Translations under genes and position numbers: made by a program
Assembly (NCBI GenBank): GCA_029261035.1
Contig: JAJDCD010000023.1
Coordinates: 1 to 38,500, forward strand
Source of the DNA: Candidatus Omnitrophota bacterium
GTDB taxonomy: Bacteria; Omnitrophota; Omnitrophia; Omnitrophales; JACROU01
Length of the DNA stretch: 38,500 bases
Direction: 5' to 3'
Shown: one piece after another, positions 1-38,500 of the stretch
Layout: the number at the start of each line of letters is the position of its first letter
How positions within the stretch are numbered: the stretch's first letter is position 1
Notes under the pieces: model-generated
The model's database searches: none
Told to the model about the DNA's origin: nothing
Seen by the model: the letters and a program-made list of their open reading frames with translations, nothing else

Positions 1-268
1 CGGAAGGAACCTCTCCAGGCGCTCAGACATGCTCGCCCTTTGGGCTGCGCAACTCGCGGCGGGTGAGGTTCCTTCCGACTCCTTCGTGTTAATAAGAACC
101 TTTGTGGTGGTGGGTGTTGCGAACAATATCTACATTGAGTAGCTCGTGTTCGCTTGGTATGATGTGTTTCATTATTATTTAAATAATGAAACGGTTTTTG
201 TTTTAGGAGTATAAACGTTTGCAGGGATAAAGGCGTTTGTTGAGGGTTATGTTTGGGTGAGGATTTAT
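1..268 (+). repeat. Three-hairpin intergenic element, copy A (may begin before the window)
   Basis: Hairpin I has arms at about 1-17 and 61-77 enclosing the constant strands GGCGCTCAGACATGC and GCGCAACTCGCGGC. Hairpin II is 119-153, with outer stem GCGAACA/TGTTCGC, inner stem CTAC/GTAG and loop ATTGA. Hairpin III is 166-192, an 11-bp stem starting GTTTCATTATT with a 5-nt loop. The conserved tail CAGGGATAAAGGCGTTTG is at 222-239 and AGGATTTA at 260-267. The same order of parts recurs at 4233, 5596 and 36666, and inverted at about 5877-6156. This copy lies just upstream of queD. Confidence 0.85.
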
Positions 269-282
269 GTTTTGCTCGCTGT

Positions 283-300
283 ACCTGCCTGTTGGCAGGT
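283..300. repeat. Small GC-rich hairpin in the queD leader
   Basis: ACCTGCC (283-289) pairs with GGCAGGT (294-300) around a TGTT loop. A related CCTGCCTGCCGTTAGGTAGG stretch occurs near 36627-36646, so this looks like a separate small dispersed repeat rather than a queD-specific regulator. Confidence 0.5.
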
Positions 301-339
301 AGGCGCTAACAGATATGAACTATTAAGCAAAGGATTCTT

Positions 340-750
340 ATGTTTCAGGTTACTAAGGTGATTCATTTTTGTTATGGTCATCGGTTGTTGAACTATGAGG
401 GGAAGTGTAAGCATCCTCATGGGCACAATGGAAGAGTTGAGATTGAGTTGTGTTCTGATCGATTGGACGATCGAGGAATGGTTTATGATTTTTCGGATAT
501 TTCTAAAAAGGTTAAGGTTTGGATTGATGAGAAATTGGATCATCAAATGTTGTTGTGTGAAAAAGACCCTATGGTTTCTTATTTAGAGGAACAGGAGGAG
601 CCTTTTTTCGTGATGAAAGAAAATCCTACAGCAGAGAATATTGCAAAACTTATCTTTGAATATACTGCTTCTTTAGGGCTTCCTATCACAAAGGTAACTT
701 TATGGGAAACCGAAAGTTCAAAGGCTGTTTATTCAGCTTCTAATGGATAA
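340..750 (+). CDS. queD: 6-carboxytetrahydropterin synthase (QueD / PTPS family)
   Basis: This 136-residue protein belongs to the 6-pyruvoyl-tetrahydropterin synthase fold family. QueD converts 7,8-dihydroneopterin triphosphate to 6-carboxytetrahydropterin in queuosine synthesis, in the cytoplasm. Visible family residues are the zinc histidines His14 (in YGHRL) and His27/His29 (in HPHGHN), a candidate catalytic cysteine Cys23 four residues before the HGH motif, LDHQ around residue 67, NPTAEN in the C-terminal half, and the WET motif at 122-124 with the pterin-anchoring Glu. The length fits bacterial QueD. The ATG at 340 follows an AAAGGA ribosome site. It is convergent with the flavin-reductase-like gene and sits downstream of a repeat element. 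No queC, queE or queF is next to it, so a plain PTPS role in another pterin pathway cannot be excluded. Confidence 0.85.
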   Translation: MFQVTKVIHFCYGHRLLNYEGKCKHPHGHNGRVEIELCSDRLDDRGMVYDFSDISKKVKVWIDEKLDHQMLLCEKDPMVSYLEEQEEPFFVMKENPTAENIAKLIFEYTASLGLPITKVTLWETESSKAVYSASNG

Positions 751-781
751 GTGTTATAAAGAGCCTTTAAGGAAAATTATC

Positions 782-1258
782 TTATCCGCCGTAATGCCAG
801 GGTGTATCACGCATTCCTAATGAAGGAACATTTTCTCTCACTTCAGCTTCAATAACTTCAGCAAGATAAATCGTATGATCTCCTTCATCTAATTGATTTT
901 TAATTTCACATTCGATATACGCTGGCAATCCTTTAAGTATGGGAGCTCCTGTCGTTTTGATTTCAAACTCAAGGCCACCTAAAGTAGTTCCGTCTAGTTC
1001 AACAGGTTTAAAAAATGTTTCGGCAATATCTTTTTGTTCTCGATTCAGAAAATGAATGGCACACTTTTTTGTTTTTTCGATTAAAGCATGGGTGTGACTT
1101 TCTTTTCTAATTCCCATTGAAACCATTGGAGGGGTAAACGAAGCTTGGTTTAGCCAGCTTAGTGTGGCTCCACTGGCTTCCTCTCCATGTTTACAGGTTA
1201 TGATATAAAGCCCGCTAGAAATCATGCGGAGTGCTATTTTTTTTGCTTCTAAATCCAT
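782..1258 (-). CDS. Flavin reductase-like FMN-binding split-barrel protein
   Basis: This 158-residue protein has the pattern of the flavin reductase-like domain (FMN-binding split barrel). An N-terminal strand with SSGLYIITC is followed by GATLSWLNQASFTPPMVSMGI, the segment that in this family lines the flavin pocket, then RKESHTHALI, and a C-terminal barrel half (IYLAEVIEAEV). Relatives are NAD(P)H:flavin oxidoreductases or flavin-binding partners of rubredoxin and ferredoxin-type electron carriers. It stands alone: divergent from ppc across about 110 bp and convergent with queD across 31 bp. The substrate and physiological partner cannot be told from the sequence. The ATG at 1258 is preceded on its strand by AAAGGAGCTC, a good ribosome site. 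Confidence 0.8.
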   Translation of the reverse strand: MDLEAKKIALRMISSGLYIITCKHGEEASGATLSWLNQASFTPPMVSMGIRKESHTHALIEKTKKCAIHFLNREQKDIAETFFKPVELDGTTLGGLEFEIKTTGAPILKGLPAYIECEIKNQLDEGDHTIYLAEVIEAEVRENVPSLGMRDTPWHYGG

Positions 1259-1352
1259 AATGAGCTCCTTTTCTATAGTATATATCCACTAGAAACGAGA
1301 AACCAGAGAAAAGAGAGGGTTCTTTTAGCGAAAAGTTCTAGATGCAAAAATA

Positions 1353-1361
1353 TGTTATAAT
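1353..1361 (+). promoter_or_regulatory. Extended -10 promoter of ppc
   Basis: TGTTATAAT (TG, one base, then TATAAT at 1356-1361) is a perfect extended -10 box. No good -35 is visible 17 bp upstream. The ATG at 1371 lies only 9 bases after the box, so the transcript should start within a few bases of the start codon. Confidence 0.6.
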
Positions 1362-1370
1362 TCCCAGCTT

Positions 1371-4202
1371 ATGAAGATACAAAAAGACCCATCCATAGAA
1401 GAAAGATTGAAGCCTTTAAAGAAGGATGTGAAGTTTTTAGGACACATTCTTGGAGAGGTAATTCAAGCCCAAGAGGGGAGCTCTATTTTTAAATTGGAGG
1501 AGCGAATCCGTAAGACTTCCATTGAGGTTCGTCGCAAGTTCAATAGCAAAAAAGAGAGCGAGCTGTTAAGTCTGATTCACCGAACAGATCCTCAGGTTGC
1601 TATTAAAATTATTCGAGCCTTTACGGTTTACTTCCAGTTGGTGAATTTAGCAGAAGAGAATTATCGAATTCGAAGAATTCGCCAGGATAAAAACTCTCTA
1701 CGCAAAGCAACTTTTAAGGGAATCATTCAGGTTTTACAGAAAGAGAAAGTTTCTTTAAAACAGATTCAGAAATTTATGTCGCAGATGTTTACTCGGCTTG
1801 TTTTGACAGCGCATCCTACTGAGGCGCAGAGGCGTTCTATTTTGACGAAATTAAGAAGAATCAGTGCTGCTTTGTTTGATTATGAAAACACGAGATTTAC
1901 TCCATTCGAGAAAAAAGAAATAGAGATTAATATTTATAAAGAAATAACGGCTCTTTGGCAAACGGATGAGCTTAGACGTAGGAAACGCACCGTAACGGAT
2001 GAGGTTAACAACGGGATTTATTATTTGGATGAAATTATTTTTGAAGTTTTACCAAAAGTTCATCAGCAATTAGAGAATGAATTAACAGCGATCTATGACG
2101 GTCCGGTTCAAGTGCCCAATCTATTGACCTTTGGGAGTTGGATTGGAGGAGACAGAGATGGAAACCCTAATCTAACACATAAAGAAACCATGTTCACTGC
2201 TCTTTTACACCAAGAGTTAATTTTGAAAAGATATATCAAAACAATCTCTCATTTAATTGATAGTTTTAGTCAGTCTTCAGACTTAGTTTCTGTTTCTGGA
2301 GAATTAAAAAGATCTTTAGAAAAAGACAAAAAAGAATTAAAAAAACATGGATTTGATTTTTTAGGGCATTTAGACAAAGAACCTTATAGAGCAAAGTTGG
2401 TTTATATTGAACGTAAGTTACAAGGAACCTTGGAAAGAGTAGAAGATAAAAAACGGTATTTTGAGTCTGGACAAAAAGAGAAGAGTAAATCTTACTTTTA
2501 TTACTCTATTTCAGATGATTTACTTGAAGATATAAAGGTGATGAGGAAAAGTTTGACAGCTTCGAAAGCTGAGATTCTGGCGACGGAAGAGTTGGATCCT
2601 TTTTTGAGAATGGTCCGTCTATTTGGTTTTAGTTTTGCTCCTTTGGAAATTAGAGATCACCGAGATTCTATTTTTCAAACAGTCAGTGAATTGGTATATC
2701 GAAAGAGTTCAGGAAAGACTCAATGGAAAAAACTGTCAGAGGATGAACGCGTTGAATACTTAACTAGAGATTTGTTAAAAAAACCTGATTTATTAAAGGA
2801 TTACGAAGGATTGAGCGCTAAAGTAACGGAAGTTTTACGAACCTTGGAAACGGTTCGTAATATTAAATCCTCTATGAGTTCAGGGGTGATTGATTCTTAT
2901 GTTTTAAGTATGACGGAGCAAGCAAGCGATATTTTATCTTTAGGGTGGCTCTTGCACGTTATGGGGCTGACAGAACAAGAAAATCATGGGCCTAAAGCGC
3001 TTCTCTCGATTGTTCCGCTATTTGAAACTGTGGATGTGATTCATCGATCTTCCCAAATTATGAAAGTTTTGTACAAAAATAAAGCGTACCAAAAAATTTT
3101 AAAAAACTGTGATAACCAACAGCAAATTATGTTGGGATATTCCGATAGTAATAAAGATGGGGGATTTGTAACTTCAAATTGGAAGTTATATAAAGCGCAG
3201 CAAGAATTGTGGAGCGTTTCAGAAAAATACAAAGTACAGATTATGTTTTTTCATGGACGGGGAGGGACGGTTGGGCGAGGTGGGGGTCCGACGAATAGAG
3301 CTATCTTAGCTCAGCCTCAGAACACTGTACGTGGGAAATTTAAAATGACAGAACAAGGTGAAATGATTTATTCTAAATTTTCAAATCCTTGGATTGCAGA
3401 ACGAAATTTAGAGTTGGTTATTTCTGCTGTTTTTGAAGCAAGTTTGTCTAAGAAACATTTAAAAACACATCCAAAGCAGAAGGTTTGGGAAGAGATTATG
3501 GAGCAGTTCTCGGATGTGGCACATCATACTTATCGAGATTTGATTTATAATGATCCTCAATTTTTGGAATATTTTTCTCAGGCGACACCGATACAGGAAA
3601 TTAGCTGTCATCAGATAGGTTCGAGACCTGCGTCTAGAAATTTTCAACAAAAAACGGTTTCCTCTATTGAGTCTTTAAGAGCTATTCCATGGGTTTTTGC
3701 TTGGAATCAATCCAGGCATACGGTTCCAGGTTGGTATGGTTTTGGTTCTGCTTATCGGGATTATCTTCGAAGTAATCCAAAAGGGGGCATTGAGGAGATT
3801 CGACAGATGTATCAAGAATGGCCTTTTTTTCAAGCAATGGTTGAATTGATGCAGTTGAGTATGAAGAAGGCAGATTTACATATAGCCAGGCAGTATTCCA
3901 ATTTAGTTTCTTCTAAAGCAATTCGAGATCGGATTTTTGGACGTATTGAAGAAGAATATCAATGGAGTAAAAAAGCGGTTCTGGAGTTGACACAGCAGAA
4001 AGAGTTGTTGGCAAATCGTCAGACGTTGCAAAATTCGATTCGTTTGAGAAATCCTTATGTGGATCCACTGAGTTATATTCAGATTAGTTGTTTAAAGAAG
4101 TTGAGGGCGCTTAGGGATAATTCGAGTAAGAAGGAGCAGTTGGAGAGGGCTGTTTTTTTGAGTATTAATGGGATTTCACAGGGGTTGAAGAATACGGGGT
4201 AA
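1371..4202 (+). CDS. ppc: Phosphoenolpyruvate carboxylase
   Basis: This 943-residue cytoplasmic enzyme carboxylates PEP with bicarbonate to form oxaloacetate, the anaplerotic entry to the TCA cycle. Family signatures appear in order: LTAHPTEAQRRS at about 147 with the catalytic His, GSWIGGDRDGNP at about 258, LGYSDSNKDGG at about 590 with the active-site Lys, the glycine- and arginine-rich HGRGGTVGRGGGP loop at about 628, GSRPASR at about 745, WVFAWNQSRHTVPGWYG, and the C-terminal ...NTG end that binds allosteric effectors in known PEPCs. It is somewhat longer than the 883-residue E. coli enzyme, mainly through a charged N-terminal region. The ORF is intact. There is no Shine-Dalgarno in the few bases between the -10 box and ATG 1371, which suggests leaderless translation. 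Confidence 0.97.
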   Translation: MKIQKDPSIEERLKPLKKDVKFLGHILGEVIQAQEGSSIFKLEERIRKTSIEVRRKFNSKKESELLSLIHRTDPQVAIKIIRAFTVYFQLVNLAEENYRIRRIRQDKNSLRKATFKGIIQVLQKEKVSLKQIQKFMSQMFTRLVLTAHPTEAQRRSILTKLRRISAALFDYENTRFTPFEKKEIEINIYKEITALWQTDELRRRKRTVTDEVNNGIYYLDEIIFEVLPKVHQQLENELTAIYDGPVQVPNLLTFGSWIGGDRDGNPNLTHKETMFTALLHQELILKRYIKTISHLIDSFSQSSDLVSVSGELKRSLEKDKKELKKHGFDFLGHLDKEPYRAKLVYIERKLQGTLERVEDKKRYFESGQKEKSKSYFYYSISDDLLEDIKVMRKSLTASKAEILATEELDPFLRMVRLFGFSFAPLEIRDHRDSIFQTVSELVYRKSSGKTQWKKLSEDERVEYLTRDLLKKPDLLKDYEGLSAKVTEVLRTLETVRNIKSSMSSGVIDSYVLSMTEQASDILSLGWLLHVMGLTEQENHGPKALLSIVPLFETVDVIHRSSQIMKVLYKNKAYQKILKNCDNQQQIMLGYSDSNKDGGFVTSNWKLYKAQQELWSVSEKYKVQIMFFHGRGGTVGRGGGPTNRAILAQPQNTVRGKFKMTEQGEMIYSKFSNPWIAERNLELVISAVFEASLSKKHLKTHPKQKVWEEIMEQFSDVAHHTYRDLIYNDPQFLEYFSQATPIQEISCHQIGSRPASRNFQQKTVSSIESLRAIPWVFAWNQSRHTVPGWYGFGSAYRDYLRSNPKGGIEEIRQMYQEWPFFQAMVELMQLSMKKADLHIARQYSNLVSSKAIRDRIFGRIEEEYQWSKKAVLELTQQKELLANRQTLQNSIRLRNPYVDPLSYIQISCLKKLRALRDNSSKKEQLERAVFLSINGISQGLKNTG

Positions 4203-4232
4203 AGGGAGAATTTGTGGGAAGTCTTAGTTGTC

Positions 4233-4498
4233 GGAAGGAACCTCTCCCGGCGCTCAGACATGCTCGCCCTTTGGGCTGCGCAACTCGCGTCGGGAGAGGT
4301 TCCTTCCTCCTCCTCGTTTTAATTACAACTTTTTGGGGTGGGGGTGTTGCGAACAAGATCTACATTGAGTAGCTCTTGTTCGCTTGGTATGATGTGTTTC
4401 ATTATTATTTAAATAATGAAACGCTTGTTTATTTTAGGGGTATAAATTTTTTCAGGGATAAAGGCGTTTGTTGGCGGTTGTGTTTATGTAGGATTTAT
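4233..4498 (+). repeat. Three-hairpin intergenic element, copy B
   Basis: This is the clearest copy. Hairpin I arms are about 4233-4249 and 4291-4307, around the constant GGCGCTCAGACATGC and GCGCAACTCGCG strands and an inner GCCC-TTT-GGGC hairpin. Hairpin II is 4349-4383: a perfect 10-bp stem GCGAACAAGA/TCTTGTTCGC, then CTAC/GTAG, loop ATTGA. Hairpin III is 4396-4422 (11-bp stem, 5-nt loop). The tail CAGGGATAAAGGCGTTTG is at 4453-4470 and AGGATTTA at 4490-4497. It fills the gap between ppc and the PP-loop gene. Confidence 0.9.
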
Positions 4499-4564
4499 TT
4501 TTATGGTACGAAAATCTAAAAGTTAATGGTTGATGGCTATTTGCTATAGAAGAGGAGAAGGGTT

Positions 4565-5563
4565 TTGAAGAAGAAGGCGGTTGCGTTATTGTCAGGGGGA
4601 TTGGATAGTAAGCTTGCGATTAGGATTGTTCAGGCGCAAGGGATTGAGATTGAGGCGCTTAGTTTTAAGACGCAGTTTAATTGCTGTAATGATGAGGCCG
4701 GTCAGGCGGCTCGAGAGCTGGGTGTGCCTGTGACGATGTTGTCTACAGATGAAGAGTATCTTCGTGTGGTTGAGAAGCCTAAGTATGGCTATGGTCGAGC
4801 GGTGAATCCTTGTACGGATTGTCGGATTTATATGTTTGCTTTGGCGGCTAAGTTTATGGAAAAGGTGGGAGCTTCTTTTATGATTTCAGGGGAGGTTATT
4901 GGGCAAAGGCCTAATTCTCAAATGAAACGGCAGTTGGAAATTATTGATCGAGATACGGGGTTGGGAGGGTTGTTGGTTCGTCCTTTGTCAGCAAAGTTAT
5001 TACCTCCTACGAAGCCAGAGATTGAAGGTATTTTAGATCGAGAAAAGTTGCATGGTATTTCGGGGCGCTCTAGAAAAGAGTTGATCCAAATGGCTCATGA
5101 TTTTGGAATGAAAGATATTCCTCAGCCTTCCACGGGTTGTTTGCTTACTGAGCCTGAAGTGGGTTTTCGAGTGAAAGATATTTTTAAAAATCAGAAAGAG
5201 TATACCCGTTGGGATTTTGATTTGGTTAAGTTTGGAAGACATTTTCGTTTGTCCGAAAATGCGAAGGTAATTTTAGGTAAGAGTGAAGAGCAGAATTTAA
5301 AGTTAGAAGCTTATTATGAAGAGGGGAAGTCTTCTCTATTTATTCCTAATAACTTTTATGGTCCTAGTGCGCTTCTTATTGGAGAGTTGACTGAGGAAAC
5401 TAAGGATTTGGCTATTAAGTTGTTGATGAATTATTCTAAAAAGCCGAGGGTTGAAGGGGAAGAGCCTGTTTTGGATTTTAAGACGGGTGGGGAAGAGAGT
5501 CAGGTTTCAGTGGCTGTGGGGACTTCTATTAATCCGGTTGATTATCAGTTGGAGCGGAAGTAA
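4565..5563 (+). CDS. PP-loop ATPase, tRNA thiouridylase-like, with NFACT-R-like C-terminus
   Basis: The 332-residue protein opens with a PP-loop, SGGLDS at 10-15, which binds ATP for adenylation in ThiI, MnmA, TtuA and QueC-type enzymes. Cysteine motifs FNCCND (about 39-43), CTDC (about 83-86) and STGCLL (Cys about 191) suggest sulfur handling or a metal cluster. The region WDFDLVKFGRHFRLSENAK onward (about 220-300) resembles the NFACT-R-type RNA-binding segment found at the end of many MnmA-like proteins. A tRNA-thiolation role is therefore likely, but the modified base is unknown, and it is not a standard MnmA. The start is TTG, chosen because a strong GAGGAGAAGG site lies just upstream at 4553-4562. 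The gene is flanked on both sides by copies of the three-hairpin element. Confidence 0.75.
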   Translation: MKKKAVALLSGGLDSKLAIRIVQAQGIEIEALSFKTQFNCCNDEAGQAARELGVPVTMLSTDEEYLRVVEKPKYGYGRAVNPCTDCRIYMFALAAKFMEKVGASFMISGEVIGQRPNSQMKRQLEIIDRDTGLGGLLVRPLSAKLLPPTKPEIEGILDREKLHGISGRSRKELIQMAHDFGMKDIPQPSTGCLLTEPEVGFRVKDIFKNQKEYTRWDFDLVKFGRHFRLSENAKVILGKSEEQNLKLEAYYEEGKSSLFIPNNFYGPSALLIGELTEETKDLAIKLLMNYSKKPRVEGEEPVLDFKTGGEESQVSVAVGTSINPVDYQLERK

Positions 5564-5595
5564 GGATTAGAGTTTGTTTGGGGGGTCTTAGTCGT

Positions 5596-5868
5596 CGGAA
5601 GGAATCTCTCCCGGCGCTCAGACATGCTCGCCCTTTGGGCTGCGCAACTCGCGGCGGGAGAGGTTCCTTCCGACTCCTTCGCGTTAATACAAATCTTTTT
5701 TGGTGTGGCGTGTTGCAAATAAGATCTACATCGAGTAGCTCTTATTCGCTTGGCATAGTGTGTTTCATTATTATTTAAATAATGAAACGCTTATTTGTTT
5801 GTGGGAATATAGCTGCTATCTGGGATAAAAGCATTCGTTGTATGGAACATTTGATTTAGGATTCATTT
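5596..5868 (+). repeat. Three-hairpin intergenic element, copy C
   Basis: Hairpin I arms are 5596-5612 and 5655-5672. Hairpin II is 5715-5749, with stem GCAAATAAGA/TCTTATTCGC, CTAC/GTAG and loop ATCGA. Relative to copy B one C-G pair has become T-A, a compensatory change. Hairpin III is 5762-5788. The tail is TGGGATAAAAGC at 5821-5832, then GATTTAGGATT at 5853-5863. It lies downstream of the PP-loop gene and runs tail-to-tail into inverted copy E. Confidence 0.88.
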
Positions 5869-5876
5869 AGTTCTTA

Positions 5877-6156
5877 AACCTAAATCCTAAATCAATATTT
5901 CTTATTGTCTGGTGGTGTAATCCCTGTGGTTACTTTAAATCGTTAATAATTAACTGGGGTTTCGTTATGAATAGCATAACGAAACACATTAGATCTCTGA
6001 AGACAAGGGCCCTCGATGGCGCTCTTGTCTTCAATTTCTTTTTTTTCTAACAAGTCGTTATAACTTCCGCAAAAATATAATATTCCCGCCACGAGTTCAC
6101 AAAAATCGTTCCTCAATTTTTGTGCTGTCTGAGCGCCGGGAATATTATATTTTTGC
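5877..6156 (-). repeat. Three-hairpin intergenic element, copy E (inverted)
   Basis: Read on the minus strand it has the same parts in the same order. Hairpin I is a 20-bp stem, arms 6069-6088 and 6137-6156, AT-rich and unlike other copies apart from the CCC/GGG at its base; it encloses GGCGCTCAGACAGC and AACTCGTGGC. Hairpin II is 5999-6032, stem GAAGACAAG/CTTGTCTTC with apical ATCGA. Hairpin III is 5959-5985, GTTTCGTTATG with an exact 11-bp complement and 5-nt loop. The tail contains CAGGGATTA and GATTTAGGATTTA. Together with copy C it explains the whole 5564-6188 gap between the PP-loop gene and arsC. Confidence 0.82.
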
Positions 6157-6188
6157 TAATACCCCCACCCCTCAAATAAAATCAACCC

Positions 6189-6608
6189 TTAAACCAATTT
6201 TTGACTTACAAACTCTTCCATCTTTTCTTTGATTTGATCTCGCACTTTCTTGAAAAAGGCTGTTTGTTCTTCTTCTGTTCCTTCGGCATGTGCGGGGTCT
6301 TCAAAGCTGCAGTGAATGTGGGTGACGTTGCCTGGAAATATGGGACATGCTTCTTTAGCGTTGTCACAGACGGTGATGAGATAGTCGAATTCTACTTCTA
6401 AAAACTGGGTTAAGTTCTTAGGTTGGTTTGAAGTGATGTCAATATTGTCGTCATGCATAACTTTAATTGCTAGAGGATGGACCTCGGGGGCTGGTTTGGA
6501 GCCAGCGCTATGAACTTCAAAATTAGAGCCTCCAAAATGATTTAAATAGCCTTCGGCTATTTGGCTTCTACAGGAGTTTCCGGTACATAAAATAAGTACT
6601 TTTTTCAT
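6189..6608 (-). CDS. arsC: Arsenate reductase, low-molecular-weight phosphatase (thioredoxin-coupled) type
   Basis: This 139-residue cytoplasmic protein reduces arsenate to arsenite in its family. The N-terminal P-loop CTGNSCRS (8-15) places the nucleophile at Cys8. The partner cysteines are Cys81 and Cys88 in TVCDNAKEACP, matching the Cys triad spacing of thioredoxin-linked ArsC, and SFEDPA carries the general-acid Asp. Plain protein tyrosine phosphatases lack the second and third cysteines. I start at the ATG at 6608, which puts the P-loop at the very N-terminus as is usual. A TTG nine codons upstream (6635) is in frame but overlaps the AAAGGGGAT ribosome site. No arsR, arsB or acr3 is adjacent, so regulation is not visible. 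Confidence 0.88.
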   Translation of the reverse strand: MKKVLILCTGNSCRSQIAEGYLNHFGGSNFEVHSAGSKPAPEVHPLAIKVMHDDNIDITSNQPKNLTQFLEVEFDYLITVCDNAKEACPIFPGNVTHIHCSFEDPAHAEGTEEEQTAFFKKVRDQIKEKMEEFVSQKLV

Positions 6609-6727
6609 CTTTTTGTCTATCCCCTTTATTTTCAATTAGTTATGATTCTAACGGAATGGTTGAATTTAGTCGATAATCAAGTATTGTACTTTGAATGAGA
6701 CTCTTTGAAAAGAAGGGTTTCTTTTAT

Positions 6728-6756
6728 TTGACATAGGAAATGACGAGTGCTACTAT
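6728..6756 (+). promoter_or_regulatory. Sigma70-type promoter of giant protein 1
   Basis: TTGACA (6728-6733) and TACTAT (6751-6756) are separated by exactly 17 bp. Transcription would start near 6763, about 60 bases before the ATG at 6826. It is the only strong promoter-like match between arsC and this gene. Confidence 0.7.
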
Positions 6757-6764
6757 TTTGGGAT

Positions 6765-6786
6765 TAAACCTTTGGCAAAAGGTTTA
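6765..6786 (+). promoter_or_regulatory. Stem-loop at the predicted 5' end of the giant-protein-1 mRNA
   Basis: TAAACCTTT (6765-6773) pairs with AAAGGTTTA (6778-6786) around a GGCA loop. It begins within a few bases of the predicted transcription start, where such stems can protect an mRNA 5' end. It has no U-run, so it is not a typical terminator. Confidence 0.45.
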
Positions 6787-6825
6787 GAATCTATATAAAT
6801 CAAGGGAAAAGGGCGGTTTTGATCC

Positions 6826-9800
6826 ATGAAAAGAATTAAAATTTTATCTATATTAATGAGCATGGTATTTGTTATGCAGACAGTTATTATTTCTCCTGTG
6901 ACAGCAAATCCAGAAGCATCAACTTTAGGAATTAAAATTTCTCCACAATTGGCTACAGTTAATATGTATGCCTCTAAACATTCTGAAGGCAAGAAAGTTT
7001 TCTTTATTCAGGATGCACATTCTAATTATGAAGCACAACAAAAAGTGAGAGATATTTTAAAAGAAATGGTTCCTCAACTTAAAACCCAAACAGTTTTGGT
7101 TGAAGGAGCGACGAAGTCTTTAGAACCGCGTGTTTTTGATTTTTCTGATTCCGAGATTATAAATAAGCAGGTTGCAGAAAAGTTGGCTCAAAAAGGGTTG
7201 GTTAATGGGGCGGAGCTTTTTATGTTGGAGCCTGAGGCTAAGGATGTCTCCTTTTTAGGCTTGGAGAAAGCGGAGCTTTATACTCAAGAGCGTGTCGCTT
7301 TTATGAATGTGATTCAATTGAAGAGTGAAACAACTCGTTTTATTTCTTTACTCGAAAGTCGTTTGGATGCCCTAAAAGCTCGAGTGTTTAATAGTAAGCT
7401 TAGAGAGTTAGATCGTAAATTTTCTGATTACAAAAAGAAAAAGATTTCTTTGCTGGCCTGGTTTCGTGCGTTAGATGCTATGACCTTAAAGAACCTGATA
7501 TACCCTTTAAATGATCCAAAGAACATCCGGGATTATCCCAACTTAGTACGTCTTGCCATCAGTAATGAAGCGTCCACACAAATAAGAACAGACCTTTTAG
7601 CAAAAGAGAAGAAAGAGCTTACGACTCTTTTGGCCACATACCCCGAACAACAACAGTTGCTTTCTTTGATAGGGACCAACCAAGTTTCTAGGATTAACGA
7701 AGAGAGTGTTGCGCGCCTTTTTGAAGTAGCAGAGAGCTTAGGCGTTGATTGGAATCAATTTTTGCATATAAGAAAGTCTTTTATTTCTCAGCTTCTAACT
7801 TCTGATATGGATGGAAACGAGCTGTTTAGAGAGATGGAGATTTTAAAAGAAAGCCTTTATTTTGAATTAGCAGAAACAGAAAAAGAGAAAAAGGTTATTC
7901 AATTAGAGCATGAGCTACGTATTCTAAAAGATCTTTTGTCCTTAGAATCCACCCGTGAGACGTGGAAAAAAATCTTGGCTGAACTTAGTCAAATCAGTCC
8001 TAACGACTGGATGCGCCGTTATCAAGAGTTGGAGTTAAGTTCTAAAGGGTTGGAGTTGGAACTGATGAAGAAAGCTCAGACGGCTTTTGAGAACGCCGTT
8101 CGTTTTTATGATTTTGCACGGGATCGTGAGCAAGTATTTGCTGAGCGTATTCGTCAAGCATTACAAAAAGAAAAAAGTGATTCTGTAATTGTGTTAAGTG
8201 GAGGGTTTCATACAGAAGGTTTGTATTTGGAGCTGATTAAAGATCCGATACAGTTTTCTGTGATTCAACCGCAGCTTAAAAGTAAAACGGATATTCAAAA
8301 CTATTATGATGCTGTTTTCGAATCCAGAGATTTGAGTTTTGTAACAGGTAAGATGGCAGCAGTTCCTTATGCAGAGCTAGACCCTGAGCAACCTGCGAAT
8401 GCTTGGGTACGCGCGCAGATTGCAACTGAACTTTTAAATGAAGTAAACACTGCAGAGTTTAATGAAGCCTACTTAAATCAAAACCCTCTATTTGAACGGG
8501 CTGGGGCCACAGTTGTTGTCGAAGAAGGAATCATTCGTCTGGAACAACAAGAAGCATCAAGCTTAGGATTTGATGGGAGTCGCTGGACTCAGGAGCTTAC
8601 AATTGCTGGTTTAAAAGGACAGATGCAAAAGCTCATTCAAGATGGATTTGGAACGGAAGGAACTAGTTTTGCTTTGGTTGAAAATCCAAATGATAAAACA
8701 AGTTCTCTTAATATTTCTGCCGAAAATAGACAAGTAGAAGTTTTTTATACAAAAGATAGAACAGTCAGAGATATTTTAGAAGCTTTAATTAATTATAGTC
8801 CTGCAAGCGATATCCCTGTGGTCTTTAGTGTTAAGTTGAACCAGCTTGCAGAAGAGTATTTTCCTGATCTTGCAAGAAGAAGTAAGGTGCCTACAGAAGC
8901 TCCAAAACCTAAAGAATCTGTTATCAAAAGCACTTCTACAGAATTGACTTTGGTAGATTTTGAAAAAGTAAGTGTAGACGGTATTGCTTTTAAACTGCAG
9001 CTTAATTTTTTGGTAACAACACCAAACCAAGTAGATGTAAGGTACATCCCTTTGGGTGGTAACAATGTCCAGATCACGGTTGAGTATGGGCCTAAGGCGG
9101 ATGCGAAAACCATTCTTAAAGCATTGCTCAACAACCCTCAAGTAAGAGATCGGGAAGATATCTATTCAGCATTTCAAGAATTGTCTCAAGCTCAAGCAAG
9201 CAGTTTGGGAGAGAATTTAAAAATATTATCGAATGCGGAAATTGTTTCTAAACTCAGTGCTGTCATTAATGAGAATAGGGTGGCTTCCACAAGAGTTACA
9301 CCACCTTTGGAGTTGGCTTTAATCACATCAGAAAATCAGACTCTAGGTAGACCTTCTACTATTAGTCGAAGTTATTTGAATTCGGATAAAATATTGGTAG
9401 AAAAAGTAACTGTTACAGCTCATCCTCAGGAATCTATTTTGGTAATTGCTAAATCTATAGAGAGCTATCCACTTAGAGTTAGAAATGCATCTTCAGCAAT
9501 GCCTTTGGATGTTCGTTCTGCTTTTTCGAGCCTAGCACAAGGAAAAAGCAAAGTTATTGCTACTCAGGAATTGCCAGAAAGTGTTAGAGCGAAGTTGGCT
9601 GAGGTTATAGATGCGTCTAGTATTTCCGAAGTAAGTGCTGAAAGTTCTGTTCCGGTGGCCGTTTCTCCAGAATCGAAAGCTAAACCTATAGCATTAGATG
9701 TTCAAAATCTTTCAACGCCTCTTTCTAGTGCAAATGAAACAATACAAGCATTAACAGCTGTTGGGAGTCAGCCTCAACTAGCAATAGGTGCATCTATTCA

Positions 9801-11532
9801 TTTTTCCCCTAATTTGCTTTTTGCTTTAGCGCCTCGACCTGTGAGTCCTGATGGAACTTTTGTTCAAGATGAAGCTATTTCTCGTGTTGCACTTCCAGAG
9901 GTTAAAGTAGCTCCAGGGCTTCTAGTTCAAGAGAATTCATCGTTCAATGTTACTGCGACTCCTGCATTAGTGCCGGTGATGCCAGGAAAAAGTATTTTAC
10001 CAGTAAACCCAACGCGCTTTTTTATTGGGGAAAATTTAAATGTTGTTGGAGAAACTCAAATTAGTTTGGGACAAAACTCAGTTCTTATTATTGGGAATAA
10101 TGTAAGACTAGAAAACTTACGGTTAAATGTGGGTGATAATCAAAGGCTTGTTATAGGAGATAATGCGGTTCTTTCTGGAGTGCTTATTTTATTTCCTTTG
10201 GACAATAGAGCCCGAGAACCATTTACTACGGAGACCACAACGAGTCCCTCTTTACCTCTGGCGGTGATATCATCAAACACACAAGCTGCTTTGAATTTGC
10301 CTTCTGTTGCCGTTGAGGCTAGCGGCCAGCTGCTAATCCCTGAGGGAAATACAAATGTGAGTTTTCCTGAAGTTATTGTGGGTCAGGATACTCAAGCAAC
10401 TGTTAATCCATCCACTGGCGAAGTGGATACAAGTGTTCCTGATGCAGAGCTTGTTTTACAAGCGCGTAGTTTGGGGTTCCCTCAAGCTGGATTGCCGCTA
10501 CCAACGGTGAATCGTGTTATACCCAACCCTCGTTTCCCAACAACTCCTAATTTTCCGACGGCAGATCGCATTGCACAGCTGGGTGGCGTCGTAAGCACTC
10601 CAGAGAGTTTTCTGGAATACTTGTCTTTGTTTAGAGCTACCATTCCAAATAAGCGATTCACTCTTGAAGAGCAAGTAGCGTTAGCGGAAGTGGCTTTAGA
10701 AGATTCAAGATTTGTGAACCCTTTGATTGCAGATGGAATCATTCGTATTGGTTTACAAGATCCCTCAGTGCAGCTTCAGAACATGGAGACAAGCTTGGGA
10801 CGTGTTCAAACTAATTTGCAAACAGAAATTTTAAAAGCAGTGATTTTGAAACTCAAAAATAATCGAGTTTCGGTTACTTTGGCCTTGAGTGATCCGAGTA
10901 GTGTCTTTTCATTAAACAACGATGCTTACAAACAAGCGGTTGAATTTCATCTTCAGAATAATCCAAATGCAACTTTTCAATTTGTCCATTTAGGCTCTGC
11001 TGAGGATATAGAAAAAATTGATGAGCAGTTTTATCGATTTGGAGAACGTTTTAAAGTTATCCCCGCCACGTCTCAAAATTGGCAAATAGCGTTAAAAGGA
11101 CTTATGGGAGAAGAGTTGTTGCAAGTGGTGCGACGCTTGCCTGCAGGTTTACCGATTAAAACATTACAGCAACTTTATGGGAATAAACACATTTCTGTTT
11201 TATTACCCGCTCCAGCTTGGAAACAGAATGTTGAGCTGCCTAGTGAGTCTATTGTTAAAGTAAGTTCACTAGCTCAGGATACAGACTTTTTTCAGAATGC
11301 AGACCAGAACTACGGTATCGTAAATGACGTTGCTTTCTTGGAAATTAGTTTGGCACAATTAGTTTCGCTTTTTGAAGGTAAAAATTTAGAATTGAGACAA
11401 GTTATTCCTGGGGAAGTTTTTATTTATGCAGATAATTTCTTCAGTTTAAATCGAGATCAAATGCTTCAAGGGCTCATTGATGATATTCATGAGCAAGCGA
11501 TCCAACTACAACGCTTGGCATATCAGGCATAG
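6826..11532 (+). CDS. Giant secreted protein 1: TIKI/ChaN-like N-terminal domain plus unknown multidomain region
   Basis: This protein has 1568 residues. A Sec signal peptide (residues 1-27, basic start, hydrophobic core, VTA before the likely cut) is followed at once by EASTLG (30-35). Residues about 55-480 form a domain shared with the two giant proteins at 19771-34758: QDAH (His65), VEGA (Glu about 93), GLE...Y.QE, a long helical middle, and SGGFHTEGL (His462). Two GxxH-like motifs bracketing an acidic residue recall the TIKI/TraB/GumN and ChaN/EreA superfamily; this match is remote. After ASSLG (577-581) come two similar beta/alpha units, then ASSLG (791-795) and a low-complexity stretch. 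A hexapeptide-like beta region follows at about 1060-1120 (IGENLNV, IGNNVRL, IGDNAVL). ARSLG (1213-1217) and TSLG (1322-1325) precede a C-terminal alpha/beta region. The downstream function is unrecognised. AAGGGAAAAGGG upstream is the ribosome site. Confidence 0.85.
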   Translation: MKRIKILSILMSMVFVMQTVIISPVTANPEASTLGIKISPQLATVNMYASKHSEGKKVFFIQDAHSNYEAQQKVRDILKEMVPQLKTQTVLVEGATKSLEPRVFDFSDSEIINKQVAEKLAQKGLVNGAELFMLEPEAKDVSFLGLEKAELYTQERVAFMNVIQLKSETTRFISLLESRLDALKARVFNSKLRELDRKFSDYKKKKISLLAWFRALDAMTLKNLIYPLNDPKNIRDYPNLVRLAISNEASTQIRTDLLAKEKKELTTLLATYPEQQQLLSLIGTNQVSRINEESVARLFEVAESLGVDWNQFLHIRKSFISQLLTSDMDGNELFREMEILKESLYFELAETEKEKKVIQLEHELRILKDLLSLESTRETWKKILAELSQISPNDWMRRYQELELSSKGLELELMKKAQTAFENAVRFYDFARDREQVFAERIRQALQKEKSDSVIVLSGGFHTEGLYLELIKDPIQFSVIQPQLKSKTDIQNYYDAVFESRDLSFVTGKMAAVPYAELDPEQPANAWVRAQIATELLNEVNTAEFNEAYLNQNPLFERAGATVVVEEGIIRLEQQEASSLGFDGSRWTQELTIAGLKGQMQKLIQDGFGTEGTSFALVENPNDKTSSLNISAENRQVEVFYTKDRTVRDILEALINYSPASDIPVVFSVKLNQLAEEYFPDLARRSKVPTEAPKPKESVIKSTSTELTLVDFEKVSVDGIAFKLQLNFLVTTPNQVDVRYIPLGGNNVQITVEYGPKADAKTILKALLNNPQVRDREDIYSAFQELSQAQASSLGENLKILSNAEIVSKLSAVINENRVASTRVTPPLELALITSENQTLGRPSTISRSYLNSDKILVEKVTVTAHPQESILVIAKSIESYPLRVRNASSAMPLDVRSAFSSLAQGKSKVIATQELPESVRAKLAEVIDASSISEVSAESSVPVAVSPESKAKPIALDVQNLSTPLSSANETIQALTAVGSQPQLAIGASIHFSPNLLFALAPRPVSPDGTFVQDEAISRVALPEVKVAPGLLVQENSSFNVTATPALVPVMPGKSILPVNPTRFFIGENLNVVGETQISLGQNSVLIIGNNVRLENLRLNVGDNQRLVIGDNAVLSGVLILFPLDNRAREPFTTETTTSPSLPLAVISSNTQAALNLPSVAVEASGQLLIPEGNTNVSFPEVIVGQDTQATVNPSTGEVDTSVPDAELVLQARSLGFPQAGLPLPTVNRVIPNPRFPTTPNFPTADRIAQLGGVVSTPESFLEYLSLFRATIPNKRFTLEEQVALAEVALEDSRFVNPLIADGIIRIGLQDPSVQLQNMETSLGRVQTNLQTEILKAVILKLKNNRVSVTLALSDPSSVFSLNNDAYKQAVEFHLQNNPNATFQFVHLGSAEDIEKIDEQFYRFGERFKVIPATSQNWQIALKGLMGEELLQVVRRLPAGLPIKTLQQLYGNKHISVLLPAPAWKQNVELPSESIVKVSSLAQDTDFFQNADQNYGIVNDVAFLEISLAQLVSLFEGKNLELRQVIPGEVFIYADNFFSLNRDQMLQGLIDDIHEQAIQLQRLAYQA

Positions 11533-11535
11533 ATT

Positions 11536-11567
11536 CCCCCTGTCTCGTACGTAGTCGTTCGAGGGGG
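11536..11567 (+). terminator. Possible terminator hairpin after giant protein 1
   Basis: CCCCCT (11536-11541) pairs with AGGGGG (11562-11567) only four bases after the stop codon. The loop is long (20 nt) and no T-run follows, so termination is plausible but weakly supported. Confidence 0.35.
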
Positions 11568-11569
11568 CT

Positions 11570-11640
11570 GTCATTCTGAGCGTAGCAAAGAATCTTGGGG
11601 TTTTAATTTGCTAAAGATCCTTCGCTACGCTCAGGATGAC
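11570..11640. repeat. Inverted-repeat sequence of the GTCATTCTGAGC type
   Basis: GTCATTCTGAGCGTAGC pairs with GCTACGCTCAGGATGAC across a short AT-rich spacer. Short palindromes of this kind are widely seen between genes in many bacterial genomes. The rest of the gap to 11818 is AT-rich leader with TATACTAT near 11732 but no convincing -35. Confidence 0.6.
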
Positions 11641-11818
11641 AACTAGAATTTAATTTTTCCCATATGCTATGGACTAAGTAACATCGACCTTTTTTACAGA
11701 CTTCTAACTTTCAGCCAACCTTTTTTTACTATATACTATCTTTAATAATTATTATTATGTAGAGGACTTTTTTAGAAATGGGATTCTATCCGCTCTACAC
11801 AAATAAATGAGGTAAATC

Positions 11819-12706
11819 ATGTTAAAAACGAATGAAAAAAAACTTGTTGAAATGGCTGTTCAGGGCAAGCCAGCAAGCGCCTACCAATGGGGAGCTTTTG
11901 AAGTAGGGCATGATGGAGTTCCTTATGCTTTTCCTTCTACGGGAGGGATTACTTACAATGTAAAGGTAGGAGACCCTGCATTTGGATGGGCGGGGGATCA
12001 TATTGAGGCGGGTGTTTCAACAATTCAAGATGAGAACAATCGCTCAAGTAAGGCTAATTCAGGTTATAACTTTTTGGCGTGTATTGGGAATGAAGCACGT
12101 ATTGTTTCTGGTGCGGCAAAGGGAAAAAAGGGGACAGTACTTGGGACCCATGGTGGTGTTGAGCATGTGATGATTGATTTTGATGCTAAAACTTTAGATC
12201 AAATGACGATGGATGACAAAATTTTAATTCGTACAAAAGGACAAGGGCTTCAGCTTCTAGATTATCCAGATGTCTTGACTTATAGTTTAGATCCTAGAGT
12301 GTTGCATAAAATGCCAATTAAAGAAACAAATGGTGTTCTTGAAGTGGGAGTGACAACCGTTGTTCCTGCTTGTGTGATGGGGTCGGGCATTGGCTCCATG
12401 AATATTGGAACGGGAGATTATGACATCATGACTCATGATGAAAAAATAGTAAAAAAATATAACTTAGATAAGTTATGTTTTGGAGATTTTGTTGCTATTA
12501 TGGATCATGATAACTCTTATGGAAGGACGTACAAGCAAGGTGCTGTTTCGATTTGTGTAGTTGTTCATAGTGATTGTGTCTTAGCAGGGCATGGGCCTGG
12601 GGTGACAACGGTGATGACAACCGCGAAGAAGAGTGGGATTGTTCCAAAGATAAATGCTAAGGCTAATTTGGGGCGGTTGTTGGGGATTGGACGGTTTAAG
12701 AAGTAG
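11819..12706 (+). CDS. DUF4438-family protein
   Basis: This 295-residue soluble protein has no signal peptide or membrane span. The pattern of conserved glycine- and histidine-rich stretches matches what I recall of the DUF4438 family, known from thermophiles and uncultured bacteria, with no assigned reaction: GGITYNVKVGDPAFGWAGDHIEAGVS, GNEARIVSGAAKGKKGTVLG, THGGVEHVMIDF, GSGIGSMNIGTGDYDIM, DHDNSYGR and GHGPGVTTVMT. Several His and Asp residues in conserved positions (GDHIE, GGVEHV, MDHDN, GHGPG) could bind a metal; that is inference. The ATG at 11819 is preceded by GAGGT. The gene stands alone, between repeats on both sides. The family name is from memory and is less certain than the ORF. 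Confidence 0.7.
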   Translation: MLKTNEKKLVEMAVQGKPASAYQWGAFEVGHDGVPYAFPSTGGITYNVKVGDPAFGWAGDHIEAGVSTIQDENNRSSKANSGYNFLACIGNEARIVSGAAKGKKGTVLGTHGGVEHVMIDFDAKTLDQMTMDDKILIRTKGQGLQLLDYPDVLTYSLDPRVLHKMPIKETNGVLEVGVTTVVPACVMGSGIGSMNIGTGDYDIMTHDEKIVKKYNLDKLCFGDFVAIMDHDNSYGRTYKQGAVSICVVVHSDCVLAGHGPGVTTVMTTAKKSGIVPKINAKANLGRLLGIGRFKK

Positions 12707-12730
12707 TAGGTAAGTGGGATGTGTTCTCTG

Positions 12731-12808
12731 TTCGTCGTCGGAATGGTTTTGGTTCGGCGCTCAGACAGCACAAAAGTGACTGTCACCTTAGGTGACTGTC
12801 ACTTTTGT
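12731..12808 (+). repeat. Partial three-hairpin element (copy F) interrupted by a GTGACTGTCAC hairpin
   Basis: GTCGTCGGAATGG followed by TCGGCGCTCAGACAGC (12754-12769) matches the left part of hairpin I. The inner hairpin is replaced by ACAAAAGTGACTGTCACC (12770-12787) paired with GGTGACTGTCACTTTTGT (12791-12808). The pairing is perfect except for one central T-T mismatch. The right strand, hairpins II and III and the tail are missing. Confidence 0.65.
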
Positions 12809-12835
12809 TAATGGGTACAGCCTATCCTTTGTCTA

Positions 12836-12893
12836 GGGGACACGCACTTTTGGCACAATTGCTTTCGCAATAGTTCCAAAAATCCATGTCCCC
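12836..12893. repeat. REP-like nested hairpin GGGGACA...TGTCCCC
   Basis: GGGGACA (12836-12842) pairs with TGTCCCC (12887-12893). Inside, TTTTGG pairs with CCAAAA, and at the tip ATTGC (12858-12862) pairs with GCAAT (12867-12871). This 58-nt nested structure has the look of a repetitive extragenic palindrome. The rest of the gap to the DUF309 gene is AT-rich with no other signal. Confidence 0.55.
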
Positions 12894-12955
12894 GACTTCG
12901 ACTTCGTTTCTTTAATATTTTTAGCGATTTGCTAAAAGCGATGTAAAAAAAATGA

Positions 12956-13324
12956 ATGGTGATTGTGGAAAAATATGATCAGCGGTATGTTGAGTTTATA
13001 GAGTTATTTAATGAGAGGCGGTATTGGGATAGCCATGAAGTCCTAGAAGACTTGTGGTTGGAACAACGGGACAATCCCCACCGACTGTACTTTAAAGCAC
13101 TTATTCAGTTGGCAGGCTCTCTCTATCATGTAGAGAGAAGTAATTTTACTCCAGCTTGGTCTTTGTATCGCTCTGCTAGTAAGTATTTAGAAGAATTTCC
13201 TCCTGAGTGCTTAGGTCTGAAAGTAAAGCTTCTATTAGATGAAATGAGTATATTTATAAAATTTTGTGAAAATCAGGGCTTGAGAGACGGGCAGAAGTGG
13301 CCGATAATTAAAACTGGCTTTTAA
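12956..13324 (+). CDS. DUF309-family protein
   Basis: This small helical protein has 122 residues. The signature of DUF309 is clear: FNERRYWDSHEVLEDLW at about 19-35, where the family has a conserved (F)n..(Y/F)..HE..E..W pattern, followed by FKALIQLAGSLYHVERSN and a repeated YRSASKYLEEFP helix. The family is of unknown function; the conserved His-Glu-Glu-Trp suggests a ligand or metal pocket, which is inference. The start at 12956 (MVIVEKYDQ) has no strong ribosome site. It lies 42 bp upstream of the NRDE-like gene on the same strand, so these two and glgC may be co-transcribed. Confidence 0.78.
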   Translation: MVIVEKYDQRYVEFIELFNERRYWDSHEVLEDLWLEQRDNPHRLYFKALIQLAGSLYHVERSNFTPAWSLYRSASKYLEEFPPECLGLKVKLLLDEMSIFIKFCENQGLRDGQKWPIIKTGF

Positions 13325-13366
13325 TTTTTTAAAGGATTTACGCTATTTACAAGGAAGTACTGTTAT

Positions 13367-14152
13367 ATGTCATTACTTATTATAGGTCTTAGGACCTACC
13401 GAAACTTTCCTATTTGTATTGGATATAATCGAGAAGAAAATCCAAAACGAAAAACTTCTATGCCTAAATTGACGGAAGATAAGAAGTCTGTGATTGCAGG
13501 TTTGGACGCTTCTTCTGAGGGTACATGGGTAGGGTCTAATCAACACAACCTTGTGGTTGCTTTGGTTAATCGAAACGAAAAGCCGTTGGCTGCACAGAAA
13601 AAATCTAGAGGACAACTTGTATCTCAAGCTCTGGAGCTTGAGCATCCAGATAAAGTTTTAGCATTCCTTAAAAAGTCAGCAAAAGAAAGCAGACCTTTTA
13701 ATTTATTTTTTGGGAATATGAATGTTGCTTACTCTGCTCAATGGGATGGTAAGAAGTTAACCGCAAAAAAACTAGACAATGGCTATTATGTTATCCTTCC
13801 CGAAGGAATTAATCCTAAAAAAGATCCTTTTGTGAAGCACGTTGTCGAAAAAATGGAACATAATCCAGAAAGTGAATATATTCAAGAAGTTTACTTAGAT
13901 GAGTGGAGAGATATTTTTTTCCGTTTGATTCAATTATGTCGTGAGCATGAAGAGAGTAAAAATAATCCTGAAGAGAAAAAGAAGAAGGCTGTAGGGAAAA
14001 AGAAGGGAACACGTACTATTTCTTCCTCGTTGTTTGTGCTTGCAAATAGAGGTGTTCAATTTGGCTATTTATGGCATTTGACAGGATCTCCTTTAACAGG
14101 GACTTATCGTGATTTCTCAAAACATTTAAGAAAAATAGAAAGTACGAAATAA
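13367..14152 (+). CDS. TANGO2/NRDE-family protein
   Basis: This 261-residue protein is homologous to the transport-and-Golgi-organisation-2 (NRDE) family. Family features are an N-terminal MxLL strand, then the signature motif as NREE (21-24) where most members have NRDE, P....R, AGLDASSEGTWVGSNQHN (about 44-61, the G.D...GGTW-like segment), VALVNR, the Ser/Arg-rich RGQLVSQAL stretch, FNLFFGN and a late SSSLFVL strand. Typical members begin Met-Cys, the cysteine being a proposed N-terminal nucleophile; here residue 2 is serine. A lysine-rich insert (about 203-217) is unusual. Biochemical function is unsettled; human TANGO2 has been linked to haem and lipid handling. AAGGA lies upstream of ATG 13367. 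glgC starts 7 bp after its stop, suggesting one transcript. Confidence 0.75.
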   Translation: MSLLIIGLRTYRNFPICIGYNREENPKRKTSMPKLTEDKKSVIAGLDASSEGTWVGSNQHNLVVALVNRNEKPLAAQKKSRGQLVSQALELEHPDKVLAFLKKSAKESRPFNLFFGNMNVAYSAQWDGKKLTAKKLDNGYYVILPEGINPKKDPFVKHVVEKMEHNPESEYIQEVYLDEWRDIFFRLIQLCREHEESKNNPEEKKKKAVGKKKGTRTISSSLFVLANRGVQFGYLWHLTGSPLTGTYRDFSKHLRKIESTK

Positions 14153-14159
14153 AAGATTT

Positions 14160-15416
14160 ATGAATAATCTTAAATGCATTATTTTGGGGGGTGGGCACGG
14201 AAAGAGACTTTATCCCTTAACCCAATTTCGTTCTAAGCCAGCGGTTCCTATCGGTACGAAGTACCGTCTTATTGACATTCCTATTAGCAACTCCCTTAAC
14301 TCTGGAATTAAAGATATTTATGTTTTAACCCAGTTTAATTCGGTTTCATTAAATAATCACATACACCAAACTTATAAGTTTGACTATTTCTCAGATACTA
14401 AAGTTCAGCTTTTGGCTGCAGAGCAGACCATGGGGAATATGAACTGGTTTCAAGGTACGGCCGATGCTGTAAGAAAACACATGACACACTATAGTTTGAA
14501 ACCTAATGATAATGTGCTCATTCTATCGGGAGATCATTTATATCGAATGGATTTTAATGAGGTGCTTCGCTTCCACATAGATAAAGATGCGGATATTACA
14601 CTTGCGGTGAACCCAGTCGAAGAGAAAGAAACGCGGCATTATGGGATTATGAACTTAGATGATGATGAGAGAATTGTCGATTTTAAGGAGAAGCCCAAAG
14701 AAAAGGCTCAGCTTAAAACAGTAGATTTGTCACCGGCATTAAAAAAGAGATATCACATTCCTCAAGATAAACCACACTACTTAGCTTCTATGGGCATTTA
14801 CATCTTTAAAGCTCGAATCTTAGAACAGCTCTTATTAGGGAATGAGTCTGATTTTGGGAAAGAAATTATTCCAAAAGCACTTTTTAAACATAAAGCGTAT
14901 GGTTACTATTTTAAAGATTATTGGCGTGATATTGGAACCATTGATAGTTTTTATGACTCATGTATGGAGTTGACAAAGACAGACTCTCAATTTAGTTTTT
15001 TAGCCCCACAAAAGATTTATACCCATCCTCGTTTTTTGCCTCCAACCACAATAGCTAAAAGTGTTATTGATCAAGCGGTTATTCCGGAGGGTTGTGTGCT
15101 TGAAGAGACTCATATAGAACGTTGTAGCGTTGGACTACGATCTATTTTAAAGAAAAACTCTCAAGTCGAAGATACGGTTTTAATGGGAGCGGATTATTAC
15201 GAGTGGAAAGTCCCTAAAAAATTCCCTCCAATTGGCATTGGAGAGAATACATTTATCCGTAAAGCTATTATTGATAAGAATGCACGTATTGGGAAAAATG
15301 TATCTATTCGTAATGAGAAAAATTTAGATAATTTTGATAGTTTGAACTATTGTATTCGAGATGGAATTGTTATTATTCCTAAGAATGGAATTATCCCCGA
15401 CGGCACAAAAATTTAG
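14160..15416 (+). CDS. glgC: Glucose-1-phosphate adenylyltransferase (ADP-glucose pyrophosphorylase)
   Basis: The 418-residue cytoplasmic enzyme makes ADP-glucose from ATP and glucose-1-phosphate, the committed step of bacterial glycogen synthesis. The nucleotide-binding N-terminus reads CIILGGGHGKRLYPLT, followed by RSKPAVPIGTKYRLIDIPISN with the effector/substrate Lys, then LAAEQ, WFQGTADAVR (GTADAVR is highly characteristic), LSGDHLYRMD, GIM....IVDFKEKP, and Y.ASMGIYIF. The C-terminal half carries left-handed beta-helix repeats (IGIGENTFIRKAIIDKNARIGKNV). The pyrophosphorylase loop has Lys where Thr is common (GHGKRL). No other glycogen gene is adjacent. Its stop overlaps the convergent JAMM gene by 4 bp. 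Confidence 0.95.
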   Translation: MNNLKCIILGGGHGKRLYPLTQFRSKPAVPIGTKYRLIDIPISNSLNSGIKDIYVLTQFNSVSLNNHIHQTYKFDYFSDTKVQLLAAEQTMGNMNWFQGTADAVRKHMTHYSLKPNDNVLILSGDHLYRMDFNEVLRFHIDKDADITLAVNPVEEKETRHYGIMNLDDDERIVDFKEKPKEKAQLKTVDLSPALKKRYHIPQDKPHYLASMGIYIFKARILEQLLLGNESDFGKEIIPKALFKHKAYGYYFKDYWRDIGTIDSFYDSCMELTKTDSQFSFLAPQKIYTHPRFLPPTTIAKSVIDQAVIPEGCVLEETHIERCSVGLRSILKKNSQVEDTVLMGADYYEWKVPKKFPPIGIGENTFIRKAIIDKNARIGKNVSIRNEKNLDNFDSLNYCIRDGIVIIPKNGIIPDGTKI

Positions 15417-15835
15417 GAGAGTATTTGTATCTCTTCTTCTATAAATTGTTTTGACTCTTCATTTAAAATCCAAGATTGCATTTGTGAAAACTTCCCCTGA
15501 TTAATAGAGCAGATAACATAAGAGAAGATAGGCCACGCAAGGCTTCTGTCTGTTTCTGATGCCATTGACGGGTGGTCTGGGTGGGAATGATAAATACCTA
15601 TCACTTTTAACCCTTCATTTTCTGCAGCTTTTTCTATAGCAGCATACTGTTTTGGATCTAAATCATAGCGGTCATTTTTATGATCTGGGTTTAAGTTGCT
15701 GACAGGATAAAGCCGCTGAATTTCTTTTTTGGTGGGACCCCGTTTTCCTACAAGCAAACCGCATACTTCTTCAGGATACCCTTTTTGTGTGAGAGCTATT
15801 AACTCGCTGTGGATTTTATGGGGGAGCGTGAGCAT
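15413..15835 (-). CDS. JAMM/Mov34 (MPN+) family metalloprotease
   Basis: This 140-residue protein has the complete JAMM zinc motif: Glu in YPEEVCGLLVG near residue 20, and HSHPDHPSMASETD, which fits H-x-H-x7-S-x2-D. Bacterial relatives cleave isopeptide bonds or C-terminal tails of ubiquitin-like proteins such as ThiS/MoaD-type sulfur carriers, or act in siderophore and cysteine synthesis. No sulfur carrier gene lies beside it, so the substrate is unknown. I start at ATG 15835 because AAAGGA precedes it at good spacing. An in-frame ATG at 15880 falls inside an intergenic repeat and would add 15 residues without family similarity. Confidence 0.85.
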   Translation of the reverse strand: MLTLPHKIHSELIALTQKGYPEEVCGLLVGKRGPTKKEIQRLYPVSNLNPDHKNDRYDLDPKQYAAIEKAAENEGLKVIGIYHSHPDHPSMASETDRSLAWPIFSYVICSINQGKFSQMQSWILNEESKQFIEEEIQILS

Positions 15836-15874
15836 GAGCGTCCTTTGTGTGTTAGGGCCTTTGTTTCTCTGTGC

Positions 15875-15943
15875 TGTCATCCCCGCGAAAGCGGGGATCC
15901 AGAGTTAAATATAACTGGATTCCCGATCAAGTCGGGAATGACA
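15875..15943. repeat. Inverted repeat of the GTCATCCCCGCGAAAGCGGGG type
   Basis: Two small hairpins (CCCCGC-GAAA-GCGGGG and TCCCGA-TCAAG-TCGGGA) lie inside a larger palindrome from TGTCAT to ATGACA, between the JAMM gene and ilvD. Sequences of this kind are common dispersed intergenic repeats in many genomes. Confidence 0.65.
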
Positions 15944-16010
15944 AAAGTTCAACAAAAACTTTTTATCTATCCGCTCTACGCTAAACGCTATGCACTAGTA
16001 ATCAAAGGGT

Positions 16011-17684
16011 TTAACAGGTAATAGCCCCTTGAGAAGCAGAAGAAACGAGTTTTGCATACTTAGCCATGACACCTGTTTCGTAACGAGGTTTAGGAGCTTT
16101 CCAAGTTTTAAGACGTTTTTTAATTTCTGCTTGGCTTAAAAGAACATCAATTTTTCTTTTTGTGATATCCAAACGAATAATATCACCTGTTCGAACAGCG
16201 GCAATGGTTCCACCTGCAGCTGCTTCAGGAGCAACGTGTCCTACCATAAACCCACGAGTCGCACCAGAAAATCGACCGTCTGTAATGAGCGCTACGGTTT
16301 CACCCAAGCCTTCCCCTACAAGAGCAGCAGTTACTCCTAGCATTTCTCTCATACCAGGACCACCCTTTGGGCCTTCGTAGCGAATAACGACAACGTCGCC
16401 TGCGATAATCTTTTTTTGTTTCACTGCACGAAAAGCGTCTTCTTCACAGTTAAAAACCTTTGCAGGACCTTCGTGGAATACTTTTTTGTAACCGGCAACT
16501 TTAATTACAGAGCCTTCAGGGGATAAGTTCCCTTTTAAAATAACAAGTCCACCTGTAGCTTTGATTGGGTCTTTCAGTGATCGAATTACTTTTTGCCCTT
16601 TGCGTTCTGTGGCTTTTGCTGCTTCTTGAGCAATGGTTTTCCCTGTGACGGTCATACAAGCTTTATGCAGCAGTTTCGCATCCAGCATTCGTTTTGCAAC
16701 AAGGCGAATTCCACCGGCTTTATAAACGTCACTTGCTACATATTTTCCACCGGGTTTTAAATCCCCGAGAAGAGGGGTTCGTTTACTGATACGATCGAAA
16801 TCCGAAATAGATAAATTAATTTTCATTTCATGAGCAATAGCTAGAAGGTGAAGAACAGAGTTTGTAGATCCTCCTGTCATGGCAACAGCGGCAATAGCAT
16901 TTTCTAGCGATTTTTTAGTAATCACTTTGCTTGGACGAATATCTTTTTTTAGAACGTCCATGATGAGCTTTCCTGTTTCAAAACAAGCTTTGTCTTTTGC
17001 TTTAGACATTGCAGGGATTGCATTGACACCCATAGGGGAAATGCCCATAACCTCAAATGCTGTAGACATGGTATTTGCCGTAAATTGACCCCCACAAGAA
17101 CCTGCTGCTGGGCAAGCGACATCTTCTAATTTTTCAAATTCTTTCTTTGATATTTTCTTTGCGGAGTATTGGCCAACAGCTTCAAAAACATCTTGGATGG
17201 TAACGTCACAGTCTTTATATTTACCAGGATCAATAGATCCACCATAAATCATAAGGGAGGGGACATCCATACGGCATAGCGCCATTACGGTTCCTGGAAT
17301 AGTTTTGTCACAACCAGAAATAGCAACGATCCCATCAAAATAATGACCTCGAGCTACAAGTTCAATCGAGTCAGCAACTACTTCACGGCTAATTAAGGAA
17401 GTTTTCATTCCTTCGGTCCCCATAGTAATTCCGTCAGAGATAGCAATGGTATTAAATTCAATAGGGGTTCCGCCTGCTTTTCGAATGCCATCCTTAATTT
17501 TTTCGGAAAGGCGTCTAAGATGAAAGTTGCAAGGGGTGGTTTCGATCCAGGTATTGGCAACACCAATCATAGGACGATAGATATCTTTATTTTTAAGCCC
17601 CATTGCTTTTAGCATGGCTCGAGCAGGAGCTCGGCTAGGACCTTCTGTAATAGTAGCGCTATTTTTATTTAATTTCTTACTCAT
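16011..17684 (-). CDS. ilvD: Dihydroxy-acid dehydratase
   Basis: The 557-residue cytoplasmic iron-sulfur enzyme dehydrates 2,3-dihydroxy-isovalerate and -3-methylvalerate in valine, leucine and isoleucine synthesis. Family motifs are [13 protein letters not shown] near residue 42, GCDKTIPGT near 121, [25 protein letters not shown] near 190-215, [11 protein letters not shown] near 270, and the C-terminal [21 protein letters not shown]. The cysteines in [11 protein letters not shown] and GSCGG are those that hold the Fe-S cluster in IlvD/Edd proteins. The size and the valine-pathway pattern favour IlvD over Edd. AAGGAT precedes ATG 17684. The transketolase genes lie just upstream on the same strand, about 114 bp away. 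Confidence 0.95.
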
Positions 17685-17755
17685 GAGGATATCCTTTATT
17701 TATTAATATGGCTTAAGAATTTAAGGGATTAAAAATGAAACGGAGTTTTTTTGAG

Positions 17756-17776
17756 ACCCTTTGGCAAGCTCAGGGT
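17756..17776. repeat. ACCCT...AGGGT short palindrome
   Basis: ACCCTTTGGCAAGCTCAGGG is a variant of the common intergenic CCCTTCGACAAGCTCAGGG-type palindrome. It lies between the transketolase C subunit and ilvD. On the minus strand it is not followed by a T-run, so it is unlikely to be an intrinsic terminator. Confidence 0.45.
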
Positions 17777-17798
17777 TACAACAAGCTTGTCTTTGTTG

Positions 17799-18785
17799 TT
17801 ATTTTTTACGTTTGACGACTTTTTCAGCAGCTTCGACAATTTTCTCTGCAGTTAAACCATACTTTACCATGAGCTCGGCTGGTTTCCCGGATTCTGCATA
17901 AGTGTCTTGAACACCCACATACTCTTGTGGGGCAGGAGCATTTTCGGCTAATACTTTTGAGACCAAAGTGCCGAGGCCGCCAAAAATAGAATGTTCTTCT
18001 GCGGTAACAACAGCGCCAGTTCTTTGAGCCTCTTCTGTGAGAAGGGCTACGTCAATAGGTTTGAGTGTGTGAATATCGATAACAGAAGCACTAATACCTT
18101 TGTCTTTCAGTTGCTCGTGCGCTTCTAAAGCTTCCCAAACAAGAAGTCCTGTTGCTACGATAACGACATCATTTCCATCTCGAAGTTTAATTCCTTTGCC
18201 CATTTCAAATTTTTGATTTTCATCATGAACGATTGGTGCATTGGGTCTTCCTGTACGCATAAAAACAGGGCCGTCATACTTGAGTGCTTGTCTTACTAAA
18301 GCACGGGCAGAGGCTTCATCTGAAGGGTTGAGCACAGTAAAATTAGGGAGGCTGGACATTAACGCAAAATCTTCTATTGCTTGTTGGCTGACGCCATCTT
18401 CGCCAACACTGATTCCTCCATGAGAAGCAATGACCTTAACATTTGTTTTTGAGTAAGCGACGGCAAGGCGTAATTGGTCGTACCCTTTACAGGTAATAAA
18501 ACAAGAAAAGCTGGAGCATATAGGAATAAGTCCACAAGAGGCAAGGCCACTAGCGGCGCCTACAATGTTGGCTTCTCCAATACCAAAGTTATAAAAACGT
18601 TCTGGGAACTTTTCAGCAAAGAAAACAGTCTTTGTTGATTTGGATAGATCTCCATCTAAAACGACAATTTTATCGTTTGTTTCCGCAAGGACAGCTAATT
18701 CTTTTCCGTAAGCGTCCCGAGTAGCCATTCCCATCTTTTTTTCTAATTTTGGTTTTGTTGTAGAATCTGTCATCATTTTTCCCAT
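17799..18785 (-). CDS. Transketolase, C-terminal subunit
   Basis: The 328-residue protein carries the pyrimidine-binding (Pyr) domain and the transketolase C-terminal domain. After ATRDAYGKEL comes VVLDGDLSKST, then FYNFGIGEANIVGAASGLA, in which the conserved Glu of the IGE motif activates the thiamine diphosphate cofactor. SHGGISVGEDGVSQQAIEDFALM and VLNPSDEASARALVRQA follow, then the C-terminal VIDIHTLKPID and EEHSIFGGLGTLVSKVLAE. It pairs with the N-terminal subunit encoded 48 bp upstream to give a complete transketolase for the non-oxidative pentose phosphate pathway. Two alternative ATGs (18785 and 18776) are possible at the N-terminus. Confidence 0.93.
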   Translation of the reverse strand: MGKMMTDSTTKPKLEKKMGMATRDAYGKELAVLAETNDKIVVLDGDLSKSTKTVFFAEKFPERFYNFGIGEANIVGAASGLASCGLIPICSSFSCFITCKGYDQLRLAVAYSKTNVKVIASHGGISVGEDGVSQQAIEDFALMSSLPNFTVLNPSDEASARALVRQALKYDGPVFMRTGRPNAPIVHDENQKFEMGKGIKLRDGNDVVIVATGLLVWEALEAHEQLKDKGISASVIDIHTLKPIDVALLTEEAQRTGAVVTAEEHSIFGGLGTLVSKVLAENAPAPQEYVGVQDTYAESGKPAELMVKYGLTAEKIVEAAEKVVKRKK

Positions 18786-18833
18786 TCCGATTTTTTGTTA
18801 AATAGAGATAAATTAATTTTTATTGGCCGAAGG

Positions 18834-19658
18834 CTATTCGCCAAGTTCTACTAAAGCAGCTTTTAGCTCATCGTCTGTAGGAGCCACACCATGAAAATGA
18901 TTGTTGTGTTCCATGAAGGAAACCCCTTGTCCTTTGACGGTATGTGCAATAATAATTTGAGGTTTATCTTCTACGGTTCGTGCCCATTCAAAAGCACTTA
19001 GAATTTCACTGGTATTGTGGCCGTTAATTTCGCGGACAGCAAATCCAAAGGCGCGCCATTTTTCATCCATAGGGTGCATATCTAAGACGACTTTAACTGA
19101 GTCATCAAGTTGAAATTTATTATAATCTAAGATGACACAAACATTATTCAGTTTGTGGAACGCGGTAAACATGGCGGCTTCCCAAACTTGTCCTTCATTA
19201 CATTCTCCGTCACCTACCATGACGTAAGTGCGGTAATCTTTTTTTGCCATGCGAGCAGCTAAAGCATGTCCAATTCCGATGGAGAGCCCTTGTCCCAAAG
19301 AACCTGTCGAGGCTTCAATACCTGGAAGGGACGTTACAACAGGGTGTCCTTGGAGACGGCTGTTTATTTGTCTAAGCGTTAAAAGCTCTTCCGTAGGGAA
19401 GTAACCACTTAAGGCAAGTGCAGCATAAAGCGCTGGTACTCCGTGCCCTTTACTAAAGATAAAACGATCTCTATCTTCCCATTCAGGGTTTTTAGGGTCA
19501 TGATTTAATTCATTAAAAAACAACGTTGCAATAATATCGGTTGCTGAAAGAGAGCTGCCAGGATGCCCTGAAGCTGCTTTGTGGATCATGCGTACAATTT
19601 CTCTACGCATAAGTAGAGCTTTTTCTTCAATTTGAGATATAGAGAGTTTTTCAGTCAT
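18834..19658 (-). CDS. Transketolase, N-terminal (ThDP-binding) subunit
   Basis: The 274-residue protein is the PP domain of transketolase, which binds the diphosphate of thiamine diphosphate through GDGECNEGQVWEAAMFTAFHKLNN, the GDG...N signature, at about 152-175. The catalytic histidines are in SGHPGSSLSATD (about 30-41) and FSKGHGVPALY (about 68-78); GSLGQGLSIGIG is the family's glycine-rich strand. It is encoded just upstream of the C-terminal subunit. Split transketolases occur in archaea and many uncultured bacteria. I take ATG 19658; a GTG at 19667 would add three residues. Confidence 0.93.
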   Translation of the reverse strand: MTEKLSISQIEEKALLMRREIVRMIHKAASGHPGSSLSATDIIATLFFNELNHDPKNPEWEDRDRFIFSKGHGVPALYAALALSGYFPTEELLTLRQINSRLQGHPVVTSLPGIEASTGSLGQGLSIGIGHALAARMAKKDYRTYVMVGDGECNEGQVWEAAMFTAFHKLNNVCVILDYNKFQLDDSVKVVLDMHPMDEKWRAFGFAVREINGHNTSEILSAFEWARTVEDKPQIIIAHTVKGQGVSFMEHNNHFHGVAPTDDELKAALVELGE

Positions 19659-19706
19659 AGTCTTCACTTGTTTTGTAGAGTTAAAAGGCCGTAAAAAAGA
19701 GCCCCA

Positions 19707-19735
19707 ATCATACTAAAAATACATCAAAAAAACAA
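19707..19735 (-). promoter_or_regulatory. Promoter of the transketolase operon
   Basis: On the minus strand TTGTTT (19735-19730) and TATGAT (19712-19707) are 17 bp apart. The start would be near 19700, about 40 bases before the ATG at 19658. It would serve the two transketolase genes and possibly ilvD. Confidence 0.55.
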
Positions 19736-19770
19736 CGTAAAAACCAACCTTTTTGAGGGGTTTATGGAGA

Positions 19771-22700
19771 TTAAGCCATAACTGCAACGAGGCGTTTAGC
19801 TTTCATGAGCTGAATTAAGCCTGTGAGGACGCTCTCAGAGAGGGTGAAGCTGCCATCAGAGTCTTTTTCAAAAAGACCATCGGTTTCTAAGCCGAGGGCG
19901 AGATAGGCCGAGGCCATGGCATGAGCGGCTGCATACTCTTCGTCTTTGGAGAATTTGTCTGAATTGTATTTAAGGCGTTTTACATCTTCTCCCAAATCGG
20001 ATTTGAACTCCGAGCTGACTAAAGCCACATTTTCCGGAGACAGATTACTAAGTCCAGCTTTTCTAAGCATGGGACGAATAAATTGAGCGGCTCTTTGATT
20101 AATTAGATTTTGAACATCATATTCATTTAAAGATGAAAGCCCTTGAGAAGCATCTATTTGAGCTATTTTTGGATAAAACACAAATCCCATTCTTTTTCTT
20201 TGGAATAGGTTTGGATATGCTTTATTCAAACGATTTGCTTTTTGTCTGTTACCAATAAGGAAAAATAGTGCGGCACGGTCCGAGTTATAAATTTGATTTG
20301 TCTCTGCGGTTTCAAAACGTTTCACAAGGTCTTCATTTAGGGGCATAAAAACAGTTCCGACGCGATCTCCTTTGTAGTTCGTAACGCCATCCATAATTTG
20401 TTGCGCTGCCTTGTTTACATCTATGACATTTGCTTGAATAGTAGTAGGGAATGAGGTGGGCGCATTCATATTTAATTCAGTCTTGATGGAAGGAAGGATG
20501 TTATTAAAATAATCTTCAATGAAGGCGTTAGGAGTTTCAAACTCTCCTAAGATTGCTCTCATAACCCATTCGCTCAAAGTAACAGGGATTTTGTTGTCTA
20601 AGGAGTTTAAAGGAAGGGGTTGTAGCCCTGTTGGCAGTTCTTCAATATCAATTCCAGACAATAGCGTATAGACTTGGGCCCCTAAAGAAGAGGCGGAAAT
20701 GCGTGTTCGATTTCGATATTCATTCATTAATTCGTTGACGTTTGAAATACGACTAGAGATAGGGGAAGCAAGCGCTTGTGTTCGTTGAAAACCAGGAACG
20801 TTAACTCGAAGAGTTTGTCCACGGCCTGTCGGAGTAGTAGCTGATGAAGCTGCTTGTCCAACTCCTGTACTTTCATCTAAAGTTGTTTGCCATGTCGCTA
20901 TGGCTTTGATTAATTGGGAAACATCTTGTGCCATAAGATCTAAAGAGGCATATCGGTTTAGAGGGTTGGCATTCAATGCTTGATCTACAATCGTGTCCAA
21001 ACGCTCTGTGAGTTCTTTAGGTAAGGATACCCCTCGACGTTCAAGTATCAAACTTGGACGTTCATATTTAAGCTTTTGTCGAAGCATTGTGGTAGCAATG
21101 CCATCAAACTCATTTTTTTGTGTAAAATCGATTTCGTAGGGCAATCGACCGGTTAAAGCTTGGTACAGACTGACCCCTAAGGCATAAATATCAGAGCGTT
21201 GACTTTCTTTTCTGATGTATTGTTGATACTCGTCAATTTGATCTATATTGATGAGTCCTGCATTCCATAGGTCTTGAGTGGTTTGCCCTATTAATTCAGG
21301 AGCCATAAATTCTGGGGTTCCGTATATGATTTCTTCTTCTTTAATTTCGGAGCTCCATTTAAATAGGCCTAAGTCAATGACAACAACATTACCGTCTATA
21401 TCCATAATCAAATTAGCAGGTTTGATGTCCCTGTGAACACCCTCTCCTTTATCAGGATGTTTGGCTTTTGAGTGAAGTTCAAATAGGGCTGTTGCTGCTT
21501 TAACTCCAAAAATATCTAAAAGATCTTTGAGCATAGTTAATTTTGCGTCTTGTTTTCCAACAAAAAGAAGTTGGTTTTCTGTGATCAAGTTTAAAGGCTT
21601 TCCTTCAATAAACTCCATAGCATAACTATTTCCATTTTCGGCAACATATCTGGGAATAGACTGAATACCTGCTTGAGAGGTGAGGTAAGAGTGGTTTTCT
21701 TTCTCTTTTTTAAATAGATCAACATTGTAAGGATTTGTTTGCTCGATCAGTTGTTTTATTGCTAAAAGTTGGCCGTCGGCGCGTTCCACTAAGTAAACAG
21801 CACCAAAACCCCCCACACCAAGAGAGCGAAGGACTTTAGCTTTGACGGCGCCTAGAGATTCAGCTTGTACTTGGATCTCATTTATTTGCTCTGAAAGAAA
21901 TTCTGGAGCAAAGCCTACTTCTTCTAAGGCGTTCCGTATCTCTGCTGGATCCTGAGGGTTGAAGCTCTCAAAGGCTGTTAATTGGGGGGGGGCTTGATAA
22001 AGGTTTGCCATTTGTCCTAACGATTGAGCTTGAATAACTTCATCCAGTAAGCGGTCTGTTTCATAGATCTTCACTCGATCAAATTCAAAGAAATTAAATC
22101 CATTAAAGGAAACGCGAATGAAGGGCTCTAAAACGTTATTGAGTTTAGCCATTCTCTGTTTGGCAAAGATTTGTTGGGCACGTTCTGGAGAATCGCGAGA
22201 GAGTTGTGTGAAGAGGGTTCTCAGAGTATCTGTTAATTTATTTTTGAGTATTTTTTTGTACTCTTCATAAGGCTCATTATAATCTATAGGACTAATCTTT
22301 AAACTTTCATAAAAATCATCGGACCAATTGAGATCTTTTACCTGTAAGGGAAAGATTTTATTCAAAAGCGTTTTAACTGCTTTTTCTAACATTGCAGGAG
22401 CCAATGCCGGGGAAGCCAACTCAACTAAGGCGGCCCTGGAAATAGGCGTGCCCGTAATTTGATATCCAAATTGTTGAAATAGAAATCTAACTAGGTCTTT
22501 GTTGATGCTATTTTCTGAATAGTCTAGCCCAGAAAGAAAATCGGTTAACATTTCTTGAAATTCATCTAAACCTTCAATGCCTGTCTCCGCTACTTCGTCT
22601 GAACTATCCAACTCATCTAAATCTTCCAACTCCTCAATTTTCATCTCCTCTACTTCCCATTCTTTTTCTTGCAATTGAGCTTCACCCAATACGCTTAAGT

Positions 22701-25700
22701 CTATTTTTTCAAAAATATCTTTAAGGTCTTCTGCTTCTGTATAAAAAGCCTCGAATTCGGAGCTGGAAATAGGTTGTAAACCTTTGCTTTCCAGCGCGTA
22801 ATTAAGGGCGTATAAGATTTCCCAACGCACTATTTCTGCTTCTAGCTTTTTATCTAAGTCCTGAAGGATAGAATAATTGGCTAGGGGATTTCCGCTAAGA
22901 GCTACATAGAACAGGTCTACAAGGCTTTCGGGAATAACATCTAAGGAGAGGTTGACATCGATTTCGAATTTTCTAGCCAAATCACTCCTTACATTCTTTA
23001 GATAATTTTCAAATACAGTTCCAAATCTTTCTCGATTTAGTTCATTCTTTTGAGAGAGTTTTCTTAAGGAAAGGCTCATAGCTTGAAGACCGCGGAATTC
23101 ATTGATGTTTATAGTTTCGTTTGTAGTTCGACTTAAAATAGCATTGAGGGCTTGCTCTAGCTGTTCTTTCATCATATCGGATACGATTCTTTCCAACCGT
23201 TTTTCCAATTGGCGTGCTGCGGATCTATTTTTAGGGTTGGGACTCAAAAGGGTGGTGATAGCATCTTGAAGCCTTTGTGGAAAAGAGAAGTCAGCGACAC
23301 CAGACTCTTTTAAGCTTTGGTCTAAAGATTGAATATCCTGAGGCTGTATCCCTGCGATTTTCTTTTTTGCTTGGTCCTTGCTTAATCCAATGAGGTCGAA
23401 AGGAAGTTTTCCAGTCAACAAGTGATGGAAGACAACTCCAAGTGAAAACATGTCTGACTTTTGAGATACTTCCCGTATGTTTCCGGCGGCCATTTCTGGG
23501 GAGTTGTAAGCAATAGACCCTCGTCGGGTATTCTCGGGTAGAGTTTGTGTTTCTTCTTGTGTGATGGCTAAACCTAAATCGAAAAGTCGGACAGTTCCGT
23601 AGGTATCTATATAAAAGTTTTCTAATTTGAAGTCGTTGTTAATTTGGCCCGTTTGAGCTTGGTAATTTTGTACAGCTTTGGCGATGGCAAGCATATCAAA
23701 AACACGCGTAAATAAAGAGGCGGATTCATAATCTTTTATAGTGTTAGGAAAAACGTTTCTATTAGCGAAATATTTATCATCAAGAAATACCCCGCCTTCT
23801 AATAGCTCTATCGCAATATAAGGCTGTTTCCATTTTATGGAGCTTTCGGGATCTGTCACCACTTCGTAATTTTGCTCATAGATACGTACCACATGAGGGG
23901 ACTTTTCCGCGGCTTTTAAGATCTGAGCTTCACGGGCAAAAACACGAGTTGCTCTTTGTAAGGCTTCCTTACGACTCCCTAATTCTCGGGTTAACATTCT
24001 AAGGTAACGGTTGGAAGGTCTTTTGACTGCGACCATTGGAATATTTGTGCCGAGTGTTTTAATGGGAGCTTCTAATTCTACGCGGTCGATAACTCCCATT
24101 GATCCTTCTCCGATACTTTGAGAGGTTTTTACATTGGCTTTTGTGACAACTCTTTTGTCGCCGAGAGATTGGGCACTGAAAATACTTTCTTCAAATGGAG
24201 ACGTTGGGAATTTTTCAAAATCATCTTCCTCCTCTAGGAGAGGTAGGGTGGTGAAAGTAGTGTGTTCAGCAGAACCTCTTTCTCTATCCTGTCGGGCTTT
24301 GTAGCGTTTAAGAATAGAATCAAGAAATTTATCGTCTGATTTTTTTTCAGGAGCTTCTTTTTTTTCATCAAGAGGCGCTATATTGAAAAAATCCAAATCA
24401 ACATCGGCAAAGGTTTCTTCTTTTTCGATCACTCGTTTAGGCTTTACAATTTCATTGACAGAAATCGTAATATTGTTGGTGTTTATTATCTCTATAATTT
24501 GACCGAGTTCTCTTATTAAGCTCTCCGTTGAGGGACGTTCTTCAGGCCGCATGCGAACCGCTTTGTACATCAACTCAACCAAAGGATTTAATACTTCTTC
24601 AGGAATTGTTAATTCAATACTTCCAAATTCTTTCATGTCGCTTAAGAATTTTTCTTTAAAATCTTCTAAGGAAATGGGACTTTTACCCTTATTTAAAACA
24701 TCATCAAAATAGAGTCTCATTATGCTGAAATCTGTTCCGTAAGGGGCTGTTCCAGTAAACAAGAAATAAAGATTGACCCCCCAAGCATAAATGTCTGCTT
24801 TTTCGTCAATAGCATTAAGTTCACCTACTAACATTTCTGGAGAAATATTGATTAAACTTCCAATTTCTTTTGTTATGGAGCCCTTTCGAATTGCTTCTTT
24901 GGTTTGGGCCAGACCAAAATCAATTATTTTGACATTGCCATCTGACGTTAAGAGGGTATTGCCTAGTTTTAAATCTAGATGCACAATACCTTTAGAATGA
25001 ATATAGCTTAGGCCTTTGGCAAATTCTTGCATAATTTGAAGACGGTCTTTAAAGCCATATTCTTGAAATTGGCTATACAAATCAGAGGTATCCCCTGAGC
25101 CTTCTTTTTTAAAGATCAGCTCTATGAGCTCTTTGCCTTCGACAAGCTCCATCAATAGATACTCTGTTTCTTTTAAATTATCTGGAAGCTCTTGTTCGAA
25201 AGAAAGATCCGTCATTTTCCCATCTGTAATATATTCAGGGATGTAAGGAGAACCTTTCAGTCGTTCTAAAAGAGTAGATTCATTATTAAAACGGATCCTA
25301 GATTTTTCAGCGTCTTCGTAGGGACCCGGGGTATTGGTTTTTAATGCGAAATGACGATCTATATTAGAGATATCAAAGACAGTTCCTTGGGTGCCTTGCC
25401 CTAAGCGTCTTTCGACTGAGAGTGTTCCTAGAGCATTGGCAACGACGGTTTCTTCCAAAATAAAACTTTTGCCAGGCTCTACGAATTCTTCAACAGAATC
25501 AGCAGCAAAAATAGGTGGTGCAGCCGCTTGCCTTGGAGGCGGGAGAGTCTCTCCCGTAATAGCCGTTTGATTTCCAGTGACAGAAACGTAGTTTGGCACT
25601 CCATCCAGAGTTTCACCGGCGTCCTCTTGTGAATCAATAAATGTAAGAGGTATTCTGGGGTCAGTAACAATATCTACATATTGAATGCGAACACTATCAG

Positions 25701-28700
25701 GGGAGTCTATTGTCAAATCTGAGATAGCGGTTATGATTTGATCTAGTTGTTTAATCGCAGAAACGAGATCTATTCGATCGTCTTTTTCTGGATCCATCAG
25801 CTTTTGGATTATGTGAATGATGCGTTCAAAAATTTCTTTTGGAATAATTAGTTCTAGCCCAAAATCTTCTAAATCAGATTTGAAATTTGTGCTTAGCACT
25901 TTTTCTAACAAAACAGAAACTTTAGAAGGGTCATTTGGGAATCTTACTTGGAGTTGTTTTTTCTCTTCTGTTTTATTGAAAATTCTTTGGGCCAGCTCTG
26001 GAAGAGAATTACCGGTTATAGGCAGGCTGCCTGTTAAAATTTTGTAAGCCAATACACCTAATGCATAAATGTCGGACTTTTCACTATTTGCGTTAGCGTC
26101 ACTTACTATCATTTCGGGGGAATAGTAGTACGGAGTTCCAACAGCCACACCTTCTCTTTCTTTTGTGTCCAATTTTCTAGCGAGCCCAAAATCAAGCAAC
26201 CTTACCTCTCCCGAAGCTGTTTTCATCAAGTTTGCAGCTTTGATGTCTTGATGTATGGTTCCCTTAACGTGTGTTGATAGAATAGCTTTAGCGGCTTCTC
26301 GTATAGTCTCTAGCCGGTCCAAGAGATCATAGGAAGAAACATCTGGGTTCGAATATTTTTGTTCTAAATTTTCTCCTTCAACAAGTTCCATGACAATAAA
26401 TAGATCATTGTCTTCGAACGGGATATTTTCTATTTCAAACTGGAGCTGAGACAGGGTTCCATATTCAATGATTTTGGGAATGTAGGGGGATTCGTCGAGT
26501 TCTTGCATGAATTTTCCTTCATTAATAAATCGAGTTCTTTGTCTTTCGTTGGCAGATTGTGCATTCTTCATTACTTTTAGAACAAACCGTTTATCTCCTT
26601 GCTGTAATTCGTATACGATACCCATTCCGCCTCTTCCTAGTTCTTTAACAATGGTGTAACTGCCTAGGCTGAAGCCATCGGCTGATTGAATGTCTACATT
26701 AGTTTGAACTAAGGAATCTGCTTTTGGTTCAACGAGTTTTTGAATGGAAGTTATGTTTTCAGCAGGAAAGGCTTTTATTTGCTCTGGGCCAGCGTCATCT
26801 ATGAGCTGAATTGTTTTTTCTAATCCTTCAATGGCTTCATCAATATTAAGACGGCCTTCTGGTGTTGCATTGAGAAGACCCGTTATTAAGTTGATGAGGC
26901 TATCAAAAATAGTTTCTGGAATAAAAACCTGTGTCTTTGCTCTATTAACTAAGTCACTATGGAATTGGTATCTCCACTCTTCCCGTAAAATTTCTATCCC
27001 TTTGTTTGCATCCTGGTTAAGTCGGCGGTGTTGTTTAACAAGCATTTCTTCAATACTTCTTCCTTTAATGGCAGGGTGACCGGTAAGGATCTGATAGAGG
27101 ATAGCACCCAGAGAATAAACATCGCTCGGTTCTAGAGCTTTTGTTTCTCCGCGTAATAACATTTCTGGAGAAACTGTTTGGATTGTTCCAACTGTTCTTA
27201 GTTGATTCCCAAATTCAGCTAAATCTTCTTTTGTTATTGCCAGTCCAAAATCGAGAAGTTTTACATTTCCATTGGCATCCAGGATGAAGTTGGATGGCTT
27301 AACGTCTCTATGAAGGATTCCTCGTTTCTGAACATCTTTAATGGCTTTGGCTGCTTCGAGAATTGCTTTAAGTCGACTGGAAAGATCAAACTGTTGATAG
27401 CTGAGATGCATTGCCTGCTTGTTAATAAACTGATCTTCAAAGGTTTGTCCGGAAACAAGTTCCATAATTAAGTAAAGGTCGTTTGGGTTCAGTTGAATTT
27501 TATCTGAGCTTACAGTTAGGTCCCTAACGGAGCCGCTTTCGAATGTGTCTGCAACATAAGGGGAGGTGCTTAGTAATTTTTGTAGGCTAATTTCTCTTTG
27601 GACTTTTTGAGGGTCTCTTTGGCTGGAATCAAAGATTTTCATTGCATAGGACTTGTCTCCTTGTCTCAAAGCATAAATAACTCCTTGAGCGCCTCTTCCA
27701 ATTTCATGTTCGATTGTGTAAGACCCTAAAGAGTTTGCCGTGCTTACTTCAACATCAAGGCTTGAAGTCAAAGCAATAGGAATCGAAGTAGGTGTGCCGT
27801 CAATAGAGATGGTTACGGTTCCAACTTGAGAATAGTTGTTGGAAACATTTTTAATTCCTTCTCGTAAGTCCGAATTTTCTGAAGTGGGGAGGATAGCTAT
27901 TTCAAATAATGTTCCTTCGTTATTGGAAGCCGTGATGATGTTTCCTTCTGTTTTTATTGGAGTTAAGGAGCCGTCAAGCGATTCGATAATGGAATTAACT
28001 GTATCCGTTGAAATAACCACATCCGTTGTGGCCACTTCAATGCTGGTGTTGACACTCACAAATAAAAACTGAGAGTTATCTTCCAGAGGATGAGCGGTTT
28101 TAAACAGAACATTCTCTGGGGAAGGTTGCTTGAGTAGTCTGTCTGCCGTTTTTTTATCTACGAGTGATGTGATGATGTTAACTGAGACCCCATTAATATT
28201 AAATTGCATTCCATTGTTCATAGTTTGACGGCCTGCAATATTTTTCTTTGAAGCATTTGATACAGCAGCAGAATAAGCAGATACGGTGCTGGGAGCCAAT
28301 TGACTTAGAAGGCTTTCGGTAAGCATAAAGGTGCTCTGAGCCGTAGGGGAGCCCTCAACGAAGCTGCTTCCAGGTTTCGTTGTGAAGTAGCTTACAGCTT
28401 TTTCCAGGTCTTTGTTTTTTCCGGCAAGGGTTCTCCAATAAAGAGAGGCGTCTTGGTCTAATCCGACTTGAGGTACCAGTAACGCATAGGCTGTATTGGA
28501 GTCTTTAAAATAGTCTGTTAATTCTTTGGCATGAAAACCGCCTACGACTAAAAAAGCTGTTTTGTCATTTTGGTTTTTCATTAGTTGGTTTAAATTTTTG
28601 AAAAGCTCCTTGTTTCGTTTTAGGGCACTTTCATAAAAATTTTCCGCTTCTCTCAAAACTAAAACAGATTCATAAAAATTGTCTTCAACTTGATAGCTCA

Positions 28701-29967
28701 TTAAATACTCTTTGAAATACTGATTTAGAACTTTCCAGTAATTGGAATCGGTTAAAGTTTTTTTGTGCGATTTAAAATAAGCGTATTCTTCATCGGTTAC
28801 TTCCAATACCCATAGTTTTTCTATTAAACGAAGCATCCGGTCTCGTTCCGCAATATTTTTTTCTCTGCCGCTTTCGCTAAACGCATTAATGAGGAGAAGG
28901 TAGATGTCTTCTAGGTCCGTAAAAAATCGATCAGCATCTATGGAAAGAGTAGAATTTAAATAAGTGATATATTTGTTTGTTTCATTTAAAACTTTAGGAT
29001 GAGCCGGTGCTTGACGAAGCATTTGTTCTAGATTTTGGACAAACAGGCGCCCCTCTTGTTTGGATTCAAAAGAAAAGGGAGAGCGAAACACCCCTAAAGA
29101 TTGAAGTTCTTGAGTGAGCTGGGGTTTATTTATTTTGTTTTCAATATCAATCAGGTTTTTCATCGTTTGATAAGAAGAAAAGCGGCTAAGAGAAATATTT
29201 TTTACTTTAGCTAAGCCCTCTAAGCTAACAAAGTGCTCTTTAATACTTTGTGGATTTTTTTCAAAATGCTTGATGGTTTCATCCAGTTTTTTTAGAAAGT
29301 AGGAAAATGCTCTCCGCTTTAATTCATCAATTGCTTTTCGGAGGAGGGGGAGATCAAATTGAATGCGTTGTTTTTTTTTCTCAGCATTTTTAAAAGCCAT
29401 TACATTTTGATTATATAAAGAAATATCCTCGATGCCGAAAAGGCGTGCGTTTGGATTGTAGTTTGCCTTGTAATATTCAGAGCCATCGAGCTTGCCTTCA
29501 TTAAGTAAAAAATCAGAAATAGCTCTGCGAGCTTTGTCGATGGGATTGGCTGTTAAAACAGAGTAATCCAGTTTTTTCTGGACGTTGGTTCCTTCCAGAG
29601 CAACTAAGGGAGCTTGGTTTGGGAAAAGCTGAGGAGCCTTTTTTGTTAAATAATCATAAATTTTTGCTGTAGAGTATTGAGCTTTAATATTATTGTGAGG
29701 GTCTTGCATCACAAAGATAAGACGATCTACTTTTTTATCAGGAACAAAAACTTCTGTGATGAAACCGAATTTGTCAGGGATCGATATGTTATTGAGTGTG
29801 TCTTTCAGTCCAGAGAAGGAAATATTTGTTTTGTTAACAGGAGTTAGATAAGAACTTTGAGCAGAAACCGGACCTGTGGCAAATACACTTTGAAGAAGAA
29901 AAAAGCAGAGTGTAAGCCAAGCGATTGTTCGCTTCCAAATTGTAATGGGCCGAGAGTTGCGAATCAT
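19771..29967 (-). CDS. Giant exported protein 2: TIKI/ChaN-like domain plus five Ser/Thr kinase domains
   Basis: This protein has 3398 residues. The N-terminus is basic, then hydrophobic (TIAWLTLCFFLLQSVFA), ending near VSA at about 36, a Sec-type signal. Residues about 75-510 share the two-histidine domain of the other giant proteins: MQDPH, ALEGTN, GIEDISLYNQN and VGGFHAKEL at about 476. Five Hanks-type kinase domains follow. K1 (about 750-1055) has GRGAQG, AMKIF, HRDVKPSN, DFG. K2 (about 1100-1415) has GRGGMG, VLKVM, HQDIKAAN, DFG. K3 (about 1513-1825) has GQGTQG, ALKTN, HLDLKLGN, DFG. K4 (about 1935-2265) has GEGSMG, AVKRP, NNDFKLEN, DLG. K5 (about 2705-3020) has GVGGFG, AIKQL, HRDIKPAN, DLG. 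All five keep the ATP lysine, catalytic Asp, Asn and metal Asp. Acidic helical linkers lie between K3 and K5. A-x-S-L-G motifs precede K1, K4 and K5 and other junctions. AGAGGAG is the ribosome site. The C-terminal ~300 residues are unrecognised. Confidence 0.9.
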   Translation of the reverse strand: MIRNSRPITIWKRTIAWLTLCFFLLQSVFATGPVSAQSSYLTPVNKTNISFSGLKDTLNNISIPDKFGFITEVFVPDKKVDRLIFVMQDPHNNIKAQYSTAKIYDYLTKKAPQLFPNQAPLVALEGTNVQKKLDYSVLTANPIDKARRAISDFLLNEGKLDGSEYYKANYNPNARLFGIEDISLYNQNVMAFKNAEKKKQRIQFDLPLLRKAIDELKRRAFSYFLKKLDETIKHFEKNPQSIKEHFVSLEGLAKVKNISLSRFSSYQTMKNLIDIENKINKPQLTQELQSLGVFRSPFSFESKQEGRLFVQNLEQMLRQAPAHPKVLNETNKYITYLNSTLSIDADRFFTDLEDIYLLLINAFSESGREKNIAERDRMLRLIEKLWVLEVTDEEYAYFKSHKKTLTDSNYWKVLNQYFKEYLMSYQVEDNFYESVLVLREAENFYESALKRNKELFKNLNQLMKNQNDKTAFLVVGGFHAKELTDYFKDSNTAYALLVPQVGLDQDASLYWRTLAGKNKDLEKAVSYFTTKPGSSFVEGSPTAQSTFMLTESLLSQLAPSTVSAYSAAVSNASKKNIAGRQTMNNGMQFNINGVSVNIITSLVDKKTADRLLKQPSPENVLFKTAHPLEDNSQFLFVSVNTSIEVATTDVVISTDTVNSIIESLDGSLTPIKTEGNIITASNNEGTLFEIAILPTSENSDLREGIKNVSNNYSQVGTVTISIDGTPTSIPIALTSSLDVEVSTANSLGSYTIEHEIGRGAQGVIYALRQGDKSYAMKIFDSSQRDPQKVQREISLQKLLSTSPYVADTFESGSVRDLTVSSDKIQLNPNDLYLIMELVSGQTFEDQFINKQAMHLSYQQFDLSSRLKAILEAAKAIKDVQKRGILHRDVKPSNFILDANGNVKLLDFGLAITKEDLAEFGNQLRTVGTIQTVSPEMLLRGETKALEPSDVYSLGAILYQILTGHPAIKGRSIEEMLVKQHRRLNQDANKGIEILREEWRYQFHSDLVNRAKTQVFIPETIFDSLINLITGLLNATPEGRLNIDEAIEGLEKTIQLIDDAGPEQIKAFPAENITSIQKLVEPKADSLVQTNVDIQSADGFSLGSYTIVKELGRGGMGIVYELQQGDKRFVLKVMKNAQSANERQRTRFINEGKFMQELDESPYIPKIIEYGTLSQLQFEIENIPFEDNDLFIVMELVEGENLEQKYSNPDVSSYDLLDRLETIREAAKAILSTHVKGTIHQDIKAANLMKTASGEVRLLDFGLARKLDTKEREGVAVGTPYYYSPEMIVSDANANSEKSDIYALGVLAYKILTGSLPITGNSLPELAQRIFNKTEEKKQLQVRFPNDPSKVSVLLEKVLSTNFKSDLEDFGLELIIPKEIFERIIHIIQKLMDPEKDDRIDLVSAIKQLDQIITAISDLTIDSPDSVRIQYVDIVTDPRIPLTFIDSQEDAGETLDGVPNYVSVTGNQTAITGETLPPPRQAAAPPIFAADSVEEFVEPGKSFILEETVVANALGTLSVERRLGQGTQGTVFDISNIDRHFALKTNTPGPYEDAEKSRIRFNNESTLLERLKGSPYIPEYITDGKMTDLSFEQELPDNLKETEYLLMELVEGKELIELIFKKEGSGDTSDLYSQFQEYGFKDRLQIMQEFAKGLSYIHSKGIVHLDLKLGNTLLTSDGNVKIIDFGLAQTKEAIRKGSITKEIGSLINISPEMLVGELNAIDEKADIYAWGVNLYFLFTGTAPYGTDFSIMRLYFDDVLNKGKSPISLEDFKEKFLSDMKEFGSIELTIPEEVLNPLVELMYKAVRMRPEERPSTESLIRELGQIIEIINTNNITISVNEIVKPKRVIEKEETFADVDLDFFNIAPLDEKKEAPEKKSDDKFLDSILKRYKARQDRERGSAEHTTFTTLPLLEEEDDFEKFPTSPFEESIFSAQSLGDKRVVTKANVKTSQSIGEGSMGVIDRVELEAPIKTLGTNIPMVAVKRPSNRYLRMLTRELGSRKEALQRATRVFAREAQILKAAEKSPHVVRIYEQNYEVVTDPESSIKWKQPYIAIELLEGGVFLDDKYFANRNVFPNTIKDYESASLFTRVFDMLAIAKAVQNYQAQTGQINNDFKLENFYIDTYGTVRLFDLGLAITQEETQTLPENTRRGSIAYNSPEMAAGNIREVSQKSDMFSLGVVFHHLLTGKLPFDLIGLSKDQAKKKIAGIQPQDIQSLDQSLKESGVADFSFPQRLQDAITTLLSPNPKNRSAARQLEKRLERIVSDMMKEQLEQALNAILSRTTNETININEFRGLQAMSLSLRKLSQKNELNRERFGTVFENYLKNVRSDLARKFEIDVNLSLDVIPESLVDLFYVALSGNPLANYSILQDLDKKLEAEIVRWEILYALNYALESKGLQPISSSEFEAFYTEAEDLKDIFEKIDLSVLGEAQLQEKEWEVEEMKIEELEDLDELDSSDEVAETGIEGLDEFQEMLTDFLSGLDYSENSINKDLVRFLFQQFGYQITGTPISRAALVELASPALAPAMLEKAVKTLLNKIFPLQVKDLNWSDDFYESLKISPIDYNEPYEEYKKILKNKLTDTLRTLFTQLSRDSPERAQQIFAKQRMAKLNNVLEPFIRVSFNGFNFFEFDRVKIYETDRLLDEVIQAQSLGQMANLYQAPPQLTAFESFNPQDPAEIRNALEEVGFAPEFLSEQINEIQVQAESLGAVKAKVLRSLGVGGFGAVYLVERADGQLLAIKQLIEQTNPYNVDLFKKEKENHSYLTSQAGIQSIPRYVAENGNSYAMEFIEGKPLNLITENQLLFVGKQDAKLTMLKDLLDIFGVKAATALFELHSKAKHPDKGEGVHRDIKPANLIMDIDGNVVVIDLGLFKWSSEIKEEEIIYGTPEFMAPELIGQTTQDLWNAGLINIDQIDEYQQYIRKESQRSDIYALGVSLYQALTGRLPYEIDFTQKNEFDGIATTMLRQKLKYERPSLILERRGVSLPKELTERLDTIVDQALNANPLNRYASLDLMAQDVSQLIKAIATWQTTLDESTGVGQAASSATTPTGRGQTLRVNVPGFQRTQALASPISSRISNVNELMNEYRNRTRISASSLGAQVYTLLSGIDIEELPTGLQPLPLNSLDNKIPVTLSEWVMRAILGEFETPNAFIEDYFNNILPSIKTELNMNAPTSFPTTIQANVIDVNKAAQQIMDGVTNYKGDRVGTVFMPLNEDLVKRFETAETNQIYNSDRAALFFLIGNRQKANRLNKAYPNLFQRKRMGFVFYPKIAQIDASQGLSSLNEYDVQNLINQRAAQFIRPMLRKAGLSNLSPENVALVSSEFKSDLGEDVKRLKYNSDKFSKDEEYAAAHAMASAYLALGLETDGLFEKDSDGSFTLSESVLTGLIQLMKAKRLVAVMA

Positions 29968-30006
29968 CTCATTACTCCTCTTAAGCCCAGCTGTTGCCCC
30001 TAATTA

Positions 30007-30035
30007 AGTATAATTTATAAAGTCTTTAATTACAA
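30007..30035 (-). promoter_or_regulatory. Promoter of giant protein 2
   Basis: On the minus strand TTGTAA (30035-30030) and TATACT (30012-30007) are 17 bp apart. The predicted start is near 30000, about 33 bases before the ATG at 29967. This implies the kinase protein is transcribed separately from giant protein 3 upstream of it. Confidence 0.6.
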
Positions 30036-30107
30036 ATGGTATTTTAACTGGTTTTAATAATGTAAGCCCATTTAAATAAAGGGTTTACAGCTTAATAAAA
30101 CATGGAA

Positions 30108-30154
30108 CCCACAAACAGGCCCGGGCCTAGAGGAGGCCCGGGCCTGTTTGTGGG
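30108..30154. terminator. Perfect 21-bp GC-rich hairpin between giant proteins 3 and 2
   Basis: Arm 30108-30128 (starting CCCACAAACAGG) is exactly complementary to 30134-30154, with a 5-base AGAGG loop. It starts a few bases past the stop codon of the gene ending at 30160 and could end its transcript. On the minus strand the bases after it are only moderately T-rich. A weaker hairpin GTAAGCCC/GGGTTTAC lies at 30062-30088. Confidence 0.65.
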
Positions 30155-30159
30155 GGGTT

Positions 30160-33100
30160 TTACGCGCTGGTTTGTAAAGCGATCTGAGTTGCAAAGCGTG
30201 CCATAAGCTGGTTCAGAAGAGCCTCTGTCGGCCTGGATAGGACCCAAATACCTAGGCCCCCTTGATAATTTTGATTAAAAAGACCTTCGACATTGCCTTT
30301 GATGAGGGCGAAGACAGAGCGAGATATGACTCCGAGATCCAGCTCTCCTTGAGCGACAAATTTCATGGCTTTGGGAGCTCTTGAGCTAATCTCACTGACA
30401 TTGATATTTCCTGTTGCAGATTGATCGTTGAATACAACTCCAATAAAGCTGGGGCTGTATTTGTGATAAATGGGTTTTATTTTTGAGGCGGATTTTTTTA
30501 GTTGGAGTTCTAATTTTGGATTTTCGGGAATGATGAGTTGCTTTTGTGTAATGTGTTTTTGTAGTAACCCTTCAGGGTCCCGTTGATACAACTCATTTAT
30601 AATTTCTTCTCTGGATAAGTCATCATCAACGACTGTGATAGAGAGACCTTCTATTGAAGATAAAAGGAGTGATAAGTCTGAAAACAAGATACCTTTTTTC
30701 AAGGCAGACCAAAAAACAAGGAGCTCGTAAGGACCTTCTTGTTGTCCCACAATGGAAGAAACTTGGTTTCTATTTTGTTGAAATCGATTCGCGCTAAGGA
30801 AAGAGTCTAAATATAAACTCGTTTGAATTGTTGGAATGGTTTTTGTTTCTAAAATAGGAACTCCCAAACTCTTTGCTTTTGATGAGCTGTTCCACGCTTT
30901 TTTATAGGAAGCTGCAAGATAGGGTCTCCATGAGAGGTAGATATCTGAATATTTAATTTGTTCTGGGGCACTATCAGATTCCAGGAAACTAAAAGCAGAG
31001 GCTAAAAGATACAGCCCTTGGTGTTTAAACCCTAGAACTTGACTCTGGTAGAAGGACATTTGTGATAGGTTTCCTTCAATAATAAATTTAACTCCGCTTT
31101 CACTTAACACGATTCCTGATCTTGAAGCAAAGGTGACACTAATTTCGTTTGTTTCCTTGTTGTGAACAAAGCTTGCATTTGGATTCTGCTGAGCTCGGAC
31201 TGCCTGTCGAGCCCAAAAATCAAGGTTGGTGGAGCTGTTTTTAATTGCAGAACTTTCTTGAAAGCTTGAGGGAGGAGTTTGGAGGACTATGGATAGGGCA
31301 ACCCTATTTTCCCATTTTCTTCTTTCCCATTTATTTCTAAAATCCGAATTGCGTGTTGGAGTTTTTCTTGCCCGGATGGGTTTAAAGAGTTCGGCATCTT
31401 CTTCAGACATCCGGCGAATTTTGGATACCTGACTTTTGGCACCCTCATGAATGACAGTTGTGTTAGCGCGATCTAAAATTTGAGAATGTAAACTCTTTAT
31501 TTCTTGTATAGGGTCTACTTCATCAACTTCTAAGTAGCCGGAATCCAGACGTAAGCGACTGGGATAATTTTCCCCTAACATAAAACGGTTGCTGAGTAAT
31601 GCTGCAGATAAAATAGTTCGTTCTAATGGATCTTCAATAAGTAACGCCTCTTCTTTTCCTGTTGATGGTTTGTGGATACGGTATACGGCATAGTTGTTCG
31701 TCGGGTTCGTTAATTGTAGAAAGGGATGAATCGATATGAAAGTAAAAGGCCCGACAATCACATAATCAAAACTTTCTTTAAGTTCGTCTAATTCATTCGT
31801 GCTTTTTCTGATTTGCATATCTGAGAATTTAAAGTCAATTATTTTTTGAGCCTCGTTTTCTACAGGAGAAATATTGAGTTGGATGTTCCATGGAGATGAA
31901 GGGTGAAAGAGTTCCCAGAGTGTAGAAACTAACTCATTATTCTCTAACACTTTTTCTTTGGGAAGTAGGGATAGTTTTTGATCTTCTTCTAATCTTTTGT
32001 TTTGGATTCGAATCAGCATATTAACGAAATCAACCAAGGCTTCATTCCAATCGGATCTTTCATTTCCGGGTTTTTCGTTGAATAAGCGAGAAGCTGGAGA
32101 TAATAAAAGTCTGTTCACGGCTTTCTGGTTTAAAGTATCTTGCTTGCCTTCAGCAACTGTTCTTAGGATTTGGTTCATTGCGCTTTGTGTCTGGGTGATC
32201 AGACCACGCTCTGTGAGACGAAGCATTTGTAATGAGGCATCTTCTGAGGAACTCATTTGTTGATAAGCTTTTAATGCTGGATCTAAGTTATTTCCAAAGG
32301 CAATAAAGGCCCCAAGAGCAAATTTTACCTCTTCTAGAATTTCATCTAACTCTCTTAGAGTTTTTGGTTTTTCTTTTGGCGTAGTAACAGAGAATGTGAG
32401 AACTTTATTTCCGGGGGACTTTGCTATTTCATCTTCCTGGTCTTGGAGCAATACGTCAATTCCGCCTGCTTTGCTTGTTCGTCCAGGTTGATATCCAAAA
32501 AGAATAATAGCTTTTCCTTCTAATTTTTTGATTTCTTGCCGAATCTTCTCAGATACGTTGTCGCCTGCGTTATAGGAGAGTTCAACGGTTAGTGTTTCAT
32601 CTTCAAAAATCTGAGGAAACTTTTTTAAGAGACTTTCAAAAAACAAATTAGAAATAATTTTCTGATCTTTTCCCCAAAAGCCTTGCCAATGAGCTCTGAA
32701 TTTAGAAAAGTGAAAGCCTTGCTGTTCCTTCACTCCAAATAATACGATATTGCTATTTTCAACAAGAACATAGGGTGGATGATTAGAATCAAAAGTGGAT
32801 TGTAGTTGTTCTCTCTTTTCTTCAAATTGATCCATGTCGACTTGAGATAACTCTTGTAGTAATTCATAAAGAACGAAAAGGAGAACATCCGAATAAATAA
32901 CGTTCTTACTTTTGTTGTAGTTCATCTGAGAGACTAAATTTGTATATTGGGCGGCCACGAGAGTTGAAAAATAAGATGTTGGAATAAGGAGTCGAAGGAC
33001 TTCTTCTGTCGATTTTTCTGTATACATACTATTGATTGGCCATTCTTCTCCAACGCCCATATTCTCAAATAGAACAGTATCACCGATACTATCTTTTGGA

Positions 33101-34758
33101 GAAAACCCCTCTATTAACTTTTGAACAATGAGTCCGATGTTTGGGGTTGGAGTCTTAAATGTTTGGGCAATTTCTCCCATGCTAGAACCCGTAGTTGTTA
33201 AATCTGTTTTCGCCAACTCTGCTAATAAAGAATCCCTGAAAGAGTCTGGATTTGACTTGATGGGCTTAAGAGCGGAAGGGAACCGGATCGTAGATTTATT
33301 TTCTAAGGGGGCCTTAAAGTGGAGTTTAAGCACGTTATCTTCTAAAGGAACTCGGTGGTCATGAGCGTGAGCCCATTGAGGGCTCCATTGGGAAGAAGAT
33401 ATATTGTATTGATTTAAGAAGTGCTTGATATGTAGCGTATGAAACCCGCCGGAGATAAGGATAGCCTTTTTTAACCCATTTTCCTTCATATAACTCACTA
33501 GGTTTTGTCCCATTATGAAACTACGTAATTCTGCAAAAGAATAAAAATTGTGCGCATTGATGAGGATGGGCTCGAGTTTATTTAAAAGGGTTAGGACTTG
33601 GGTTTCTTTAGAGGGTAGTAAAGATAGGTCTGAGATTAATTTTGCCAACGAATGTTTTTGTTCCAGAGAATGTAGCAAATCTTTTTCTTGAGCTGTTAGT
33701 TCTCCAAGGCACATTTTTCTTGTTAAATGGAGTTGCCACTTTAAATAAGTGTAGATTTTCTGTTCTTTATTTTGGGCGAGAGCAAGGTGGAGTTTCCAAA
33801 TCAAAGTTTCAATTTCGCTAAATAGAGAAGAGCTCACATTTGTTTGAAGCATGTCTGTAATTTCTTTTTTTATTTTTATTTGTGGATAAGAAGAGATATC
33901 TACCTTATGTTTCATTGCAAGTTCGTGCCATAACACAATGGGGTCTGTTTCGGTTTCTTGACGGAGGTATTTTTTTTCTAAAGGAGTTAACAGGGGTGAT
34001 AATTTTATTTTTAGTTGTTTTAACTCTTGATTCATAACAGGAATATTCATCTCTTGAAAAGAAGCCATAATTTGTCGGAGTTGAAAATAACTGTTTTCAG
34101 CTTTGATATATATCCGTTTCCAACGGATTAAAGGATCTGTTTTCTCATACCAATGGAGAAGAGTTATTTTGCCTTCAATTAGTTTTTGGTAATTATTGAG
34201 AACGGTTTTCATCGTTTTGTGGTTATTAGATTTAAAAGGCTCTGCTAAAAGGGATTCAAGCTGATTGAGTTTTCTAATGGCGTCATATTTATTCTGAAGT
34301 AATTGTTGATATTGACTTAAATTTTGAGAATAGATTTTCTTATCTTCAATACCGTAGAGAGTGAAGGGAAGGGGGCTTTGAAAATAAGCATGCTCTGCAG
34401 CTCCCAACGTCCCTTCTTTTACAAATGAATTAATTGCAGTCATGAGATTTTTTTCAGAACTAAGCTGTTTATAGGTTTCCCCGTCAATGAGGCCGGAAGC
34501 CCCTTCCATTCCAACTAGGAGGATATTTTCTTCGGAAACGAGGTTGACAATCTGTTGGGATAATTGTTCCTGAGCAGCCAAGGATGTGTGAGCATCTTCT
34601 AGAATGTAAATGGATATATCCGAAGAATAGGGTTCTGGACTATGAGGTGCTAAGGTGTTTTCTTGGGAAAACCCCTGGGGTGTGGGCCCTAAAATGAAGA
34701 TTATTGCCAAGATCAAACAGCAATATTTATCTAAGAGTACCCATGTCCGCTTTTTCAC
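30160..34758 (-). CDS. Giant secreted protein 3: TIKI/ChaN-like N-terminal domain plus unknown region
   Basis: This protein has about 1532 residues. I start at GTG 34758 because AAGGA sits just before it and the product then begins KKRTWVLLDK, a basic start before a hydrophobic signal (CCLILAIIFILG) ending near GFSQ. An ATG nine codons upstream (34785) lacks a ribosome site and would put an acidic lead before the signal. Residues about 50-460 are the shared domain: LEDAH (His about 57), GMEGASG, YGIEDKKIYSQN and SGGFHTLHI (about 438). Then comes GSSMG (about 526) and a long region without any fold I recognise, with many helices and some beta strands. KAKSLG (about 1297) precedes the C-terminal alpha/beta part. 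Unlike its neighbour it has no kinase motif. The genomic pairing with giant protein 2 suggests related work, such as envelope or extracellular functions. Confidence 0.82.
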   Translation of the reverse strand: MKKRTWVLLDKYCCLILAIIFILGPTPQGFSQENTLAPHSPEPYSSDISIYILEDAHTSLAAQEQLSQQIVNLVSEENILLVGMEGASGLIDGETYKQLSSEKNLMTAINSFVKEGTLGAAEHAYFQSPLPFTLYGIEDKKIYSQNLSQYQQLLQNKYDAIRKLNQLESLLAEPFKSNNHKTMKTVLNNYQKLIEGKITLLHWYEKTDPLIRWKRIYIKAENSYFQLRQIMASFQEMNIPVMNQELKQLKIKLSPLLTPLEKKYLRQETETDPIVLWHELAMKHKVDISSYPQIKIKKEITDMLQTNVSSSLFSEIETLIWKLHLALAQNKEQKIYTYLKWQLHLTRKMCLGELTAQEKDLLHSLEQKHSLAKLISDLSLLPSKETQVLTLLNKLEPILINAHNFYSFAELRSFIMGQNLVSYMKENGLKKAILISGGFHTLHIKHFLNQYNISSSQWSPQWAHAHDHRVPLEDNVLKLHFKAPLENKSTIRFPSALKPIKSNPDSFRDSLLAELAKTDLTTTGSSMGEIAQTFKTPTPNIGLIVQKLIEGFSPKDSIGDTVLFENMGVGEEWPINSMYTEKSTEEVLRLLIPTSYFSTLVAAQYTNLVSQMNYNKSKNVIYSDVLLFVLYELLQELSQVDMDQFEEKREQLQSTFDSNHPPYVLVENSNIVLFGVKEQQGFHFSKFRAHWQGFWGKDQKIISNLFFESLLKKFPQIFEDETLTVELSYNAGDNVSEKIRQEIKKLEGKAIILFGYQPGRTSKAGGIDVLLQDQEDEIAKSPGNKVLTFSVTTPKEKPKTLRELDEILEEVKFALGAFIAFGNNLDPALKAYQQMSSSEDASLQMLRLTERGLITQTQSAMNQILRTVAEGKQDTLNQKAVNRLLLSPASRLFNEKPGNERSDWNEALVDFVNMLIRIQNKRLEEDQKLSLLPKEKVLENNELVSTLWELFHPSSPWNIQLNISPVENEAQKIIDFKFSDMQIRKSTNELDELKESFDYVIVGPFTFISIHPFLQLTNPTNNYAVYRIHKPSTGKEEALLIEDPLERTILSAALLSNRFMLGENYPSRLRLDSGYLEVDEVDPIQEIKSLHSQILDRANTTVIHEGAKSQVSKIRRMSEEDAELFKPIRARKTPTRNSDFRNKWERRKWENRVALSIVLQTPPSSFQESSAIKNSSTNLDFWARQAVRAQQNPNASFVHNKETNEISVTFASRSGIVLSESGVKFIIEGNLSQMSFYQSQVLGFKHQGLYLLASAFSFLESDSAPEQIKYSDIYLSWRPYLAASYKKAWNSSSKAKSLGVPILETKTIPTIQTSLYLDSFLSANRFQQNRNQVSSIVGQQEGPYELLVFWSALKKGILFSDLSLLLSSIEGLSITVVDDDLSREEIINELYQRDPEGLLQKHITQKQLIIPENPKLELQLKKSASKIKPIYHKYSPSFIGVVFNDQSATGNINVSEISSRAPKAMKFVAQGELDLGVISRSVFALIKGNVEGLFNQNYQGGLGIWVLSRPTEALLNQLMARFATQIALQTSA

Positions 34759-34889
34759 TATAGTATCCTTATAAGTTAAAACCATTCAGGAAATGTACCA
34801 CAGAGAGCACCTAAACACAAACTAGATATTGGTTTACGTCTACAGTGCTAAGTCTTTTCCCAACAGTGCTTTATCTTATAGAAGTATGC

Positions 34890-34895
34890 TATACT
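34890..34895 (+). promoter_or_regulatory. Possible -10 box for the DUF2079 gene
   Basis: TATACT at 34890-34895 is a good -10 hexamer about 48 bases before the ATG at 34944, but no clear -35 stands 16-18 bp upstream. Confidence 0.35.
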
Positions 34896-34943
34896 AAATC
34901 GTTTTTTTCCATCTCAAACCTAGAATTTAGTAAGGAATTCCCT

Positions 34944-36551
34944 ATGAAGCGTGTATTAAGTGGATTTTCGCTCTACTTGAGCTTAGCTTTTTTACTATTG
35001 GCTGCGTATTTGGCTGTTGTTGGCTTCCCAGCTCCTGAGTGGTTGAACTTTGTTCATTTAAAAAACTGCCGCAAACCCTTTGAATTTTTTCTTTTATTCT
35101 ATTTGCTCTCAATTTTTATCCACCCTAACCGCGCTCAAAAGTGGGAGGGTCTTAAGACATTTCTATCAGGTAAGGCGGCTTTCGTAGGTCTTCTGCTTTT
35201 GTATTTCATTCTTTTTTTATGGCATGAGATTGCTGAATACTTGGCGATGGAAATTAATTTTATTCCATTTGGGTTTTACGATTATATGTTGTACTACTTT
35301 CCACAAGGGAAAATTAATTACACAGGTTTTCTTCATGGGTTTTACCATATTAACAATGTGTTATATCTGTTAATGCCTGTTTGGTTGTTATTTCAATCCA
35401 GCCTTGTTCTTATTGTTGCGTATCCGTTATTGATTGTGTTGGCGGGAGTGCCTCTTTATGCATTAGCAAAACATTATTTTCAAAAAAGTTTCATTCCTAT
35501 TCTTATTGTATTTCTCTTTTTTAATTTTCGGTACCTTCAAAATATGTTGCATATGAATTTCACGGTTGAGATTTTTTACCCGCTCTTTTTCTTTTCTTTA
35601 GTTTATTTCGCTGTCTCTGTGCGCTGGTTTTGGTATTTCTTATTTTTGTTTTTGTCGCTTTCGATTAAAGAAGATGCACCTTTTTATTTGTGTTCGTTTG
35701 GTTTCTTAATGCTGTTTATGAAAGGGAAGCGTATTCCAGGTTTGTTGACGATTGTTCTTTCGGGGGCTTATTTTTATTGGATTAATCATGTTTTTGTTGT
35801 TTGGACCGACAGCGATATTTTCACAGCGGTTTCCAGAAATTTTAAAGAGTATGGATCTTCTTCTTTTGATATCTTGAAGTATGGGGCTACTCATATTCCG
35901 GAAATGGTTCAGCAGTTTTTAGGGACAGAAGATGCTTGGAAGACGTTGTCCAAGGCATTAAGACGGTTTTTGTTTATTCCATTGTTGTCGCCCTGGTTTT
36001 TAGCCGCCTTAGGGGCTTTGTTTCCTTTGTTTGTTCGAGGGGGAGAAAATTTTTTACAGTTACGTTTTCAATATGCGGCACCGTTTATTGGGTTTTTATT
36101 TCCTGCATTTATAGATGGGTTGAGACGGTTTGCGGGGTGGCTGGATAAAAGACAGTTCTCTAAAGAGAATGTTTTGTCCGTACTTTTAATCATTTTGCTT
36201 TTTATGAATGGGGGAAATTATCGTGTTCCTTCTTGGGATGTTGAGGACGTGAAAACAATTCGAATGGCGCGGGAGATTCCGGAAGGGAAGACGGTGGTTA
36301 CGCATGGGCATTTGTTGCCTTATATTGGGTATCGGGATCCAAATTTCTTTTTTCAAGAACCTCTTGAAGCAGAGACGCATCCATTGCATTCCGTTTATGA
36401 AAATGCAGATGTTTATTTGATTGCTAAAAATGTGAATCCTTATCCGATGTCGGAGGGTTTTGTTGAGAAGAAGATTGGGAAGTTTATGGATAGGGAGGAT
36501 TATGTTTTGGAGTATGAGGATGGGGTGCGGTATTTGTTTGTTAAGAAGTGA
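34944..36551 (+). CDS. DUF2079-family polytopic membrane protein
   Basis: This 535-residue inner-membrane protein has about ten hydrophobic spans (for example LSLAFLLLAAYLAVVGF, AAFVGLLLLYFILFLWHEI, LVLIVAYPLLIVLAGVPLYALA, FIPILIVFLFFNF, YPLFFFSLVYFAVSV, WYFLFLFLSL). The motif LSLSIKEDAPFYL matches the conserved KED segment of DUF2079, a family related to GT-C-type membrane glycosyltransferases. A soluble tail (about residues 420-535) follows the last span. A sugar- or lipid-linked transfer role is plausible but not shown. I start at ATG 34944 with TAAGGA upstream, giving a basic MKRVLSG lead before the first span. A longer in-frame ORF from 34845 would run through the promoter-like TATACT. 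The donor and acceptor are unknown. Confidence 0.75.
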   Translation: MKRVLSGFSLYLSLAFLLLAAYLAVVGFPAPEWLNFVHLKNCRKPFEFFLLFYLLSIFIHPNRAQKWEGLKTFLSGKAAFVGLLLLYFILFLWHEIAEYLAMEINFIPFGFYDYMLYYFPQGKINYTGFLHGFYHINNVLYLLMPVWLLFQSSLVLIVAYPLLIVLAGVPLYALAKHYFQKSFIPILIVFLFFNFRYLQNMLHMNFTVEIFYPLFFFSLVYFAVSVRWFWYFLFLFLSLSIKEDAPFYLCSFGFLMLFMKGKRIPGLLTIVLSGAYFYWINHVFVVWTDSDIFTAVSRNFKEYGSSSFDILKYGATHIPEMVQQFLGTEDAWKTLSKALRRFLFIPLLSPWFLAALGALFPLFVRGGENFLQLRFQYAAPFIGFLFPAFIDGLRRFAGWLDKRQFSKENVLSVLLIILLFMNGGNYRVPSWDVEDVKTIRMAREIPEGKTVVTHGHLLPYIGYRDPNFFFQEPLEAETHPLHSVYENADVYLIAKNVNPYPMSEGFVEKKIGKFMDREDYVLEYEDGVRYLFVKK

Positions 36552-36571
36552 GTTGGGTTGATGCCCAGGGA

Positions 36572-36611
36572 ATGTTCTTCGGTGCTCAGACAGCATTGAC
36601 CCGAAGGGTCA
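36572..36611 (+). repeat. Partial three-hairpin element (fragment D')
   Basis: GGTGCTCAGACAGC (36581-36594) matches the constant left strand. It is followed by an inner hairpin TGACCC-GAA-GGGTCA (36597-36611), unlike the GCCC/GGGC of other copies, then AGCAACGC, which resembles the right strand. The outer arms are not complementary, so this looks like a decayed or partial copy. Confidence 0.5.
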
Positions 36612-36665
36612 TAGCAACGCTTCGTGCCTGCCTGCCGTTAGGTAGGGCGGTGAAAGTGGTTGGGC

Positions 36666-36929
36666 GACCTTATCATTCTCCCGGCGCTCAAACATGCTCG
36701 GCCTTTGGCCTGCGCAACTCGCGGCGGGAGAATGCTAAGGTCTCTTAAGTTATTACTTTGTGGGGGAGTTAGAGGGGTTGGCAAAAGAAGTGCATCGAGC
36801 ACTTATTTTGCCTTGGTTTAATGTGTTTCGTTATTTTATTAATAACGAAACGCTTGTTAGTTGTTAGCGGTTTTTGGTGATTCAGGGATAAAGGCGTTTA
36901 GGGCAATGAGGGGTTGATTTAGGATTTAT
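36666..36929 (+). repeat. Three-hairpin intergenic element, copy D (diverged stems)
   Basis: Hairpin I arms 36666-36682 (GACCTTATCATTCTCCC) and 36726-36742 (GGGAGAATGCTAAGGTC) differ from copies A-C in most outer positions yet still pair, with one mismatch. Its inner hairpin is GGCC-TTT-GGCC instead of GCCC/GGGC. Hairpin II, 36780-36812, is a 14-bp stem with one mismatch and a new sequence, still with loop ATCGA. Hairpin III, 36825-36851, is GTTTCGTTATT with exact complement. The tail CAGGGATAAAGGCGTTT is at 36883-36899 and TTGATTTAGGATTTA at 36914-36928. It lies upstream of the ferredoxin gene. Confidence 0.9.
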
Positions 36930-36950
36930 TTTTTATCTCCTTCATATTTT

Positions 36951-36959
36951 TGTTATAAT
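36951..36959 (+). promoter_or_regulatory. Extended -10 promoter of the ferredoxin-mqn gene pair
   Basis: TGTTATAAT is identical to the ppc extended -10 box, again without a clear -35. Here the ATG is 24 bases downstream and has its own AAAGGGA ribosome site. Confidence 0.6.
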
Positions 36960-36982
36960 CCTTTGCTTCGAAAGGGATCAAA

Positions 36983-37318
36983 ATGGATTTAGTTAGTGTT
37001 ATACAAAAAGCTCCTCGTAAAAAGGAGCCGCCTCGGGTGGCTGTTATTGACCAGAGTGGTTGTACGGGTTGTGAGGCTTGCATACAATTCTGTCCTGTAG
37101 ATTGTATCGAGATCTCTCCGGGCCCTGATTTTCCTGATATGGGGAAGCTGGTTGAGGTGGATCTTACGCGTTGTATTGGTTGTCAGTTGTGTGCTAAGAA
37201 TTGCCCTTGGGATACGATTCCTATGATTAAATATGCTGAGGCAGAAACTGTTGCTAAGGAAACAACCCTTCGTTCTGTATGTTTTCCAGACGTTATTAAG
37301 CCAGATGCATCCTCTTAA
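36983..37318 (+). CDS. Ferredoxin with two [4Fe-4S] clusters
   Basis: This 111-residue soluble electron carrier has two classical cluster motifs: CTGCEACIQFCP (Cys27, 30, 33, 37) and CIGCQLCAKNCP (Cys64, 67, 70, 74). By bacterial-type 2x[4Fe-4S] ferredoxin rules, each cluster takes three cysteines from one motif and the last from the other. About 20 basic residues precede the fold, and a roughly 35-residue tail without cluster motifs follows. AAAGGGA precedes the ATG. The mqnA/mqnD-like gene follows 30 bp downstream, so the two are probably co-transcribed; this ferredoxin could supply electrons to a radical-SAM step of menaquinone synthesis, which is inference. Confidence 0.9.
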   Translation: MDLVSVIQKAPRKKEPPRVAVIDQSGCTGCEACIQFCPVDCIEISPGPDFPDMGKLVEVDLTRCIGCQLCAKNCPWDTIPMIKYAEAETVAKETTLRSVCFPDVIKPDASS

Positions 37319-37348
37319 TTTTTATACTTATTTTTAAGGAGTACTTCA

Positions 37349-38227
37349 ATGTCAGTTCAAATGTTAAAGTCTAAGAAAAAGAAAACTGCTCAACAATTGA
37401 TTCGTGTGGGTCATTCCCCTGATGCGGATGATGCATTTATGTTTTATGGAATTAAATATGGGAATGTAAATACCCACGGTTTAAAATTGGTCGATGTGAT
37501 TGAGGAAATTGAACTGTTGAATCAAAGAGCGCTTCGTTGCGAACTTGAAGTGACTGCAATTTCAGTACATGCCTTTTCTTTTCTTGCGGATTTTTATGAC
37601 ATTATGAGTTGTGGTGTCAGTATGGGGGATGGTTATGGGCCTCGTTTGGTGTGCCGTAAGAAGGCTAAGTTTAAAAGTTTAAAGGGGAAGGTTGTTGCGG
37701 TTCCAGGGCGCTTCACAACCGCTTATCTTCTACTGAAACTTTGGGGCAAGGGTGATGGAGAGATTCGTTTTCTTCCCTTTGATAAAATTGTTCCTGCAGT
37801 TCAAAAAGGGGAAGTAGATTACGGTTTAGTGATTCACGAAGGACAAATTCTTTTTGAAGAGTATGGTCTTAAAAGTATTGTTGATTTAGGAACTTGGTGG
37901 ATGGAAAAAACAAAATTACCTGTTCCTTTAGGTATTGATGTTGTTCGAAAAGATTTAGGAGCACCTCTGCAAAAGAAAGTTACAAAAATTCTTCATTCCA
38001 GCATTGAGTATGGATTGAAGAATCGTGACAAAGCCATTAAGTATGCATTGAAATACGGCCGGGGTATGGACGTGGGGACTGCAGATCAATTTGTCGGCAT
38101 GTATGTCAATAATTGGACTCGAGACTTAGGCCCCAAAGGAAAAAAGGCTATTACCGAAGTCCTAAGCAGAGCGGCCAAAGCCAATCTCATCCCAAAAGTG
38201 AACTTCAAAATCATACAAGCGAAATAG
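37349..38227 (+). CDS. MqnA/MqnD-family protein (futalosine-pathway menaquinone synthesis)
   Basis: This 292-residue protein has the periplasmic-binding-protein-like fold of the MqnA/MqnD family. MqnD makes 1,4-dihydroxy-6-naphthoate and MqnA dehydrates chorismate. Motifs fitting the family are VGHSPDADDAFMFYGI (about 19-34, the substrate-binding SP..DD.F segment), TAISVHAFSFLADFYDIMSCGVSMGDGYGPRLV with the conserved His and the GxGYGP loop, VAVPGRFTTAYLLLKL, and DYGLVIHEGQ. The SVHAF and VIHEGQ patterns favour MqnD over MqnA. There is no signal peptide, which argues against a transporter binding protein. No other mqn gene is visible, so the pathway assignment is inferred. AAGGAG precedes ATG 37349. 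The stop codon lies inside the left arm of the hairpin at 38221-38278. Confidence 0.78.
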   Translation: MSVQMLKSKKKKTAQQLIRVGHSPDADDAFMFYGIKYGNVNTHGLKLVDVIEEIELLNQRALRCELEVTAISVHAFSFLADFYDIMSCGVSMGDGYGPRLVCRKKAKFKSLKGKVVAVPGRFTTAYLLLKLWGKGDGEIRFLPFDKIVPAVQKGEVDYGLVIHEGQILFEEYGLKSIVDLGTWWMEKTKLPVPLGIDVVRKDLGAPLQKKVTKILHSSIEYGLKNRDKAIKYALKYGRGMDVGTADQFVGMYVNNWTRDLGPKGKKAITEVLSRAAKANLIPKVNFKIIQAK

Positions 38228-38278
38228 TGACTGTCACCAGGCTGCGTACCCGCAGGCCATGGTGACTGTCACTATTTC
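38221..38278. repeat. REP-like hairpin with GTGACTGTCAC arms, overlapping the mqn stop codon
   Basis: GAAATAGTGACTGTCACC (38221-38238) pairs with GGTGACTGTCACTATTTC (38261-38278), except for one central T-T mismatch. Inside, GGCTGCG and CGCAGGCC form a second stem. The arm core GTGACTGTCAC is the same as in the hairpin at 12770. It may also end the ferredoxin-mqn transcript. Confidence 0.6.
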
Positions 38279-38305
38279 ATATTTTGCCGTGAAGCACTCA
38301 ACAGC

Positions 38306-38425
38306 CTGTCATCCCAGGTCTTTTAGTTGTCATTGCGAGGCAATAGCAATGGAGCCGTGGCAATCTCGGGAAACAGTGACAGTCACTGTTGAAGGTAGGC
38401 ATAGTGGAGCCGAAGCAATCTCATG
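38306..38425. repeat. GTCATTGCGAGG-type intergenic repeat split by an AACAGTGACAGTCACTGTT palindrome
   Basis: GTCATTGCGAGGCAATAGC (38331-38349), GGAGCCGTGGCAATCTC (38351-38367) and a second GGAGCCGAAGCAATCTC (38406-38422) are halves of a common intergenic repeat. Between them the 19-bp palindrome AACAGTGACAGTCACTGTT lies at 38372-38390, another form of the GTGAC...GTCAC core. The remaining bases to 38500 are AT-rich with a TTGACA at 38476-38481 whose -10 would be beyond the window. Confidence 0.55.
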
Positions 38426-38500
38426 AAGGCAACTTAACATAATATAAATAAACAACTTATGTTAAAAATATCGATTTGACATACCCTATTCTAGCTGTTA

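Follow-up and report, generated by a model that had tools for sequence, protein, structure and literature searches.

A probable REP-like family of palindromic DNA repeats in Omnitrophota, with a hairpin core shared by distant bacterial phyla

Integron attC sites combine a hypervariable sequence with a conserved folded layout, and are positioned just past the stop codon in the sense of the gene, while Rickettsia palindromic elements are palindromic repeats that are inserted in frame in protein genes. The REP families of the GTAG and CGTC types carry terminal tags and short conserved stems, and two of the Rickettsia elements, RPE-4 and RPE-6, have been grouped with the CGTC REPs (PMC3733652). 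As for how paired arms can be kept complementary, quasipalindromes in E. coli are made perfect by template switching (PMC7202029), and the same process has been put forward for Nematomorpha mitochondria, where concerted change of the two arms occurs within coding genes (PMC6649704).

The repeats described here lie in a stretch of 38,500 nucleotides (the window) that makes up positions 1 to 38,500 of contig JAJDCD010000023.1, from the Candidatus Omnitrophota bacterium assembly GCA_029261035.1. Each copy is built from three hairpins (I, II and III) and a tail, as detailed below for copy B.

1-268, plus strand: copy A, truncated by the start of the contig
4234-4307, plus strand: copy B hairpin I, with a hypervariable outer arm at 4234-4248 and its 3' arm at 4292-4307
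4249-4260, plus strand: constant core GGCGCTCAGACA of copy B hairpin I
4261-4281, plus strand: inner variable hairpin of copy B hairpin I
4282-4291, plus strand: constant AACTCGCGTC of copy B hairpin I
4349-4383, plus strand: copy B hairpin II, stem GCGAACAAGATCTAC / GTAGCTCTTGTTCGC, loop ATTGA
4396-4422, plus strand: copy B hairpin III, stem GTTTCATTATT / AATAATGAAAC, loop of 5 nt
4453-4497, plus strand: copy B tail, CAGGGATAAAGGCGTTTGTT .. AGGATTTA, the 3' end of the repeated unit
5596-5866, plus strand: copy C
5877-6156, minus strand: copy E, its core 52 nt past the stop of a minus-strand gene of 148 aa
12735-12815, plus strand: degraded copy, the left half of hairpin I with its core at 12756 and a GTGACTGTCAC palindrome pair in the loop; the right half is gone
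36565-36660, plus strand: degraded hairpin I half, with GGTGCTCAGACA at 36581, abutting copy D on its upstream side and lying 3' of a 568-aa gene
36666-36935, plus strand: copy D

The five copies A to E reported in the initial annotation were all found on reading the window, in the common order of hairpins I, II and III, tail and AGGATTTA, although copy A is incomplete at the contig start, the tail with AGGATTTA is degenerate in copies C and E, and copy C has TGGGATAA where a CAGGGATA tail had been described for all. The paired changes that had been listed also agree with the sequence, namely the replacement of GCGAACAAGA by GCAAATAAGA in hairpin II, the wholly different hairpin II stem of copy D, and the series CATTATT, CGTTATT and CGTTATG in hairpin III, each with its matching partner. 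Two further, degraded copies are present in the window, with cores at 12756 and 36581. The GTGACTGTCAC palindrome pair is found at 12776-12802, again at 38225-38275, and elsewhere in the genome. Also within the window, positions 19771-29967 hold an open reading frame of 3398 aa, one of several very long genes of this genome, and single frames span entire 20-kb samples of contigs C18, C26 and C4.

The family is far larger than the five copies from which it was recognised. Searching the genome (2.70 Mb in 26 contigs), as the initial annotation had proposed, returned 43 BLAST matches to copy B, 49 exact matches to the hairpin I core GGCGCTCAGACA, and approximately 58 credible core loci at up to one mismatch, the last count leaving out four core matches inside genes; these whole-genome counts rest on searches together with fetched stretches. 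The unit in this genome is a 265-bp composite of three hairpins, the first of which is formed by the hairpin I core. Hairpin II is recognisable in about 38 copies, with ATCGA, GTCGA or ATTGA as its loop (RTYGA across the family), and hairpin III with a GTTTC-RTTA stem is present in 30 copies; others carry unrelated palindromes in its place. Only a subset of the copies is preceded by CGTCGTCGG. Two contigs, G000:C16:1 and G000:C19:1, start within element copies, suggesting that the assembly breaks at recent copies and that copy number is therefore probably underestimated. Since it is the stems that differ between copies, and not the whole elements, only copies A, B and C and the copy on C19 give a view of recent spread of the unit as a whole.

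The arms of hairpin I are near-perfect inverted repeats of 16-31 bp, with sequences that are unrelated between most sites; for instance, the stem at locus L250 is approximately 29 bp long and almost perfect. In 51 copies from this genome, positions 5-16 of the outer stem are 92-100% paired, as compared with means of 39-74% when the 3' arm was shuffled 1000 times, and almost every position in this range has three or four Watson-Crick pair types, each at least twice. Pairing is likewise far above that of shuffled arms when 84 copies from elsewhere are added to these 51, with all four Watson-Crick pairs at most stem positions. An ungapped alignment of 47 sequences from this genome and from other phyla has 96.8% of its cells paired, and a covariation score of 0.946 versus 0.187 for shuffled arms (0 of 500 shuffles reach the observed score) and at most 0.217 for slid arms, which makes the covariation stronger than had been claimed from the window alone. 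Hairpin II shows the same behaviour in 38 copies, most positions being 95-100% paired versus 45-85% after shuffling. In some copies a weak additional outer helix closes hairpin I, runs of at least seven Watson-Crick pairs occurring in 19% of copies versus 7% after shuffling.

Whether such pairing is kept in RNA or in DNA can be read from the cells that are not Watson-Crick pairs. A single transition in a Watson-Crick pair yields G.T or A.C equally, of which an RNA stem tolerates only G.T. The hairpin I stems of this genome have 12 GT versus 12 AC, those of other phyla 12 versus 42 (12 versus 23 without one fixed-mismatch position), and hairpin II 3 versus 10. As controls, tRNAs from the same DNA gave 17 GT versus 0 AC, a ratio that the tRNA finder may itself tilt towards G.U; and among gene-end hairpins outside the family, chosen by a rule blind to G.T, the terminator-like ones with a T-tract gave 6 versus 0 and the others 61 versus 37. 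No G.U preference is visible in the element stems, on counts that are small and come from copies that share ancestry. Thus, it appears to be copying at the DNA level that maintains the pairing, and not selection acting on a folded RNA.

With respect to genes, the core is found 25-57 nt past a same-strand stop in most copies of this genome, and at a median of 33 nt from the stop in other phyla, where gene context at high-GC loci comes from a rough ORF picker whose 'opposite' class is unreliable. Several copies of this genome sit between divergent genes. The upstream genes are mutually unrelated, and the idea that they form one family or regulon was rejected on that ground; nor was any shared gene found near the elements. 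In this genome the element nearly always points the same way as the gene upstream of it, and none of the copies shows a core that alone is flipped relative to hairpins II and III. Hairpin I has no T-tract behind it in the sequences read, and a T-rich stretch comes after hairpin III. The copies are nearly all on the leading strand, with an orientation that tracks the strongly biased gene strand of the genome, and replication and transcription direction are consequently inseparable. The strand bias was for this reason dropped as a sign of single-stranded DNA insertion, gene strand bias being sufficient to explain it.

Outside this genome, a scan of 84,980 species genomes for the exact core pattern lists matches in Olsenella, Thermophilibacter, other Atopobiaceae, Omnitrophota, Eisenbacteria, one planctomycete and one gammaproteobacterium. 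The exact core, GGCGCTCAGACA..AACTCGCGGCG, is thus present in at least five bacterial groups (Atopobiaceae, Eisenbacteria, Planctomycetota, Gammaproteobacteria and scattered Omnitrophota), and its occurrence across them is multi-copy and patchy. A covariance model, the search of relatives that had been suggested at the outset, was positive in 18 of 285 Omnitrophota genomes (17 of 224 genera) with up to 15 candidates scored per genome, most of the positive genomes being multi-copy. Nine genomes reached through named records hold 31, 26, 13, 13, 9, 9, 5, 3 and 3 copies, and in Olsenella inverted pairs of elements approximately 100-150 bp apart are common. Comparison with Rfam at gathering and relaxed thresholds returned only sub-threshold chance hits, in keeping with the initial statement that no named family has this layout. 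IMG/VR, plasmids and phages gave no match to the element, and literature searches on the motif, on Olsenella repeats and on Omnitrophota palindromes turned up nothing about the family.

Comparing the same site between species shows that the element is present at some and missing at others, and that it is found in both orientations. In the slot 3' of metG, the element is in sense at L327, L330 and L335 and inverted at L328 and L329; other palindromes occupy the slot at L331-L334, terminators occupy it at L336, L338, L339 and L355, and it is empty at L337, L344 and L345. At an Eisenbacteria site, the empty relative retains only GGCC-GGCC. Cores flipped between similar arms are evident at metG, in the pairs L140/L178 and L198/L203, and between the gltB group and L206. 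An automated tally of inverted sites is an overcount, so that only displayed sites are relied on here; L135/L184, for instance, was flagged as an inverted pair by the script and proved to have the same orientation when displayed. Among the loci L327-L335, it can also be noted that many stop codons of Olsenella are immediately followed by CGAGAAG, which is met again, as GGCGAGAAGG, in arms of the element.

More extreme is the case of gltB (named from sequence motifs) in the Olsenella group, where the element lies in frame within a variable linker, in sense at L118, L144, L164 and L177 and inverted at L206 and L357, with a partial element at L359. The linker carries other palindromes in place of the element at L358 and L387, and is without the element at L360, L362, L388, L389 and L390. 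The arms still co-vary in frame, L118, L144 and L164 differing at several paired positions that change the amino acid. The outer left arm of L164, GCGCCCGACC, occurs in L358 without the core and is therefore likely to be host coding sequence; the inverted repeat of this arm is confined to L164, on the right-hand side of the element. As a separate observation, this glutamate synthase linker (L118, L144, L164, L177, L206, L357-L390) is a hot spot for several unrelated in-frame palindromic repeats in the Olsenella group. In-frame insertion in coding genes was not seen in the genome of the window. These sites also bear on how the compensatory changes are to be interpreted. The initial annotation took compensation as a sign of selection for the fold, whether in a structured RNA or in a single-stranded DNA target; its co-varying stems, its lack of a named RNA family and a single-stranded DNA fold as a possibility have held up, but the step to selection is unsupported when A.C is as common as G.T, and is further countered by the two core orientations at orthologous sites and by arm co-variation inside the gltB reading frame.

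An obvious candidate for moving such repeats is a Y1 transposase of the RAYT kind, and four RAYT-like Y1 genes (L213-L216) are found in this genome.

C18:332816, RAYT-like Y1 gene
C16:193129, RAYT-like Y1 gene
C15:54569, RAYT-like Y1 gene
C8:28407, RAYT-like Y1 gene

Each of the four adjoins a different palindrome (GTGACTGTCAC, GGGACAGTCCC, GCCCGGGC and AAGTGCCAGGCC), and two palindrome types associated with Y1 genes (GTGACTGTCAC and GGGACTGTCC) are inserted in the hairpin I loop of many copies. The element itself flanks none of 34 Y1 loci, and 5 of 16 carrier genomes have no Y1 transposase gene; a RAYT/Y1 enzyme was accordingly rejected as the mobiliser. No target-site duplication could be defined.

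Taken together, we consider it probable that the elements are small palindromic DNA repeats, of the kind represented by REPs and Rickettsia palindromic elements, whose arms are kept complementary by template switching. The fixed part would be a short hairpin core, in which an asymmetric internal loop, GGCGCTCAGACA .. AACTCGCGGC, encloses an inner hairpin that can be replaced, and the arms would probably be built from local sequence, one arm being converted from the other by template switching within the hairpin at a replication fork. Template switching could also flip the core and extend the palindrome into flanking host DNA, as the few sites with apparently host-derived arms suggest, such that a single process would explain perfect but unrelated arms, the lack of a wobble preference, flipped cores, and arms that reach host DNA. 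The element would be mobile, with copies coming and going at the ends of genes and, in rare cases, within reading frames, and in the genome of the window the core would have become part of the 265-bp composite and spread to approximately 58 places, mostly just past stop codons. Template switching leaves the cross-phylum invariance of the asymmetric core unexplained: arm conversion should symmetrise the core, and something must therefore select or read it.

Alternatively, the element could be a structured RNA at mRNA 3' ends (a stabiliser, terminator or protein-binding site) whose internal loop is recognised and whose stems are free to vary. An internal loop that is invariant between phyla, a core 25-57 nt past a same-strand stop in most copies here and in other phyla, an almost constant orientation in the genome of the window, and retention of the element at orthologous nrdD and metG ends in several species would all fit. 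This reading is nevertheless unlikely, as the stems have no G.U preference, orthologous sites show both orientations, presence is polymorphic, no consistent T-tract is apparent in the sequences read, and copies occur between divergent genes, ahead of start codons and within the gltB frame. In the genome of the window a role in the transcript may exist, for which the near-constant orientation of the composite is the strongest argument left. Less likely still is a substrate of active single-stranded DNA transposition or recombination, RAYT-like or integron-like, in which the folded internal loop is read and the arms are made at insertion by inverted copying of the flank. The invariant folded core, inverted pairs that resemble REP dimers, arms composed in part of host sequence at gltB, and perhaps also at L267/L197, and the leading-strand position of nearly all copies here are in line with it, but the leading-strand bias is confounded with gene orientation, Y1 transposases neither co-occur consistently with the element nor flank it, and species differ in their arms at one and the same site, meaning that arms change after insertion as well. 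We place even less weight on a dedicated enzyme that recognises the folded single strand by its invariant internal loop, with insertion copying the host flank into the inverted arm and creating a new palindrome at each target. Finally, it is scarcely credible that these are decayed ends or fragments left by an insertion sequence, a MITE or a CGTC/GTAG REP family that is already described, whose consensus would then carry GCTCAGACA..AACTCG. While CGTCGTCGG does stand before hairpin I in some copies of this genome, and REP families typically include dimers and copies inside genes (PMC3733652), known families have conserved stems of 5-13 bp and terminal tags, whereas the element has stems of 16-31 bp with unshared sequence, no tag common to the phyla, and no counterpart among plasmids, phages or IMG/VR sequences.

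The probable REP-like repeats described here extend the palindromic repeat families by one whose core is identical in distant phyla and for which no mobiliser is known. They also urge caution in the use of covariation, for very strong covariation can arise from DNA-level arm conversion, and scores alone do not prove a functional RNA. RNA and DNA explanations are separable by counts of G.U and A.C, by orientation at orthologous sites, and by copies inside genes, and the cultured Olsenella and Thermophilibacter species make gain, loss and flipping of the element testable.

Among the described systems, integron attC sites share with the element hypervariable sequence and a conserved fold after stop codons; the element, however, has no cassette array, its constant and variable parts are reversed, and no R or L boxes were seen. 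The coding palindromes of Nematomorpha (PMC6649704) are similar in being near-perfect inverted repeats in genes whose arms change together, including non-synonymously, but unlike the element they neither share a conserved core nor belong to a single dispersed family. The resemblance to Rickettsia palindromic elements, with which no sequence relation was seen, is one of behaviour, in that the element is inserted in frame in gltB of the Olsenella group, where it is also found inverted at the same codons. Like REPs, BIMEs and REPINs (PMC3733652), the elements are multi-copy intergenic palindromes near gene ends, patchy in distribution, with compensatory stem changes, and they occur as dispersed extragenic copies and as inverted dimers. 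They differ in that the conserved part is an internal loop rather than a tag, stem or terminal loop, that no common tag (GTAG or CGTC) stands at the foot of the stem, and that in place of a conserved stem of 5-13 bp there are arms of 16-31 bp, with four pair types and mostly unrelated between sites, around a core that is identical across phyla; nor does the repeat flank a Y1 gene as expected of a RAYT-mobilised REPIN. As a structured RNA the element has neither an Rfam score at the gathering threshold nor wobble-tolerant compensation, G.T being equalled by A.C. Thus, the element behaves like REPs and Rickettsia palindromic elements but fits no existing family, and is best read as a new REP-like family.

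Follow-up and report, generated by a model that had tools for sequence, protein, structure and literature searches.

The window, which is the whole stretch of 38,500 nucleotides that was analysed, lies in a 2.7 Mb draft genome (G000) and harbours three giant open reading frames (ORFs), P1–P3, whose features are listed in Table 1. The giant proteins begin with a signal peptide, as judged by eye. Behind that of P2 lie five kinase domains, at least one of which is degenerate (kinase 4); kinases in an exported protein are unusual, unless the protein acts within another cell. An ORF among the giant genes (15413–15880) looks by eye like a small JAMM/MPN-type metallopeptidase.

Table 1. Features of the three giant ORFs in the window (motif positions in brackets are residue numbers).
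Feature	Position	Strand	Remarks
P1, giant ORF	6826–11532	+	1568 aa
P1 signal peptide and TIKI/ChaN/Ere-like N-terminal domain	6826–8274	+	D63-x-H65, E93, R434, GGFH462; from conserved residues, AF2 model and structural matches
P1 ASSLG (577)	8554–8568	+	first junction past the N-terminal domain; low pLDDT
P1 ASSLG (791)	9196–9210	+	
P1 ARSLG (1213)	10462–10476	+	kept as AQSLG in the G001 orthologue
P1, last strict motif to C-terminus	10474–11529	+	final residues AYQA
P2, giant ORF	19771–29967	-	3398 aa
P2 signal peptide and N-terminal domain	28453–29967	-	end approximate
P2 ANSLG (744)	27724–27738	-	kinase 1 match begins 2 aa later
P2 kinase 1	26830–27720	-	
P2 GFSLG (1098)	26662–26676	-	kinase 2 match begins 2 aa later
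P2 kinase 2	25765–26658	-	
P2 ANALG (1510)	25426–25440	-	non-consensus; kinase 3 begins 4 aa later
P2 kinase 3	24514–25416	-	
P2 AQSLG (1932)	24160–24174	-	ahead of kinase 4
P2 kinase 4	23206–23952	-	degenerate: HRD to NND, DFG to DLG
P2 AQSLG (2647)	22015–22029	-	
P2 AESLG (2702)	21850–21864	-	ahead of kinase 5
P2 kinase 5	20926–21834	-	
P2 ASSLG (3092)	20680–20694	-	start of C-terminal module
P2 C-terminal module	19774–20679	-	final residues VAVMA
P3, giant ORF	30160–34785	-	1541 aa
P3 signal peptide and N-terminal domain	33376–34785	-	end approximate
P3 AKSLG (1304)	30862–30876	-	sole strict site of P3
P3 C-terminal module	30163–30861	-	final residues QTSA

The pentapeptide and the domain junctions

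A preliminary description, placed at 6826–11532 and thus on P1 alone, without P2 and P3, had reported a recurring A-x-S-L-G motif at domain junctions of all three proteins. AxSLG occurs four, five and one times in P1, P2 and P3, compared with 0.05, 0.08 and 0.03 copies expected from shuffled sequences. None of 2000 shuffles matches the count of P1 or P2; since 3% do so for P3, that protein is a weak case when taken alone. Genome-wide, a degenerate DNA pattern for [QE]AxSLG gave 107 matches, compared with 8 for its reversed control. In the 48 giant ORFs of at least 1000 residues (148,075 residues), AxSLG was observed 186 times with 4.5 expected and GxSLG 52 times with 4.0 expected. The recurrence thus extends beyond what had been described, and the counts lie far from the composition-based chance against which the claim had been set. 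All single-residue variants tested in these 48 ORFs are at chance level (observed/expected: AxTLG 1/2.7, AxALG 4/4.0, AxSMG 1/0.7, SxSLG 4/5.0, TxSLG 4/3.0, VxSLG 3/4.7), and the small ORFs adjoining have 2 motifs with 0.9 expected.

These class counts allowed the listed sites to be sorted. The three strict sites of P1 (577, 791 and 1213), six of P2 (744, 1098, 1932, 2647, 2702 and 3092) and AKSLG of P3 (1304, given before as about 1297) are retained. EASTLG (31) of P1 belongs to a class at chance, and TSLG (1322) of P1 and GSSMG (533, given before as about 526) of P3 are likewise unsupported by the class counts. The class of ANALG in P2 is also at chance, but the location of this sequence just ahead of kinase 3 speaks for it, and it is possibly a decayed site. 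A further copy in P1, AESLG (302), is within the folded N-terminal domain and is probably a chance match.

The 237 SLG-type sites are encoded by 136 distinct nucleotide versions and no other reading frame has more than nine motif matches, which indicates selection on the protein and rules out a DNA-level element or a frame artefact. The motif serine is encoded by AGT at 141 of these sites, compared with about a quarter of background serine codons; some copies have probably spread by duplication. A lipase nucleophile elbow was rejected as an explanation of GxSLG, as x is Ala, Ser, Asn, Gln or Lys, like in AxSLG, and a hydrolase context was not seen. Nor is the motif a general trait of exported giants, as an adhesin-like ORF of 7137 residues in the same genome has one copy. 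Motif density differs widely among the giant ORFs, and a family ORF of about 16,198 residues (G000 C26:18888-67481) has merely eight.

The motifs are located between domains, as had been proposed. Among 24 Pfam matches in nine proteins, none contains a motif (7.4 expected, P = 5e-5) and six start within 30 residues past one (1.6 expected), although this test is modest, as the matches are best stretches entered by hand. Among 314 BLAST matches between giant proteins, which are not independent of each other, the start coincides with a motif on both sides in 82, compared with 2.7 for random positions; the sites are therefore also module joints. The first motif follows the GGFH of the N-terminal domain by 54–340 residues in 41 of 43 proteins and the motif almost never lies within that domain. 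The median spacing between motifs is about 400 residues, and the last is at a median of 268 residues from the protein end. Hydrophobicity falls at the motif, the surroundings are hydrophilic and proline is enriched upstream; in AF2 models, pLDDT is low at the 577 motif of P1 and upstream of the 744 motif of P2, at the edge of a fold. Internal motifs are kept at 195 of 266 positions at a mean identity of 31%. The modules include kinases, macro domains, histidine phosphatases, WD40, LRR and TPR repeats, ARMT1-like domains, methyltransferases and HTH domains. A recurrent strict site between folded domains, as in a polyprotein, is therefore present.

The N-terminal domain and the protein termini

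An alignment of the three N-terminal regions revealed a domain (N-domain) that recurs in about 40 more open frames of the genome, of which the longest has 16,199 residues. It is present in many copies in all 39 genomes of the order that were searched and in 85 of 145 of the phylum. The family is almost confined to Omnitrophota records, with the addition of a few from Elusimicrobia and two oddly labelled MAGs. His65, Glu93, Arg434 and His462 are invariant in 40 paralogues, and Asp63 is found in 36 of them; the His, Glu, Arg and His are also invariant across a 36-row alignment of the phylum.

The AF2 model of the N-domain has a pLDDT of 80 (about 90 in the P1 core) and displays the parallel β-sheet core of the TIKI/ChaN/Ere fold. 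The best VIA-align rows for this model are EreC (Z 9.1), ChaN (8.8), HopBA1 (8.7) and BcR135 (7.7), with unrelated rows at 6.4 or below. Foldseek alone gave no match at E ≤ 0.001 and Pfam ChaN is sub-threshold (E 0.041), so that the kinship is remote. A PDB sequence search found no relative, a viral fold library yielded no match at E ≤ 0.001, and searches of viral contigs with P0002 and of genome contigs with one N-domain returned no related loci. The residues follow the catalytic order of the superfamily, acid-x-His, Glu, basic residue and His, with Asp rather than Glu as the first acid. In RRSP, a MARTX effector and TIKI-fold endopeptidase, the catalytic residues are E3900-x-H3902, E3930, R4001 and H4030 (PMC6254334), and D63-x-H65, E93, R434 and H462 of the N-domain have the same order with near-identical spacing. 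Based on the predicted model and the alignments, the N-domain is TIKI/ChaN/Ere-like with its putative catalytic residues kept. It shares fold, residue order and spacing with members of the TIKI/TraB/ChaN/Ere superfamily (Tiki, EreC, ChaN, HopBA1 and RRSP), but differs by a large helical insert and by its N-terminal fusion to giant modular proteins. Near stand-alone N-domain ORFs of about 520–640 residues are seen in other Omnitrophota (L222, L226, L227, L229, L231, L240 and L256), and are perhaps the ancestral form.

The opposite end is also shared. Complete giant proteins of G000 terminate in Ala in 44 of 45 cases, with Ala-Ala in 36, and those of the relatives' set in 28 of 35, whatever their junction motif; this C-terminus is possibly a sorting or recognition signal. 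An amphipathic-looking stretch precedes the terminal Ala in G000 (window ends 11529, 19774 and 30163). The N-domain is missing from four or more giant ORFs in this genome (C16:204496-210687, C16:213757-222108, C24:422996-426340 and C24:426897-430847), which nonetheless show a signal peptide, motifs and the Ala-Ala end. This subfamily has a near-identical signal region (YAARPxS) and similar C-termini. Two contig-end ORFs, C9:1-8337 and C3:33442-41646, open with near-identical sequence; that of C9 may be an extra copy, or a piece left when a repeat-rich giant gene was assembled.

Junction codes in related genomes

Among the 39 genomes of the order, clear enrichment of the SLG DNA pattern is confined to the own family. 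Unbiased k-mer enrichment identified equally strict junction signatures in the relatives, so the expected enrichment across related genomes was found, but with a motif that differs by genome. In most relatives the signature is R-[SA]-E-[LVMAIT]-R, at positions equivalent to those of SLG. RSExR is observed 233 times with 3.1 expected and its substitutions are at chance, a strictness like that of SLG; RAExR (45 copies) represents replacement of Ser by Ala at about one site in six. G014 has the SLG code, a relaxed RxE[LVM]R is found in G022 and G025, and G020 has an LSDxR code with sites mostly from one protein. The codes are mutually exclusive by genome: RSE is found 0 times in G000 (2.2 expected), and G021 has 2 SLG (2.8 expected) and 51 RSE sites (1.1 expected).

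Homologous modules can start with unlike codes, as exemplified by SLG in G014 and RGELR in G025 at 46% identity. Such starts rest on few cases, since among 24 BLAST matches across codes only 2 have a motif at the beginning on both sides. The N-domain tree intermixes SLG and R genomes. Constraining the SLG rows to one clade is 236 log units worse (AU test, p = 2.6e-14, for 31 rows picked after a larger tree of 93 rows had been seen). Some code labels of the first tree were assigned per protein and were imperfect (G020 rows appeared as SLG); later labels are per genome. From these sequence comparisons, the code goes with the genome and not with the N-domain clade, which points to a reader acting in trans, and the motif-bearing giants without an N-domain imply that this reader need not act in cis. 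No N-domain residue tracking the code was found in mixed clades.

Possible readers and alternative roles

We consider it fairly probable that the giant proteins are modular precursors that are exported and whose linkers bear sites for a single reader in each genome; this reader would most likely be an endoprotease and would coevolve with the sites. Such a precursor would open with a Sec signal peptide, followed in most cases by a TIKI/ChaN/Ere-like N-domain and then by folded modules with pentapeptide-bearing linkers between them, and would close with a C-terminal module finishing in Ala, usually Ala-Ala. The pentapeptide would be recognized by the trans-acting reader, which would sever the precursor into modules after export, and joint change of reader and sites would give the codes of the lineages: [AG]xSLG, R[SA]E[LVMAIT]R, RxE[LVM]R and LSDxR. 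Export, cutting, the single reader and coevolution are steps that we infer. In our judgement the chances are about even for a broader proposal, an order-wide exported polyprotein system with dozens of precursors per genome, whose modules (kinases, macro domains and methyltransferases among others) would be severed at a pentapeptide code, and in which the whole code (reader plus hundreds of sites) would have switched among lineages while orthologous precursors persisted. The preliminary description had likened the motif to a peptidase site; strictness, linker location and lineage-specific switching fit this likeness, whereas cleavage, the cut position and the protease itself keep the standing of a proposal. 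The single strict site of P3 and the eight motifs of the 16,198-residue ORF count against cutting, as does the shared Ala C-terminus, which cutting leaves unexplained.

A co-occurring protease had been suggested as a check. Peptidase_C11 (0 of 39 genomes of the order), C1 (1 of 39), S8 (10 of 39, patchy) and S41 (14 of 39, patchy) are each excluded as a universal reader. The SLG-type [VSATI]-x-[AG] matches the -3/-1 pattern of signal peptidase I; upstream of the sites, hydrophobicity does not exceed the protein mean, and the pattern is not matched by the R-type code. S26 is a single housekeeping-like copy in most genomes. The N-domain, being universal in the order with conserved catalytic-type residues, is the obvious candidate reader in trans. 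In a stronger version it would itself be the processing protease and cut the pentapeptide in cis and in trans, as an autoprocessing protein. Its many copies in the order and wider presence in the phylum, the modeled fold, the RRSP-like invariant residues and the failure of the four peptidase families to be universal all favor this version, but we regard it as rather unlikely. Motif-bearing giants without the domain exist, short near stand-alone N-domain ORFs occur elsewhere in the phylum, no residue of the domain was seen to follow the code where clades are mixed, and TIKI-fold members also include esterases and haem binders. Moreover, since the code follows the genome, dozens of N-domain paralogues would have to shift specificity in concert; one shared reader is the better match for genome-wide switching.

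A motif for docking or attachment, coevolving with its receptor (a chaperone, an export receptor or a scaffold) while the proteins stay intact, would be equally expected to be strict, located in linkers, lineage-specific and read in trans, and would leave most of the traces seen for cutting. We nevertheless consider it unlikely, as the placement between folded modules and at module edges fits cutting better and sites 15–30 residues apart are less natural for docking. The other possibility raised at the outset, joints left by domain shuffling, is borne out in that module exchange edges coincide with the motif. A seam that is presently functionless is very improbable, despite the copy-like use of AGT: with all substitution classes at chance, drift is evidently purged, and homologous modules bear unlike codes in different genomes. 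Modification of the serine, by glycosylation or another group, would account for its invariance in the SLG type and in the listed LSDxR sites, but has scarcely any probability, given the Ala that replaces it in the R type. The preferred reading thus remains the exported precursor with one shared reader, most likely an endoprotease.

Several known systems are comparable. MARTX toxins are also large secreted proteins with several effector domains, whose linkers are severed after delivery. Their cysteine protease domain is activated in the host cell. We know of no strict repeated pentapeptide in them, and the TIKI-like domain here, present in most precursors, is lacking in four or more giant ORFs that bear the motif. 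The RXLR/EER motif of oomycetes stands once, close to the N-terminus, in small effectors of eukaryotes, in contrast to the many copies per giant precursor here. It resembles the R-type code in being a short sequence with Arg in exported proteins, and it is proteolytically processed (PMC11754927). The P97/P102 adhesins of Mycoplasma hyopneumoniae are paralogous large exported proteins with a recurring short cut motif, S/T-X-F|X-D/E, whose protease is not firmly identified (PMC4772806). They are fewer, unrelated in sequence and surface adhesins, their motif is looser, and a lineage-wide motif change is not described in the passages considered.

Giant ORFs of this same phylum, often with few annotated domains and linked to predation or symbiosis, were reported by Seymour et al. 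2023 (PMC10066038). The passages considered term most of them poorly conserved and describe neither a shared N-domain, a common C-terminus nor a junction code. The junction code was also not found described in the open-access literature searched. Some bacterial giant proteins could be cleaved, although the proteases and recognized motifs are hard to predict (PMC11573180), and the integrity of such large proteins is unclear (PMC12057145). For the giants of Omnitrophota, their fate now has a testable answer, with named sites, expected fragment sizes following the median motif spacing, a candidate enzyme and naturally occurring variants of specificity. Should cutting be confirmed, the lineage codes would document, as few natural cases do, how a processing code and its substrates change jointly over hundreds of sites, and sequence-specific proteases could be obtained from the reader. 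Some modules of the exported giants are metabolic-enzyme-like: L100 has ARMT1-like and AprA-type methyltransferase modules, and others lie near residue 1314 of G000 C26:165184 and near residue 1298 of C20:42874. By eye, one metabolic-like module resembles a nucleotide-sugar dehydrogenase and another resembles GAPDH.

What the first reader, a model, noticed from the sequence alone, without database searches (positions are those of the whole stretch)
19771..29967. One exported polypeptide with five tandem, apparently competent Ser/Thr kinase domains
The 3398-residue protein has a signal sequence and then five Hanks-type kinase domains, all keeping the ATP-binding Lys, catalytic Asp, Asn and metal Asp. 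No second transmembrane span that would return the chain to the cytoplasm is evident, so the kinases should be outside the inner membrane, where ATP is scarce. Either they act on delivered or host substrates, use another donor, are active before export, or the leader is not used as expected. Five tandem kinases in one bacterial protein is rare.
Basis: partly seen in the sequence, partly recalled or inferred. Interest (0 to 1): 0.82.

Follow-up and report, generated by a model that had tools for sequence, protein, structure and literature searches.

The report
Exported five-kinase polyprotein with punctuation motifs
A groundwater Omnitrophota bacterium encodes a secreted-looking chain of five protein kinases separated by a repeated five-letter motif; it is one of dozens of such chains in the genome, and they look like polyproteins meant to be cut into separate enzymes, with the separator motif differing from one bacterial family to the next.

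Summary
An intact 3398-aa ORF (minus strand) has a signal-peptide-like start, five Hanks kinase domains that keep their catalytic residues, and no second membrane span. The reading "one odd exported multi-kinase protein" is too narrow. The protein belongs to a large, apparently undescribed class. About 42 ORFs in this 2.7-Mb genome start the same way: leader, then a ~430-aa domain of the TIKI/ChaN/erythromycin-esterase superfamily with its H/E/R/H active-site set invariant. Behind it come unrelated, mostly cytosol-type modules, separated by a short motif, A-x-S-L-G. The motif is ~30-fold enriched, almost absent from the TIKI domains, and never found inside a recognised domain. It stands 1-13 residues before each of the five kinases and again before the C-terminal domain. 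Relatives carry the same layout with one, two or three kinases. In other Omnitrophota families the homologous giants carry a different separator (RSExR, GFGA or GxSLG). Best explanation: exported polyproteins whose separators are recognition sites, most likely for proteolytic processing, releasing free kinases that act outside the producer, probably in a host or prey cell. Export, cleavage and target are inferred from sequence; no experiment was possible.

The parts
19771..29967 (-). five-kinase polyprotein gene, 3398 aa
   Evidence: intact ORF; Pfam Pkinase x5
29860..29967 (-). signal-peptide-like leader, residues 1-36 (K/R, hydrophobic core, PVSA|QS)
   Evidence: hydropathy and AxA-type site; 40 of 42 headed paralogues have such a leader against 15 of 52 other ORFs
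28438..29820 (-). TIKI/ChaN/Ere-superfamily head domain, about residues 50-510, with D89-x-H91, E125, R451, H479
   Evidence: AF2 model pLDDT 78.6; VIA hits HopBA1 Z 9.0, ChaN 8.6, EreC 8.1, Bcr135 7.3; H91, E125, R451, H479 invariant in 46/46
27724..27738 (-). separator ANSLG (744-748)
26830..27720 (-). kinase 1 (750-1046)
   Evidence: Pfam Pkinase
26662..26676 (-). separator GFSLG (1098-1102)
25765..26658 (-). kinase 2 (1104-1401)
25426..25440 (-). degenerate separator ANALG (1510-1514)
24514..25416 (-). kinase 3 (1518-1818)
24160..24174 (-). separator AQSLG (1932-1936)
23206..24123 (-). kinase 4 (~1949-2254; HRD replaced by NND, groups with two kinases of the G002 relative)
22015..22029 (-). 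separator AQSLG (2647-2651)
21850..21864 (-). separator AESLG (2702-2706), kept at the same place in the G002 relative
20926..21834 (-). kinase 5 (2712-3014), groups with the terminal kinase of G002
20680..20694 (-). separator ASSLG (3092-3096)
19774..20679 (-). C-terminal tail domain (3097-3398), found only in the six kinase polyproteins among the 91 giants compared
   Evidence: fold not identified
30160..34785 (-). neighbouring TIKI-headed giant, 1541 aa
6826..11532 (+). another TIKI-headed giant with four AxSLG, 1568 aa

Best explanation
The gene encodes an exported modular polyprotein. A Sec-type leader carries the chain out of the cytoplasm. A TIKI-superfamily hydrolase-like head follows. 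Five kinases and a C-terminal domain then follow as separate modules, divided by A-x-S-L-G recognition sites. The separators are most likely cut by a protease, either the TIKI head itself or an unidentified lineage-specific protease. Cutting would release four kinases of about 350-420 residues, one kinase with a long C-terminal extension (about 715 residues), a 55-residue spacer and a 302-residue tail. The free kinases most likely act in another cell (host or prey), where ATP is available. Shown: domain order, catalytic residues, leader-like start, head fold and invariant residues, separator statistics, lineage-specific separators, and the related proteins. Inferred: actual export, cutting, the identity of the protease, delivery, kinase activity and targets.
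For: Paralogues: one search with the head domain found some 45 large ORFs, 503 to 16,199 aa. 42 proteins carry the GGFH signature and 40 of those have a leader. The 47 giants over 1000 aa cover 18% of the assembly. Phylum spread: 54 of 58 Omnitrophota genomes carry the head, most of them many times. Separator in the window's family: A-x-S-L-G 179 observed against a shuffle mean of 6.1 (maximum 14 in 100) in 54 giants; RSExR is absent. Separator in other families: RSE-x-R 45 against 0.6 in f5, also in f3 and f8, and R[SA]ExR in f7; GFGA 15 against 0.15 in f2; GxSLG 22 against 0.24 in f6. Placement: [AG]xSLG occurs once in 20,444 aa of head domains against 227 in 123,718 aa elsewhere; 0 inside ~5,300 aa of Pfam-recognised domains where 9.7 are expected. 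In this protein each kinase begins 1-13 residues after a separator. Flanks are richer in disorder-promoting residues. Relatives: G002 has kinase-AxSLG-kinase-AxSLG-kinase-AxSLG-tail; G001 has three proteins with one kinase each between separators. Separators survive between diverged relatives while the linkers change. Head: TIKI/Ere/ChaN fold with the His/Glu/Arg/His set that is catalytic in a TIKI endopeptidase (PMC6254334). Cargo: exonuclease, PGM/PMM plus UDPGP, PPDK_N, NUDIX, HATPase and HTH modules in other giants.
Against: No cleavage, export or kinase activity has been measured. No protease was identified, and why the site differs between families is unexplained. Some giants have few separators for their length: the 16,198-aa protein has 9 including variants; the 23,696-aa headless one has 2. 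Giants of f10 and f14 show no separator that I could find. The other kinase polyprotein of this genome, and the three single-kinase relatives, have a hydrophobic span after a kinase, so their topology may differ. Codons inside the motifs are skewed, so copying of a short DNA stretch or an additional nucleotide-level signal is not excluded. The separator before kinase 3 is degenerate (ANALG).
Confidence: 0.58

Rival explanations
1. Uncut modular surface protein. The chain stays in one piece, the motif is a conserved flexible joint or docking peptide for an export or assembly factor, and the kinases act in cis or as a surface scaffold.
For: The motif lies between domains in flanks richer in disorder-promoting residues. 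Other work treats Omnitrophota giant ORFs as extracellular coats or adhesins (PMC10066038).
Against: A mere joint does not need an exact five-residue sequence whose flanks vary freely, nor a switch of sequence between families. Cytosol-type ATP enzymes make little sense as a coat.
Confidence: 0.2
2. Not exported in the ordinary sense. The leader is a membrane anchor or targets an internal compartment, and some or all kinases work where the cell's own ATP is.
For: Kinases and other cargo are cytosol-type. Three G001 relatives and the C24 protein have a hydrophobic span after a kinase, as in receptor kinases. No secretion route was traced.
Against: The five-kinase protein has a leader and no other span. 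40 of 42 headed paralogues keep a leader.
Confidence: 0.15
3. The separators mark a DNA-level process: short repeats or recombination points by which modules are shuffled, with no role for the peptide.
For: Codon skew: Ser AGT 54% against 25% in AxSLG; Ser TCC 62% against 18% in RSExR. Modules are clearly duplicated and exchanged.
Against: Ala and Gly in AxSLG, and Glu and the second Arg in RSExR, use many codons while the residue is fixed, so selection acts on the protein. No residue beyond the motif is strongly conserved.
Confidence: 0.07

Closest known systems
Giant ORFs of Omnitrophota (PMC10066038)
   Same: Same phylum, exported-looking, very large, few annotated domains.
   Different: That paper's text, as searched, does not mention a shared TIKI head, separator motifs or kinase modules; I could not read the bioRxiv work on giant genes.
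MARTX multi-effector toxins (as described in PMC6254334)
   Same: Secreted chain of several enzyme modules meant for another cell; a TIKI-superfamily endopeptidase occurs among their modules.
   Different: No RTX repeat or cysteine protease domain was reported among the Pfam hits; head, separators and genomic scale (dozens per genome) are unrelated.
TIKI / ChaN / erythromycin-esterase superfamily (PF04187, PF01963)
   Same: Head domain fold and H/E/R/H set.
   Different: Sequence match is very weak (best E 0.006); mostly Asp instead of Glu in the E-x-H position; here it heads polyproteins.
PknB-type bacterial Ser/Thr kinases
   Same: Each module is a complete Hanks kinase; NCBIfam's best match is the PASTA kinase family.
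   Different: No PASTA repeats, no kinase-TM-sensor layout in this protein; five kinases behind an export leader.

Membership tests
Hanks-type Ser/Thr protein kinase (PF00069) | Kinase fold profile over the whole domain | tested here: met
   five stretches, E 1e-157
Hanks-type Ser/Thr protein kinase (PF00069) | Lys, Glu, catalytic Asp, Asn and metal Asp present | tested here: met
   all five domains
Hanks-type Ser/Thr protein kinase (PF00069) | Phosphotransfer activity | not testable with these tools
   needs expressed protein
TIKI/ChaN/Ere superfamily (head domain) | alpha/beta TIKI fold | tested here: met
   six of the seven best VIA matches are superfamily members (HopBA1, ChaN, EreC x2, Bcr135 x2), Z 7.2-9.0; Z near 8 is only moderate and plain Foldseek gave nothing significant, so this rests on the agreement of independent members plus the residues below
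TIKI/ChaN/Ere superfamily (head domain) | 2His/2Glu plus Arg active site | tested here: met
   H91, E125, R451, H479 invariant in 46/46; first acidic position is Asp in 38 and Glu in 5 of 46 (residues per PMC6254334); equivalence is by order and spacing, not by superposition
TIKI/ChaN/Ere superfamily (head domain) | Pfam cut-off reached | tested here: not met
   best E 0.0058, no member over a curated cut-off was seen for the window's proteins
PknB/PASTA receptor kinase | PASTA repeats after a transmembrane span | tested here: not met
   no PASTA hit, no internal span
MARTX toxin | RTX repeats and cysteine protease domain | tested here: not met
   neither family among Pfam hits of the protein
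Processed polyprotein | recurrent recognition sites between modules, absent from folded domains | tested here: met
Processed polyprotein | cleavage at the sites | not testable with these tools
   needs N-terminomics or expression

The most novel reading that the evidence does not exclude
Omnitrophota devote up to about a fifth of the genome to exported, TIKI-headed polyproteins that are cut at short separator sites, perhaps by the TIKI head itself. The separator code has been replaced several times between families (AxSLG, GxSLG, GFGA, RSExR), so protease and sites co-evolve across dozens of loci at once. The released enzymes, including five kinases here, reprogram a host or prey cell.
Probability: 0.35. 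Interest if true: 0.95.

Novelty: categorically new. Interest (0 to 1): 0.86.

Why it matters
It turns the "giant ORFs of unknown function" in a widespread, uncultured and possibly predatory phylum into a readable system: a common head, a separator code and defined modules. Module borders can be predicted, so single kinases and other enzymes can be expressed and assayed. Lineage-specific separators offer a natural experiment in how a processing code is replaced across dozens of proteins. If the kinases are delivered, they would be a new set of effectors acting between microbes.

Tried and rejected
Frame artefact or broken gene: rejected, intact ORF with ribosome-binding site. Chance motif: rejected, in this protein A-x-S-L-G occurs 5 times and no shuffle of 20,000 exceeded 2. 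Motif simply part of the kinase N-terminus: rejected, it also stands at 2647 and 3092 away from kinase starts and in giants without kinases. Motif general in the genome: rejected, one in 21,623 aa of smaller ORFs; its commonest DNA form occurs 114 times against 3 for the reversed control, and the listed places lie mostly in giant ORFs. Tail domain fold: no clear match, best Z 5.1. Foldseek on the head gave no significant match; only the second aligner did. A scan of named genomes with a broad alignment failed for lack of conserved stretches; a narrower one found ten loci, nine of them Omnitrophota. The processing protease was not found; no systematic search was made. Paper searches for Omnitrophota plus polyprotein gave nothing relevant, and none for tandem bacterial kinases; bioRxiv is not held as a library here.

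Full report
What is there. The finding lies on the minus strand: an intact 3398-codon ORF from 29967 to 19771, with a good ribosome-binding site and a strong hairpin (30110-30152) between it and the upstream giant gene. Pfam and a genome-wide profile search agree on five kinase domains. An alignment of all of them shows the ATP-binding lysine, the alphaC glutamate, the catalytic aspartate and asparagine and the metal aspartate in every one. Kinases 2-4 lack the arginine of HRD, and kinase 4 reads NND, close to the NAD of kinases 1 and 2 of a relative. Sequence gives no reason to call any of them dead. The start looks like a Sec leader, and no other stretch of the protein is hydrophobic enough for a membrane span.

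It belongs to a large class. The 430 residues after the leader are not unique. The same domain heads some 45 large ORFs of this genome, two others of them in this window (6826-11532 and 30160-34785). 42 proteins carry the GGFH signature and 40 of those have a leader, against 15 of 52 other ORFs. The giants fetched cover 491 kb, 18% of the assembly. The head is present in 54 of 58 genomes of the phylum, in ORFs up to 24,618 aa. Named relatives are groundwater Omnitrophota. Eleven residues are invariant in 36 aligned heads, and across 46 heads H91, E125, R451 and GGFH (H479) never change.

What the head is. Profile matches are weak but the recurrent ones point one way: ChaN, TraB/PrgY/GumN, DUF5682 and DUF5694, which I know as TIKI-superfamily relatives. 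An AlphaFold model of the window's head (pLDDT 78.6) aligns best with HopBA1, ChaN, two EreC structures and two entries of Bcr135, Z 7.2-9.0, with one other protein (a Tetrahymena respiratory subunit) among them. In the TIKI endopeptidase studied in PMC6254334 the catalytic set is E-x-H, E 28 residues on, and an Arg 29 residues before the last His. Here it is D89-x-H91, E125 (34 on), and R451, 28 residues before H479. The head therefore looks like an active hydrolase; what it cuts is unknown.

Separators. Short copies of A-x-S-L-G stand right before each kinase (ANSLG 744, GFSLG 1098, ANALG 1510, AQSLG 1932, AESLG 2702), at 2647, and before the C-terminal domain (ASSLG 3092). Over 54 giants of this family the strict motif occurs 179 times against 6 in shuffles. 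The surrounding consensus is [VSAI][EQST]A-x-SLG[AV], and nothing else around it is conserved. It is nearly absent from the head domains (1 in 20,444 aa against 227 in 123,718 aa elsewhere) and absent from about 5,300 aa of recognised cargo domains, where 9.7 would be expected. Many cargo domains end or begin within 15 residues of one: RNase_T ends 1033, motif 1045; PPDK_N ends 2150, motif 2162; HATPase ends 1159, motif 1170. The first separator follows the head by a median of 132 residues after GGFH.

The separator changes with lineage. In the homologous giants of other Omnitrophota families AxSLG is missing and another short word takes its place: RSE[LAVM]R in f3, f5 and f8; R[SA]ExR in f7; GFGA in f2; GxSLG in f6; AxSLG again in f4. 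RSExR does not occur once in the 178,852 aa of giants of the window's own family, where 3.4 are expected. In f10 and f14, further away, no separator stood out. A mere linker has no reason to do this; a recognition site whose reader changes does. Codons argue for selection on the peptide (Ala, Gly, Glu and the second Arg use many codons), but Ser and the first Arg have skewed codons, which I cannot explain.

The kinase branch. The C-terminal domain of the window protein occurs only in the six kinase polyproteins among 91 giants. A same-family genome (G002, L095) has three kinases with a separator before each and before the tail; another (G001, L096-L098) has three proteins with one kinase each; the window's genome has a second one with two kinases. 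In the kinase tree the terminal kinases of the window protein and of G002 pair up (0.93), kinase 4 groups with G002's first two (0.999), and kinases 1-3 form their own cluster (0.94). So the five came about by gain and duplication of modules bounded by separators. Between the two relatives the separators persist while the linkers have drifted.

How it most likely works. The chain is exported by its leader (inferred). It is cut at A-x-S-L-G into module-sized proteins (inferred from placement, exactness, lineage switch and the presence of a hydrolase head). The kinases then act where there is ATP. Because other giants of the same class carry exonuclease, sugar-phosphate mutase and nucleotidyltransferase, PPDK_N, NUDIX, HATPase and HTH modules, the destination is most simply the cytoplasm of another cell. 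Omnitrophota are thought to be symbionts, parasites or predators (PMC10066038), and this genome has a TLC-type ATP/ADP translocase match. The step I trust least is who cuts: the head is the economical candidate, but nothing tests it.

Limits. Everything rests on sequence. Signal-peptide and membrane calls are simple hydropathy, not trained predictors. Lineage separators were read from one to eight proteins per family outside f1, a sample chosen from a hit list. Relatives with spans behind a kinase may have another topology. The bioRxiv literature on giant genes could not be read, so part of this may already be noticed there.

Noticed in passing
G000:C24:46342-47313 (L150): TLC-type ATP/ADP translocase match (E 5.7e-18) in a 912-aa open frame; a marker of host dependence.
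   Followed up: no
G000:C4:123957-195047: Headless giant of 23,696 aa with a leader-like start and only two AxSLG; the longest ORF met in this genome.
   Followed up: partly
G000:C24:210554-219130 (L029): Second kinase polyprotein, 2858 aa, two kinases each followed by a hydrophobic span; kinase 1 would be outside and kinase 2 inside if all spans are used.
   Followed up: partly
L049 (G000:C15:57771-67745): Giant with ARMT1-like phosphatase, AprA-type methyltransferase and helix-turn-helix modules, each between separators.
   Followed up: partly
G000:C16:405715-407208; L099; L102: TIKI-type head as a stand-alone exported-looking protein of about 500 aa.
   Followed up: no
separator codons in f1 and f3/f5/f7/f8 giants: Ser is AGT in 54% of AxSLG sites (background 25%) and TCC in 62% of RSExR sites (background 18%); unexplained.
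   Followed up: partly
L104 (Candidatus Endomicrobium): Weak match to the head domain outside Omnitrophota (E 6e-5 among candidates).
   Followed up: no
window 30110-30152: Long GC-rich hairpin between the two minus-strand giants, terminator-like.
   Followed up: partly
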